Under the pieces are notes generated by a model. That model was given only the letters and a program-made list of their open reading frames with translations. It searched no databases and was not told where the DNA came from. From Clavaria fumosa (Eukaryota; Basidiomycota; Agaricomycetes; Agaricales; Clavariaceae), in contig OX637794.1 in assembly GCA_951802425.1 (NCBI GenBank), forward strand, positions 124,001 to 188,000: DNA of 64,000 bases, written 5' to 3'. Every line of letters begins with the position of its first letter. Within the stretch, counting starts at the first letter, position 1. The translations under genes were made by a program, and so were the position numbers. This document shows positions 1-64,000 of this stretch, in pieces.

Positions 1-756
1 GAGGAGAGGTGCAGAGGTAGCAGAGTTGGAGTCAGAGCAGCGGAGTAGCGGAGCGGAGGTGCGGAGCGGAGGTGCAGAGGTGCAGAGTGGAGGTGCGGAG
101 GTGGCAGAGTGTGGAGTCAGAGCAGTGGAGTAGCGGAGCGGAGGTGCGGAGGTGCAGAGTGGAAGTGTGGAGGTAGCAGAGTGTGGAGGGGGGGCCAGAA
201 AAGGTCGGAGATGCTGGGAGGCTGTGAGGACCTATTGTAAGTTCAATCACCCCCCCCCTCCTACAAAAATTTTTTATCTTAAGAAAAAATTTTCCAAGTT
301 TTACTAAGGGATTGTGAAGAAGTGGGCTAGAGTAGACAGAAGAGTAGAACAAAAACAGGAAACAAGGAGTGTTGGAGTTGTACAAAAGGTAACAATGTAT
401 GGAACAAGATTTCGGAGTTTTGTGAAGTCAAGAAAAGTGAGGGAATCAAAGTATCAAAAAATATGAAAAAAAAAGAGTTCATGGGGATTGGAGTAACAGG
501 AAACATAAGGACATAGGAAGCATAACAATGTAGCAAAGGAACATAATTTTGGAATTTCGGAGTTTTTGGAGCATCGGAGGAGGGCGGAATCTCGGAGTTT
601 CGAAGATGCAGAGTCCGAGAATGTGAGTGCAGAGTGGTCTGGAGCTGTGTGGAGATGTGGCGTGGAGGTCCGAGACCACATCAGAGGAGTTCAGAGTAGT
701 TCAGAGTAGCAAGGATTGCATGAGCAACCTTGCTGGACAGATGTGTTCACAAGATA
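1..756. repeat. GA-rich repetitive DNA, no gene seen
   Basis: The first 200 bases are built of short variants of cggaggtgcggag and gcagagtgg, so every reading frame here is repeat translation. The remainder is A/G-rich with scattered cggagtt motifs. I see no domain, splice structure or promoter. The gypsy element inserted at 757-761 separates this stretch from similar cggagtt-rich DNA at 8579-9834, so the two were contiguous before insertion. Confidence 0.6.
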
Positions 757-761
757 GCAAT
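757..761. repeat. Target-site duplication GCAAT, left
   Basis: The five bases directly before the LTR terminus TGTTACG are repeated exactly at 8574-8578 after the other LTR. Five bases is the usual duplication for Ty3/gypsy integrases. Confidence 0.95.
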
Positions 762-1508
762 TGTTACGTCTATGTCGCGGAGGTCGGGCGGAGTAAAGTC
801 CGGGCAGGAATGACAAAGTCCGGGCGTGTATGACAAAGTCCGGGCAGGAGTAACGAAGTCCGGGCGCGGTGGGGCGATCCGGAGTTTGGGCGGAGTTGGA
901 CTTGGGTTCGGACGAGACTTGGCGAACGTATTGAAACGACGCCCTCTGCGGATCAGTGTCTCGGATTTCGGGAAGTCGAAGGAGACGGGTTTCGGGCTTT
1001 AGCGGAGTAGAATGCGAGTGGGCGAGGTTGATTATCAGACTGGCTAGACAAGGCGGTAATCTACGAGTACTTATACTAAAGTCCGGGGCGATGCTAGCGA
1101 CGGAGATAACTCCGGTATGACTACGGAATCTGTTCGTAGCTACGGAGAAATGTCCGGGAGTCAGGAGAAGATCTTTACAACGGGACTACGGGACGGAGAC
1201 GGAATCTGATCGGGACAAACGTTAAACTACTAACTATGATTGTACGGATGTTTCCGGGAGTCCATCAATTGTCCGGGCGATGGGTCCGGGGCAGGACCAG
1301 TTCCTGGTTGCTCGAAGCAACAGCAACTAGTGCGGACATCAGTTGGTGGCCCTTCAGGCACACTTCCTGATCCTGCGCTACGTCGCGCAAGTAAAGTCCG
1401 GCGCTCTGGACATAAGTCCGAGAGCCCGGAGTTGAGAACGGGGGTCCGGAGACCGCCGGAGAAGGTTGGAGAAGGCCGGAGAATAGTCCGGTTGGCACGG
1501 GCGTGACA
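762..1508 (-). repeat. LTR of gypsy element (3' LTR in sense direction)
   Basis: 747 bp, matching 7827-8573 except for four transitions, all at CpG sites. It lies downstream of pol in the sense direction. Read on the plus strand it lies upstream of the antisense accessory gene, so it is the likely source of that gene's promoter region. Confidence 0.95.
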
Positions 1509-1521
1509 GTATCTCCCTCTT
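1509..1521 (-). other. Polypurine tract
   Basis: On the minus strand AAGAGGGAGATAC directly precedes the 3' LTR, where plus-strand DNA priming is expected. A near-identical tract follows the decayed LTR ending at 54277, which identifies that remnant as a related element. Confidence 0.75.
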
Positions 1522-1654
1522 AGGGCCGAGCCCTCGAGGCCCTGGATCCGTTATCACCCCTGGACCGGATTGGGGCAACCGGATCAAGGCGATCGCGATC
1601 CGAGGACGGAAATGGGATCGGAGATTTCGTCGGAGTTCGAATTCCGTGGCCGGG

Positions 1655-1661
1655 TATATAA
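1655..1661 (+). promoter_or_regulatory. TATA box of antisense accessory gene
   Basis: TATATAA lies 58 bases before the ATG at 1719, outside the LTR and on the strand opposite gag-pol. The spacing would put the RNA start near 1690 with a short leader. Confidence 0.6.
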
Positions 1662-1718
1662 TCCGGGGCATTAATCCACCACAGGTCCCCTCTCCTTAGA
1701 CCTGACCCACCACCAGGC

Positions 1719-2869
1719 ATGGCTGAAGAAGAAAACAGATATGAAGTACAACTCCAGAAACTCCAGGCGGAGATGGACGCGCTGAAGGCGAAGGCGCAGA
1801 GGGAGAAGGAGGCGGCGGAGCGGAGGAGGCAAGAGGAGGAGGAGGCGGAGATGAAACGGAGGGAAGAGGAGGCGGAGCGGAAACGGGAGGAGGAGGAGGC
1901 GGAGACGAGGAGGAAGGAGGAAGAGGCGGGGAAGAGAGCGAAGGAGCGGAGGAAGGAGTTGGAGGCGGCGCGAGCCACGACGAAAATGGTGGCCAGCGTG
2001 GAGGAGTCGGTGCAGCTCCAGGAAGCGGCGGAGAATGCGCTGCGGGAGCAAAAGGAGGAGGAGGCGCGGAGATCGCGGAGGCCCAGGGGACCTCGGCTGG
2101 AGTAACGCGTGAGCGTTGCTCCCAGAAAAAATTAGTAAGTCCTCCTTTCGTCGCCGGAGATCGCGCTAAACTCCGGTCCAGGAATGCAAATGGACGGGGC
2201 CGGCGAGGACCCGGAGTTGCGACCAGTGTCGGGAGAAGCGGGTTGGGTGCGTGTGGCCGGGGAAGGCCAAGGGCAAGGGAAAGGGAAAGGACAAGGGAAA
2301 GCGAGTCGCGCGTCGGGGGACAAAGTCCGACGCCATGGTGGAGTCGGACTTGGATCGGAGGTCGGAGACGGAGGCGGAGGGCGAGCCGGAGGTGGAGGCG
2401 AGGCCGGCGAAAAAGCTCCGGGCCGAGGATTACGAGCCGGAGCTGGATCTCCAGTCCGCGAATTGGTTCCTCCAGGCCAGCGCGGAGAAGAACAACGAGA
2501 TCCGGATGCACCGGAACTCGATGGTGAAGGGGCTGGAGAAGATGACAAGGAGGCTGGAGGCGGCGATCGGGCAGGTGAGTCTTTTCCGGGGCTTCCGCGG
2601 AGTTCGGAACTGAACTCCGGCAGCTCGTCCCGGATTTCGTCGAGCACCTCAACATGAACAAGATGATCGCGGAGAGGGATCAACTTGCGCAGGATAACCG
2701 GATCCTGCGGAGGGTGCTGGAGCGACGAGATCCGGAGTTGGCCCGGGCGGTGGAGCAGGAGAGTGCGCGCTCCCGTCGATCTTCGTTGGTGGGAGTGCAG
2801 CCGGAGACCGGAGATGCGGAGATGGAGGCGGAGGATGCGGAGGGGGAACCGGACTTGGGTCCGGTGTAA
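1719..2869 (+). pseudogene. Antisense accessory gene: coiled coil plus Zn2Cys6-like cluster, frameshifted copy
   Basis: This gene lies on the strand opposite gag-pol. Exon 1 (1719-2134) encodes a Lys/Glu/Arg-rich helix of about 110 residues, a likely coiled coil. Intron 2135-2181 has donor GTAAGT and acceptor TCCAG. Exon 2 (2182-2574) continues the cysteine module; intron 2575-2623 (GTGAGT..GGCAG, phase 0) leads to exon 3 (2624-2869), which has another charged helix and an acidic tail. Across the first junction the protein reads RERCSQKKLECKW, then ten residues on CDQCREKRVGC. This fits CX2CX6C-X10-CX2CX6C of fungal Zn2Cys6 proteins, except that the first Cys is Arg (CGT for TGT). A two-base frame change between about 2043 and 2104 separates the helix from the cluster (local stop TAA 2103-2105), so this copy looks broken unless an unseen splice exists. 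Role unknown; a DNA-binding regulator is an inference. Confidence 0.7.
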
Positions 2870-2945
2870 ATTATCTTGTATATATATTTTTTTGCAATCG
2901 GATTTCCGTTGATCGGACTTCGTGTGAACTAAGTCCGAGTGGAGG

Positions 2946-5900
2946 CTAAACTCCGAGTGGTCCGGGTCTGTCAGGGTAAGCGGAGTGGAAGTCCGCGACA
3001 AGGTCCGGGGCGTGCTCAAGCTCCGTGGCGAGCAGCCAGGAGGTCTCTTCGTCGGTTCCTTCGTAACCTGTCCACCGGACCAGGTAGAGTAGCTTACAAT
3101 TCTTCCTCCGGTTGTCGTACTTAGAATCCAAAATCTCCGTGATCTCGAATTCCAGTTCTCCGTCGACAACTACGGGTTCCGGAGGGGGCTGGATCCGGTT
3201 CGGAATGGTGTTCGGTGTCGCTAATTCCAGCATTGACACGTGGAAGACCGGATGTACGGAGCGGAGGGTTTCCGGGAGTCGGAGCGTGAAGGAGCTTCGT
3301 CCGGCTTGAGCGATGATCTCGTAAGGTCCGAGCATTTTCTCGCTGAGCTTTTTGGACGGTCGGGTGGTGCGGAAGAATTCCGCCTTAACGAAAACTTTGT
3401 TTCCGACGCGGAAATCCGGGGCCGGAAGACGGTGCCGGTCAGCGGACTTTTGGTACCGTTGCTGCGCGGCAAGGATTTGTTGCCGGAGTTCCTGGTGGAG
3501 AGTTTCCAGGTCAGCGACATATGTCCGGGCACGGGAGGAGGTCATGTCCTGGTTGACGCGGACGGAGATGCTAGGGTGGTAACCCTTGTTAGCAAAGAAC
3601 GGTGAAATTCCGGTCGTCTCGCTCGGAGCATTGTTGTAAGCGAACTCCGTGAGCGGGAGGAGTTCAGACCAATTGTCTTGCTGATAGTTACAGTAAGACC
3701 GGAGATACTGCTCCAGGGTCTGATTTAACCGTTCGGTTTGTCCGTCTGCCTCCGGGTGATGTCCGGACGTGAAATGGAGAGTCATGTCGAGCGCTTTCCC
3801 GAGGGAGCGGAAAAAGTGAGAAACGAATTCCGGTCCGCGATCGGAGGTTACGTGCGAGGGAACTCCGTGCTTGGAGAAAACGTGCTGGACGAAAAGTCCG
3901 GCAAGGTCCGTCGATGTAACTGTGTCGAAAGTCGGGGTGAAAATTCCTTGCTTGGAAAAGCGGTCAACTACGACAAGGATGGAATTAAATCCGTCGGATT
4001 GCGGGAGGTGTTCAATAAAGTCCATGGAGATTGAATTCCATGGTAATTCCGGGACCGGGAGTTGGTGGAGGAGACCGTAAGGTCGGTGCCTTCGGGGCTT
4101 CGACCTGCCACAGTTAGTACAGGAGTTGCAATACTCCGAGACAAAACTGCGAAGTCCGGGCCACGTATACTCCCTTCGGATCAAATCCAGGGTTTTGTTC
4201 TGTCCGAAATGTCCGGAGATCGGGTGATCGTGCCTGTACAGCAGGACACGGAGTCGGAGGTCGTTGGAGTCTGGAACATATATCCGGTCGTCCAGTCGCA
4301 GGAAGCCGGACGCATCTACAGTCCACCGGGGATTATCTCCGGTGCCCGAGAGAACTTTGTCCAGGCGTGTGCTTGCGACCGGATCATCGCGGAGCGAGTT
4401 CCGGATGTCCGTTCGGAGTTTTTCCTCGTCCATGACAAGGACGGATCGGAGTGCGAGTCCTTCGAGGGAGGTTGCTCGGAGGGAGGTGGCCAGCTGTTTG
4501 GAGGTGAAAATCGGTCGGAGGTTCTGCGGATTTACGCTGGCGTAGCCACTATCTCCCTCTTTGGGGTAAACGTCCCATCGTCGGGTAAGAGTGTCGGGTT
4601 TTGTTCCAAGTTTTCTGGGGCGGAATCGGATAACCATGTTGAAACCGGAGAGGAATTCCGACCACCGGGCTTGTCTCCGAGACAAAGTCCGGGTAGTTCC
4701 GAAGTATTCCAGGTTCTTGTGGTCCGTAATAACGTGGACCGGAATAGCGGAACCTTCGAGGTAGTGACGCCACTCACCGAATGCCTCGAATATGGCCAGG
4801 AGTTCCTTGTCGTGGGTGTCGTAGTTCAACTCCGCGTCATGCAGTGTCCGGGAGTGAAAAGCGACCGGATGAATTTCTCCGGGTGGCGATTCCACGGAGA
4901 GTATCGCGGCGACCGCGTAGTCCGAAGCGTCTGTTTCCACAATTATTGGGACGTCCGGGACGAAGTTCGCCAGTATCGGGGCCGAGGTAAAAGCCGTCTT
5001 GAGGGTTTCGAAGGCTTCCCGGCAGTCGGGGTTGAAGTTCCAGATAGTGGACTTCCGTGTGAGTCGGGTTAGAGGGACGACGATGTCGGAGTACCGGAAG
5101 ACGAATCTCCGGTAGAAGTTGGCGAATCCGAGGAAGGATTGGACGTCCTTCACTTTCCGGGGCTCCGGCCATTCTGTAATGGCTTTCACCTTCGCCGGGT
5201 CCATCGCGAGTCCTTCCGGAGAGAGCAGGAAACCTAGGTACTCAACTCTTTCAGTATGGAAAAAGCATTTCCCTGCGTGAGCGAAAAGTCCGTTGGCGCG
5301 TAAGCGCCGGAATACTTCTCGGACATGCTCTACGTGCGTTTCCAGGTTGTCGGAGTATACCAGGATGTCGTCCAGATAGACGATCATGAATTTGTCCAGG
5401 AGGTCGGAAAACACATCGTTTACGAAGTGTTGGAATGCCGCAGGGGCGTTAGTAAGTCCGAAGGGCATAACGCACCATTCGAACGAACCGTACCGGGTCC
5501 GGAAGGCGGTTTTCCATTCGTCGCCTTCCGCGATCCGGACCAGATGGTACGCGTGCCGGAGATCGATTTTGGTGTAAACCTTCGCACTTCCGGCTACGTC
5601 CAGCAGATCGCGGGTCAGGGGAATTGGGTATCGGTCTTTGCGGGTAATCCGGTTCAGGGCTCGGAAGTCCACGCATAGCCGGAGACTTCCATCCTTTTTC
5701 CGGACGAATAAAACAGGAGCTCCATGGGAAGAGCTGGTCGGGCGGATAAATCCGATGCGGAGATGTTCATCGAGGAAATCCCGCAGTGTACGGAGCTCCG
5801 TCTGGGAGAGGGAATATATTGGCCCATGGGGCGGAGTTTTACCTTCTTCCAGATTAATCCGGAGGTCGTATGGCCGATGCGGAGCTAGAGTGTCCGCTTT

Positions 5901-6652
5901 CGTCTTGCTGAACACATCAGCGAAGTCGTGGTATTCCTCCGGGACGGAGGACAGGTCCACCTGTTCGGTCGCGACGGAGCGGACGGTCGTTTCGTTACCA
6001 AAGTGGTGCAGCATGAAAGTCCGAGATCCCTTTGATTCGGAGATCTTGGTAAATTCCACCGCGTTGACAAAACGAATCTCCGTGTGCCGTGGTGGTGATT
6101 TCGGAGGGGGAGTGAGGACCGTAGTTCCCACTTTCGGAGTCGGGGTTCGGGGGTCGGAGGTCGGATTTGATGTTCGGGAATACTCCGGTGTCCGGAATTC
6201 GACACTGCCTCTAACCCAGTCAACCAACGGGTTGTAGCGGGTGAGCCAGTTATATCCGAGGACAGCGGAGCAGGCGGGATCCATTCGGGCTACCAGGAAT
6301 TCTAACTTAAAAAGTTCTCCAGTAGGGAATCGGACGGAGAGGGTGAGCTTGGAGTCGACGATGTCCGTAGAGGAGCCATCGAAGAGTCGGAGTGACATGG
6401 GAGAAATCGGAGTTGTCCGGAGTTTGTTTTCCTTAACGAAGTCGGGACTTATGAAACAGTGCGATGACCCGGAATCAACCAGGGTCCGGAAATACGGGGA
6501 ACGATCTATATTCGGAGCAGACAAAGTTATATACAGGGAGTCGGAGGAAGGGGAAATGGCAGATGCGCCGAGGCAGAACTCGTAACGTGCACTGGCTGGG
6601 GCGGCGCGGTCCTCCGGTAGTGCGGACTTCGAAGGGCCGCTCAGGAGTTTTT
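2946..6652 (-). CDS. pol: Pol polyprotein: protease, RT, RNase H, integrase, chromodomain
   Basis: The frame is open from the frameshift site to 2946. The clear domain part runs from about 6524 (1192 aa; residues counted from there). The aspartic protease has DSG at 17-19. Reverse transcriptase spans about 220-450 with YLDD at 383-386. RNase H has its first Asp near 532. The integrase zinc finger is H767, H772, C802, C805, and the catalytic triad is D835, D895, E931 (D-x35-E). A chromodomain at about 1118-1180 (LYLVRWTGYEGTDEETSW) marks the chromovirus clade and may steer integration to modified chromatin. No frame breaks were seen, so the element may be competent. There is no methionine start; expression should be by -1 shift from gag. 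The stop lies 77 bases from the end of the convergent antisense gene. Confidence 0.95.
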
Positions 6653-7795
6653 TGCCCGAGCAGCCGCAGCCTTAACCTCCGGAACTGTGTCGGAGGTCGT
6701 GACGGTTCGGGCCTTCTTGCCCTGCGTGTTCCGGGACTTCGGGCAGTCCTTCGCAACATGTCCGGTACCTCCGCAAACAAGGCAGAGGTTGTTGTCGAAG
6801 CGGCGTTTCCGTTCCTCCGGAGTTAGCTTCCCGTCTTTGCCGATCTTGTTGTCCTTCGGGGGATCGGTCTTTCGTGCGGATCCGGAGGCGTTCGAAGTTC
6901 CTCCGGAATTGTTGGCGGGTTTGTTTCCTCCGGACGATTGTCCGGAGTTGTTTCCTTGGCGGGGCTTGCTGTCGGATTTAGCGGGCGCGTCACGGGAACG
7001 TTCTCCTTGACGCTCCCAGTATCGCGCGTCGATGTCCTGGCAGAGTTTGCGCAGGACAGGGAGGGAAGTCGGTTTCCCGACTCGGGAGATCTCGTCCTTG
7101 AGGCGGTTCGGGAGTCCGCGGTAATAGTTGTGCCGGAGCGCAGCTTCGTCCCACCGGAGCCGCGCGGCAATCCGGTTAAACTCGACGTTGTACGTCGTGA
7201 TCCGTTGGGAGTCTTTCATGTGGAGGCGGTCGAGTTCGGCCTCCGCATCTCTGACGGGATCGTGCGGTCCGAAGTTATCCCGGAGTTCCTGGACGAATAA
7301 GTTCCAGTCGGAAATCCAGTCGGCGTCCGGGGCTTCGCCTAGGAGAGCGGGTTCGAACCACTCGAGAGCAGTTCCCTGCAGGAAGGAGATGGCAAAGTTA
7401 ATTTTCACCGAGTCCTCGCTGAAAGTCCTCGGGCGGTCTCGGAAATTCAATTCGCATTGGACCAAGAAACTGCGGAGTTTCTTGGTATTGGAACCGTTGA
7501 ACAGTTCCGGTTCCTTGACGCGGGAGGACGACGTGCCTCGTTCCTTGGTGGACGCGGCCAAGGCGCGGATCGCGTTCGCGAGGTTCGGGGCTTCGGTGTC
7601 GGGGTCAGATAAGGGGGAGTCGGGCTGTTCAGCCGGAGGGGAACGGGATCGGGTTTTATGTGGAGCGGGTTGGGCCGGTTCGTCCCCCTCGCCAGGAGGG
7701 GTTGGATTAATGAGTTCTCCAACGTCGGACCCACCAGGGGTCGTCGGTCTGGCACTTGGGCGCAAGCGGCCACTGCGTCGGGGGGGTTCGGACAT
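6641..7795 (-). CDS. gag: Gag protein of Ty3/gypsy element
   Basis: 384 aa, starting at an ATG 32 bases inside the LTR boundary. The N-terminal third is proline- and acid-rich. The middle part carries the retrotransposon gag (capsid) pattern with SFLQGTALEWF and ELRDNFGPHDP, which forms the particle shell. The C-terminal part is basic and glycine/asparagine-rich and ends with a CCHC zinc knuckle, CLVCGGTGHVAKDC, that binds the RNA. The frame is intact. Two codons before the stop lies the slippery heptamer A AAA AAC, which would shift a fraction of ribosomes into pol. Confidence 0.95.
   Translation of the reverse strand: MSEPPRRSGRLRPSARPTTPGGSDVGELINPTPPGEGDEPAQPAPHKTRSRSPPAEQPDSPLSDPDTEAPNLANAIRALAASTKERGTSSSRVKEPELFNGSNTKKLRSFLVQCELNFRDRPRTFSEDSVKINFAISFLQGTALEWFEPALLGEAPDADWISDWNLFVQELRDNFGPHDPVRDAEAELDRLHMKDSQRITTYNVEFNRIAARLRWDEAALRHNYYRGLPNRLKDEISRVGKPTSLPVLRKLCQDIDARYWERQGERSRDAPAKSDSKPRQGNNSGQSSGGNKPANNSGGTSNASGSARKTDPPKDNKIGKDGKLTPEERKRRFDNNLCLVCGGTGHVAKDCPKSRNTQGKKARTVTTSDTVPEVKAAAARAKNS
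6647..6653 (-). promoter_or_regulatory. -1 ribosomal frameshift site A AAA AAC
   Basis: In the gag frame the codons read GCA AAA AAC TCC TGA, so the heptamer sits in the X_XXY_YYZ register that classical -1 sites require. The pol frame is -1 relative to gag and is open from this point into the protease. I did not fold the downstream RNA for a stimulatory structure. Confidence 0.8.
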
Positions 7796-7812
7796 TGTGA
7801 GCGCAGAGTGGT

Positions 7813-7824
7813 CAGTCTGATAAT
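7813..7824 (-). other. Self-primer binding site
   Basis: Two bases inside the 5' LTR the sense strand reads ATTATCAGACTG. Its exact reverse complement is the predicted first 12 bases of the RNA (8107-8096). Priming of minus-strand DNA by the RNA's own 5' end is known for the Tf1/sushi group of chromoviruses. No match to a tRNA 3' end was evident. Confidence 0.75.
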
Positions 7825-7826
7825 AC

Positions 7827-8573
7827 TGTTACGTCTATGTCGCAGAGGTCGGGCGGAGTAAAGTCCGGGCAGGAATGACAAAGTCCGGGCGTGTATGACA
7901 AAGTCCGGGCAGGAGTAACGAAGTCCGGGCGCGGTGGGGCGATCCGGAGTTTGGGCGGAGTTGGACTTGGGTTCGGACGAGACTTGGCGAACGTATTGAA
8001 ACGACGCCCTCTGCGGATCAGTGTCTCGGATTTCGGGAAGTCGAAGGAGACGGGTTTCGGGCTTTAGCGGAGTAGAATGCGAGTGGGCGAGGTTGATTAT
8101 CAGACTGGCTAGACAAGGCGGTAATCTACGAGTACTTATACTAAAGTCCGGGGCGATGCTAGCGACGGAGATAACTCCGGTACGACTACGGAATCTGTTC
8201 GTAGCTACGGAGAAATGTCCGGGAGTCAGGAGAAGATCTTTACAACGGGACTACGGGACGGAGACGGAATCTGATCGGGACAAACGTTAAACTACTAACT
8301 ATGATTGTACGGATGTTTCCGGGAGTCCATCAATTGTCCGGGCGATGGGTCCGGGGCAGGACCAGTTCCTGGTTGCTCGAAGCAACAGCAACTAGTGCGG
8401 ACATCAGTTGGTGGCCCTTCAGGCACACTTCCTGATCCTGCGCTACGTCGCACAAGTAAAGTCCGGCGCTCTGGACATAAGTCCGAGAGCCCGGAGTTGA
8501 GAACGGGGGTCCGGAGACCGCCGGAGAAGGTCGGAGAAGGCCGGAGAATAGTCCGGTTGGCACGGGCGTGACA
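7827..8573 (-). repeat. LTR of gypsy element (5' LTR in sense direction)
   Basis: 747 bp. On the minus strand a TATA-like element (TATAAGTA, 8140-8133) is followed about 30 bases later by CAGTCTGATAAT (8107-8096). That 12-mer is exactly complementary to the site just inside the LTR, so 8107 is the predicted transcript start. U3 would be 8573-8108 and R plus U5 8107-7827. Confidence 0.93.
8133..8140 (-). promoter_or_regulatory. Predicted TATA box of genomic retrotransposon RNA
   Basis: Minus-strand TATAAGTA lies about 30 bases before the predicted RNA start at 8107. The spacing is that expected of a TATA promoter. The same arrangement occurs in two other LTRs in the window, at 17311/17343 and 56472/56504. 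Confidence 0.7.
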
Positions 8574-8578
8574 GCAAT
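8574..8578. repeat. Target-site duplication GCAAT, right
   Basis: Exact copy of 757-761, directly after the CGTGACA terminus of the right-hand LTR. Confidence 0.95.
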
Positions 8579-9834
8579 CCTGAGAACTGGTGATGCAACC
8601 ACAGTGGGCAGCATCCAGAATCAGGTCCAGATTCGGACTCGCTGCAGCAAGGATAGAATCAGAGTCCCGGAGTCAGAGTTCCGGAGTAGGTGTGGAGTAT
8701 GCGCTGGCCAAGCGCCCATCGGAGTCCGTGCCCGGATCGGGCTGGAGTCGGATCGGAGTTTTGGAGTCAGATATCCGCAAGTGCAGGAGTCCTCAAATTG
8801 TTAGGCTTGTACACTGGACAATCAGCGGATTGTATATGGTACAGCCAGGTGTCCAAAGGACCAAGTCACACAAGGGGACAAGATCAGAGTTCAGAGGGCC
8901 ATGTCGAGACAAGACAGTGGGCCACAAAGCAAGACAAAGTGTCCGGAGTTCGGAGTTCTGGATTTTGGAGGTCCGGAGTTTGACAGTCTGGAGTTCAGAG
9001 GTCTGCAGTTTGGAACTTTGGTGCTCGGCATTTGGCATTTCCCATCTCGGAGTTTCGCAATGTGGTAATCCACAAAGGAAACGAGCACAAGGACAGCTCA
9101 AAAAGGAGCAATATCGGAGTTCCGGAGTTTGGAGGTTCGGAGTTTTGGGGGTCTGGAGCTCGGAGTTCAGCATTTCCCGTCTCGGAGTTTCACAACATGG
9201 TAATCCATGCAGGAAACGAGCGCAAGGAAAGCTCAAAATAGAGCAATATCGGAGTTCTGGAGTTCGGAGGTTCGGAGCTTTGGGAGTCTGGGGCTTGGAG
9301 TTTGGCATTTCCCGTCTTGGAGTTTCACAACATGGTAATCCATGAAGGAAATGAGCACAAGGAAAGCACAAACAAGAGCCAGAGACTGGATATCCAGCAT
9401 TCCCCATCTCGGAGTGGCCAGAGACGGAGTCCGGATATCCGGAGTTCGGAGTTTCCCATCTCAGAGCCTTGCAACATGGGATATGAAGGAGGCGAGCCAG
9501 GGAGAACCCAGGAACAGGGGGCCAGAGTTCAGAAGTCCAGCATTCGGTGTTTTCCTGCCTCAATTCTCCCAACATGAAGGAGATGAGCTAAGGAGCACTG
9601 GGAATTGTTGGCTGGGCTTTGGAAAATGTCCTAGTTGTATCGCCGTGGACAGACGGCTTGTGGCAAATCCAGGTCCGGAGCAAATGCACACAAAGTGTGC
9701 TCGAACAGACCGGAGTTTCGGATCGGAGGTTCGGATCGGACCTTTGGCTTTTGCAGCAAGGAGCAAGGCAAGCAGTAGCACAAAGGGCAAGCAAAGGACC
9801 AGTTGTATACACGAGGTTGTTAGTTCGAATATAC
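8579..9834. repeat. cggagtt-rich DNA with a 135-bp tandem repeat
   Basis: From 9036 a unit beginning catttccc recurs at 9171 and 9306 (period 135 bp), with a partial fourth start near 9394. The unit holds cggagtt motifs and a stretch around a conserved ggtaatcca. The rest is irregular ggagttcggag repetition. Open frames here follow the repeat and show no domain. It continues the DNA at 1-756 interrupted by the gypsy insertion. Confidence 0.65.
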
Positions 9835-10676
9835 TGTTAAGATCTGATTCTTTGCTTCAAAGCAGGAGTAGGAGGGGTAGTGTAGAGGAGACCAAAAAGG
9901 AGGGTGGCAAAGGCGAAGCCGGAGCGGAGCGGAGTCCGGTCGGAGTCCGGATCGGAGTTGCGCAAGGACTTCTCCTCTACACAAAGGAGAAGGACTAGAA
10001 GGAGGTCAAAGGTGTTGGGACTATGGCCTCAACTTATGGGTTGTGCCACCACGTGTATATGTGTCCCAATTTAACCTTGCTGGTACTTTGCTTTCCAGGA
10101 CAAGGAAGGATGAAGTCCGAAGGGAAATCGCCTGGAGTCCGTCGGAGTCCGCCGGAGTTTTGCGGAACTTGTCGGGACTGTCAAGAACAGTGAGGACGAA
10201 GTCGCTTAACGCACAGACCAAGTGACAAGGACCAGAAATAATGTTAATATTCGAACTGAGGATCATGGAGATACATGGGGGCTTATATGCTACTAGGGTA
10301 GGGCATAGGGCAGACTGTGAAACATGAATATATCAAATATGCATAGTAATTTCACCTGAGGAGTGGGAAGGCATAGATGATACATGTAAGGCAAAGAATA
10401 AGTTCCCATGGGTAGTGGGCATTGTCCCAATGGTTACCAACCATGGAATAGCGCCAGGGAACATGCTAGAAACAAAGTCCATATGGTCCGAAGGACCGAT
10501 ATCGAAGTCCGACGAAAGTCCGGTCCGGAACTTCAGAGTTGGAGCCGGAGCGGAGATGGAGCGGAGCGGAGTTTGGGCAGAACTGTGTCGGAGATGCCGG
10601 AGATGCTTCGGAGTTGCGTTGGAGGTGCTTCGGAGGTGTTTCGGAGGTGATTAGGTGACTGGATAGGACCGTGACA
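9835..10676 (-). mobile_element. LTR remnant of a second gypsy family
   Basis: The stretch from about 10013 (ggactatggcctcaa) to the terminus CCGTGACA at 10676 aligns in order with 53666-54277, which is followed by a gypsy-type polypurine tract. Shared landmarks include ggactatggcctcaa, aatgttaatattcgaactg and ttcccatgggt. The left edge is uncertain: TGTTAAG at 9835 or TGTTGGG at 10013. No matching target duplication was found and no internal coding region is attached. Confidence 0.55.
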
Positions 10677-11867
10677 CAAGGACTATGCTGTTAGGATAGG
10701 AGCAACAAGGGATCATTCGCAGAAAAACAGTTTAGTCTGTTTAGCATGTTATATGATAGTGGTCATCATTTAGAGCATCCATGATCAATTTCAAGAGATT
10801 TTCACAGTTAGATCTTGTGCTGTGAGGCCTGCAAACTTGTAGGGGTACTTGTGTTGTTTAGGTTTGTAGGAAGGCAACTGTAGTCCTGGATGTGGCAGAG
10901 TAATTGAAACAAAGTCAGGGTGTATTATTCATGCACTATACTCAATCTTTCAATGTGATCCCATTTGATTTAGGTGCCACCACAAGTACAAACTTGTGTG
11001 AGGATGTGAGAACTGGATTCTGACTATATGCTAGAATTGTTGCTTTGTGGGTGATGGGAGGGGGGAGAGAGGGATGGAATATGATAGGTATGGGATGGCC
11101 CAGTATAGCATTGCAATTGTTTTGGAATCCTATGGTTGGTTTTGATAAACGGGAGAATTTTGACTGGGTTAGTCAGCAGCTTTGGCATGCATTGGGAAAT
11201 GAGTTTTGGGAAAATGTAAACCATGGAAATTGAGGATAAGAAGGGTAGATATAGGCACACAAAATTTCAAAAGACTAGCTTGAGTGGTTAGCTTGCAGTG
11301 AAAGAAAGCGCAGATACTCCATCTGCACAAGGACTATGCTGTTAGAATCTCCGTCCGCTCGGGGACCTAATTTCGCCACAGTGCCCAGTCTGTCATGCTG
11401 TTCGTACACTGACAATTGGCACTGAGATGGCAAAGCCCAGTTTTTATTCTGTCTCTTGTTCACGTGGCTGGAAAGGGCAGAAAGCAGGCAAGAGTGGCTT
11501 GGAGATTACGAGTGGAGGAATTGCGGGCTGGGGGAAGCGCCTCCTGTATGGGACTCCTGCCAGCTTCTTGACCATCTGGAAGGCCTCCCAAAATTTTTAC
11601 TACATGTTCTAGGAATTTCTTGCCTTGTACAAATAATTTCTACGTTGTGAAATCATACTTCTGCTTCATGAATCATTTTTTCTGTCATGTGAACTGTTGT
11701 AGTTCAATCATGCATTTGACAGCAGTGACCAAGTTTTTCACATGTTATGTATGAAAAACTATGATCATTTTATATTTATCTACACTGTTGCTCAGAGTAA
11801 CAACAAGCTGTTGAGACTTCATGACACAATGTGAATCTAGTGGCGAGCTTCAGGACAAAGGCTGCAC
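10677..11867. other. No recognisable gene; 20-bp direct repeat
   Basis: AT-moderate DNA without a convincing coding frame. The 20-mer cacaaggactatgctgttag occurs at 10675-10694 and again at 11326-11345, framing 631 bases. This could be the target duplication of an insertion or a chance duplication. No poly-A tail or terminal repeats were seen inside it. The last part may belong to the KDZ transposon that follows. Confidence 0.4.
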
Positions 11868-14800
11868 GTGATGAGGCTTCGTTGGTCATGTTCCTGTCTA
11901 ACCTCATGTGATCATGTGACTTTGTTTAATGTGAAACCAACCATGCATGCAGTCATTTGCAAGAAAGGAGCAACACGAGCCATAGAGAGGGTTTTGGAGG
12001 TTAAGGAGAGGACAAGGGGCAGGAAGGTGGTAGGGAGAGATCAGCCAGTATTCCAAGAAAGGAGGGCTGTATCTCAATCACCATCAAAGAAACGAGGCAG
12101 AGAGATAAGTCCTGAAGCCTTGGCTTCAATGACTTTGGAATTTGAGACACCAAAAAGTCCTACTCCCAAATGTTTGCGGAAGGGAAAGGTGTGCAAACCA
12201 AACACACTGTATGACCATATGTCTTACTCAAAATTATTTAGACTCAAAATGACTTCCTGCGAGAGTGGAAAGAGGATGCGTGCAGTCTTCACCTCTCTGC
12301 AATAGTTGGACTTAAGGCTCTCCCACATGACTCTAGTTGTGTGGTTTGTGGTGGACCATTAGCCTTATTTCGTTGTCTTGACTGTTGCCAGGGCCAACAA
12401 GTTCTTTGTCACAACTGTTGCCTGGTACAACATCAACATCTTCCTTTCCATCATATACGGAGATGGACAGGGAAGTTCTTTGAGAGAGAGGACCTGGGAA
12501 ATTTAGGACTCCTTATTCACCTTGGACATGATGGGAAACCTTGCCCAACACTCTTTGCCAGTTCTGTTCACACCCCTGGGGATGACATCTGGGAGGATGA
12601 TCTTGTTCACAAGGGAGAATCAGAAGGGGACATACAACCAGATGTTGAGGATGGTGCATTTCAGAGGGGAAAAAGCATGGTGTTTGTGACTACCTCAGGA
12701 ATCTACAAGCATCAAGTGCAATGGTGTAATTGTGAAGATGCCCTACCAGCACACATGCAGCTGCTTTGTATGCGATTTTTCCCATCTACCCTCAAGAGGC
12801 CCTCCACAGCGTTTACCTTCAATGTCCTTGATCAGTTTCATATTGAAACTTTGGAGTGCCACACATCAGCTTGTAATTTCTACACCAAGCTGCAGAGAAT
12901 AACATACAACAGGCTTCCTTCACTTGTTCCAGTATGTATATCACACATGGAAAGTCTCTTTGAAAAATTATTGATTATCTTTTTCCAGGATCGTTACCGA
13001 GAACTCATGAGGGTATCAAGGGAGTGGAGGTACCTCAAGTCCTTGAAGCGGACAGGCGTTGCACATAACCCCAACCAGATGCAAAAACCTGGAGATTTGG
13101 CACTCTTTTGTCCCAGTTGTCCTCAACCTGGAATAAATGTCTCAGAGCATGAAGTCAAACATGCAGAAGACCCGTAAGTAATTTCACATCTTGTGAAGAT
13201 GTTCAGAGTAACAGGAGCATATAGATCCATCTATGAACCATCAATTGTTGCAGATGGCAATTTCAAACTGGAAAATGTTGTAACTAAGAAGCCAGAGGAG
13301 GATGTCTATCTCAGTGATGGATGAGGTTATATGGTTGAAGATGCAGTATATCAGGAACATATTAAGGCATCTATTGAGATAAAACAGGTCCAAATTTCCT
13401 GCATTATTTCCTCTATAGTTATTGACAATTCACTTTCAGAAGTCTAAATGTCACAACCACCGTGCAATAACCCAAGCAAATGGACACAGTGGATTGCAAA
13501 GAAACCATTTACTTGCTACTGGAGTGGCTGCATCTGCATGTGGACGCCATGGCTGTTTCTATCCTCATAGTGTAGTGGATCTCCAAAAAGGAGAGAGGTG
13601 TGTGGGGAATGCCATTGAATTCTGTTCTCCCAATTGACATTGCCAAAGACAGATGAACATTGACTATTCTTTCTGTCAGGCTCTTAAGCAAGTCTTACTT
13701 GCCAAGAGAGTCATTTTTGTATATGATGTTGGATGTGAGTGGCACATCAATTTTCAGCAGCGAGTTGATGCCAGTGGGCACTTGTATGTGCGGGAGGATC
13801 TTGAAGTGATAACTGCAGTTGGAAAATTCCACTTAGGTGCTCACATCCAAAAATGTTTTGCACAGTTCTCTTTGAACTTTGTGCAAGGTGTGGGGCAGTT
13901 GGATGGGGAAGTATTGGAAAGCCTTTGGTCATCACTTAATAAGGCAGCAAGCCATACAAGGGGCATGTCTCAACCACATCGGCAGGAGATACTGGACAGC
14001 TACATGCAGGATTCCAATTGGAAGAAAATGTCTAGAGCATGTAAGCAAATCCCCATATTCTCACATGTGTCTTTGCTGATGACTTGGCACAGCACAATCT
14101 ATTGTCACCAAGTTAAAAAAAGCAATGACTGAAAGAGAGGACAAGAAGTTAGCCCTGGATGAGTTGACAAAACGGCTTGAACCAACATTGGTATTAGAAT
14201 GGAAGGACCTAGAGGAGAAGGCAATGACTCAACAGGGAGATGCTCTTTCGGTGTACGATGTCACAAATGTGAAAGGCCAGTACTTGGAAAACATATCTAT
14301 AGTTGCTATATTGCCTGGCTAATGGCATACACTTTTACACAGAACCAGGTTGTGCTGAGGTTCTACTGGAGCTTTCTCAAAAACATCGTGCTGCTGGAAA
14401 TCTATCTGGCATATCTAATCTCTTGGCTCTAGGATTGAGCATAGAAGCCACTCAGTGAGTCGTATTGCAAAGTTCCATTGCCTGTCATTCACAACAAAAT
14501 AGGGCCTCTTTGGTTGCCTATACACAGTCTTTGAGGCAACCCTCACTCTCTGATAAAAAGGAGTTGGAGGAAAAGTGAAGGCGCCTCCAGATTGAGATCA
14601 GCAAATATGAGAAGAAATGGGCCACTTTATCTCTCTTTGAAGAAGCCATTGAACTGCAGGCAAACCATTCATCTCAGCTCGATGAAGAAGTCAGTGTCGA
14701 TGTTGCTGCTTCTGATGATGAGGAAGATGTAGTAGTACAGCCCGAGGCTGTGACACTATTTCTGCCCTCCAATTTGTCCAAAGAAGTTCGGCAATTACAT

Positions 14801-15557
14801 AACTTGAATGAGATGGGGAACTGGGAGGCAAAGCTTCGCATAGGGCAGATGAATGATGCTTTACGGCGGCTCAGGATTGCTTTGGGTGAGAAGTCTATGA
14901 TATATAGGGCAAATGTAAGTTTTAGCTCTGCTGTCATTGACGATCTAACTGCCATTAGGTCCAAAATGCTCGCAGCCAGAAAACTTCAACACGAGCATGG
15001 AGCCAGGTGAAGCAGATGGAGTCAAGAGTCCAGCAGGCAGTACAAGATTACAAGCGGGCTAAGTCTGCTTTATGCAGATTGGGTGTTACAGAGCCAACAT
15101 TCAATGACATCACCAAGGAAGACTTGAAGATGCCAGGTGATATCATAGAAGAAAATAGGTTTGGACAGCAATCAGACAAACTACCATGGTTTTGGAGATT
15201 GGATGTCAATGTGGAAGGAGAGCAGAGTGAGCAAATGAAGGAATGTAAGTGACAAATCATTAATATGCATGAAATGTCTGGCAACTTTGATTAGTCTACA
15301 GAGTCAACTGGTTGAGAGCAAGTGCACGATTTCAGAGATGGGATGAGGAAGTCAACTTGCTAAAACATGAGATGCAATGGACAGTAGCCTTCTTCAGGCA
15401 TAGGAAAGAGGAGTGGATGAGACTGGGAGAGATGGAAGAGGCAAAGAGTGGTTTGACATGCTACGCATTCAGGCAGGCAAATGTATGGGAGCAATTTGAG
15501 CAAGAAGCAGAGGATTTATGTGATAAGGCAACCACTATGGTTAGTGGAGGAGGCTAG
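11868..15557 (+). mobile_element. Decayed KDZ-family DNA transposon
   Basis: A Kyakuja-Dileera-Zisupton element, a DNA transposon group abundant in mushroom-forming fungi. It is recognised by a CxC2-type cysteine cluster followed by a KDZ transposase core and a long helical C-terminus in the expected order. Terminal inverted repeats and the usual 8-bp target duplication were not located, so the true ends probably lie outside the coding limits given. Confidence 0.85.
11868..15557 (+). pseudogene. KDZ transposase with CxC2 cluster, broken
   Basis: The N-terminus runs from 11868 to about 12240 and then changes frame. From about 12245 the frame reads through a cysteine-rich module, CVVCGGPLALFRCLDCC and further Cys/His to about 12460, the CxC2-like cluster linked with KDZ transposases, and stays open to 13177. 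The catalytic domain resumes at 13440-13637 (HGCFYPHSVVDLQKGER) and 13653-14060. There VYDVGCEWHINF, IGKFHLGAH-like residues (here VGKFHLGAH) and QLDGEVLESLWSSLN are KDZ hallmarks. Helical C-terminal parts follow at 14125-14280, 14580-15010, 15007-15252 and 15312-15557. At least three frame changes and several stops not explained by introns make it inactive. Confidence 0.85.
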
Positions 15558-15604
15558 ATTTTCTCATACCTGTTCAGTGTAGTAGATCAAGGGTGAATGA
15601 ATTT

Positions 15605-16574
15605 GCTCAGGATTATTCTGGCATTGTCTGGCATGCTTAATGGCTCATGAAAGTTCTGGAGCCATGCCTAATGGCTGATGAATATTCTGCCATTGTCTGG
15701 CGGAGCTGGGCAAGATGGCTAACAAATATTCTGGTATAGTCTGGTGGAGCCATGTTTAATGGCTGATGAATATTCTGGCAATGTCTGGCGGAGCTATGCC
15801 AAATGGTGGCTGAATATTCTAGCATAGTCCGGCGGAGCTATGCTCAATGGTTGATGAATATTCTCGCAATGTTCGGAAGAGCTATGCCAAATGGTGGCTG
15901 AATATTCTAGCATAGTCTGGCGGAGCTAGTCATAATGGCTAACAAATATTCTGGCAATGTATGGCGGAGCTATGCCAAATGGTGGCTGAATATTCTAGCA
16001 TAGTCCGGCGGAGCTATGCTCAATGGTTGATGAATATTCTCGCAATGTTCGGCGGAGCTATGCCAAATAGTTGCAGAATATTCTAGCATAGTCCAGCGAA
16101 GCTAGTCATAATGGCTAAGAAATATTCTGGCAATGTTCGGCGGAGCTATGCCAAATGGTGGCTGAATATTCTGGCATAGTCCAGCGGAGCTGGTTGTAAT
16201 GGCTAACAAATATTCTGGCAATGTCTGGCAGAGCTATGCCAAATGGTGGCTGAATATTCTAGCATAGTCCGGCAGAGCTATGCTCAATGGTTGATGGATA
16301 TTCTTGCAATGTTCGGCGGAGCTATGCCAAATGGTGGCTGAATATTCTAGCATAGTCCGGCGGAGCTATGCTCAATGGTTGATGGATATTCTCGCAATGT
16401 TCGGCAGAGCTATGCCAAATAGTTGCAGAATATTCTAGCATAGTCCAGCGGAGCTAGTCATAATGGCTAAGAAATATTCTGGCAATGTACAGCGGAGCTA
16501 TGCCAAATGGTGGCTGAATATTCTAGCATAGTCCGGCGGAGCTGGTTGTAATGGCTAACAAATATTCTGGCAAT
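15605..16574. repeat. ~45-bp minisatellite, left block
   Basis: About 21 tandem copies of a ~45-bp unit centred on aatattctagcatagtccgg and cggagctatgccaaatggtg. Variants with caatggttgatg or gtaatggctaac alternate, giving a loose higher-order pattern. The array continues after the solo LTR, so it was one block before that insertion. No coding potential. Confidence 0.9.
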
Positions 16575-17961
16575 TGTCAGGACCCATTCATTTTTCCTTG
16601 CCCAAGCCGACTTCACCCACATCCATGAGCTTCCCGACGACCCTCTACAACCTCGCGAGTCCCTCTACACACTTCCGGGACCCGCTGTCTCCTTCCGGAA
16701 GCCTCTCCAACCTCCCCCGCACTCACACGACACTCGCGACCACCATGCTGTACTCGCGACGCTTCCTACTACTTCACCCTACGCGCATACTTCGCCCGGA
16801 TCCACCAATCCTACGCGTGACACACTGATACGCGTCTACTTCCACCAACACGTGACTTGCCAAGCGGCACCCCCGGCGCTACCACTACCAGCACCAATGC
16901 GTTACCAGCGTTACCCACGTGACTACCCGCCCATAGGTCACCTGCGTCACTAGCGTCACCCACGTGATCGCTCTTATGATCTCGCGACCTTAACACTCAA
17001 ACGCGCCACCAACAGTCAGCTGTATATACACTTCAAATATGCGTCCCTTCTTCCTCTCAGTCGTCTATAATTACGTTACTTATGATCCGAGAATCCCTCC
17101 GTAGTTATAGCGACGTATATACTTATTTAACTAGGTCGCGACCCATGACAGGTCATCTTCGCGACCTTACCTATGCATACCTAACCCCTCGCAACCTTAG
17201 TAGAATATGTGCCCAGTCACTTTACGACTAAACATACCCTGTATTACTATAGTCTTGTCGCCTGGCGACCTCTTTACTTTCCCTTTTTCGTTATACTCTC
17301 TGTACGCACGTATATAAGTCTCGCATGTACTTCTCGTACTGTAGACTTGATATTGACGCACATTGGTTTAAGCTTGAGGCTAGTACGCCCTTTGAGCTTG
17401 GAACCATCGCAATTGATAGGTCTTGTCTCTCTTGGTGACCACAAGATCGCCAAGACACACTCTACTCTGTCCTAATTCACCCTCTGCGCTCGTAGAACTC
17501 ACGCGATCTAAGTATTCTCTATTATTCGTCTTGGTACTGATCTTAGAACCCTACAGGTTCACCCGTCAGTTGGCAAAGTCATCGCCTTCACCGACACATT
17601 CCTCAACACCGTCGCAACCACCGCAACCCTTCCAACATTGTCTATTTCTTTCACCTCATCTTTTTCCTTCTCTACGCTTTGTCGGTCGACCTCGCGACCT
17701 TCTCAGCGTTGTCACTTTCTCCCACCTCGTCTATTTCTTTTTTCACGCTTCGTTGGTCGACTTCGCGACCCTCTCAGCATCACCCATTTCCCCCCTCCTT
17801 GTCAATTTCCTCCTTTACACTTCGTCTACCGACTTCGCGACCTTCCGGGACCGAGCATTCTCGACTGTGCTCTACAGTTGATTGGTCTTAGCGAGTTTCC
17901 AGCATAGGTCACCAACAAGTCGATCTCCGGCACTACTATCGAGACGGGACAGGCCCTAACA
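16575..17961 (+). mobile_element. Solo LTR of a gypsy family, inserted in the minisatellite
   Basis: 1387 bp, from TGTCAGG to CCTAACA, flanked by a perfect 5-bp duplication GCAAT (16570-16574 and 17962-17966). It is homologous over its whole length to the LTR at 55752-57090. A TATA box (TATATAAG, 17311-17318) precedes the predicted RNA start AGACTTGATATT (17343). No internal region is present, so the element was probably lost by LTR-LTR recombination. Open frames inside are not genes. Confidence 0.9.
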
Positions 17962-18870
17962 GCAATGTCCGGCGGAGCTATGCCAAATGGTGGCTGAATA
18001 TTCTAGCATAGTCTGGCGGAGCTGGTCATAATGGCTAACAAATATTCTAGCATGGTCCGGTGGAGCTATGCCAAATGGTTGCAGAATATTCTAGCATAGT
18101 CTGGCGGGGCTATGCCAAATGGTGGCAGAATATTCTAGCATAGTCTGGCGGGGCTATGCCAAATGGTGGCAGAATATTCTAGCATAGTCCGGCGGAGCTA
18201 TGCTCAATGGTTGATGAATATTCTCACAATGTTCGGCGGAGCTATGCCAAATGGTGGCTGAATATTCTAGCATAGTCCGGTGGAGCTATGCTCAATGGTT
18301 GATGGATATTCTCGCAATGTTTGGCAGAGCTATGCCAAATGGTGGCTGAATATTCTAGCATAGTCCGGCAGAGCTGGTTGTAATGGCTAACAAATATTCT
18401 GGCAATGTCCGGCGGAGCTATGCCAAATGGTGGCAGAATATTCTAGCATAGTCTGGCGGAGCTGGTCGTAATGGCTAACAAATATTCTAGCATAGTCCGG
18501 CCAGGCTATGCTCAATGGTTGATGAATATTCTCGCAATGTTTGGCGGAGCTATGCCAAATGGTGGCTGAATATTCTAGCATAGTCTGGCGGAGCTGGTTG
18601 TAATGGCTAACAAATATTCTAGCATAGTCTGGCAGGGCTATGCCAAATGGTTGCAGAATATTCTAGCATAGTCCGGCAGAGCTGGTCGTAATGGCTAACA
18701 AATATTCTGGCAATGTCCGGCGGAGCCATGCTAAATGGTGGTTGAATATTCTGGCATGGTCTGGCGGAGCTATGCCTAATGGTTGATGAATATTCTCGCA
18801 ATGTTCGGCAGAGCTTGTTGTGATGGCTAATGAATATTTTTGCATTGTCCGGCGGAGCTGAGCCCATGCA
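17962..18870. repeat. ~45-bp minisatellite, right block
   Basis: Continuation of the array at 15605-16574 with the same unit and variants, about 20 copies, fading after 18860. Confidence 0.9.
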
Positions 18871-19195
18871 TATGATTATTATTCTTCACTTTCCAGCGGA
18901 TAGGGTGCAGATGGCAACGGATTATTCCTGTGTTGTCCGGCACCTGATGCTGACTGCTAGGGATTATTCATCTCACTCTTGTGGCTGATCTGGGGGTGCC
19001 ATGTCTGTTGTAGTCAATATCCTTCTGCCGCTTGCAACTGTACTGCATAATGTGAATATCTCCGCTGGAGTCTGTTGCTACTTCTTTGCCCTAGGATATT
19101 CACCCTCCGGTACAGCAACTGTAATTGAAATATCTGACTGAACGATGTGGTCTACCTACAGTCAGGTATTATTTAAATTGCGGTCACACATTGTC
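18871..19195. other. No gene seen
   Basis: Unique-looking DNA between the minisatellite and the foldback-arm copy. A weak minus-to-plus sense of decayed coding was looked for and not found. It may include worn copia sequence near 19120-19190, but no domain can be read. Confidence 0.3.
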
Positions 19196-19465
19196 TACCC
19201 AAGAGTTATACATCATCCCCTAAGAGTCATGCATCATGTACCCTATGGCCATGCATCATCCCCTCCAGGAGTCATGCATCATGTACCCTATGGCCATGCA
19301 TCATCCCCTCGGAGTCATGCATCATGTACCCTATGACCATGCATCATCTCCCTTTGTGTGATGCATCCTCACCATTCGCAAACTTACCGTCTTCTATGCG
19401 TCACACACTTACTGTAATTACAATAGATTAATGCATTAATTTACTTGAATCGCCTGAGGCTGCAG
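19196..19465. mobile_element. Single arm of the foldback element, inserted in a copia fragment
   Basis: About three copies of a 50-60 bp unit (catgcatcatcccct..gtaccctatggc) lead into DNA nearly identical to the right arm of the foldback element at 26160-26328, ending ttgaatcgcctgag. Directly after it the copia pol C-terminus begins, so this copy sits in copia coding DNA. The left edge and target duplication were not found. Confidence 0.6.
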
Positions 19466-19543
19466 ATGCCTTCACCAAGGGATTGTCACGACCAAAGCAT
19501 GAGGCATTCGTGAAGACGATGGGATTGATGTTGCCCGCATAAG
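19463..19543 (+). pseudogene. Ty1/copia pol C-terminal fragment (RNase H end)
   Basis: The frame reads EAADAFTKGLSRPKHEAFVK and ends at TAA shortly after GLMLPA. This is the typical end of Ty1/copia polyproteins, where D(I/A)FTK precedes a short basic tail. Upstream is cut by the foldback arm. The LTR-like start TGTTGGATATGGG follows within about 20 bases, as usual for copia. Confidence 0.75.
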
Positions 19544-19556
19544 TTCGAGTGGGCGT

Positions 19557-19851
19557 GTTGGATATGGGAGGTTCGCCCATATTGGGCAACATTACGTAAC
19601 ATACATATTACCTGACACTCGCACCACTTAACCTCAGTTCTCTCTTTCGAGACTGAGGTATGACTCCCATTACATTCACTATATCAGTCCTAACTAATAG
19701 CCTGTCCTTAGATTTAGCTTACTGTCTTTACAGGCAAATGAATTTAGTTCTCTCTTTCAAGACTGAGATTTAGCTTACTGTCTTTACAGTTAACCACTGC
19801 CAGACAGACACCTCGCTATACCACAATGTATTGCTTGCCCCAATGCCACTC
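19557..19851 (+). repeat. Copia LTR, probable
   Basis: It starts TGTTGGATATGGGAGG just after the copia pol stop and contains two copies of ttagttctctctttc..gactgag. The right end is unclear because the hAT element inserts at 19852-19859. Confidence 0.5.
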
Positions 19852-19859
19852 GACACAAG

Positions 19860-21024
19860 TAGTGATGGACACGGCCCGGCTTTGGGCCGTCAGCTGGGCC
19901 GGGCCAGGCCCATTTAGGCTGGGCCGGCTGGTCGGCTTCTGGAGGCTTTTGGCCCGGCCCAGACATTTCCAAGCCCTGAGCCGGGCCGTGAGGCCGGGGC
20001 TGATACGAAGTGGGGGCTCACAGCTTCACATGCTGGCGCTGCCCGTAATCATGCCTCTTCGAAGGACCCGACACCACCCGCTGGTCCAGTGTGGACGGCT
20101 GTGGCCAAGACTCAACCGGCAAAGAAGAGCATGAAGGAGATCCAAGAGGAAGAGGAAAAGCGCAAGAAGTTGGGCCTGAAGGAAGCGGTCACGTCGGCCG
20201 CAGCACGAAGGCTACATGGGGAGGCTCCGACAAAGGTTTGTTGGAGTCTTCATCCTACATACAAGATTCTCGACTTACGCGGTTCTCTTACAGTCCATAG
20301 CTTCGCAGATGGCCGGGGGCACTTGGACGACTGTAGGAATGGGAGGAAAGCCATCTGTGCCTGTCGCTTCATCTAAACCTCCAGTCGCTCCATCTGCGTC
20401 AACTGCGAACACCGCATCCACCGGCTCGATGCGAGCGAATGGTTCCACGACGAACCGGTCGACGCCAAGTCCAGTGATTGTCAAACCTATTCAAGCGTCG
20501 TCGGGCAAGGCCGAAGACTTCCCCATCCTGCCTTCACATGAGTTCCTCAAATGGTTGACTGATTCGCTCAAGGGTCTCAACAACACCGTCAACAGTGTGT
20601 AGCTGCGACGCTTTGCATCCGAATTCGTTACCAAGCGGAAAGCAGATGCTGCTTCCCATCCCAGAGGCGCGAGCACTGGGGGCAGCGCGGCAAAACCAAT
20701 ATCCACAGCCGACGTAGTCAAGGCGCAGCCCAAGCCAACGCAACCGGAGTGGGGTGGGTTCAAGGTGGTGAACAAGAAGAAGAAGGGTGGTCGGGCATTG
20801 TTGAGGATGACAGCAAAGATGTCGTGATAGACTTGGACTGATCTTTTTTGTGCATATACATGTACAGTATTGGTCTTATACAAAAGCCCGGCCTGGGCCG
20901 GGCCAAGCCAGACCTAAGCCAATATAAAGGGCTTTGGCCCGGCCCAGATATTCTGAAAGCCGGAGCCCTCTGAGGCCAGGCCAAAGCCCCGGCTTCCAGG
21001 CCAAGCCGGGCTGGAACATCACTA
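19860..21024. mobile_element. Non-autonomous hAT element carrying host gene sequence
   Basis: 1165 bp, with termini TAGTGATG and CATCACTA and an exact 8-bp target duplication GACACAAG (19852-19859, 21025-21032). About 140 bp at each end are GC-rich (repeated ggcccggc, ggccgggc) and inverted relative to each other. Eight-base duplications and TAG-type ends are hAT features. The same termini occur in the small elements at 22805 and 27001. No transposase is encoded. The interior holds a captured gene fragment. Confidence 0.85.
20020..20827 (+). pseudogene. Captured host gene fragment with retained intron (possible GYF-domain protein C-terminus)
   Basis: One exon-like stretch to 20235 encodes a Lys/Glu-rich helix (MKEIQEEEEKRKKLGLKEAV). 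An intron with GTTTGT donor and TTACAG acceptor (20236-20293, 58 bp) follows. The next stretch resumes in compatible phase with GTWTTVGMGGKPSVPV and SHEFLKWLTDSLKGLNN. After a stop near 20601 the coding sense continues with RRFASEFVTKRKADA and ends EWGGFKVVNKKKKGGR. This pattern recalls the C-terminal part of fungal Smy2/Syh1-like GYF-domain proteins, from memory only. The retained intron shows capture at DNA level rather than retroposition. The break suggests an internal deletion of the source gene. Confidence 0.6.
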
Positions 21025-21032
21025 GACACAAG

Positions 21033-22439
21033 ACAGAGATGAGATTTGGGTGCTGAAAGTGGGTTTCTGATTTTGCATGAATTAGGACCATTGAAGCTAC
21101 CAACTCTGAGAGATTGAATGCAGGAACTCAGATTTTCAATATCTCACTGATACATGCAGATTTGGAGGAGCTAGAGCAGATTGAAATTTGCTGCTGGAAT
21201 ACAGTAAGTGATGTTTTTCTGTTTGGCAAGGTCACATGCAAACACAATAATAAGAAAGCAAACAGATTGACTAGCTTTGTTGTTCCTGCCACTCACTGCT
21301 AGGTGCCACACCCACTGGTGCTTACTGCCTGCCACTGCCACCTGCTGCCACCCACTGCTGCTGGTCACTGCTGCCACTGCTGCCAGTCGCTGCTGCCACT
21401 GCTGCCAGTTGCTGCTGTCAGTTGCTGCTGCCACCTGCCACTGCATGCTGCTGGGTGCTGCCACCACTGCTGTCATGGTTGTTGTCTGTTGCCGTTGCTG
21501 CTGATGGACAAAGTGGGGCTGAGCTGAAGACAGTGTGTTGGACTTGAAAGAAATTGCAACATAGGATCACATGATCTTATGTTGAATTTCTTTTGAAGTC
21601 TGACACTTGCTTGTTGCCACACTCAAAGGACAAGATGTGGCTGCTATGTTTCTGCCTCAACCAGAGCCTGAGTGTGCAGATGGGCAAGCCTCATACCAGT
21701 GAGGCAGTGTTTCCTTTGGTGTTGTGGATGGCACTGACACTTCTTTTGCATGTGTCTTAGTTATATCATTTGCAATGTGGATACGTGGTTCTGCTCACCT
21801 ATTGTGCAGCTGACAGACTTGTTGAATGCTGCCTATGTTGTGCATTCTGCCCCCTCTTTGTCATTTCAGGTGCAGTGTTGATGGCACTTTCTGTATTTTT
21901 AGGGCCTGTAATGGCTGCTCTTGCAGAGCCTTGATTTGCTGTATGCAGGGATGAGCAATCCTTCTAGGCTGCAGATGCAGTGTGACCATTTGCTGGTCAT
22001 TAAAATGTTTGAGTTGCAGTTCTTTGCATGGTCAGATTAGTGGTTCTCCTATCTGTCCCAAGCAGATGGTACGTTTTCTGTTCTGTCCATAGTCACCAAA
22101 ATGGCTCAGAATATCCTTCCTGCCAGACAAACTGGGGCTGGACCTGCACTACAAGCAGCTGGTCACACGGTTACACTTTGAGTATGCAATGCTGGTGATC
22201 AACTTGTTCATGCTGCAGGATGATGGTAATCAAGCTGCCACCTTACATAATCCTCTTGCCTTTCTAGTTATGCTGCCACAGCTCAGTCTGTACTACAACT
22301 GAGCTGTGAGTAATTCTGGTTTTCATCAATCATTTCACATTTTCTGATGTCCAAATGTAGAACAGATATCCCTTAGGTAGTTTGCAATGGAGTCCATACT
22401 ATGACTGAGCTAACAGATATCCCTTAGCCTTGATTTCTA
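21033..22439. other. No gene seen; CTG-rich microsatellite
   Basis: A patch of ctgctgccactgctgcca repeats at about 21300-21500 yields spurious frames on both strands. The rest shows no domain. By position it lies between a copia LTR and a copia gag and may be untranslated leader or decayed DNA. Confidence 0.4.
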
Positions 22440-22494
22440 TAGATTATGAGATCCAATGCACAAAACGACATGCCTAACCCCAACTTGTCAAACA

Positions 22495-24385
22495 GTACTA
22501 TTGCTGTCCCTTGACTCTGTGACAATGGAGTGAACTGGCCAGACTACCAGTCGAAAGCCAGGACAGCTATGGGTGTGAGAGGGTTAATACAACATGTTGA
22601 TGGAACTGTGAGAAAACCAGTACCTTACCCTGAAGTAAATGGGGTCCTGATGAAAAGCCAGGTCTTGAGGCTACTGACAATGATGTGGAAGAGAAAGAAA
22701 AGAGACTAGATGAGTATGAGCAGGAGTATGGTGTGCAGCATGTCATGCTCACCACAATATTGCCTCACCTCACCACCCTCATCAAGTCTATGACTGCATC
22801 CAAGTAGTGATGGGATGGTTCAGTTCTGAACCAGGGTTCAAACCTGAACTTTTGAGAACTGGACCAAAGGCTGGTTCAAAGTTCAGTCAATGGTCAAACT
22901 GAACCTTTTTTCAGGTTCAAGAGGACCAAAATTGGTTGAACCATTACCAAATTAGGTAAAAGTCTGGTTTTTGAACCTCGAACCAGACCAGAACTGGGTT
23001 CAAGGTTTGAAAATTTGCCTGAACTGGACCTTAAGTCCAGTTCGGAGTTCGAAATTTATGGTCAAGAACTGGACTGAACCGGACTTTTACATCACTACAT
23101 CCAAGATGTGGACAGCAATCCATAATGATGCTATGAAGAAAAGTCAGTACACAAAGTGGATACCTGCTGCAGGCTCCAATCAATACTCTGTGATAAGGAT
23201 GGAGATGTCAAGGTGCACCTCAATGCCATGACAAAACTCTGACATGAGCTAGAAGGAATAGGCGCATCTGGATGAAGACTTTGGAACAATGTTACTTACC
23301 TTGTTCCCACACAGCTACTGCTCACTCCTTCACATGATCACTCATGCCACTAGCCTTTCCAGCACGGTAGGCAAAAGAGGGCCAAGCACCCTGGCAAAAG
23401 AAGGCAGACAAGGCAAATACTGCAGCTACATCAACTCCAAAGCAGAAAGATAATGAGGATTACCTCGCATTCACCTGTCTTGGTGACCCTCTTACTGCCA
23501 CTGCCACCTCTCCCAGTGTCAAGTGACTGCATGAGGTTATCCTCAACAGCAGAGTGACCACACACTTCTGCCCAGATAAATCAATGTCCATGCTACTGCC
23601 CACAAAGCAGTTACAGCTGCTGATGCTGCATTCTTAGCTCCATTGGATGTGGGGACATACTCCTCAATGTTCCTAATGGAATGGGGGTTAGTAAGTTCAA
23701 GCTCAAAAATGTCGCTCATGCACTGAGCATGGCATTCATGCTCATATCCATTGGAAAGCTCAACAATGCTGGATGTACTGCAGAGTTCACAGTGAACTCC
23801 TGCCTGGTGAGTGATCCTGCAGGCAGAGTAATAGCTTGCATTCCAAAAACAAATGACCTGTATCGCATCTCAGCCTTGTCAGTTACAACAGACACTGCTC
23901 ACATAGCGATCAACCCTCAGAAACTCACCTTGCATCAAACTTTGTGTCTTTGGCCATGTAAACTATGCAGTGGTCAAACATGCAATCTCTACCAAGAAAG
24001 TTACTGGGATCAAGATAGAGGACACAGCTGACACACCTTTTTGTGACACCTGTGCTCAGGCCAAGCCAAATTGCCCCCCATTCCCTGAAAAGGCATCAAA
24101 TAGAGTGGAGAAGTATGGCAAATACATCCACACCAATGTATGGGGCCCAACACCCACCACATCGATTGGCAGGAACTGCTACACTGTGGATTTAGTTGAC
24201 AATGGTTGCTATACAGAAAAAGTCTCAGGCATTCAGCACATACAAGAAGCTCGAAGCTGAAATCAATACTCATGGGAATACAAAGGTCAAATACCCTTGT
24301 TCAGACTGTGGTGGAGAGTTCCTTGGCAATGCGTTCTTGGACCACCTAGCAGAAAAGGGCACAAAGCACACACACAAGCAAGTCA
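22495..24385 (+). pseudogene. Copia gag, protease and integrase N-terminal part, broken
   Basis: Gag-like reading includes ARTAMGVRGLIQHVDGTVRK (about 22553) and, across the hAT insertion, MTASK joined to MWTAIHNDAMKKS. DKDGDVKVHLNAMTKL follows at about 23200. The protease motif region contains TTHFCPDK. From 23700 the GAG-pre-integrase domain reads AFMLISIGKLNNAGC and GRVIACIPKTNDLYRI. The zinc-binding pair CDTCAQAKPN and integrase core GKYIHTNVWGPTP follow. Several frame changes separate the parts. Confidence 0.8.
22805..23097. mobile_element. hAT-type MITE, 293 bp, in copia gag
   Basis: Termini are TAGTGATGGG and TTACATCACTA. The exact 8-bp target duplication is CATCCAAG at 22797-22804 and 23098-23105. 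The interior is rich in ggttca and gaaccag blocks. Dropping the element and one duplication restores the copia frame exactly. Confidence 0.92.
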
Positions 24386-26328
24386 CCTGAGGTGAGCAAT
24401 CTGATGCATTATTTAGGCTAATTACCATTAGTTGGTTATGCATGGAAGATGGTAAGTTGCTGTGCCACTGCATTGCATCACCCTCACCTCCCCAGCTCCT
24501 GTCGCATTGCATCACCCTCGCCTCCCCAGCTCCTGTCATGTTACATCATCCCTGCCTCCCAGCACATTGCATCATCCGAGCTCATGCATCACTCTTGCTG
24601 TCATGCATCCCGCTCACTGATGCCTGCCACCCGCCCTTCTGCCACCACCTGCCACTCGCCGCCCACTCCCCACCCCGCTGCTCCTGCCATGCCATTGCTG
24701 CCACTCCCTGCCCAGCTGCTACCAATGGCCCCAGTCCCCACCATTGGTCTGTGACCACGGTTGGGGGCTTGGGCCATTGCTACAGGGAGGGAGGGCACAC
24801 CTGGCAGGCAGCCTATTGTGGCTGCCATGCTGTGCTGGCGCAGTCGACCGCATACTACTTGATGACACATCTGTGGGACGACGGGGTGATCAGGCCGACG
24901 GACACATGGGACATGGTGGGTCTGGCGCTCGCGCTGGCTGCTTCGTGTACGGGCGCTGCGGCTGCGGCTGGGGCTGCCCCCGTCACCGTCGTCGTCGTTG
25001 TTGCCCCTCCTGCTGCCATCGTCATTGGGCCACTGCTGAAGAGAGGGAGAGAGGGAGGTGAAAGAGAGAGGGGGGAGTGTGAAAGAAAGAGAAAAAAGAA
25101 AGAAGGAGGAACATGTGCCAGCAGTTGTCGCCATCGCCATTGTCGCCTGGGGGAAGAGCCCTAGCCACTGCTGTCATATCATCATCGCCTACTGCTGTCA
25201 TAGTCACCATCACTGTCTGCTGGGGCCATTATCGCCATCATTGTCTGCCACAGGTGTTGTCAATGTCATTGCCAGCTGCTAAATGGTGGATTAGTGAGGG
25301 GAGAAGGGGGATGGGGATAATGATGCACCATTGCTAGCACAAGTGTGGCTGGTCAAGGCAGTTGTCTAGTCACACATGTAACTGTAAAGCAAGAAACTGA
25401 TTCAATCATCATCACACTTTTTAGACAGCATTTTACATTGTAAATTTAACATAGGATTGTTGAGCATGTGGACTCAATCCTTCCCAATTATTTTCAGAAT
25501 TTATTATACTCAGACTAGGATGCAAGGACAGTTTTTCTGTCAGTAGGACAGATACTGTGGCTGTGACTTATGGGTCTCAATGAGGTGCAGGCGATGACAG
25601 TGATGACGATGACCACTGGTGCATGTTCCTCCCTCTTTTTTTTCTCTCTTTCTTTCACCCTCCCCCCTCTCTCTCCCCCCTCTCTCTCTCCCCTCTCTCT
25701 CTCCCTCTCTTCAGCAGTGGCAAAATGATGACAGTGGTGGGAGGGGCAAGAACGACGACAACAGCGACAGGGCTGACAGGGGCGATGGGGGCGACAGGTG
25801 CGACGAGGGCAGCGGCCACGATAGGCTGCCTGCCAGGTGCACCCTCCCTCCAAGCCCCCAACTGTGGTCACAGACCAATGGTGGGGACTGGGGCCATTGG
25901 TAGCAGCTGGGCAGGGAGTGGCAGCAACAGCAGGGAAGGAGCGGCGGGGTGGGGGGCGGGTGGCAGGTGGCGGCAGAAGGGCGGGTGGCGGGTGGCAGCA
26001 GAAGGGCGGGCAGCAGGTGGCAGCAGAAGGGCAGAGGCGGGTGGCAGCAGCATGGCGGGCGGCGGGTGGCGGCAGCAGGGCAGGCAGGTGGCGGCAGCAG
26101 GGCAGGCAGCAGGCATCAGCGAGTGTGATGCATGATGGCAAGAGTGATGCATGAGGGATGATGCATTATCCCCTCCAGGAGTCATGCATTATGTACCCCA
26201 TGGCCATGCATCATTTCCCTTTGTGTGATGATGCATCCTCACCATTCACAAACTTACTGTCTTCTATGCATCACATGCTTACTGTAATTACAATAGATTA
26301 TTGCATTAATTTACTTGAATTGCCTGAG
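24386..26328. mobile_element. Foldback element with ~700-bp inverted arms, in copia integrase
   Basis: Left arm (about 24386-25150) and right arm (about 25590-26328) are inverted copies. For example tgcatggaagatggtaagtt near 24440 pairs with its complement near 26260, and Pro/Ala-rich frames of near-identical sequence run outward on opposite strands. The flanks share AGCAAGTCA (24377-24385 and 26327-26335). The exact edge is ambiguous by a few bases, so the duplication is 7-9 bp. Nine bases would fit Mutator-like elements, eight hAT. No transposase is present. Removing the element and one repeat gives an in-frame copia integrase. Confidence 0.82.
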
Positions 26329-26760
26329 CAAGTCAGCATTGTGGAACGCTGGAACAGAACGAAAGCTGAGCTAGCACAAGCTATGCTCATAGACTCCATG
26401 CTTCCCAAGAGTCTCTGGGCTGCAGCTATGAGTCATGCAGCATGGATAAAAAACTGTGCACCTACCTGCACACTCAACAGCAATATGCCATACCAAGCTC
26501 AGTACAGCAAACACCCAGATTTCTTGAAAGCTGTTCTGTTCGGGACTCATGCATGGGTGAAGATAGTCGATGCCGAAAAGCTCGACACATGTGCATGCTT
26601 TGGCTACTTCGTTGGTTTTGATCAGATGAGCACAAGCTAGAGTCAAGCACAAAATGGTTTTTGACTGTGATAATGAAGCTGATGTTAAAGGGATGTCCAA
26701 TGAGCCTAGATGGCTGTGACGAAGAGTAACAGGCCTAGAAGGCTGGTACAATGGAGTATG
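26329..26760 (+). pseudogene. Copia integrase C-terminal part
   Basis: It reads VSIVERWNRTKAELAQAM and LIDSMLPKSLWAAAMSHAAW, the conserved copia integrase stretch before the reverse transcriptase, then AWVKIVDAEKLDTCACFGYF. It joins in frame to the part ending at 24385 when the foldback element is removed. Coding sense ends near 26640-26760. Confidence 0.85.
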
Positions 26761-27000
26761 GACTCCAGGGGAAGTTTCATTACTCCTTGTTTTATTTTTG
26801 TTTCACAATTATCATTACTATGGCTACCACAGGCTGGTATAAGCCTTAGTATAGTCATCCACACTCCATAGCTTTGTCCAGAACTAAGGAGTGAGTACTT
26901 ACTGTTTTCCTCTACTGATAAAGTTGCTAGTCTTACTCTATTCAGGTATCTATCAATATAACTTATAGCTTCATTTAGAACTAAGGATCTTACTCTATTC

Positions 27001-27238
27001 TAGTGATGGGATGGTTTGGTTCTGAACCAGGGTTCGAACCTGAACTTTTGAGAACCAGACCAAAGTCCAGTTCAAGGTTCAGTCAATGGTTGAACCAAAC
27101 CTTTGTTCAGGTTCAAGAGGACCAAAATTGGTCGAGCCATTACCAAATTAGGTAAAAGTCCGGTTTTTGAACCCCAAACTGGACCAGAACCAGGTTCAAG
27201 GTTCGAAAATTTGCCTGAACCAGACTTTTACATCACTA
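27001..27238. mobile_element. hAT-type MITE, 238 bp
   Basis: Same family as 22805-23097: TAGTGATGGGATGG start, CATCACTA end, gaaccaggttc interior. Target duplication CTCTATTC is exact at 26993-27000 and 27239-27246. Confidence 0.92.
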
Positions 27239-27246
27239 CTCTATTC

Positions 27247-28001
27247 AGACTAATATCTACTCTATTGCTGCTAATAGCTGACCCTGTGGTTTGGACAGCT
27301 GAGACACTGGCTGCAGGGGAGAGACATAAATTCATTCAGCATCCTGCTCCAACCCATGATGCAGGGTTGGGGAACTGTAATCCACTACTGAATGGCAAAA
27401 TCCTACACCCATGCTTTGTATTGCATTGCATTAATTATATGATTTCAGAGTGAGCTTCCTTGGTTGCTCACTTCTGGATCTGCATTATAAAGCCAGTGCT
27501 AACTGTGATTTGCAATTGCAATTTGCAGTGCATTTTCATAATATCAGCTTGCTAGTCCAAGGTGGATTTGCATGTGAAAGGCTAGCAAAATGCAGTGTAT
27601 TGGGTTGAATCATCTCACAGGTTCCTTTCTCAAAAATTATAATAATAAATAGTTTGCAACGTGCAAATGTGCAGATCAAGGATGGCATGGTCCCGCACTT
27701 CGGTTGTAATTGATTTGCGGGACTGCAATATATTGTTGACCCGCACATCAGTGGTTAGTATTTGGTGTGCAGCAATGCATTAGCCTTGGCCCATGCTTGA
27801 CATATGGGTCGTACTATCCCTCCCTGCACATTGTGGTAATGTGGGGGAATGCACGAACACTGGCCATGCTGCAGTAGTGATTGACATGTAGGATTCTGCT
27901 ATCTTTTGATGAACATTATTGGCAACTGGTTGATTGATGGATAGATGGATGGCTATTATCTTTCCTAAAATGATGCCTACCTACTTTATGTAATGGCTAT
28001 G
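27247..28001. other. Intergenic; one 32-bp hairpin repeat
   Basis: No coding frame is supported. A TCCCGCA..TGCGGGA hairpin of 32 bp lies at 27691-27722. The minus-strand gene ending at 28002 should have its terminator here. A clear polyadenylation signal was not identified. Confidence 0.4.
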
Positions 28002-31000
28002 CTAATATCTGAGCTTAGATGGACCAGCTACTATCTCAATATCACTATTATCACTGGAGGTTGCTCGGCGCCTCTTCTGGCCAGTCAATGTGCGCGCTGT
28101 GATGCACTCCACACTTGAAACTGACTTTGCTTGAGTTTCCCCAACCAGAAACGTCAGAGCATCATAGGGCCCAAATGGTTTCTCCTTGAGCAGTGTTACC
28201 AATGAATGGTACACATTCTGAATCTCATCTTGGGCAAGTATGCCCCAGTCACGACCAAAGACTCCAGCCTTGAGAGCCCCAGCACCATGTCCCCAAGTGA
28301 CACCCACCCGAAGAAGGTTGAAAGATGTGACCCCTTTGACACCTGAAATCATGAATGATAATGAATTAAAATGAAATCTAGATGACTGACTATGTTTTGT
28401 TGCCCAATCACCGAGGCTGTTCTTGTTGGCTGCCATATGTTTCCGTAGTGGGCTTGTATTGTCATAGAGGGCAGCAATGAAGGTGCTGAACATGGACATG
28501 AAAATAGATGGGTCTGACATGCCCCGTCGTTTTGGCTTTGCAATCCAGGGAGCTGTCCGAGCAATTTCACGAGTCCTTCGCCTGGTGGCCCCCTTTAAAC
28601 TGAGACGTGTGTCATCTGGAGCAAACATATTTGGGAGGCACCGTGACAAGAGGATCCCAATCAGCAGGCCTAGATGATGGGTGACCGCTGTTGGATCATA
28701 GCAATTTTGGAACCAGAGGTAGGTATCCTGAATAAATCCAGTAGAGTCCCTGGGAATACTCCAGTCCATTGGCAGCTTTGTACAATGAAGAAAATTGTGG
28801 AGGTTGTCCAATGTGGTTTCTGATGCAGTCCAATCAATATGGTGGTCGTCTCCTTGTGCTGCCTTCTCAGCGTCCCGAAGTGCTTGAGCCATTTGTTCAG
28901 CTGGATGCATGGCCATCACCCTAGCACCTTGCACTTGTGCCTTGCCTTTCTCTGCAAGTCCAAGTTGTGCCCATGAGTTCCAAACAGGGATGCGAGTGGG
29001 GCGACCTGCTCCATGACTTCTGTTCAGCGTCCAGGGCACAAAGTGGATTTTTTTGAGATTTGTAGCAATGCGTAGCACATGCTTGACAAATTCCTCCTTT
29101 CCTTTGGCATTGAAGTTAAGTCGGCCAATGTATCGAACTGCAACTTTGAGGACAGGCAAGAAGGTACCTGAGGGAAGGATAGGGGCCTTAACCACAGTTG
29201 AGTTTGTCTCTTTGGCCATGGAATAGAGCAATCCTGCAAACTCGTCTGGAGACATCTTGTTTTGTGTCATGTTTGGAAGCCCATCAACAATCTCCTCCCG
29301 TTTCCGACAAATTGCCCGTAACAGCATCTGAAAACCAAGGGCACCATAGTCAAGAGGGTAGTTTGTTTTACACCAATTCTTCAAGGCACGTTGCCTCTCT
29401 TGTGCTGGAACCAAGGTGTATTCGTCTGTGTCGTCATCAGAATGGGGAGTTTTGATGTCTGACTCAACACCAGATGTCACAATGGCTTTCACATCTGAGA
29501 TGAACATTTCCAAAGCTATATCAGCGATGATTATGCCCTTCCGCAGTGTGTCATCTGAAATTTCCCGGAAGTAATCAGGTGAGGAGTGGGCCAGGGCATG
29601 ACGAATACGAAATTCTGCTTCATAAGCCTAAAGCAAGAAAGATATGATTTAGCTTCAGAAGTAAATTTGTTAAGAGAAAATGAATGAAAATTTAATGCCT
29701 GACAACATTCCAGACCTGAACCTGAATGAATAATTCCACACATAGGTCATGGACTGCCTGTCCCGCCCATCAACTGTCTCTGGTGTGCGGGACATTGAAA
29801 TGTTCATTCCTAATGTGCAAAGTTGGCCAGTCCCCGCCATCCAACTATCTCCAGTGGGCGGGACATCGCAGCAACTGAGGAATGAATATTGTTGGAAGGA
29901 CTCACAAAATAGTGTGCTTCACCATATGTAAGCATCTGAGCCCGCTTTGAGGATGTGGCAGGGTATTTCCCATTGGCAGAGAGTGGCCACTGAGTCGCAT
30001 CCATGCAAAGTGGTGCTGTCATATCGACTGTTATAGCGCTTCCAAACAATGGCCGGACTGTGGGCATGCCATGCTGGACTAGGCCTCGGGAAATCCACAA
30101 TGGCTCCATCAGGTTCTTGCTTAGGACTTTTGCATTCCCTCCGAGAGCATATGCAAGTGCCCTCTCCAAGGTGGATGAAAATTCAACAACGTAAGGGGAT
30201 GGCTTTCCCCCTGCTCTGATCTTCTTGTGTTCAGTATCCCAGATAGTCTCGAGGAGGTGACAGATGCCATAGGTGGTCCATTTATAGAGGTTTGGAAATA
30301 CCTGACAAAATTGAGTTCAGAATTAGACTTTCACATTAGACGGTCTGAACAATGTGGTGTTTATACCTCAGGTCTCAAAACTAGTAAATGTTGTTTCAGC
30401 TGTTCAAAAACCTCTGGTCGGGACCAGGCACCAGTGAGTGGTGTAATAATGTTGTGGAAGAGTTCTCTGTTACAGAAGAACATTAATATACAAGGCTGCA
30501 ATTGAGGAGTGTAAACCTGGGCTTGCCTTCCATTTCGTTTGGATGAATGAATTTTTCGAAGGTCAACACGGAAAACCTGCTCCATTCTGAGTGCTCGGGG
30601 ACAGCCTGGAACATTGATTTTGTGCTTGAACCGGTCGAATGGGAGGGCACTTGCACAATGTTGTTGTTTCTTCATTGCAATGCGCTTGGCCTTTGCAGTG
30701 GCGGAATAAGCACCTGATAAAGCAGCAGTGATGTAACCTTTCTGGACATCATGTCCACCTGCACAGTGGGCAGCACGATGGCTCAGTTCGTTGTATGCTT
30801 GAGATGCCACAGCAGTGAGAACTTTGCTAGATGGATTCAGAGCTTGTTCGACTTCAGTGTCACTTTGGTCATCAGATTCAGTGCCACCCATGGTACGTCT
30901 TCCCATGTAGACGTTGACCTCCTTGATTGTTTGGTTAAAGGCAGGCATGACCCCATTGGCCTGAATGTGTCCAAAATCACGGAGGAAGGCCTGGGGGAAA

Positions 31001-33142
31001 ACCTTGACTTCGGTGGGCTTGGATCCACCATCATCAACATCTGCATCCTCACCCTCTGACCTATACATGAGCTCGATGCTGTCACTCCCATAGATGAAGA
31101 GTGACTCGATAGTCCTAAGGTTGACGAGAACACCACAAGGATCCTCATCCTCGTCAACAAAAGCTTCACGCCGAGGTATCTTGAGCCCTGAAGAGTCATA
31201 TAGCCTGATTTCATGCCCCATCTCATCCAAAAGAGGAGTATCCAGAAGGTTGACTTCCTGTCTGTGGTTGGGATCCCAGTGATCAAACACAGATCCGTGA
31301 TGATAATCATAGTTGTCTTGCAGTTCCTCGATGGGGGTTGGATCCCAGCCAACAACTTGCTGAGCACTGCGAAACAAAAAATAGTTGGAAATGATCAATA
31401 ATCCCTTCACGGCTGATCACAAACACACCTGATGTCAGTGACCAAAGCAAACATCACATAGTCCACCTTGTCATAGTGTCTTTCTGAGTTCCACCTGCCA
31501 CCCTCTGTGTCAAGTGTGTGTTGCTGACATATAAGTTGGTCTTGCCCAAAGATTGACGTTACAGAACAGGGCAGGTGTGACTGCAAGAAGCCATCTGATC
31601 TCCATTCAGGAGGGGAGTTCTCCACAAATTTGGAATATTCCTTGATGAGCCGCTCATTGAGGAACAGGAGATCTTCAAGTCGAAGTTGTATTTTTGGCTG
31701 CTCCCTGAAACAAAGAAAGTTAATGATGGATGATTGAAATTTTTAACAAGCGTTCCGCATATCGCTTGCCAATGTTAGGCGGGCAGCCTGCACATTGTGA
31801 GACAGTGCTTTGCGGGCAGAATGTTTCAGTGCCCACAGTGTCGGCTCACATTGATAAAGTGGGGCTGAATGCCGCCCGCATAGCGTTGGCTCACGATGAG
31901 CGGGCACAGAGCATCCCAGTCAGCATTGGCAAGCAATAAATATGGGTGAGCTGGAGTCTTGCCCGCAAATCGTAGGCCAACGCTATGCGGGCAGGATACA
32001 GTCCCTACAATGTCAATGAGCTGGAATCTTGCCCGCACATCGTGGGCCAATGCTATGTGGGCAGGATACAGACCCTCATCATTGTAAGCAATGGTGTATG
32101 GAAAAATCCTGCCCACACAGCACTCGCTCACAATAACTACCCATTTGAGCCGACAATAATAGGCCAGAAGATATGGTTGTAGAAAAATAGGGTCTGGAGT
32201 GAAGAGAACGTACATGATGTTTGTCACTTCGTCGAAACCCGGTTCCCCAGACCCAATGTTGATTCCATAAGGGTTAAAGCAGTCGAAGGATCGTCCAGAT
32301 ATCTTGGCTAGAATAGTAGCAAAGAGCATCACTATCATTCGGTAATGCTTTGAGGAAAGACGGGTATTGTCTCCAGTGCAAAAGCTTGACACATTGTCTT
32401 CTGCTGTCCCATCAACTATACCCTTCGGACACATAGCCAGATATACGTTTTCATTTCTGCAACGACCAATATGCAGGAGTCGCCCAGCTGGGTTGTACCC
32501 AAGGTTTGCAAACTTTGTTTTGAAGTCTCGATAAGGAGCATGCAGATCAAGTTCAAATGAGAAAGTATGATCACTTTCAACATTTGGGATCACTGCCCAT
32601 AGTCCAGGTGTGTTTGAAACAGCAAGCATGAAGTCAAGTCGGTGCCTAGAGCAGTCCCAGAGAAGGGCATCTTCATCAACTGGAATCTTCAAGTTGACAT
32701 CAATCAAGACCTGGCACCGGTTCTGTAAGAGGGCGATTGCATTTCGGGCATTTTTCTTCTCGTAAATGGTCTGATATTTTGAAAGAGGGATGGTGTGCAC
32801 TTTCTTTCTTTCATATTCGTCTTGTTCTGAAGATGGAAGAATGGCATCCACAGAACGCAGCGCTCGCAGGATCGTTTCTTGGTCAAGGCCATCATCTGCT
32901 TGCAGTGCCTGGCTGACAGCAGCAATGTCAAGTGGAGCATTTTGCTCCTCACATTCACTTTCGCCAGGACTTCTCCACATAAGTCAGTGACTTAATAACT
33001 AAAGAAATTGTGGGACTGATTGTATGACATACTCTGATGGATACATCACGTGATCAGGGATCTCATTGATGTCCTGGTTGGCTTCAACTTCAACCTCAGA
33101 CTCTGAAATGTCAATAGCAGGAGGGGCATCGTTCGGTGGCAT
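28002..33142 (-). CDS. Large unrecognised protein, 1388 aa, six exons
   Basis: I do not recognise this family. A model closes perfectly: exons 33142-33033, 32972-32214, 31704-31429, 31366-30367, 30301-29906 and 29627-28002, total 4167 nt with no internal stop. Donors are GTATGT, GTACGT, GTGTGT, GTATAA and GTGAGT; acceptors are mostly TTTCAG, GCAG or TTTAG. The N-terminus is acidic. Exon 2 contains SGRSFDCFNPYGINIGSG; exon 4 has an Asp-rich patch and CAGGHDVQKGYITAAL; exon 6 is alpha-helical-looking with a basic, Ser-rich tail. No signal peptide or membrane segment is evident. Introns 2 (509 bp) and 5 (278 bp) are unusually long and hold 32-bp hairpin repeats. The intact frame suggests a functional or recently functional gene, perhaps of a lineage-expanded family. 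Confidence 0.72.
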
Positions 33143-33746
33143 GATGCAAGGTGGAGGGATTCAGGAGTCGTGTGGAAAGTCTTTCTTATATTTGAAGGCT
33201 TTATATGGACCCTGATGAGAAAAGTGCACTAGAAACTAAGATCAGAATTCTTAAATTACATGGTCTGATTTTTCCGGGCTACACCCTGAGTTTTCCTTGT
33301 GGAATTCTATGGAGTACTTTTATGGTTAGACCATCAATTTTTCAAAATTAATTAATTAAAAGTTCAAACTCAGTTTGGTAATGAACTGGACTGAGCTGGA
33401 CTTCGGCATCACTACCTGCTCCTCCATGTGCTACTTCTAATCCCCGACTGATATGTCCTGGTGGGCATGCCCTACCCAAATCTCATTTGTCATCTTTACA
33501 ATTTTGCAACTGAAACCATTTTTGTGTCCATCAGTTAAACGTCTGTCAATCAATATCAATCAATCCAAGTTCATTCAACTTGTTCAAATTGAGAAAAACA
33601 GGGAACCATATCCAAGAAGGGCGGACACATTTGGGATGGCATGGGTACAGGAGGCAAGAAGCAACAAATGGACAGACAGCTTCAGAAAGCACAGCTGAGC
33701 ATACGAAGGGGACATGGGCTTGGTAAACAAACAACAAACAACTATA
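33143..33746. other. Gap between the two large genes
   Basis: No coding frame is supported. ctggactgagctggacttcggcatcacta ending at 33415 resembles the right end of the hAT MITE family; no matching left end or duplication was found. The upstream control region of the 28002-33142 gene must lie here. Confidence 0.4.
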
Positions 33747-36700
33747 TCACAGGTGATCTCTCTTCTTTGTCAGCCTGCGGGTGTTGCTCTTCTTCGCTGT
33801 TGGAGCTGGGATGTGGCTCAGTATCAAGCAAGGCCCAAAGAAGATGACTAGAACTCACGAGAGTTTGACACATTCTTGCGCTTTGCCTTTCGTGATGCAT
33901 CAGAGGTCTCAGGTGCAGAGATATTCGCGCCTGAATAAGCAATCGGATTGGTTATTGTAACATGAATAGAGCAAACATAGCAAATTCTGACCCTTTGTTT
34001 TCTGATGAGACTTTGATGCTGTTGTCGGCTTCTTCATTGGACTCCCAACCTCACCTGAAATATCCACAGGTCCACAGGAGCAATAACAATCATAGTGGTA
34101 ATTTGTACTCACGAGGTGGCAGCAATGCTCTCTGTTTATCCTTCAAAGTAACATCACCGATGATATCATCATTATCTATAGTAATAAGTTAATCCAAAGA
34201 AATGTTGAACAGCAAAGCACTCACCTTGCTCCATTGGAGAGTCATCATCATCTGGCACTCATGCAAGAATTCATGGCTCAATTCATTGCCGAGGAAAACA
34301 AAAAATCTCACCTGAAGACAATTCACTTGTTTCCATTGCTGTAGTTGAGAAAGAATCAGTTTGCTGAGGGCCATAATAACAGAATTAAAGGATAAAGAGG
34401 GCAACCCGCAAATCGTAGCCAGTCGGTGTGCGGGTGAGCAGCAAACTGTAGCCAGAGTGGGAGCCAGAAAAAAGGGACCCGCAAATCACAGCCAGTCGGT
34501 GTGTGGGTGAACAGAGAAAAGGTGAGAAGCTAAAGTGGGTGCAAGGAAACGAAGGACCCGCGAACCATAGCCAGTTGATGTGCGGGTGAGCACGAAAGGG
34601 ATCTGCAAACCATAAACTGTAGCTGAATATTGGTACCTACCTGATGTAATCTTCAACCTTTCCATTGAGATTTGAGAAGATGAAGCTGGAATCAGTGATG
34701 ATGAGGTCGGATTTGGCAGGGACAAATCTGGAATTGGCAGGGATGAGGTGGGCACAACTGGGTCAAGTTGCTTGCATTGTCGAGCTTGAGGAATTTATAT
34801 CAAAACTTGAGCAGAATGACATACATGTTTCTCTGCCTCATCGTCATCTTCAGTGACATCTGACTCCTCATTACTTGTGTGTGCAACCGGCTTCAGCATC
34901 GCCTTTGCAGTGTGACTAGGAGTGCCTCTCAATCTGGATTGAGGATGAGCCTTAGTCTTTAATAATATCTTATCAATCAGTCATGGATCAGCTGGGATAA
35001 AATTTGAAATTACTCTTGCCCTCGCCCTCTCCCTGTTCCTACTTGATGACTGGTAGTCAGTATCCACCTTTGCCATCATTGGCTCATTGTCATCGTCTTC
35101 TTCTGTCACTGTGATCTGAGGTGGTTCCAGGGCCTTTGCAGGCTGTTTGCCTTTGCGCTGTTCAATTCATGAGTATGGGAAGTGGGTGCAATAATAAACA
35201 ATAAATAATTTGAATAAAATTTTACCGAAGTCATCTCCTTGTGCTCTTCATGGCTTATAGACGGAAGTCGTTTGAGGGACCACGAATCTTGTTTTTCATC
35301 AAAGATGAAAGGTTCATGAGGACTGACAGAAAAGTGACGCTGACGGGCTGAATTGTGCTGCAAGGCCTGATGATTGCAATTGCAAAATCATTTAGTTATG
35401 AAATACTAGAATTCTGCAAATGAAACTTACATTGATGAGACCATCAATGGCAATGGCAACCTCACTTGCAATGGCTCCCCTACCTTTCACCCCACCCCTC
35501 AGCTTAGCAACTTCAGACCTCTCAATACTTGAGATGAATTTCTGGACTGCAGCTTGGTGAGAGTGGAATTTGTCAGCAGTTTGTCGGGCATCTTGACGCT
35601 GTTGAGAGGGTGTAATCGTGTTCAGTACATCTTGCACTACCAAACCATCAACCCATTTCCATTCCTTTACAGCCTTAAATTTCCCTGGGCTGACCAAGAC
35701 ATTATGTCCACAGGAAACTGAGGAAAAAATATTGTTGAGGGATTGTCGGACATGTCCTGCAGCACCCTTGAGTATGTCTGGGCGGTAGTGTAAAGCAAGG
35801 TAGCTTTCAAGCATTGCTGAGAGCACAACTCGTCCATAGTCACGGCGGAGGGCATGAGAGTCAGAGGGGTCAATTGGAAAGGCAGTTGCAACAAGGGCCC
35901 GCTTTGTAAAGTCTGCATCAACACGATCTTCAATTGACCAGTCTGACTTCCTCTTGACAAACTCCAATAGTTGATCAACAGTGTCAAACACACCACTGGG
36001 TTTCAAGCCCAGCTTGTCCAAGTAGGGGTGGATATCCTTCACTGAGTCGCCACGTCGTTTGGCATGTAGCACGCCTGTAGGAAATATAGCTTCAAGCTCG
36101 GCGCCAGACTTCGGGTGGGAGATAGGTAACTTTGACCAAGCAGCAGAGACATCATAGCTCATGTCAATCATATGGGTGGATAGGTGCTGCAAGATGGTCT
36201 TGATAAACTAACATGGCAGAATCAAAATGGTTAAGTTGATAAATAATTCAAGAAAACACACAAAGTCATGAGCCTCATTATGTTCTTGGATGAGTGGATC
36301 CTTAGCAAGTGCAGCAAGAATAGAGGAAGACACATCGCGAGATTTGGTGACTTTTGCAAAAATTGCTGAGTAACTTGCTATGGGATCAATCCAGAATAAG
36401 ATCTGCAAAAGTGGAGTCAATGATGTAGATGTGATGCAGATGTTAGTATAGGTCAGGTCTGCACTCCATAGTGGGTTTTACTTGGGCCCACACCTTGTTG
36501 GCCTATGAAGTGCAGGGTCATGACCCCAAGGCAAACCACACTTCATAGGCCAACAAAGTGCAGGGCCATGATCCCAAGTCAAACCCACAATATGAAGTGG
36601 CAGCCAATTAAGAGTGTGGAATAATGAACTCACTTCCTCAAGTGCTGTGCCTACACGTTTGAGTGACCGATCTATCCAGACAATAAATGATGTGGTGGGA

Positions 36701-38345
36701 ATTGGCAGTTGTGCGTATCTTGAGGACCCTGGGTAGCAAAGCTTCCAAGCAACACGTGCTGGAAATGTCCTGCAAAAATCAAGCTTTGCTGCATGTCTTC
36801 TGCGTGTTTCCTCTTGGCAAAGACGCACTACATCTTGGGCATAAAGCCGAAAGGCAGTTGTCCAGTCCTGGCTCCACATGTTGGGTGGGCAGCCCAATAG
36901 GTGATCCCTGAACGCATCATCAATCCTGTCCAGAAGTGGTCCATGCCATCTGGCACGCATTTTCTGAGTATTGGCCACTCCAACTGCCTGCTTCTCAACT
37001 TTGGTTATTGCAGCTTTGAGGTCAGGGTTTTCAATGGTAGGGTCCCGGTCTGCCCATTGTGCAAGGAGAGTCTGAACTTCCTGGAGTGAAGGAAATTCAC
37101 CATCACCAACCATGCAAAATAGATTGCTGGCTGCCATATTGACTATTGCACTAAGGAGCTAAAACAAAATGAAAAGACAATAATAAAATCAAATGAGCCT
37201 GGATACTCACACCGCCATGGGTGCCAGATAAAGTGTCTGCCATCCAGCTTATTTTGAGGAAAGGAGCATCACGGAAGTGTTTGCCAAGTGATAGTATCAT
37301 TGTCAGAAATGCAATCCCATCATTGGTTGCAAAGATTCGTGAGTATACGCTGGATGTATCGGTTGCCCACCGACGGATTGAAGTGATAGCTTGATCCTTT
37401 TTCTCGGTGCTACGAATGACATCAAGGCCATCATCCACAGCTGCTTGATAGACCTTCTCATCCTCATCATCAGCCATGATGATATCCCGAACCTTTTCAA
37501 CAATACGTTCCTCAGGGGTTTCACCAAAAACAAATTTTGCCTGGTTGCGAGCTAGGAGACGCATGCAGGCCAGACCTTTGTCTGGCAACATGAAGAGTTT
37601 TCCTTTGAATATTTAATTTAAATCAGTCAAAAATTTGTGAATAATAGACATTACCTATATCCCAAACTGCAATTGCCCAACGCTTTGCCTTCTGAATAGA
37701 CTCCTCAAGTGTCGTAATGTCTTGTTTCAATTTGTCAGCCTCCTTCGTGTTTTCCAAGTCTGCCCGTAGGATGTTCAGCTTTTCTTCGAGTTCAGCAATG
37801 AACTTTTTCAGGGCATGTCGGCGGTGGTTCCCTCCAAAAATTTCGGCTTCACCCTTGTTCACTGCATCGATGCCAAGTTGATTGAGTTGCAAGTTGGGTA
37901 CTTCTTCAATGGTGCATCCATCAATGTCTGCAAGTGGTGATACATCATCAATCCATTCAGGCTTCAACCCAACTGGCAGAGCACTGTCACGTTCGCAGTG
38001 AAGCAGGCCTTCTGTGAAATAGCATTGAACAAGTTCATCAACCTTCTCATCATTCAGTGGCCGGTCATTGTAAGTGCCCCAGGTGAAAGAGTAAGGTGAC
38101 TCAAGCAAGTCAATAGAGTAATATCCCACAAAAGTGCTGGCAAGATGGCGTTGGGTCTCAGTGTGAGCATTTGCAAACAGATCTTTGTAACGATTGGGGC
38201 TGGCCTGTGTTCTGTCATTAGACTATGTTGAATCTTGGATAATTGGGTGACTCACCATAGTCCCCTTAGCAGATGAAGCCTGTGAGGATGGGGTTGTGTG
38301 TGGCAATGGCAGCAATGATGTGGCAAGCTTTGTGAGGTCAAACAT
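33747..38345 (-). CDS. ParB-like domain protein, 1103 aa, 16 exons with micro-exons
   Basis: The model closes in frame: exons 38345-38256, 38204-37655, 37581-37211, 37158-36634, 36402-36262, 36207-35431, 35366-35226, 35157-35014, 34956-34825, 34770-34641, 34338-34312, 34251-34225, 34175-34113, 34054-33992, 33930-33859 and 33805-33747; 3312 nt. Residues about 55-165 resemble the ParB/sulfiredoxin-like fold: NDRPLNDEKVDELVQCYFTE (choice of side and helix) and, at 154-162, GGNHRRHAL in place of the ParB box GERR. ParB-type domains bind or cut DNA or hydrolyse nucleotides; which applies here is unknown. A coiled coil follows (about 165-205). The middle 600 residues are unrecognised. The C-terminus is acidic, then basic, and spread over short exons, two of 27 nt. 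Alternative exon choice in the tail is possible. Confidence 0.7.
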
Positions 38346-38399
38346 GCATCACACAAATTAGCATCAACATTCCATGCAAATATGGAAATTTATACCCAC

Positions 38400-38636
38400 C
38401 CCTGCAATTTTCCACGCACCATGTAGGGACACATGACCACCCCTGCAATTTTCCACACACCATGTAGGGACACATGACCACCCCTGCAATTTCCCACACA
38501 CCATGTAGGGACACATGACCACCCCTGCAATTTCCCACACACCATGTAGGGACACATGACCACCCCTGCAATTTCCCACACACAATGTAGGGACACATGA
38601 CCACCCCTGCAATTTCCCACACACAATGTAGGGATG
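38400..38636. repeat. 41-bp minisatellite
   Basis: About six near-perfect copies of a 41-bp unit containing cctgcaattttccac and atgtagggacacatgacc start at 38401, 38442, 38483 and onward. It begins 55 bases upstream of the ATG of the ParB-like gene, in its promoter region. Translated frames across it are repeats, not genes. Confidence 0.9.
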
Positions 38637-40870
38637 GGCAATTTCCACCAGTGTTGTGCCAGTCACCAACTGAGAGTCATGGTCACCCAACCATGATGCA
38701 TGAGAAAGACATCAACACTTGCCAACAGTCATGCATCCATGACTGTGTGCTAGTCCTAGAGTCTTGCTTCACTCTAGCACATGCATTTACTCTGGGCTCT
38801 TCCTCCTGGTACATAACCCTTATGCCCTCTGCAGTGCTCCTGTATTACACTCTTGTGACTCCTCAATATATCACCATGTTTTGCAATCTATTGTGTCCTC
38901 ACTCTGAGTCAAACAGCCTTGCAACTAGTGAGGACAAGGGCTGTAGTGTCAACCCTTGGCCAAATCATAGCTCAAGGGTGCACAAGAGATTAGTAGCAAC
39001 TCACCTTGTGCAACAGGGTTGGGTAGCAGAGTTCAATGGAAGTGAGGCAAATTAATGGCCAAGAACTCAGGTGAGTCAAAAACAATTTGAAGTCACATGG
39101 TGGTGAACTTTTCTTTATGGCCCAATCAAGATTGTAGTATTGGCACCTGTTGATAAAACCATAGCTACCAGAGATGCATGGAACAAAGATATAATGTTGG
39201 CTCAAGATTAAATCTGCACAATCTACTGGCTTGAACATTGGCCAAGACCTATGTATTGGTGTTGCATTATCAAATCAGCCTGATCCCAGTGTGCCAAATC
39301 CTGTATCCTGACCTTCATGTTGGCTGACCTGTGATGACATCATTGATAGGGTTTTGGGAATATCAGCCTGCTTGAATATTATGGTCAATCTCCAATATCA
39401 GCTAGGACTATATGTGAATTGGTGGCATCAACAAGATCATCACTAACTCCAACCTCATACCTCCATAATGGCTGCCTACTATTGTCAAGGCTTCAACCAC
39501 TATTATCAGTCTTTCAGCTACTAGGTTTGTGTGATTACCTTATGTCTCACACTTTGTCTCACTGCAGGGCAACTTTTGAGACAACCCAGTATAAAAATTT
39601 TAGCATTTGCACATAATATCTGGTATAATATCTGGTAGCATGACTGTAACAAGTATGAGCCATACACACAGCAGCCAAAATGCACTTCAGGAGAATCCTT
39701 GGTCAAAGGAAGAGTATTACACTGTAGGGAATGGATCTTATAGACATGGCACAGATCTAACTGTTCTTTTATGTGAAAATGTGTGCTGTTCTTGTAGCTG
39801 TTCTTGTAGTTGTTCTGTTATTGTGCCTTGTGTGACCACTTGTGACATATAATATAATATAATATTTTGGTATCAAAATTGTCTGCTATGGTGTTCAGGC
39901 ATGACAGCCATCACTTTCCCTCAACCACCTGTGTGACTTATCCATTGTCTAATCAGGCCTCATCAGCAACCACACAGCCTTCAAGTGGCATACAAGTTGT
40001 GTGCATGTGCCATGCATTTGGATGTGCATCAAAAGCGCAAGTGGTAATGAGCAGCATGGCCATTTGGTAACCCCTTCTGCTCAACATCAACACCAAAACA
40101 AAGGACAAAGGAACCTTCTGCAGGTCAGGTAGGTTCCAAAGTATGCAGATATGAATATTTATTGCTTTCTATCAAAATGTATTGATGTATGATAAGGAGC
40201 AGCTCACCTGAAGCCTGCCTGCGTCATCTGGAACCTCTGAGCACGTGAACAGCATGTGTGCTGATCATCCAGGACAGGCTTGGGTCTCAGGCATTCTCCA
40301 GACACACACATCGTGTTCACACCATATGCAGTGCTGAGCCTGCTGAAGATGTGCTAGTGCAAGCTGTGTGCATTCTGGGAGGGCGAGGCGCAGACGCTGC
40401 GGCTCGTGCGAGAGGTTGCAGATGTGCTCTTGGTCGTGGCGGTGACCCAGCACCACATGCCCATGCTGTACCACTCGTTTATGCAGGCACTGCTGTTGGC
40501 GCAGCAGGACTCAGCGAATGCCAGCGCATGCCTCTTCTTCATGCCTCTGCTAGGCTTCATCATGATCCTGGATTTGTTGGAAAAATGATTGTTCAGCTTC
40601 ACCCATCTTTGAGTGTACTACACCTTCAATAGCAGCCAAAAGTTGTATCCAAAGCTTGAAGAGCATGCTGGATAGAAACTGTGAGTTGTCAGTCATAAGT
40701 AGTGGTTCAAGAATGTTCAAGTCTCAGAGGCAGCACTGAGGCCATGAGGTGTGCATGAGCCCATGCCTGGACAGTTGGTATTACATAATTTGAATATTCA
40801 AGTCAGATATAACTGTATTATATACTCGATGACAACCAGGTACAGGACTGCTGACTGGCATGTAAAACAG
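38637..40870. other. No gene recognised
   Basis: Over 2.2 kb without a supported gene. A GC-richer island at about 40330-40600 has a short frame with VREVADVLLVVAVTQHHMPM that may be a fossil of a coding exon. An (ATA)n-like patch lies at 39847-39867. The rest is CpG-poor and looks like decayed DNA. Confidence 0.35.
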
Positions 40871-43800
40871 CTAGATCTGTGCTGTGAGAGCTATTCTCCT
40901 TGCCCGCTTGCTGTTTTCCTCATCTGAAAATATTAAATAATGCCTGATGGGAGTGATTGGGACATGCTCACCACTTTCTGAATGAATTCGCTTCCGGGTG
41001 CCTTGGGTATCATTCACAGTTTTCTTGATGACAACAAATTCTGGCCCAGTCCACTCAAAGGTTTTGCAATAGGGAAGATCTTTCAACTCTTTGCCCATCT
41101 CTGCTCGAAAATGAAATAGGAGGTTAGGATGATGCTTGCAGAAGTGCTTGTCCATCCTTGCATGGAGACAACTCTGTGAGAGACCAGGGTTGGAAGAGTC
41201 TTCATCCTCCTTGTACTTGCAAATCGTCACAGCAAGGTGAACAATAGATGGGTTGAATAGAGCAGATAGGGGATCCACCAACTCTTCTCCAATCTTGAGC
41301 CATTGTGATTTGCTGAAGGACTGCTGGAAGTCCATGTACTTCTTCAAAATTGCTGTGCGCTGGGCCTTCATCATGTTTTGAAGTGCACCTACTTCCAAAC
41401 TTGTTTGATCCTTGATCTCCAAGTCATATGTCCAGCATAGCTCAAGCACATTTCCAAGTGCAATGAGGTCCAAAAGGCCTTGAGCAGTGGTTGGGTCTAT
41501 TGAATGATCACCCACTGTCAATTTGCATCAGATGGGGAGAGGAAAGGAGAATAGTTAGGGGCAGACCATCTTGGATATATTCATGAGAGGTATATTCATC
41601 AATTGCCATTGCCAAGATGTGCCACAGCAATACCTCAGTTTCTGAATGGTTGGTATTTGTCACACCATGTAAGAGCACCCCAGTGTGGATGTGGCCCCAG
41701 CATGAGTCACGAATAGTTGAGGTGCAATACATATGACGACCCAGCACAATTGAGTTGTCAACTGTGAGCACATAATGTGGGGTATTTGGTCGCATGAAGC
41801 TATTTCACATTTAGCAAATTGAATAAAATGTAAAAAGTACACCCACAAGACGGTGCCTGGCTGGATGATAACAGCCTCATGCTCAAAACATGAGGTAGCT
41901 GCATCATCCACCTCAGTGGTGGAAAAGGCAAGGGGTGATGACATATCCCCAGCTGAGCAGGACTCCATATTGTGGCGGTGGTGACAAACAACCCAATATT
42001 TGGTCCCAGTGATAGCATCAATGGCAGTGGCAAGACCATTTGCATCAATGTGAATCCAGCTCATTGCATTTTTCATGGCAGCTGTAGCCCATATAAGGTG
42101 ATCGGTGGGCGGATTGGCATGAGAAAAACCATGAGTGCCTCTTGTTTGTTGCCATGCAATACTGTGGGAGTTCAGGTGACTTGTGAGGGAAATTAAGTCT
42201 CAGCACAGGCAGTGCAGATTTATTGAACACTCACTGGTAGGGTATGCAATGTCGATACTCCAACCCAAGTGGTATGTCAAGAACATTGAGGATGTGTCCA
42301 TTGTTGGGCATTTGGCTGTGATGGAAGAAGTCAAGCAGGGTGCCATGGCAGTGTCGCTCACTGTTGGTGCTGTCGATGGACTGATCTGTGTATAATTTGT
42401 AAGCATATTTAGGCCATGGCATTAGTCATACCATACCTATCATGCTTCTTGTTCTTGTGATATTTGCATAGTTCCTCAATGTTGAAATTGAGAACCCCTC
42501 ATCTTGGAGAGGTGTGTTGAGAACAAGAATATGGCGATGCCGGAAGATGTCCTGGAGAGTCCTAGTTGAGAGCTGCAGGAATTCCATGTATGTTGTAACA
42601 AAGATGTTTGACACTGGTGGGTTCAGCAAGTCAAATGGTATGCATCGAGATGAGGCATGGTGGTGAGGTGGGTGACCATCAACATATCCAGCTTCAACAC
42701 TGGCATGGATGTCCACCAACAGCCTAGTTTCTTTGCTAGCCTGTATTTACCAGTGTTGGAATAGTACATGCCTGATGAGCAGTTAACTCACAGTGGTCTT
42801 TGATGTCTGGAAGTGGATAGAGATAGGTGCTGCTTTAGGATCTGGAAGATATGCTTGGATCTTCACTGGGGGTGACAACTATAAAGCATATCAGCAGAAA
42901 TTGGCAGTCACAGGGAGAAAAACTCACTCCAGGGTTATCTGTGGCATTTATGAGGGTATTTGGTTCCTCAGGCTCAAAACAAATGTTAGATAATATCCCA
43001 TCATTATTTAATAAGACTCACATCTCCTTCAATATCATAGTAAACTGGAAAGAGCATTGTGGCCTCTTCATCAACACTATTGCCTAACTCCTTACTTTGA
43101 CCTGCTCCAGACTTTCTTGCAGATTTCCTATGTTTCCAAGTGCTTGTGGGACTGGACATTGGTGGTGTGGGAAGCAAGTACACAGATTGAGTTGGAGATG
43201 ATGGTAAAGATGATATTGGGGATGAACTTGCTGAGGCAGATTTCAGGAAGGTTAAAGGCAGTGCAGTGGGAAGGTATTTTGCAGCCAATGAATTGACTGC
43301 ATTGATAGCTGCATCTGTGTCTTCCTCAGCTTCAAATACCACATCAAAAGTGGGCTTCCAGTCATTATCATTGTACTGCAACCCCAGACATAACTGTAGG
43401 TGATCCTGTGCCTGAGGCAGTGTGATATTGCCTGCTGCAAAATTGCGTATTATATCCCATGCATTTGGGTCATTCAGAGGCAGGGGGTGAAGAAAATCAA
43501 TATCTCTATTGAGGAATGATCAGCTTGTGTCCTCCATGAAAATGTTCACTCACTGTGTTTCCTCTGTTTCTGGTGTTTCCTTAGGCCCTGCCCCTTCTTG
43601 GGTCTGCTCCTTGTCCTGTGGAAGTGGGTGGGAAATGTCCATATCCCTATTGATGTGTGATTAGCCAATATCCTCCCTGAAAATGCAGACTGACTGTGTC
43701 TCCTGTGTCTCTTGTGTCTCCTGAGGCCCTGCCCCTTCTTGGGTCTGCCCATCATCTTGTGATGGTGGGTGAAAAGTGTCCACATCCCTATTGATGTGTG

Positions 43801-45507
43801 ATTAGCTTGTAAGCTTGTATCCTCCCTGAAATTGCAGACTGACATCTGCTGTGTCTCTTCTTCCTGGGTCTGCTGCTCATTCTGTGGTGGTGGGGAAGAA
43901 ATGTCCATGTCTCTATAGAAGAGTGATTAAATGGCATCCTCCCTGAGAATGCCAACTCACTGTGTCTCCTGTGCCTCTTGTGCTTCCTGAGGTGCTGCCC
44001 CTGTATTCTCATGCATCTCCCCTTCATTAGGAAGAAGTGCAGGTTGAATTTGGGGGAATAATACATCTGGTATATCACCTGAACCAAAGAAGTGAGTAGA
44101 TGAACTCTGGATAAATGTGGAACATGCTCACGTGTAACAAACCAATCCTGTAATTGTGGTATGTTGCCTTTGCACTCAAGTGCTGCTCCCATCTCATGAA
44201 GTTCAATAACTTCAGCCTTGTACTCCATCCCACATGATGATCTTAGTAATGCCTTCCACATCATTTTCTCTATAGCCAGTAGTGAACTTGGCTTTCCACC
44301 AAGTGACTGTCCCAACTGGGCCAATGAATCATAAAGATTAACCCATAAAAGGATAATAAAAAGCTTAACTCACCAAAAAGAGCTGCTCTTTATTGATGGA
44401 CTGTGAGGCACTATTCCGTGGCACTAAGAGGATGAGAGGGGAGATCGCCAGGGCAAGTTGTGTGTATTGGATTATGTTTCTTATCACTGCTGCATTGGTA
44501 AGACCAGCAGGCAGTGCAACTTGGTGATCTGCAGCCTGCCTGGTTTTCATTGTCAGCAGAAATTCAAGAATATTAAAAACTAAATGCACATATGAAGGCT
44601 GTGGAGTAGGTCACTTTGTGGACCCTGGCTCTTGAGGTATGACTTGACATTGAATTAGTTATGATCTGTGATATCCAAAGTAACACTCACTGGTCTAAAT
44701 GCACTGACTGCAAAGGCTACAGAATGCCACTGTTCTAAAACATCATGTGTGGAGCGGTGAATAGCATGCTGGGATGCCTTGAGCAGGTTTGAAATCGTGG
44801 CCTTGAACCTGCGAGGCTCCTCAGCATCCCCCACATCCCCCACATCCACATCCCACACATCCAGGTCCTGGACTGTTGAAGTGCTTGCCTCTAGCACAGG
44901 AAGAGCAGGCAGGGCAGATATGAGAGGAGGGGCAGGAAGGGCAATATTATGTGGTGAATGTACAAGGTGCTGTATAGCCCTGTTGGCAGTTGATGGGACA
45001 ATTGAAGTCCATTTCTCAAGATTTTTGAGGATTCTCTCCAGAGTGGGTGAGAGAGTTGGAGGGTGAGAGCGGGGGGTGGGATGGAGAGCAGGATGTGGAG
45101 GCCAGTCTTGGACCCACAAGAGGACATCAAGGAGTTGGTACATAAGAATAATTTTACCAAAGTAGGCCTGTTCTAATGGTATGGGTGTGTGGCTGATTTG
45201 GCTAGGGATCAAAATGGCAAGGACATAGGCATTTGCTTTGTCAACTGCCAGGGGTTCATTTTCAACTGTATCTATTTCTTGTGCAAGCATCTACAGACTA
45301 TCAAGGACAGTAACTGTGCTGGTAAACCTGAACACTCACCTTGATGAGATTGTGTGCAGGAGAAGGAAGTACAGTTGGGCAGTGGCTTTCTACCCATGCA
45401 AGGAGAGGTCCTGGTTCATGAATGCACCCATTTCGCCATGGGTAAGACTTTAGGACAGAAGAATTGATTCGAATATCACGGAGGCAGTGGAATTGGGTTT
45501 GAGACAT
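40871..45507 (-). CDS. JmjC-like 2-oxoglutarate/Fe(II) oxygenase protein, left paralogue
   Basis: Divergent twin of 48357-53191. The first seven exons (45507-45340, 45290-44691, 44598-44374, 44315-44132, 44078-43961, 43912-43844, 43787-43695) are mirror images of the twin's and encode the same residues. An extra duplicated exon follows at 43646-43554, then an exon from about 43508 ending PVYYDIEGD. Later exons are clearly homologous but diverged: VDGHPPHHHASSRC and RHRHILVL (42430-42720), DIPLGLEYRHCIPY (about 42260). The JmjC-like core has WIHIDANGLATAID (HxD, about 42050) and MRPNTPHYVLTV (distal His, about 41790). The C-terminal helical part ends at 40871. JmjC enzymes hydroxylate or demethylate proteins. 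The target is unknown; a nuclear role is an inference. Exon limits after 43554 are less certain. Confidence 0.7.
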
Positions 45508-45593
45508 GACAGTATGTATGAGAGTGCTGGGAGTGTGTTATCAAGATTGGACCAAATGATGATAAACATGAACATTGTTCATGTACTTACCTG

Positions 45594-46497
45594 ACCTGCT
45601 CAAATAGAGTAGCTTTGTATTTGTTTAGGCCTCAAATATATTTGAGGCCTAAACAAATACAAAGCTACTCACCTGACCTGCTCAATATATCTAAAGCCTA
45701 AACAAATACAAAGCTACTCACCTGACCTGCTCAATATATTGAAAGCCTAAACAAATACAAAGCCACTCACCTGACCTCATAACTGGCTCAAATATATTTG
45801 AGGCCTAAACAGATACAAAGCTACTCACCTGACCTCATGACTGGCTCAAATATATTTGAGGCCTAAACAGATACAAAGCTACTCACCTGACCTCATGACT
45901 GGCTCAAATATATTTGAGGCCTAAACAAATACAAAGCTACTCACCTGACCTCATGACTGGCTCAAATATATTTGAGGCCTAAACAAATACAAAGCTACTC
46001 ACCTGACCTGCTCAACATATTTAAGGCCTAAACAAATACAAAGCTACTCACCTGACCTGCTCAATATATTGAAAGCCTAAACAAATACAAAGCCACTCAC
46101 CTGACCTCATAACTGGCTCAAATATATTTGAGGCCTAAACAGATACAAAGCTACTCACCTGACCTCATGACTGGCTCAAATATATTTGAGGCCTAAACAG
46201 ATACAAAGCTACTCACCTGACCTCATGACTGGCTCAAATATATTTGAGGCCTAAACAAATACAAAGCTACTCACCTGACCTCATGACTGGCTCAAATATA
46301 TTTGAGGCCTAAACAAATACAAAGCTACTCACCTGACCTGCTCAACATATTTAAGGCCTAAACAAATACAAAGCTACTCACCTGACCTCATGACTGGCTC
46401 AAATATATTTGAGGCCTAAACAAACACAAAGCTACTCACCTGACCTGCTCAATATATTTAAAGCCTAAACAAATACAAAGCCACTCACCTGACCACA
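45594..46497 (-). repeat. Minisatellite array, left, upstream of left JmjC-like gene
   Basis: Tandem units of about 47 and 58 bp containing gcctaaacaaatacaaagct and actcacctgacc, oriented with the left gene. Variants include cctcatgactggctc and cctgctcaatatat. The outermost part (45607-45670) is a perfect 64-bp palindrome where unit orientation flips. Confidence 0.92.
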
Positions 46498-46954
46498 TCA
46501 GTGTCTCAGACAAAGGGGGCAAGGATTGGGTCAAATATAGAAATGGCTGGAAGGATCACATGGTTGTTGATAATTGTTAAATACTGTACTACTTGTTGTT
46601 GAAGTTCCAACTCATACCCCACCTTTCCCTGTTATAAAGTCTGCATGTGTGCCCTTCATTTATGTGTGTTCTGTCACATTTCATTTTTGGTATCAGCCTT
46701 CCCTGCCAACTTGAAGGCAGACCCCAGCAGAACATGCTTATTGGGTTGACAAAGAGACCAGCAAATGGATGGCAAACAAATGAAGTCATTCAGCACCTGT
46801 GCACATTGATAGGACCAGCAGTAACAGGACAAGTCTTCATTTCTGTCTTCTCAAGTCCTATTCTCTTCAGTGGCAACAAGAGTCTGCACTGAACATGCAT
46901 AAAAAGGTAATTTTTTAATTGTAAATAAATGACTGGGAGACACTGATGAGGTCA
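46498..46954. other. Centre of the palindrome, no gene recognised
   Basis: About 450 bases of non-repeated DNA between facing arrays. A short plus-strand frame at 46647-46892 and a minus one at 46589-46789 show no domain. It may be the unduplicated spacer around which the inverted duplication formed. Confidence 0.4.
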
Positions 46955-48264
46955 GGTGAGTGGCTTTGTATTTGTTTAGGCTTTAAATATATTGAGCAGG
47001 TCAGGTGAGTAGCTTTGTATTTGTTTAGGCCTCAAATATATTTGAGCCAGTCATGAGGTCAGGTGAGTAGCTTTGTATTTGTTTAGGCCTTAAATATGTT
47101 GAGCAGGTCAGGTGAGTAGCTTTGTATTTGTTTAGGCCTCAAATATATTTGAGCCAGTCATGAGGTCAGGTGAGTAGCTTTGTATCTGTTTAGGCCTCAA
47201 ATATATTTGAGCCAGTTATGAGGTCAGGTGAGTGGCTTTGTATTTGTTTAGGCTTTCAATATATTGAGCAGGTCAGGTGAGTAGCTTTGTATCTGTTTAG
47301 GCTTTAGATATATTGAGCAGGTCAGGTGAGTAGCTTTGTATTTGTTTAGGCCTCAAATATATTTGAGCCAGTCATGAGGTCAGGTGAGTAGCTTTGTATT
47401 TGTTTAGGCCTCAAATATATTTGAGCCAGTCATGAGGTCAGGTGAGTAGCTTTGTATTTGTTTAGGCCTTAAATATGTTGAGCAGGTCAGGTGAGTAGCT
47501 TTGTATTTGTTTAGGCCTCAAATATATTTGAGCAGGTCAGGTGAGTAGCTTTGTATTTGTTTAGGCCTTAAATATGTTGAGCAGGTCAGGTGAGTAGCTT
47601 TGTATTTGTTTAGGCCTCAAATATATTTGAGCCAGTCATGAGGTCAGGTGAGTAGCTTTGTATCTGTTTAGGCCTCAAATATATTTGAGCCAGTTATGAG
47701 GTCAGGTGAGTGGCTTTGTATTTGTTTAGGCTTTCAATATATTGAGCAGGTCAGGTGAGTAGCTTTGTATCTGTTTAGGCTTTAGATATATTGAGCAGGT
47801 CAGGTGAGTAGCTTTGTATTTGTTTAGGCCTCAAATATATTTGAGCCAGTCATGAGGTCAGGTGAGTAGCTTTGTATTTGTTTAGGCCTCAAATATATTT
47901 GAGCCAGTCATGAGGTCAGGTGAGTAGCTTTGTATTTGTTTAGGCCTCAAATATATTTGAGCCAGTCATGAGGTCAGGTGAGTAGCTTTGTATCTGTTTA
48001 GGCCTCAAATATATTTGAGCCAGTCATGAGGTCAGGTGAGTAGCTTTGTATCTGTTTAGGCCTCAAATATATTTGAGCCAGTTATGAGGTCAGGTGAGTG
48101 GCTTTGTATTTGTTTAGGCTTTCAATATATTGAGCAGGTCAGGTGAGTAGCTTTGTATTTGTTTAGGCTTTAGATATATTGAGCAGGTCAGGTGAGTAGC
48201 TTTGTATTTGTTTAGGCCTCAAATATATTTGAGGCCTAAACAAATACAAAGCTACTCTATTTGA
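46955..48264 (+). repeat. Minisatellite array, right, upstream of right JmjC-like gene
   Basis: Same units as 45594-46497 in opposite orientation: caggtgagtagctttgtatt, tgtttaggcctcaaatatat and gagccagtcatgaggt. It is about 400 bp longer than the left array because a multi-unit block is repeated. The perfect 64-bp palindrome at its outer end (48194-48257) mirrors 45607-45670. Confidence 0.92.
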
Positions 48265-48356
48265 GCAGGTCAGGTAAGTACATGAACAATGTTCATGTTT
48301 ATCATCATTTGGTCCAATCTTGATAACACACTCCCAGCACTCTCATACATACTGTC

Positions 48357-51300
48357 ATGTCTCAAACCCAATTCCACTGCCTCCGTGATATTCGAATCAA
48401 TTCTTCTGTCCTAAAGTCTTACCCATGGCGAAATGGGTGCATTCATGAACCAGGACCTCTCCTTGCATGGGTAGAAAGCCACTGCCCAACTGTACTTCCT
48501 TCTCCTGCACACAATCTCATCAAGGTGAGTGTTCAGGTTTACCAGCACAGTTACTGTCCTTGATAGTCTGTAGATGCTTGCACAAGAAATAGATACAGTT
48601 GAAAATGAACCCCTGGCAGTTGACAAAGCAAATGCCTATGTCCTTGCCATTTTGATCCCTAGCCAAATCAGCCACACACCCATACCATTAGAACAGGCCT
48701 ACTTTGGTAAAATTATTCTTATGTACCAACTCCTTGATGTCCTCTTGTGGGTCCAAGACTGGCCTCCACATCCTGCTCTCCATCCCACCCCCCGCTCTCA
48801 CCCTCCAACTCTCTCACCCACTCTGGAGAGAATCCTCAAAAATCTTGAGAAATGGACTTCAATTGTCCCATCAACTGCCAACAGGGCTATACAGCACCTT
48901 GTACATTCACCACATAATATTGCCCTTCCTGCCCCTCCTCTCATATCTGCCCTGCCTGCTCTTCCTGTGCTAGAGGCAAGCACTTCAACAGTCCAGGACC
49001 TGGATGTGTGGGATGTGGATGTGGGGGATGTGGGGGATGCTGAGGAGCCTCGCAGGTTCAAGGCCACGATTTCAAACCTGCTCAAGGCATCCCAGCATGC
49101 TATTCACCGCTCCACACATGATGTTTTAGAACAGTGGCATTCTGTAGCCTTTGCAGTCAGTGCATTTAGACCAGTGAGTGTTACTTTGGATATCACAGAT
49201 CATAACTAATTCAATGTCAAGTCATACCTCAAGAGCCAGGGTCCACAAAGTGACCTACTCCACAGCCTTCATATGTGCATTTAGTTTTTAATATTCTTGA
49301 ATTTCTGCTGACAATGAAAACCAGGCAGGCTGCAGATCACCAAGTTGCACTGCCTGCTGGTCTTACCAATGCAGCAGTGATAAGAAACATAATCCAATAC
49401 ACACAACTTGCCCTGGCGATCTCCCCTCTCATCCTCTTAGTGCCACGGAATAGTGCCTCACAGTCCATCAATAAAGAGCAGCTCTTTTTGGTGAGTTAAG
49501 CTTTTTATTATCCTTTTATGGGTTAATCTTTATGATTCATTGGCCCAGTTGGGACAGTCACTTGGTGGAAAGCCAAGTTCACTACTGGCTATAGAGAAAA
49601 TGATGTGGAAGGCATTACTAAGATCATCATGTGGGATGGAGTACAAGGCTGAAGTTATTGAACTTCATGAGATGGGAGCAGCACTTGAGTGCAAAGGCAA
49701 CATACCACAATTACAGGATTGGTTTGTTACACGTGAGCATGTTCCACATTTATCCAGAGTTCATCTACTCACTTCTTTGGTTCAGGTGATATACCAGATG
49801 TATTATTCCCCCAAATTCAACCTGCACTTCTTCCTAATGAAGGGGAGATGCATGAGAATACAGGGGCAGCACCTCAGGAAGCACAAGAGGCACAGGAGAC
49901 ACAGTGAGTTGGCATTCTCAGGGAGGATGCCATTTAATCACTCTTCTATAGAGACATGGACATTTCTTCCCCACCACCACAGAATGAGCAGCAGACCCAG
50001 GAAGAAGAGACACAGCAGATGTCAGTCTGCAATTTCAGGGAGGATACAAGCTTACAAGCTAATCACACATCAATAGGGATGTGGACACTTTTCACCCACC
50101 ATCACAAGATGATGGGCAGACCCAAGAAGGGGCAGGGCCTCAGGAGACACAAGAGACACAGGAGACACAGTCAGTCTGCATTTTCAGGGAGGATATTGGC
50201 TAATCACACTCCAATAGAGATATAGACATGTTTCACCCACTGTCACAGGAAGAGTGTGCACAAAAGGAATGTTTTATGCTTGGTATGTTCTCACTTTGTC
50301 TTCCTTGCATGTGAGAACTAAGGGTAGCAATCTGGGTCCCAAATTACCAATAGCTCCAACAGAGGATTCACCAGCCACTCCAACACCAGTGGCCCCAATC
50401 ACTCCAGCAACCCCAGCTGCTCTAGAGACTACACCTCCAGCTACTCCAGTCACTCCAACAGCTCCAATGACTCCAGCAGCTCCAGCAGCTCTGGGTATAA
50501 CAGCACCTCCAGCAACTTCATCTGCTCCAACCACTCCAGCAATTCCAGTGACCCCAGCTGCTAGGGATGTGAGACTCCCTCTACCCTCATCACCCACTTC
50601 AATGTCAAACTCCCCCTTGACAACATCATCTTCATCCCCTGAGCCATCTCTTCAGAAATCACCTTCATTGCCAATAGCAGAACAAGGTCAGGACCAAGGT
50701 CTTGACAGTGAAATGGAAGTTGAGGATAATGATGAGGATGGCAAGGGGGAGGCTGAAATGGAGGATGAGGATGGTGAAGATGAGGTCTATCACAAAGGGG
50801 AGAGTGAAAAGGAGAGTCAAGGGGACAGTCAAGAGGAGAGTGGAGAGGAGGGGGAGGTTGAGGTTGAGGTTGAGGAGCCTTCACAGTCCAGGAAACCACA
50901 AACCCACCACCAGTCTAAAAATGAGCAGCAGCATCTGAAAAAAGGAATGGCTAAACACAAGGGGACAAAGCAATACCCTATATATGTTGACTTGGAGGGT
51001 GATGTAAGTACTTTTCTGAATTGCTTTCTCTTTACATTAACAATTTTTAGCATTATACACGCAACACCCTTCTGGACAATGTGGATGATGAGGTCAAGGT
51101 GTGTGTTCATTAATAGCTCTTTTTACCTCTGATATATCGAGTTATCCATAGTTGTCTGATGAGGAGATCATCTTCCAAGCTTATCTACCATGCCGTGATG
51201 CACTGCCCATTGAGGTGCACTTCCAAACTGCTGAAAATGCAGTAAGTACATCTATATTTGAAATATTATTAGATGCTAATGGACATTACAAAGACTGAGA

Positions 51301-53191
51301 TTGAGTATCCAATTATAAGAAAGCTCCAACAGAGTATTGAGGCTAGATACATTGATGGCCACCCACCCCATCATCACATATCTGCTTGGGAGCAGGGATA
51401 TGATCACAAATGTCCTCCCCCCTCCAGCATCTTTGTCTGTAACTTTGAGGAGTTCAACAGGCTATCAGCACAGGAGATCCAGCAAATATTCCACCATCGG
51501 CATATCTTGGTGCTCAAAGTACCATTACATGATGAGGGATTCACTCTGAACACCCTCAAAATGTATGCAAATGTTCACAGAACAGTGGACATGGTTGGTA
51601 AGTGGATTGTTCCTTATTTGAACCAAGATTCTTACCATTGAGTGCAGATATGAGCCTCCCAATGACAGGAAAAGGACTACGTCACAGCCAGGGGACACTT
51701 GTGGACTTTTATGCACAAAGCCAAGTTACTGGGATGGGTCGGATCCTCAATGTGTTGGATCTCCCTCTGGGTATTGAATATCGGCAAGCTTTACCATATC
51801 AGTATGTAGCTGATTCCTTGCTTGCTTTCTAAGCTGAAAAATAATACTCTAGTCACCTGTACTCTCATGGAGTGGCATGGCAACAAACAAGGGGACTGCC
51901 TGGTTTTACACAGGACAACCCCCCCACAGATCACCTTATATGGGCCACAGCAGCCATGAAAAATGCAACAACTGCATTTCATATTGATGGTAAGGGATTT
52001 GGGACAATTGTGGATAGCATTACAGGCACAAAGTATTGGGTGGTTGGCAGACAGAAAAGGGATTGCATGACACAGGGGCAAGATGGTGACATGGCATCTA
52101 TGTATGGGGTTGAGTGGACAAGAGATGGTGGTGTCCCACCTTGCTTTGAATATGAAGCTGTGGTTCTCCAGGCTGGGACAGTCTTGTGAGTCATGTCTCC
52201 ATTTAGTAAGATTTGTTTTCACATCCTTTCTCTCAGCTTCATGAGACCAAACACACCTCACTTAGTTGTGACAGTTGAGAACTCAGTAACCCTGGGCCGC
52301 CACATGTTCACCACAACCACCATTCGTGACACCTGCTGGGCACATATCCACTCTGGGATGTTGCTCTACAACATTACCAACACACTTCAGTATGAAGCTG
52401 ACATCTTCCTTCGACGAATGCTGGCAATGGCCATTGTAGAGTATACGGAATTAAAGGGTGAGTTTCTATTTGCTTTGCTTTCAAGTCTCATCTTTTTCTT
52501 TTTGCCAGGACAAAACCAGTCTCTCACAACTTCAGCACACTCATTCAATGTCCTGACCATGACTGGTTTGTTGGATGTTGTCACCCTGGCCAATGTATTG
52601 GAGCTTAGTGTGGTCTATGACCCCCGAGCATATACTGCAGAAGGGATTCCTGAACTGGAAGCAGCCCAAAGAGCTAAGTTGGTCCAGACCTGGAGTAACT
52701 TCCAAGATGACTTCTGCAAGAGATACCGACTGAAGACAGGGGACAAGTATCAGAGTCCTAGGGGAATAATCTTCAATCTCACACTGTTGAAATTGGCTCT
52801 GGGACTCTGCAAGTACAAGGAACTGCACCCAAAGGCCAATCCATCTTTCAAGTTGTTGGCCTTCCAGAACAAAATGATGGAGCATTTTAGAAAGCATCGG
52901 CCTGATCTGTTGACACCACTGACTAATCACATGAAGAGTGGTGTCTCAGACATTCCATATGATGTCAAAACTTTTGACTGGACAGGTGGTGAATTCTCTG
53001 TAGTCCCATTGAGTGAATGTCCCCCAGCTGATGAAGACCAGTCAGTTGGTGAGTTGTTTCATTGTTGGTTTCCCATTCCCTTTGAATTATTTATTTATTT
53101 TAACCTAGGCCCTGCAGGTCTCAAACGTGCCCTCAATCGTGCCATGCATGATGTCTATGTTGAGGTGGTGAAGCGGCCAAGGAGAAGTTGA
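48357..53191 (+). CDS. JmjC-like 2-oxoglutarate/Fe(II) oxygenase protein, right paralogue, 1321 aa
   Basis: A 17-exon model closes in frame: 48357-48524, 48574-49173, 49266-49490, 49549-49732, 49786-49903, 49952-50020, 50077-50169, 50218-50282, 50354-51003, 51051-51098, 51152-51241, 51273-51597, 51648-51801, 51853-52185, 52237-52457, 52509-53048, 53109-53191. Exons 6-8 encode related DxD..P..Q..QTQE units. Exon 9 is Thr/Pro/Ser-rich, then strongly acidic. The JmjC-like core has H973-I-D975 (FHIDGKGFGTIVDSITGTKYW) and H1049 in MRPNTPH, the two-histidine-one-carboxylate iron set of this superfamily. The last 270 residues are helical with a basic tail. The first 1.8 kb is identical to the left paralogue. 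Function unknown; a chromatin or RNA hydroxylase is possible. Confidence 0.75.
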
Positions 53192-53575
53192 TTTGGTTCT
53201 TTGTTCGTACTGATACCACTTCTAACAAGCCATTTGGAGCCCCTCCCCTTCCCCTATTTTGCTTTACATGTTGACCCCCATGTCATTTAATTATCTGGTT
53301 ACAAAATGCCCAGATCACTTGGTATTGAACCCATTCAGTCACAGACATGGTGCAGATATAGCTGTTCTTTTATGTGGGAAAGTGTGCTGTTCTTTTACAT
53401 GCCAGTTAGCAGTCCTGTACAAATCAATTATATAATACAGTACACTTTTTCTTAATGCATACTGTTACATTTGTTACATTAGATAATCTGCCTTCATCAT
53501 AAAGGCTTAGGGCAAGCCCTCAGCAAACTGGTAATGATAACAGTAACAAATATCAAGTACTAAGTCAGTGTTGGT
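53192..53575. other. 3' flank of the right JmjC-like gene, no gene
   Basis: No coding frame is supported. The terminator of the gene ending at 53191 must lie here; no clear signal could be singled out. Confidence 0.35.
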
Positions 53576-54277
53576 GTCATGCAGCAGAGTAGTTAGCAGA
53601 GCAGAGATATATAGATAAGAGTCCAATGTCAGATGAATGGAAAAGAGATAGCATAAGCAGAAACTTATGGGACTATGGCCTCAATGTATGTGTTGTGCTG
53701 CCACATATATACATGTCCCTATTTGTCAGACAGAAACAACACCAAAGAAGAAGATCAAAAACAGAAGTCAAACTCCAAATTCTGTTGGAGTCTGCCAGAG
53801 TTACTCAGAGTTGGTTGGATGACATGGAGAATGTCAAGGACAATGAGGATGAAAGCTCAGGGATGTTTGGAGCCAAGAGATGTTAATATTTGAACTGGAG
53901 AACAGGGAAATACAGGTAGGATCTTATACTGTAAGGACAGGAGTATAGGAGTACTTCAAACATAGTATATATCAACTTACTAGGAGAGTTTCACCACATG
54001 TGCCTGTGCAATTTTCTTGGAACAAAGAAACAACAACAAAAGATGATTCCCATGGGTCATGGGCATCCTCCCATTGGTGGACAGAATGAGGGGATGAGGG
54101 GAGAAGGTTCTAGAACAAAGTATGAAAGGTCTGAAGGACAGTGGAATGGAGTCCAAGGAAGGTGCAGAGCAGAGCGTGTGGAGTTACAGAGGAGTGGATC
54201 AGAGATGGCTGGAGTTGGTATGGAGTCTGGAGTCCAGAGCAGGGATTGTGCTTATGTGATCAGATGGGGTTGTAACA
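53576..54277 (-). mobile_element. Decayed gypsy LTR, second family
   Basis: It ends TGTAACA at 54277 and is followed by gtatccccctcttaggg, nearly the polypurine-tract region after the LTR at 762-1508. Internally it aligns with about 10013-10676. The left edge is uncertain. CG dinucleotides of the relative are mostly TG or CA here, as expected of old methylated DNA. Confidence 0.65.
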
Positions 54278-54480
54278 GTATCCCCCTCTTAGGGTCAAAC
54301 CCCTGAGACCCTCTAGCCAAAGTCCACATGAACACATGTCTCCCATAATGAGTTAGTCTTGGAGTTTCGTGGCATGTCAAGCAGAGTCTGAAAATATTTT
54401 GGGGCTCAAAAGGCCATGTGCATCACACTCCTTTTTTCTTTTCTTCCTTAACCCACTACCACCATCACTAGCCCCTAGCA

Positions 54481-55751
<1,271 letters not shown>

Positions 55752-57090
55752 TGTCAGGACCCATTCATTTTTCCCTTACCCAAGCTGACTTTACAAACAC
55801 CTATGAACCTCCTGACAACCCTCTACAACCTCGCAAGCTCCTCTACACACTTCTGGAAGCCTCCCCAACCTCCCCCATGTTCACACAACACTCGCGACCA
55901 CCATGCCATACTCGCGACACCTCTCTCTGCCTCACCCATGTGTATACTTTGCCTGGGCCCACCACCTCAATGCGTGACATGCTGTTGCACATCTTCTTCA
56001 GCTGGCATGTGACTTGCCGCTCAGCACTCTCGGCGCTACCACTACCAGCACCAATACATTATCAGCATTACGACTGTTACCCACATTACCAGCGTTACCC
56101 ATGTGACCTCCCGCCCAAGGTCACCTGCATCACTACCGTCACCCACATGACCACTCTTATGACCTTGTGACCTTAACACTCAAACGCGCCACTGACGGTC
56201 AGCTGCATATACCCTTCAAATTATGTTCTCCTTCCTCTCCTCAGTTGTCTATAACTATGTTACATATGATCTGAGAATCCCCCGTAGTTATAGTTACATA
56301 TATGATTATTTAACCAGGTCACAACCTTACCTATGCTTTCTTAACCCCTTGCGACCTTAGTAGAACATGCGCCTAGTCACTTTACGACTAAACATACCCC
56401 ATACTACTATAGTCTTGTCACTTGGTGACCTCTGTACTTTTCCTCTTTTGTTATACTCTTCTCTATGCACTTATATAAGTCTCACATGTACTTCTCATAC
56501 TGTAGACTTGATATTGATGCACTTTGGTTTAAGCTTGAGGCTATTACACCCTTTGAGCTTGGAACCACCATGATTGATAGGTCTTGTCTCACCTTGACAA
56601 CACCAAGATCACTCTGCTTCTTTCTAAATTCATCCTCTGCATTCATACAACTTGCACGCTCTAAGTATTTCCTTTCTTTTGTCTTGGTACTGATTCTTCG
56701 AACCCCATAGGTTCTCTCATTGGTTGGCAAAGTCATTGCCTTCACCAACACATCTCTCGACACCATCACAACTACCCATGACTCTTTCAACATTGTCTAT
56801 TTCTCCTTCTACACTTTGTTGGTCGACTTCGTGACCTTCTCAGCATTATCTGTTTCTCTCAACTTGTCCTTTTCCTTCTTTACACTTTGTCTACTGACTT
56901 CGTGACCTTCCCAGCGATGTCCTCCTGTCTCCCTATTTGTCTATTTCCATTCTTACACCTTTCAGACATCCCCACAACCTTCCAGGACCAAGACTGTGCT
57001 CAACAGTTGATTGGTCTTAGCAAGTTTCCAGGATTGGTCACCAACAAGTCAACCTTCAACGTTACTTACAAGACAGGACAGGCCCTAACA
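55752..57090 (+). repeat. 5' LTR of a plus-strand gypsy element
   Basis: 1339 bp from TGTCAGG to CCTAACA, homologous end to end to the solo LTR at 16575-17961 but with fewer CG pairs. TATATAA (56472-56478) lies about 30 bases before AGACTTGATATT (56504-56515), the predicted RNA start. Confidence 0.88.
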
Positions 57091-57091
57091 T

Positions 57092-57103
57092 AATATCAAG
57101 TCT
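57092..57103 (+). other. Self-primer binding site of the third gypsy element
   Basis: AATATCAAGTCT, one base after the LTR, is the exact complement of the predicted RNA 5' end at 56504-56515. This is the same arrangement as in the first element with a different sequence. Confidence 0.75.
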
Positions 57104-57139
57104 CCCCCTCACCCCACCACTCAACACCCAGAACCATTT

Positions 57140-59900
57140 ATTATGTCCACCAGTCACACTCCTCCCCAACCTATCACTCATCACTTTCAGACCCGCACAG
57201 GCAGCCGTGCGATTACTCCAATGGCCTTGGAGGCTACCTGTGAGCCGCCTACCACTGTTCAAGAGTGACCGGCATCCATCGTTCAATCACAACCCAAGGA
57301 AACCACCCAAATCACCCCAGCCAAGCTTCATCCCTGTGTGAAGAAGCCAAGTCCCTTGTAGAGCAGCATGGCTACCTGCACTTTGACTGTCCTTGCCACC
57401 GTACTTACCAAATCCTTAATAATACTCACTGCCAGTACGAAGCAGGAACCCTTGACAAAGAACTGGCGTATCTCATAGAGACCACAAATCTTTATGAGCC
57501 TTTGGTATGATTGATGGACAGATTCTGTGCTAACCCACAGAACCAACTATACAAGAGTCAGCATCAGTACCCAGGAACCACTGACTGTGGAGTCCCCACT
57601 CCCCCTGACCTGGATACCCCCTCGCGACCTCCGAGATCAGTTCATCCTGCCAGAGGACCCTGGGATATGGCCCCACTTTTCCAGGTTGTGGCCCAATCTC
57701 TGCAGAACTTTGCAAATCCTGCTGTGCCTGATGAATGACCTGCCATTGTCTCCAGAATCCCTGGGTACACCACCCCTCATAGCAGCTGGCCCACTTGGAC
57801 ACAACCAGCCACTACTCTGAGCAGGGCGCTCCCTCGTAACCCTATAGGGACCGAAGCAATGCTTCAACCTGCCCCCTGCCTCGAGATACCGGTCTAACCC
57901 TTCCATATTCCTCAACTGGAAGCATGACCAGTACCTCCGATGGAGATGCAACCAGCATCTTGCCCCCTGTCTCAGGCTGAAGCCCTGCAGGCCCCTCCAG
58001 TCCCCCCTATGCCTCCACACCTCACTACCATGCTTCAAGATGAGGCACCTGGTACCCACCATCACCACTACTATTACCAGGCCCCTCCTTCCAAAAGACC
58101 ATCAGCTTAAAACACTTCTGCCTGAGAATCTAAGCTTGACACTAGGCACCCCAAGCCATTCAATGGTTGCAACCAGTGTAAATGGAAACCCTTTGTCATG
58201 GAATGCCTAATGACTTTCTTTGTGAAACCCATAACCTTTCAAGGGGATCATGAGAAGGTCACATTTGCAGCCTCTTACCTCATGGGCACCATGCAGAGCC
58301 ACTACACCTCCCTCCTTCAATTCAATCCCAAACACCCAGCCTTACACTCGTGGGAAGGGTTCATCTGTGAGTTTGGAGGGATGTTTGGAGTGGTTAACAC
58401 ACAGATCGAGGTGGACCAGAACCTCCATATGTTGCAGATGGGCAAAAACGAATGGTTCTCGAACCATATTATATGCTTCGAGTCCTTCGCCTTTGAGTCC
58501 AACTGGAATTCTGCTGCTCTGCAATCGGAACTCTATCGTTCACTGTCCATGTGCATCAAAGAGGCTATGAAGGTCATTCTGTGACCTACAATGTATCAGG
58601 AACTTCAAGATTTGGCAATGCAAATCAATCAGAGGCACTGGGAGTATGAGAGCGAGACCCACCGAACCCAATTTTCGCGCCAACCCTCCTGCTCCTCATC
58701 CCCCTGCTCAACAAGGCAGAAATCGCCCCCTTCCTCAACAAGGTGGAAATCACAACTTCGTGAACATGTCGCGACCTTATCCAGCTGCTGGCAACAATCC
58801 TCCGATGCCCAGACCAGCCACAGAAAACCCCATGACCACATTGCGACCTGCTAATCCACCCTGCCAGCCGAATCCAAATCCACCTTACATTCCCCTCAGT
58901 GATGAGGAACAAGAACAACAATGTCAGGGAAATTTGTGTTTGAGATGTGGGAAGCCCGGACATTACAGCACAGCATGCCCCGATTGACAAGTAGCCGGAC
59001 AAGCAGTGTTTACGCTTGAGGAAGGAGAGGAAGACTTCCAGGAAGCATATGAAGTTGAGGAAGAAGTAGAAGAGGATGTTGATGATCTGCATGAAGAGTT
59101 AAACGAGGAAGTGACTCAGGAGCTTCCGGGGGAACTCTGAGTCACGATGAACCAACCCCCATACCCACATGGGCTGCGACTAGTTCCTCCTCTTCTCAGT
59201 TTCTTTGCAACTTTTCTAATATGCCTATTGCTTCCCAGTCCTCCCAATCCTTTCTCATAAAAATGCAAATCCCAGATTTTGGCTCGATTCCTCTCAATAC
59301 TCTTGTTGACTGTGGCACATCAATGAATTTTATCGATTTTACTCTTGCAAACACCCATCTGAACCTCCTAATGCCACTCCCACAACCCCTACCTCTTCAA
59401 TATTTTGACAGAAGTTCCTCCAGCTCCAATATCACCCACTACATCCTCGCTAATACAAAATTCCCTGACGATACCATCCAATCCATCAAGTTCCTCATCA
59501 CCAAGACCCATCCTCTCACTCCCGTCATTCTAGGGCTTGACTGGCTGCGAACCTGGAACCCCAAGATTGACTGGACTAACCTCTCCTTTAGTTTTGGACA
59601 GACTGCCTGCTCCGCAACTATCCCTCTCACCCTTCTGGATGCGAAACCCCCAAGTAAACCTCTTCCTGACCTCATGAACTCAACACCGAAATCTCCTAAA
59701 CCCCTGCAAGTTCAATTGGTCAAGGCCACCATGCTTCGTCAATTGGAACAACAAGGAGAATTTATAGGTCTCCTCCATTTTCAGCCTGCGAACAACCCCT
59801 ATGATGATGAATCAATACTCGTGAGTTCTGCAACCACCCAAACTTCTCCCCCAAACCCCAAAGAAATAGTTCTACAGGAGTACCACAATTTTATGGACAT
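57140..59900 (+). pseudogene. Gag and protease of third gypsy element, truncated
   Basis: A gag start lies at 57140 (MSTSHTPPQPITHHF) and the frame breaks after about 40 codons. The capsid region is readable at 58150-58584 (ITFQGDHEKVTFAASYLMG, HSWEGFICEFGGMFG). A CCHC knuckle, CLRCGKPGHYSTAC, is at about 58936. The protease runs at 59221-59660, with VDCGTSMNFIDF as the active-site loop and VILGLDWLRTWNPKIDW. The coding ends abruptly at 59900 where unrelated repeated DNA begins. Reverse transcriptase and integrase are missing. Frame changes between 57260 and 58200 make gag inactive. Confidence 0.85.
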
Positions 59901-61700
59901 TGTAGTAGGCTGTACTGGTGTTGGCTGCAAATGGGTGTTCATGGCCAGGTTCTTCAGGGGGTCTTGTTACACATCAGAGACACTAGACAGAACCTTGGAG
60001 GATGTAGAGGCTGAGTGTAAAATGTTCAGAGAATGAAAATATATGTTATCCGAAGTATCCAGTATCAGATCCGGTGGAGTCCGATGTTCAGATCGAAAGT
60101 TCGAGGGGCCGGCAATGATGAAGGCCAGTGGATCAATGGGTATGACGAGGGGTGAGCCTGCTAAAGATCACAGCACAATGTGGGCATTCAAAAAGCTGGA
60201 TTTCCATAGAGTCTGGTACATACTTATGTACATTTTTCTAAGTACAGCAAATCTGATCCTACGAAAATCTCTGGAAGCTACAGAAGGCAATGCAATATCA
60301 TGTACAAGGTCATATAGGGGCCATAATTCATAAATGAGTCATGCGGTGTAGTAGGCTGTACTGGTGTTGGCTGCAAACAAGTGTTCATGGCCTGGTTCTT
60401 CAGGGGGTCTTGTTACACGACGTAGACACTAGACAGAACCTTGGAGGAAGTAGAGACTGAGTATAAAATGTTCAGAGAATGAAAATATATGTTATCCAAA
60501 GTATCCGGTATCGGATCCAGTGGAGTCCGATGTTCGGATCGAAGGTTCAAGGGGCCGGCAACGACAAAGGCTAGTGGATCAATGGGTATGACGAAGGGTG
60601 AGCCTGCTAAAGATCCCAGTGCAATATGGGCGTCTAGAAAGCTGGATTTCCATAGAGTCTGGTACATACTTATGTACAATTTTTCTAAGTACAGCAAATC
60701 CGATCCTACAGAAATCTCTGGAAGCTACAGAAGGCAATGCGGTATTGTGCACAGGGTCATATAAGGGCCATAATTCATAAGTGAGTCGGAGGGATGAAAT
60801 GTCCGATAACTAGCATATGTCTGGACCACTCATAAAATGAAGGAAAGTGTGGCTGGTACAGCAAAGGGGTACTAGGAACAATGGGCAAAGCACTGCAAAG
60901 GGTTGAAATGTTTAAATGATTGGATGGTTGAAAGGGATCACAATATGAAATTTACAGCATGGTATGTGAAATAAAGGAAGGGGAATGAAATAGTGAGTAT
61001 GTCGAGTGCTGACCATGTTGGAGTGATGAAATAGAGAGGTGTGGGCGGTGTGTATGACCTGCGGGCTGTGATCATCATGGCAGACTGGAGACCGGAGAGT
61101 CCGATATTGGATGTTTATCAGATGTCCCGGATGTTATCAGACAGTATCGGATCGTTATCGGTCGCTGTTGCCTTTGATGCCTAAATATCCAGATAGTCAG
61201 TATCTGTGATGTTTCCTTGTCTAAACCGCATATCATCCTTACAGCGGTTTGGAGGAATCAAATGTCCGATGACCAGCACATGTCTGGACCGCTCGTAAAA
61301 TGAAGGAAAGCATAGCTGGTACAGCAAAGGGGTACTAGGAACAATGGGCAAGATACTGCAAAGGGTTTGAAATGTTTAAACTAGTGGACACTTGAAAGGG
61401 AGCACAATATGAAATTTACAGCATGGTATATGAAATAAAGGATGGGGAATGGAACAGCAAGTATGTCGAGCACTGACCATGCTGGAGTGATGAAATAGAA
61501 GGGTGTAGACAGTGCGTGTGACCTGCAGGCTGTGATCATCATGGGGGACTGGAGACCGGAGAGTCTGATATCAGACATTTATCGGACGTCCCAGACGCTA
61601 TCGGTCGCTGTTGCCTTTGATGCGAAAAATATCTGGATAGTCGGTATCTGTGATGCTTCCTTGTTTAAACTGTATATTATCCTTCCATTCTCCTGGGGGC
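59901..61700. repeat. Two pairs of tandem ~450-bp duplications, probably LTR-derived
   Basis: The block starting tgtagtaggctgtactggtg at 59901 recurs at 60347 (period 446). The block containing atgtccgat at 60799 recurs at 61262 (period 463). Together they separate the truncated third element from the accessory gene of a fourth, minus-strand element. By position they should include that element's 3' LTR, but LTR limits could not be fixed. Short frames inside are not genes. Confidence 0.7.
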
Positions 61701-61827
61701 TGAAAATGCAACCGTCCTCGATTGCAACCAAACAAAGCCAAATAATCGTTTATTGATTGTGAAGTATGTGTTGTGTGGGCGCGCATGGGTCCAAACAGGC
61801 TCTTGTGCTTTCTCCATCAACAGCAAT

Positions 61828-63307
61828 ATGTCAACTTATTCAACAATGGAAAACTTCGATTCCCTACTCTTCCAAAATGCGGTCCAGGCGATGATAGAGG
61901 CACGGGCCATGGCGCTGGGTGAAGAATTACCGGAACAGGGGCAGGATGGTGAGTACGCAGAGTGGGTGCAGATGTATGGGGGCGATGCTGTGCATGGTGT
62001 ATCTTTCTTTCTTTTTCACATTGCACTGACAATTTATGGAATGATTTTCTTGCCGGCTACATTGCTGCAATTGATGATGACGTGGAAGTGGACGAAGGAC
62101 TCATCCTCGTTGTGCGAAAGCTCAAGAAGTGGCGGAGGCTCTGCGGGGACGAATGGACTGCCGAGCAGGCGAGGAAACAGGAGGAGGCCGAGGCCGAAAA
62201 GAGACGCACGAGCGAGGAGAGGGCGGCCGCCGAGAGAGCCGCAGCGGAGGAGAGGCGGACGGAGGCGGCGAGGGCTGCCGAGAAGAGGGCGCAACTCGCC
62301 CGGGCGCATCGGATTGTCGGGAGCGAGGACGGTGAGGAAGAGGAGAGGGGGGTGCAGCAGCAGCAGCAACAGCAACAGCAACAACAACAATACCAGCAAC
62401 AGTTGTGCCGGCCGTGACGGATCTGACGGAGGCGGTGGAGCTGGGCGTAAATGAAGAAACGGATCCGTGGGGGCAGTCAGTGCGGGAGCCGGGGGGTCAT
62501 CACCTAGTCATCAAGGTCCCCCCATTCTGGAGCATCGGGTGTGCGGGCGGATGACGGTGACGCCGGTATGGGTTGAGATTGCGAGGGGGGCAGCAGAGAA
62601 ACGAGGGCGAGGGAGGAGGACCGGAGCGGGAGCGGACATCAGGTCCCGAGCTGCATGGCAACCTGGAGACAAGGTGAGTTGTCAAATGGGGTTTTTTTGA
62701 GCCTTAGGTCTCTGATCCGGAAAATAGGAACACAAGCCGGCCTGCGAAGCGTGCGCCCGGAAGCGGCGCTCATGTTACGGAGTGGAAGGAGTGGCATGTC
62801 AGTGGTGTCGGACCTACAAGGTGTCGTGCAGTCTCTCGGCTGTACGAGGTAAGTAATATTCTTTTTATTTCGGTGTTGAAATAATCTGAAAGGTATGTTT
62901 CAGGAATGAAAGCCGAGAGGGTGGCGGTGTCCGGCACCGGAGGTAAGTCAAGAAAATATCGGATCTGCATTAGCTAATGTATCGGAGCAGGTCTGAAGGT
63001 GATGGAGGCAACTGGGAGCAAGAGGCCGAGGCGGGGTGCGACGCGGGCACCAGTCCGTGAAGATACGACCCCAGAGGAGGAGGAAGAAGACGAGATTGAG
63101 GATGATGATAGCGTGGAGATGGTGGAGCCGCCAGCAAAGCGAAAGAAAGTGGAGGTGGGTCCGAGTCGGAAAGGTAAGGAGCGGGAGACGGTGGCAGGGT
63201 CGTCTATGAGGGAGGCGCTCCAGATGATGGAAAGGGGGGCTGATCAGGTGAAGGCCAGAGCCGAGTTGCTCTGGATGCTTCTCCTTGGTGAGCTGTTTAC
63301 TGTATAA
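61828..63307 (+). CDS. Antisense accessory gene: coiled coil plus Zn2Cys6-like double cluster
   Basis: Exon 1 starts at 61828 (MSTYSTMENFDSLLFQ) and runs to about 61998. A second exon from about 62035 reads WNDFLAGYIAAIDDDVEVDE, then an Arg/Glu/Ala-rich helix of about 80 residues to a CAG/CAA tract at 62356-62400, where the frame changes. The stretch 62467-62673 continues to a GTGAGT donor. Clean splices follow: introns 62674-62727, 62849-62903 and 62943-62990, all in phase. Exon 62728-62848 encodes CEACARKRRSC, seven residues, CQWCRTYKVSC: CX2CX6C twice, the spacing of fungal Zn2Cys6 DNA-binding domains. The last exon (62991-63307) has an acidic run, a PPAKRKKVEV nuclear-signal-like patch and a helical tail. 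It converges on a gypsy pol ending at 63506. The first intron's acceptor is unclear and the glutamine tract may have broken the frame, so activity is uncertain. Confidence 0.68.
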
Positions 63308-63505
63308 ATGTTTTGTGTGTTTTTCTTTTGCAATTGGATTACTATATTGTGTAAGAGAAGTGAGTAAAGGATGTGAGAGTGTAAGAAAAAGGTTAAAAGG
63401 GACGCCAGGTATAAAGTTTGGACTTGTCCGAAATTTCAATTATTATTTTTTGGTCAAAGATCAATGGATTAAAGAAAAAATAAGGGATATGATAGAGAAA
63501 AATGC

Positions 63506-64000
63506 TTAATAGCGAGGCCGAAGGTTTCGGGTTGCTCCGGAGCGTTGTGGGCGAGATTTCGGAGCGTCGGTGTCGGTGGCTTCGTTATCAAATTCATCAG
63601 ATAGTTCAGCAGTTTGGTTTTCCCCATCCTTGGTGTTGGTAGAGTTATGTGAGGCCTCGTGTGGTTGATAGCGTGAGATGTGCTCTTTTATCTCCATCGC
63701 TTGATTGATGATAGATGTGACTGGAATCAATGTTTGCAATCGCAGATAGTATGGAATGATGCGGAAAGCTGCATAGTGGATCTTTGAGACAGCGCCATCG
63801 AGTTCCGAGAGGATATATGCACTGTATTGAGTTCGGCGAACAATGATCATCAGTCCGAAGAATCACGGTTTTGTCTTCCGATTTAGTGCCATTTCTACAG
63901 CCAAATTGCAGATCAATACCAGTGATCCGGGTTTGAAATCGTAGTTGATGATAGAGTTCCGGTGTGTGTCGATGAACTGCTTGACAGATTGTTTTCGGGC
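63506..64000 (-). pseudogene. C-terminal end of gypsy pol, fourth element, cut by window edge
   Basis: The minus frame from the window edge reads INYDFKPGSLVLICNLAVE and, after one TGA near 63866, MIIVRRTQYSAYILSELDGA and FRIIPYYLRL, ending in an acidic then basic tail. This is the region after the integrase core of basidiomycete gypsy elements. There is no chromodomain, so it is a different family from 762-8573. The stop sits where CGA would fit (KP-Arg-FFG), a CpG transition. The element continues beyond 64000. Confidence 0.72.

Follow-up and report, generated by a model that had tools for sequence, protein, structure and literature searches.

The locus at 61.8-63.3 kb of the window, i.e. 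the whole stretch of 64,000 nucleotides that was analysed (C1:124001-188000 of a 48.8-Mb, 17-contig genome), raises the question of what a spliced gene with a double cysteine cluster is doing on the strand opposite to gag-pol of a gypsy-type LTR retrotransposon. A sequence-only reading had proposed that this gene lies between pol and the 3' LTR and that its product has the cysteine spacing of the fungal Zn2Cys6 transcription factors. Is this indeed a gene of the element, is the cluster of the Zn2Cys6 type, and what might the protein do? The features of the window that bear on these questions are collected in Table 1.

Table 1. Antisense genes in the window and parts of the elements to which they belong.
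Feature	Position	Strand	Basis or remark
Family A antisense gene, exon 1 of a decayed copy, begins MENFD	61846-61989	+	homology to intact copy L071
Family A exon 2, charged coiled-coil-like region, frame broken, acceptor AG changed to GG	62040-62673	+	homology to L071
Family A exon 3, double cluster CX2CX6C-X7-CX2CX6C	62728-62848	+	
Family A exon 4	62904-62942	+	homology to intact gene
Family A exon 5, acidic and basic tail (KRPRR, PPAKRKK)	62991-63307	+	
Family A pol, C-terminal part (aa 1124-1287 of the intact pol)	63509-64000	-	tblastn with intact family A pol
Family A LTR-related sequence, 2 or 3 partial overlapping copies	59924-61687	-	blastn with L071 LTR
Family B antisense gene, exon 1, with coiled coil and first half of the cluster; lacks 16 bp and one Cys	1719-2134	+	
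Family B exon 2, with third Cys, second half of the cluster (CDQCREKRVGC) and a basic stretch	2182-2574	+	
Family B exon 3, C-terminal helix and acidic tail	2624-2869	+	
TATATAA, 64 bp before family B start codon	1655-1661	+	
Family B 3' LTR	762-1509	-	other LTR 7827-8574
Family B pol, 1241 aa, RT-RNaseH-integrase-chromodomain	2946-6671	-	
Family B gag	6641-7828	-	
Family C antisense gene, decayed, without first half of the cluster, with a hexanucleotide expansion	54513-55260	+	

The charged region, the cluster CEACARKRRSC-x7-CQWCRTYKVSC and the acidic and basic tail that had been described are all present in the window copy of what we call family A, and matches to the family A pol and LTR are found on the opposite strand on either side of the gene. 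The start of the gene had to be moved, since the conserved start codon is found at 61846 and not at 61828. Besides having lost the intron-1 acceptor, the window copy has an exon 2 that is 59 nt shorter than that of the intact copy and contains 13 stops when it is spliced in the manner of the family; judged by its sequence, it could not make the full protein. The window locus is one of ten full-length DNA matches at 100% (rounded), to which one at 99% can be added. Each of the ten, the window's own included, lies about 37-293 kb from a contig end, and these near-identical copies thus look like subtelomeric duplications, not separate insertions. A family A LTR (L009 5516-6331) is present in reverse orientation within the pol of the window's family A element, just to the right of the window.

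An intact family A copy, L071, was found in a young group on contig C5 (L071, L072). Its LTRs of 918 bp are 99.9% identical and have TG...CA ends, TCGG is present on both flanks of the element, and a TGG-starting stretch resembling a primer site follows the 5' LTR. The element contains a gag-protease frame, a pol of 1287 aa in which no chromodomain was detected at E<=0.01 and, between pol and the 3' LTR, the antisense gene, which has five exons and encodes 440 aa. The four introns (57, 55, 55 and 48 nt) are all of the GT-AG type, the ATG lies 158 bp from the 3' LTR, and the stop lies 235 bp from the stop of pol. Because the gene does not overlap pol, any constraint on it is its own. At the DNA level, 61800-63320 has 70 matches in the genome; at the protein level, the 41-aa cluster exon has 142, of which two have E near 0.003 and the other 140 E<1e-10. 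Among the 42 matches listed for the intact gene, 33 are full length at 98-100% identity, so that recently spread copies keep the antisense gene; likewise, 33 of the RT matches listed sit in a 1287-aa pol frame.

The sequence-only reading had proposed to test whether cluster matches sit antisense beside a gypsy pol, and most of them do. The family A RT fragment has at least 150 matches, which were compared with the 142 cluster matches, taking the nearest within 12 kb. For 122 of the 150 listed RT matches the nearest cluster is antisense and downstream; in 6 cases it is on the same strand, in none is it antisense and upstream, and 22 have no cluster. The distance between the two is 2.9-4.1 kb in 115 of 128 cases and, conversely, 119 of the 142 cluster matches have an antisense-downstream partner among the RT matches listed. 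The possibility that a host transcription factor gene came to lie beside a transposon by accident is ruled out by this co-occurrence with RT, which holds for families A, B and C. The view that we are dealing with an accessory gene of gypsy LTR retrotransposons, antisense to gag-pol and located between pol and the 3' LTR, is thus supported. A scan of viral contigs with the family A RT fragment gave two pattern matches, neither of which was confirmed.

Selection was analysed on 60 loci (L011-L070), 56 of which passed the coverage filter and, together with the intact copy, gave 41 distinct rows; dN/dS, codon-position and length-change figures refer to the 31 rows outside the window's clade. All four introns have a GT donor in 41/41 rows. 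The acceptors of introns 2-4 are AG in every row and that of intron 1 in 31/41; the other ten rows make up the window's clade. The six cysteines of the cluster are kept in all 41 rows; with this and with purifying selection, two of the three outcomes that could have refuted the sequence-only reading went in its favour. A comparison of dN/dS across copies, which had been proposed, reveals purifying selection: the Nei-Gojobori value is 0.29 for the whole gene and lies below 1 in 465/465 pairs, and by part it is 0.18 (exon 1), 0.38 (exon 2), 0.17 (cluster exons) and 0.23 (exon 5). The distances at codon positions 1 to 3 are 0.148, 0.157 and 0.300. Relative to the reference, exon 2 differs in length in 30/30 rows (26 of them by a multiple of three) and exon 5 in 26/30 (23 of them by a multiple of three); for introns 1 to 4, length changes are multiples of three in 20/30, 7/29, 0/29 and 0/3 cases. 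Counting against our explanation, 20 of the 31 rows carry one or more stops ahead of the last codon, a few of these rows only near the end, and the ATG is lost in 4 of the 41; many broken single copies are, however, what is expected of old transposon copies. Another idea denies the antisense gene altogether and sees in it the shadow of a frame on the sense strand, or a host gene carried along free of selection. It could draw on the GC-rich gene region, in which the sense strand, too, has open frames (147-459 aa in the 31 rows), but it carries next to no weight: a shadow or chance frame is ruled out by the splice sites (four antisense introns with conserved GT-AG), by third codon positions that vary twice as much as the others in the antisense frame, by dN/dS and by the length changes, and the gene is free of pol overlap. 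On these patterns of sequence change, the antisense gene is almost certainly real and under selection.

The window contains two other copies of such genes. The one at 1719-2869 had been regarded as sharing the position, the strand and a CX2CX6C motif with the first, which is correct, but it belongs to a family of its own (family B), and its cluster is double: one half had been missed because an intron separates the halves. In the window element, the LTRs of which are 748 bp long and 99.5% identical, the gene again lies between pol and the 3' LTR. An alignment of the window copy with 12 relatives gives the cluster as CERCSQKKLEC-x10-CDQCREKRVGC with the intron between the halves; the pattern is complete in 7/13 rows, and the window copy itself has lost one Cys (TGT to CGT) in addition to its 16-bp deletion in exon 1. 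Splice sites are kept in 13/13 rows, and dN/dS is 0.29, with values below 1 in 76/78 pairs. The TATATAA motif preceding the ATG is also present in 11/12 fetched relatives. Among 30 family B RT rows, the gene is antisense and 2.9-4.2 kb downstream in 27 and absent in 3. A 20-bp unit, AAAGTCCGGGCAGGAATGAC, is repeated 3.5 times in both family B LTRs (795-865 and 7860-7930) and may provide regulator sites.

The piece at 54481-55245 had likewise been taken for a copy with the same arrangement. This is true of its relatives, which form family C and have a double cluster antisense to pol, but not of the window copy, which lacks the first cluster half and has none of the 120 compared RT rows within 8 kb. 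The family C gene has no intron; relatives such as L089 encode CARCVRLGMGC-x10-CVACAAAKQWC in one long frame, and a family C protein query gave 151 matches, many of them in stop-free frames of >330 aa. Linkage was examined with 120 RT rows of a 64-78% group and 148 listed family C matches: the nearest listed match is antisense and downstream in 79/120, antisense and upstream in 3, on the same strand in 11 and absent in 27. With the RT rows ranked by score, an antisense match at 2.5-6 kb accompanies 40 of the top 50, 25 of the 41 that follow and 4 of the 29 at the bottom. Within the decayed window gene, GGAGAA is repeated about 53 times without error (54903-55219). One C-type element (L085/L086, C5:3488401-3491300) has an antisense charged coiled coil without the cysteine cluster, which could reflect loss of the cluster or an older state. 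In a fourth family (D, L091), a coiled-coil-like exon and an intron are followed, by reading, by CERCAFASVRC-x7-CDWCVRQKRSC, and the opposite strand contains a stretch that is 47.5% identical to the end of the family B pol. All three window copies are decayed. Close to five contig ends (C1, C4, C5, C11 and C12), copies from all three families are repeatedly found together, with a B-to-A spacing of 60-70 kb, and a large subtelomeric block seems to be common to these ends.

Whether the cluster is of the Zn2Cys6 type is a separate question. The spacing CX2CX6C-X7-CX2CX6C had been equated with that of Zn2Cys6 proteins, and this spacing does fit in family A; a layout with X7 or X10 between the CX2CX6C halves is common to families A to D, all of which fit the cysteine spacing of PF00172. 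Protein database searches gave 2, 4 and 17 relatives (labelled jgi, ena or from an unnamed source), and the antisense cluster gene has likely spread to other species; 12 of the 17 relatives of family C have the full pattern, the remaining 5 being truncated or shifted. A chance cysteine pattern is ruled out, because it arose in 0 of 20000 shuffles for each of four proteins (A, B, P0007 and P0020). The profile search against PF00172 that had been proposed gave a divided answer: Zn_clus matched A (17.5 and 11.7 bits) and B (14.7 and 9.6 bits), in register and over most of the domain, but these scores are below the curated Pfam cut-off of 21 bits, which was never reached by families A and B or the family C relatives wherever bit scores were shown. 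In a comparison with a host profile built from the three Zn2Cys6 domains that eight host loci yielded, profile-profile probabilities were 52 percent for A, 73 for B and 3 for C; between the clusters themselves they were 69 percent for B-C, 29 for A-B and 2 for A-C. The PROSITE pattern PS00463 fits 7/8 A, 3/3 B and 0/3 C peptides tested. An NCBIfam search matched nothing. In two AlphaFold models a short helix is placed at each CX2C motif, but at low confidence (pLDDT about 64 in the first and 56-64 in the cluster of the second).

A rival interpretation holds that the cluster is another zinc or cysteine motif, unrelated to Zn2Cys6 and perhaps used for protein contacts. It could explain why Pfam scores remain below the threshold, why P0007 (12.2 bits) gives only a partial alignment, and why a profile search of the PDB returned no Zn2Cys6 structure; a Foldseek search with the 41-aa model gave 0 matches. 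It also fits family C, which is no closer to the three-domain host profile than shuffles in which the cysteines were kept fixed (269/500 as good). On the other hand, B beat 492 and A 460 of the 500 shuffles in the same test (8 and 40 as good), so that the host profile supports B and, weakly, A; Zn_clus is the most frequent Pfam match among the 17 family C relatives (11/17, best E 0.0026); and the spacing fits in four families. We consider this interpretation doubtful. Based on the spacing and the sub-threshold profile scores, we call the cluster Zn2Cys6-like without assigning it to the family. It probably binds zinc.

What could such a protein do for the element? It consists of a charged coiled-coil-like region, the cluster, basic patches and a second helix or an acidic tail, and long helices are predicted in its structure; given these helices, the DNA-binding-type cluster and the basic patches, the protein would enter the nucleus, dimerise and bind DNA via the cluster. 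The gene would be transcribed from a promoter beside the 3' LTR. Its introns would stay in the sense genomic RNA, where they have the wrong orientation for splicing, and would thus survive reverse transcription and persist; laboratory retrotransposition reporters rely on the same antisense-intron logic. The protein would then tune transcription from the LTRs of its own element, in a manner resembling that of HBZ in HTLV-1. HBZ is encoded by an antisense spliced gene at the 3' LTR and is a nuclear regulator of the bZIP type. The proteins of families A and B differ in this respect, as they have no bZIP match; Pfam scans of A, B and the family C relatives at E<=10 did not return this domain. Self-regulation through the LTRs is our first choice, followed by a role in integration or import and then by antagonism of silencing, and we put the probability that the protein regulates its own element at about 0.45. 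CGG/CCG is more frequent than in any of 300 shuffles not just in the two LTRs but in both pols and the A gene as well, and there is thus no LTR-specific site signal.

Alternatively, the protein might act after transcription, as a nuclear-import or integration-site factor that tethers the pre-integration complex to chromatin. The basic patches and the DNA-binding-type cluster would serve this purpose equally well, and the family A pol, lacking a detectable chromodomain, might need another tether. However, family B has both a chromodomain and the antisense gene, and a gene that lies beside the 3' LTR with start signals of its own would fit a regulator and not a packaged protein. We regard this alternative as unlikely. 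Less probable again is the possibility that the protein, or the antisense RNA over the 3' part of the genomic RNA, hinders silencing by the host. The antisense position makes double-stranded RNA possible, an option that is discussed in a review on plant elements (PMC7264820). Furthermore, in-frame stops in old RT copies of families A to C are mostly TGA, which fits C-to-T decay of CGA and active genome defence by methylation or a RIP-like process. A pure RNA role, on the other hand, does not predict dN/dS values of 0.17-0.38 per exon or invariant cysteines.

Returning to self-regulation, a wider reading can be formulated in which gypsy lineages that are far apart, at least two in number (identity between the A and B pols is 22% over 940 aa), each have their own captured, intron-bearing antisense host gene for a sequence-specific zinc-cluster protein matched to their own LTR, i.e. 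mobile regulator-operator pairs; we put this forward tentatively, as a possibility with the odds somewhat against it. Self-regulation is directly testable, since there are hundreds of copies, a recent burst, a DNA-binding-type motif and clear selection. If it is true, retrotransposons would carry transcription-factor-like genes around the fungal genome as raw material for new regulators. There is also a caution here for annotators: a hypothetical protein that resembles a zinc-cluster protein may in some cases be encoded by a transposon.

Antisense accessory genes as such have been reported before. Those of plant gypsy elements (aORF-3R; Grande gene23, RIRE2 and Retand) resemble the genes studied here in that they lie antisense between pol and the 3' LTR, are present in most copies and are suspected of a nuclear or DNA-binding role, and they differ in that no zinc cluster is described in the accessible parts of the two papers (PMC7264820, PMC11963269). 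According to the latter, the Retand antisense proteins carry TRP28 (PF04195), which is predicted to bind DNA; our Pfam scans of A, B and the family C relatives at E<=10 did not return it. HBZ of HTLV-1 is also named there (PMC11963269). In fungi, brtn is an antisense gene of the Boty-like gypsy elements of Botrytis cinerea and thus likewise an extra antisense gene in a chromodomain-bearing element, but its host is an ascomycete, and the descriptions in citing papers, on which our comparison is based, mention no zinc cluster (PMC7264820, PMC8365987, PMC4227169, PMC5987419). A survey of fungal gypsy elements refers in a figure legend to additional ORFs of unknown function (PMC2864245), and the role of gypsy antisense accessory genes is called an open question in the review (PMC7264820). 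The claim of novelty made at the outset therefore needs to be narrowed: among the titles and abstract openings covered by our literature search, which included few subscription papers, no antisense zinc-cluster gene of a retrotransposon is described, but an extra antisense gene in a fungal element was already known through brtn. Antisense accessory genes in gypsy elements are known, and a zinc-cluster-like motif in one of them may be new. Compared with GAL4-type regulators, the proteins share the spacing CX2CX6C-X5-12-CX2CX6-8C; unlike them, they are borne by retrotransposons, have the cluster in the middle of the protein after a long coiled coil, and score below the Pfam cut-off, and Pfam scans of A and B gave no other regulator domain.

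Two further features of the window were observed. Identical proteins are encoded on both strands, at 43788-45290 (-) and 48574-50076 (+), around 58-bp tandem repeats (45631-48233), and the segment 43788-50076 is a large inverted duplication. The ORFs at 12242-14132 resemble what we take to be the CxC2 cysteine cluster and the transposase of KDZ DNA transposons.
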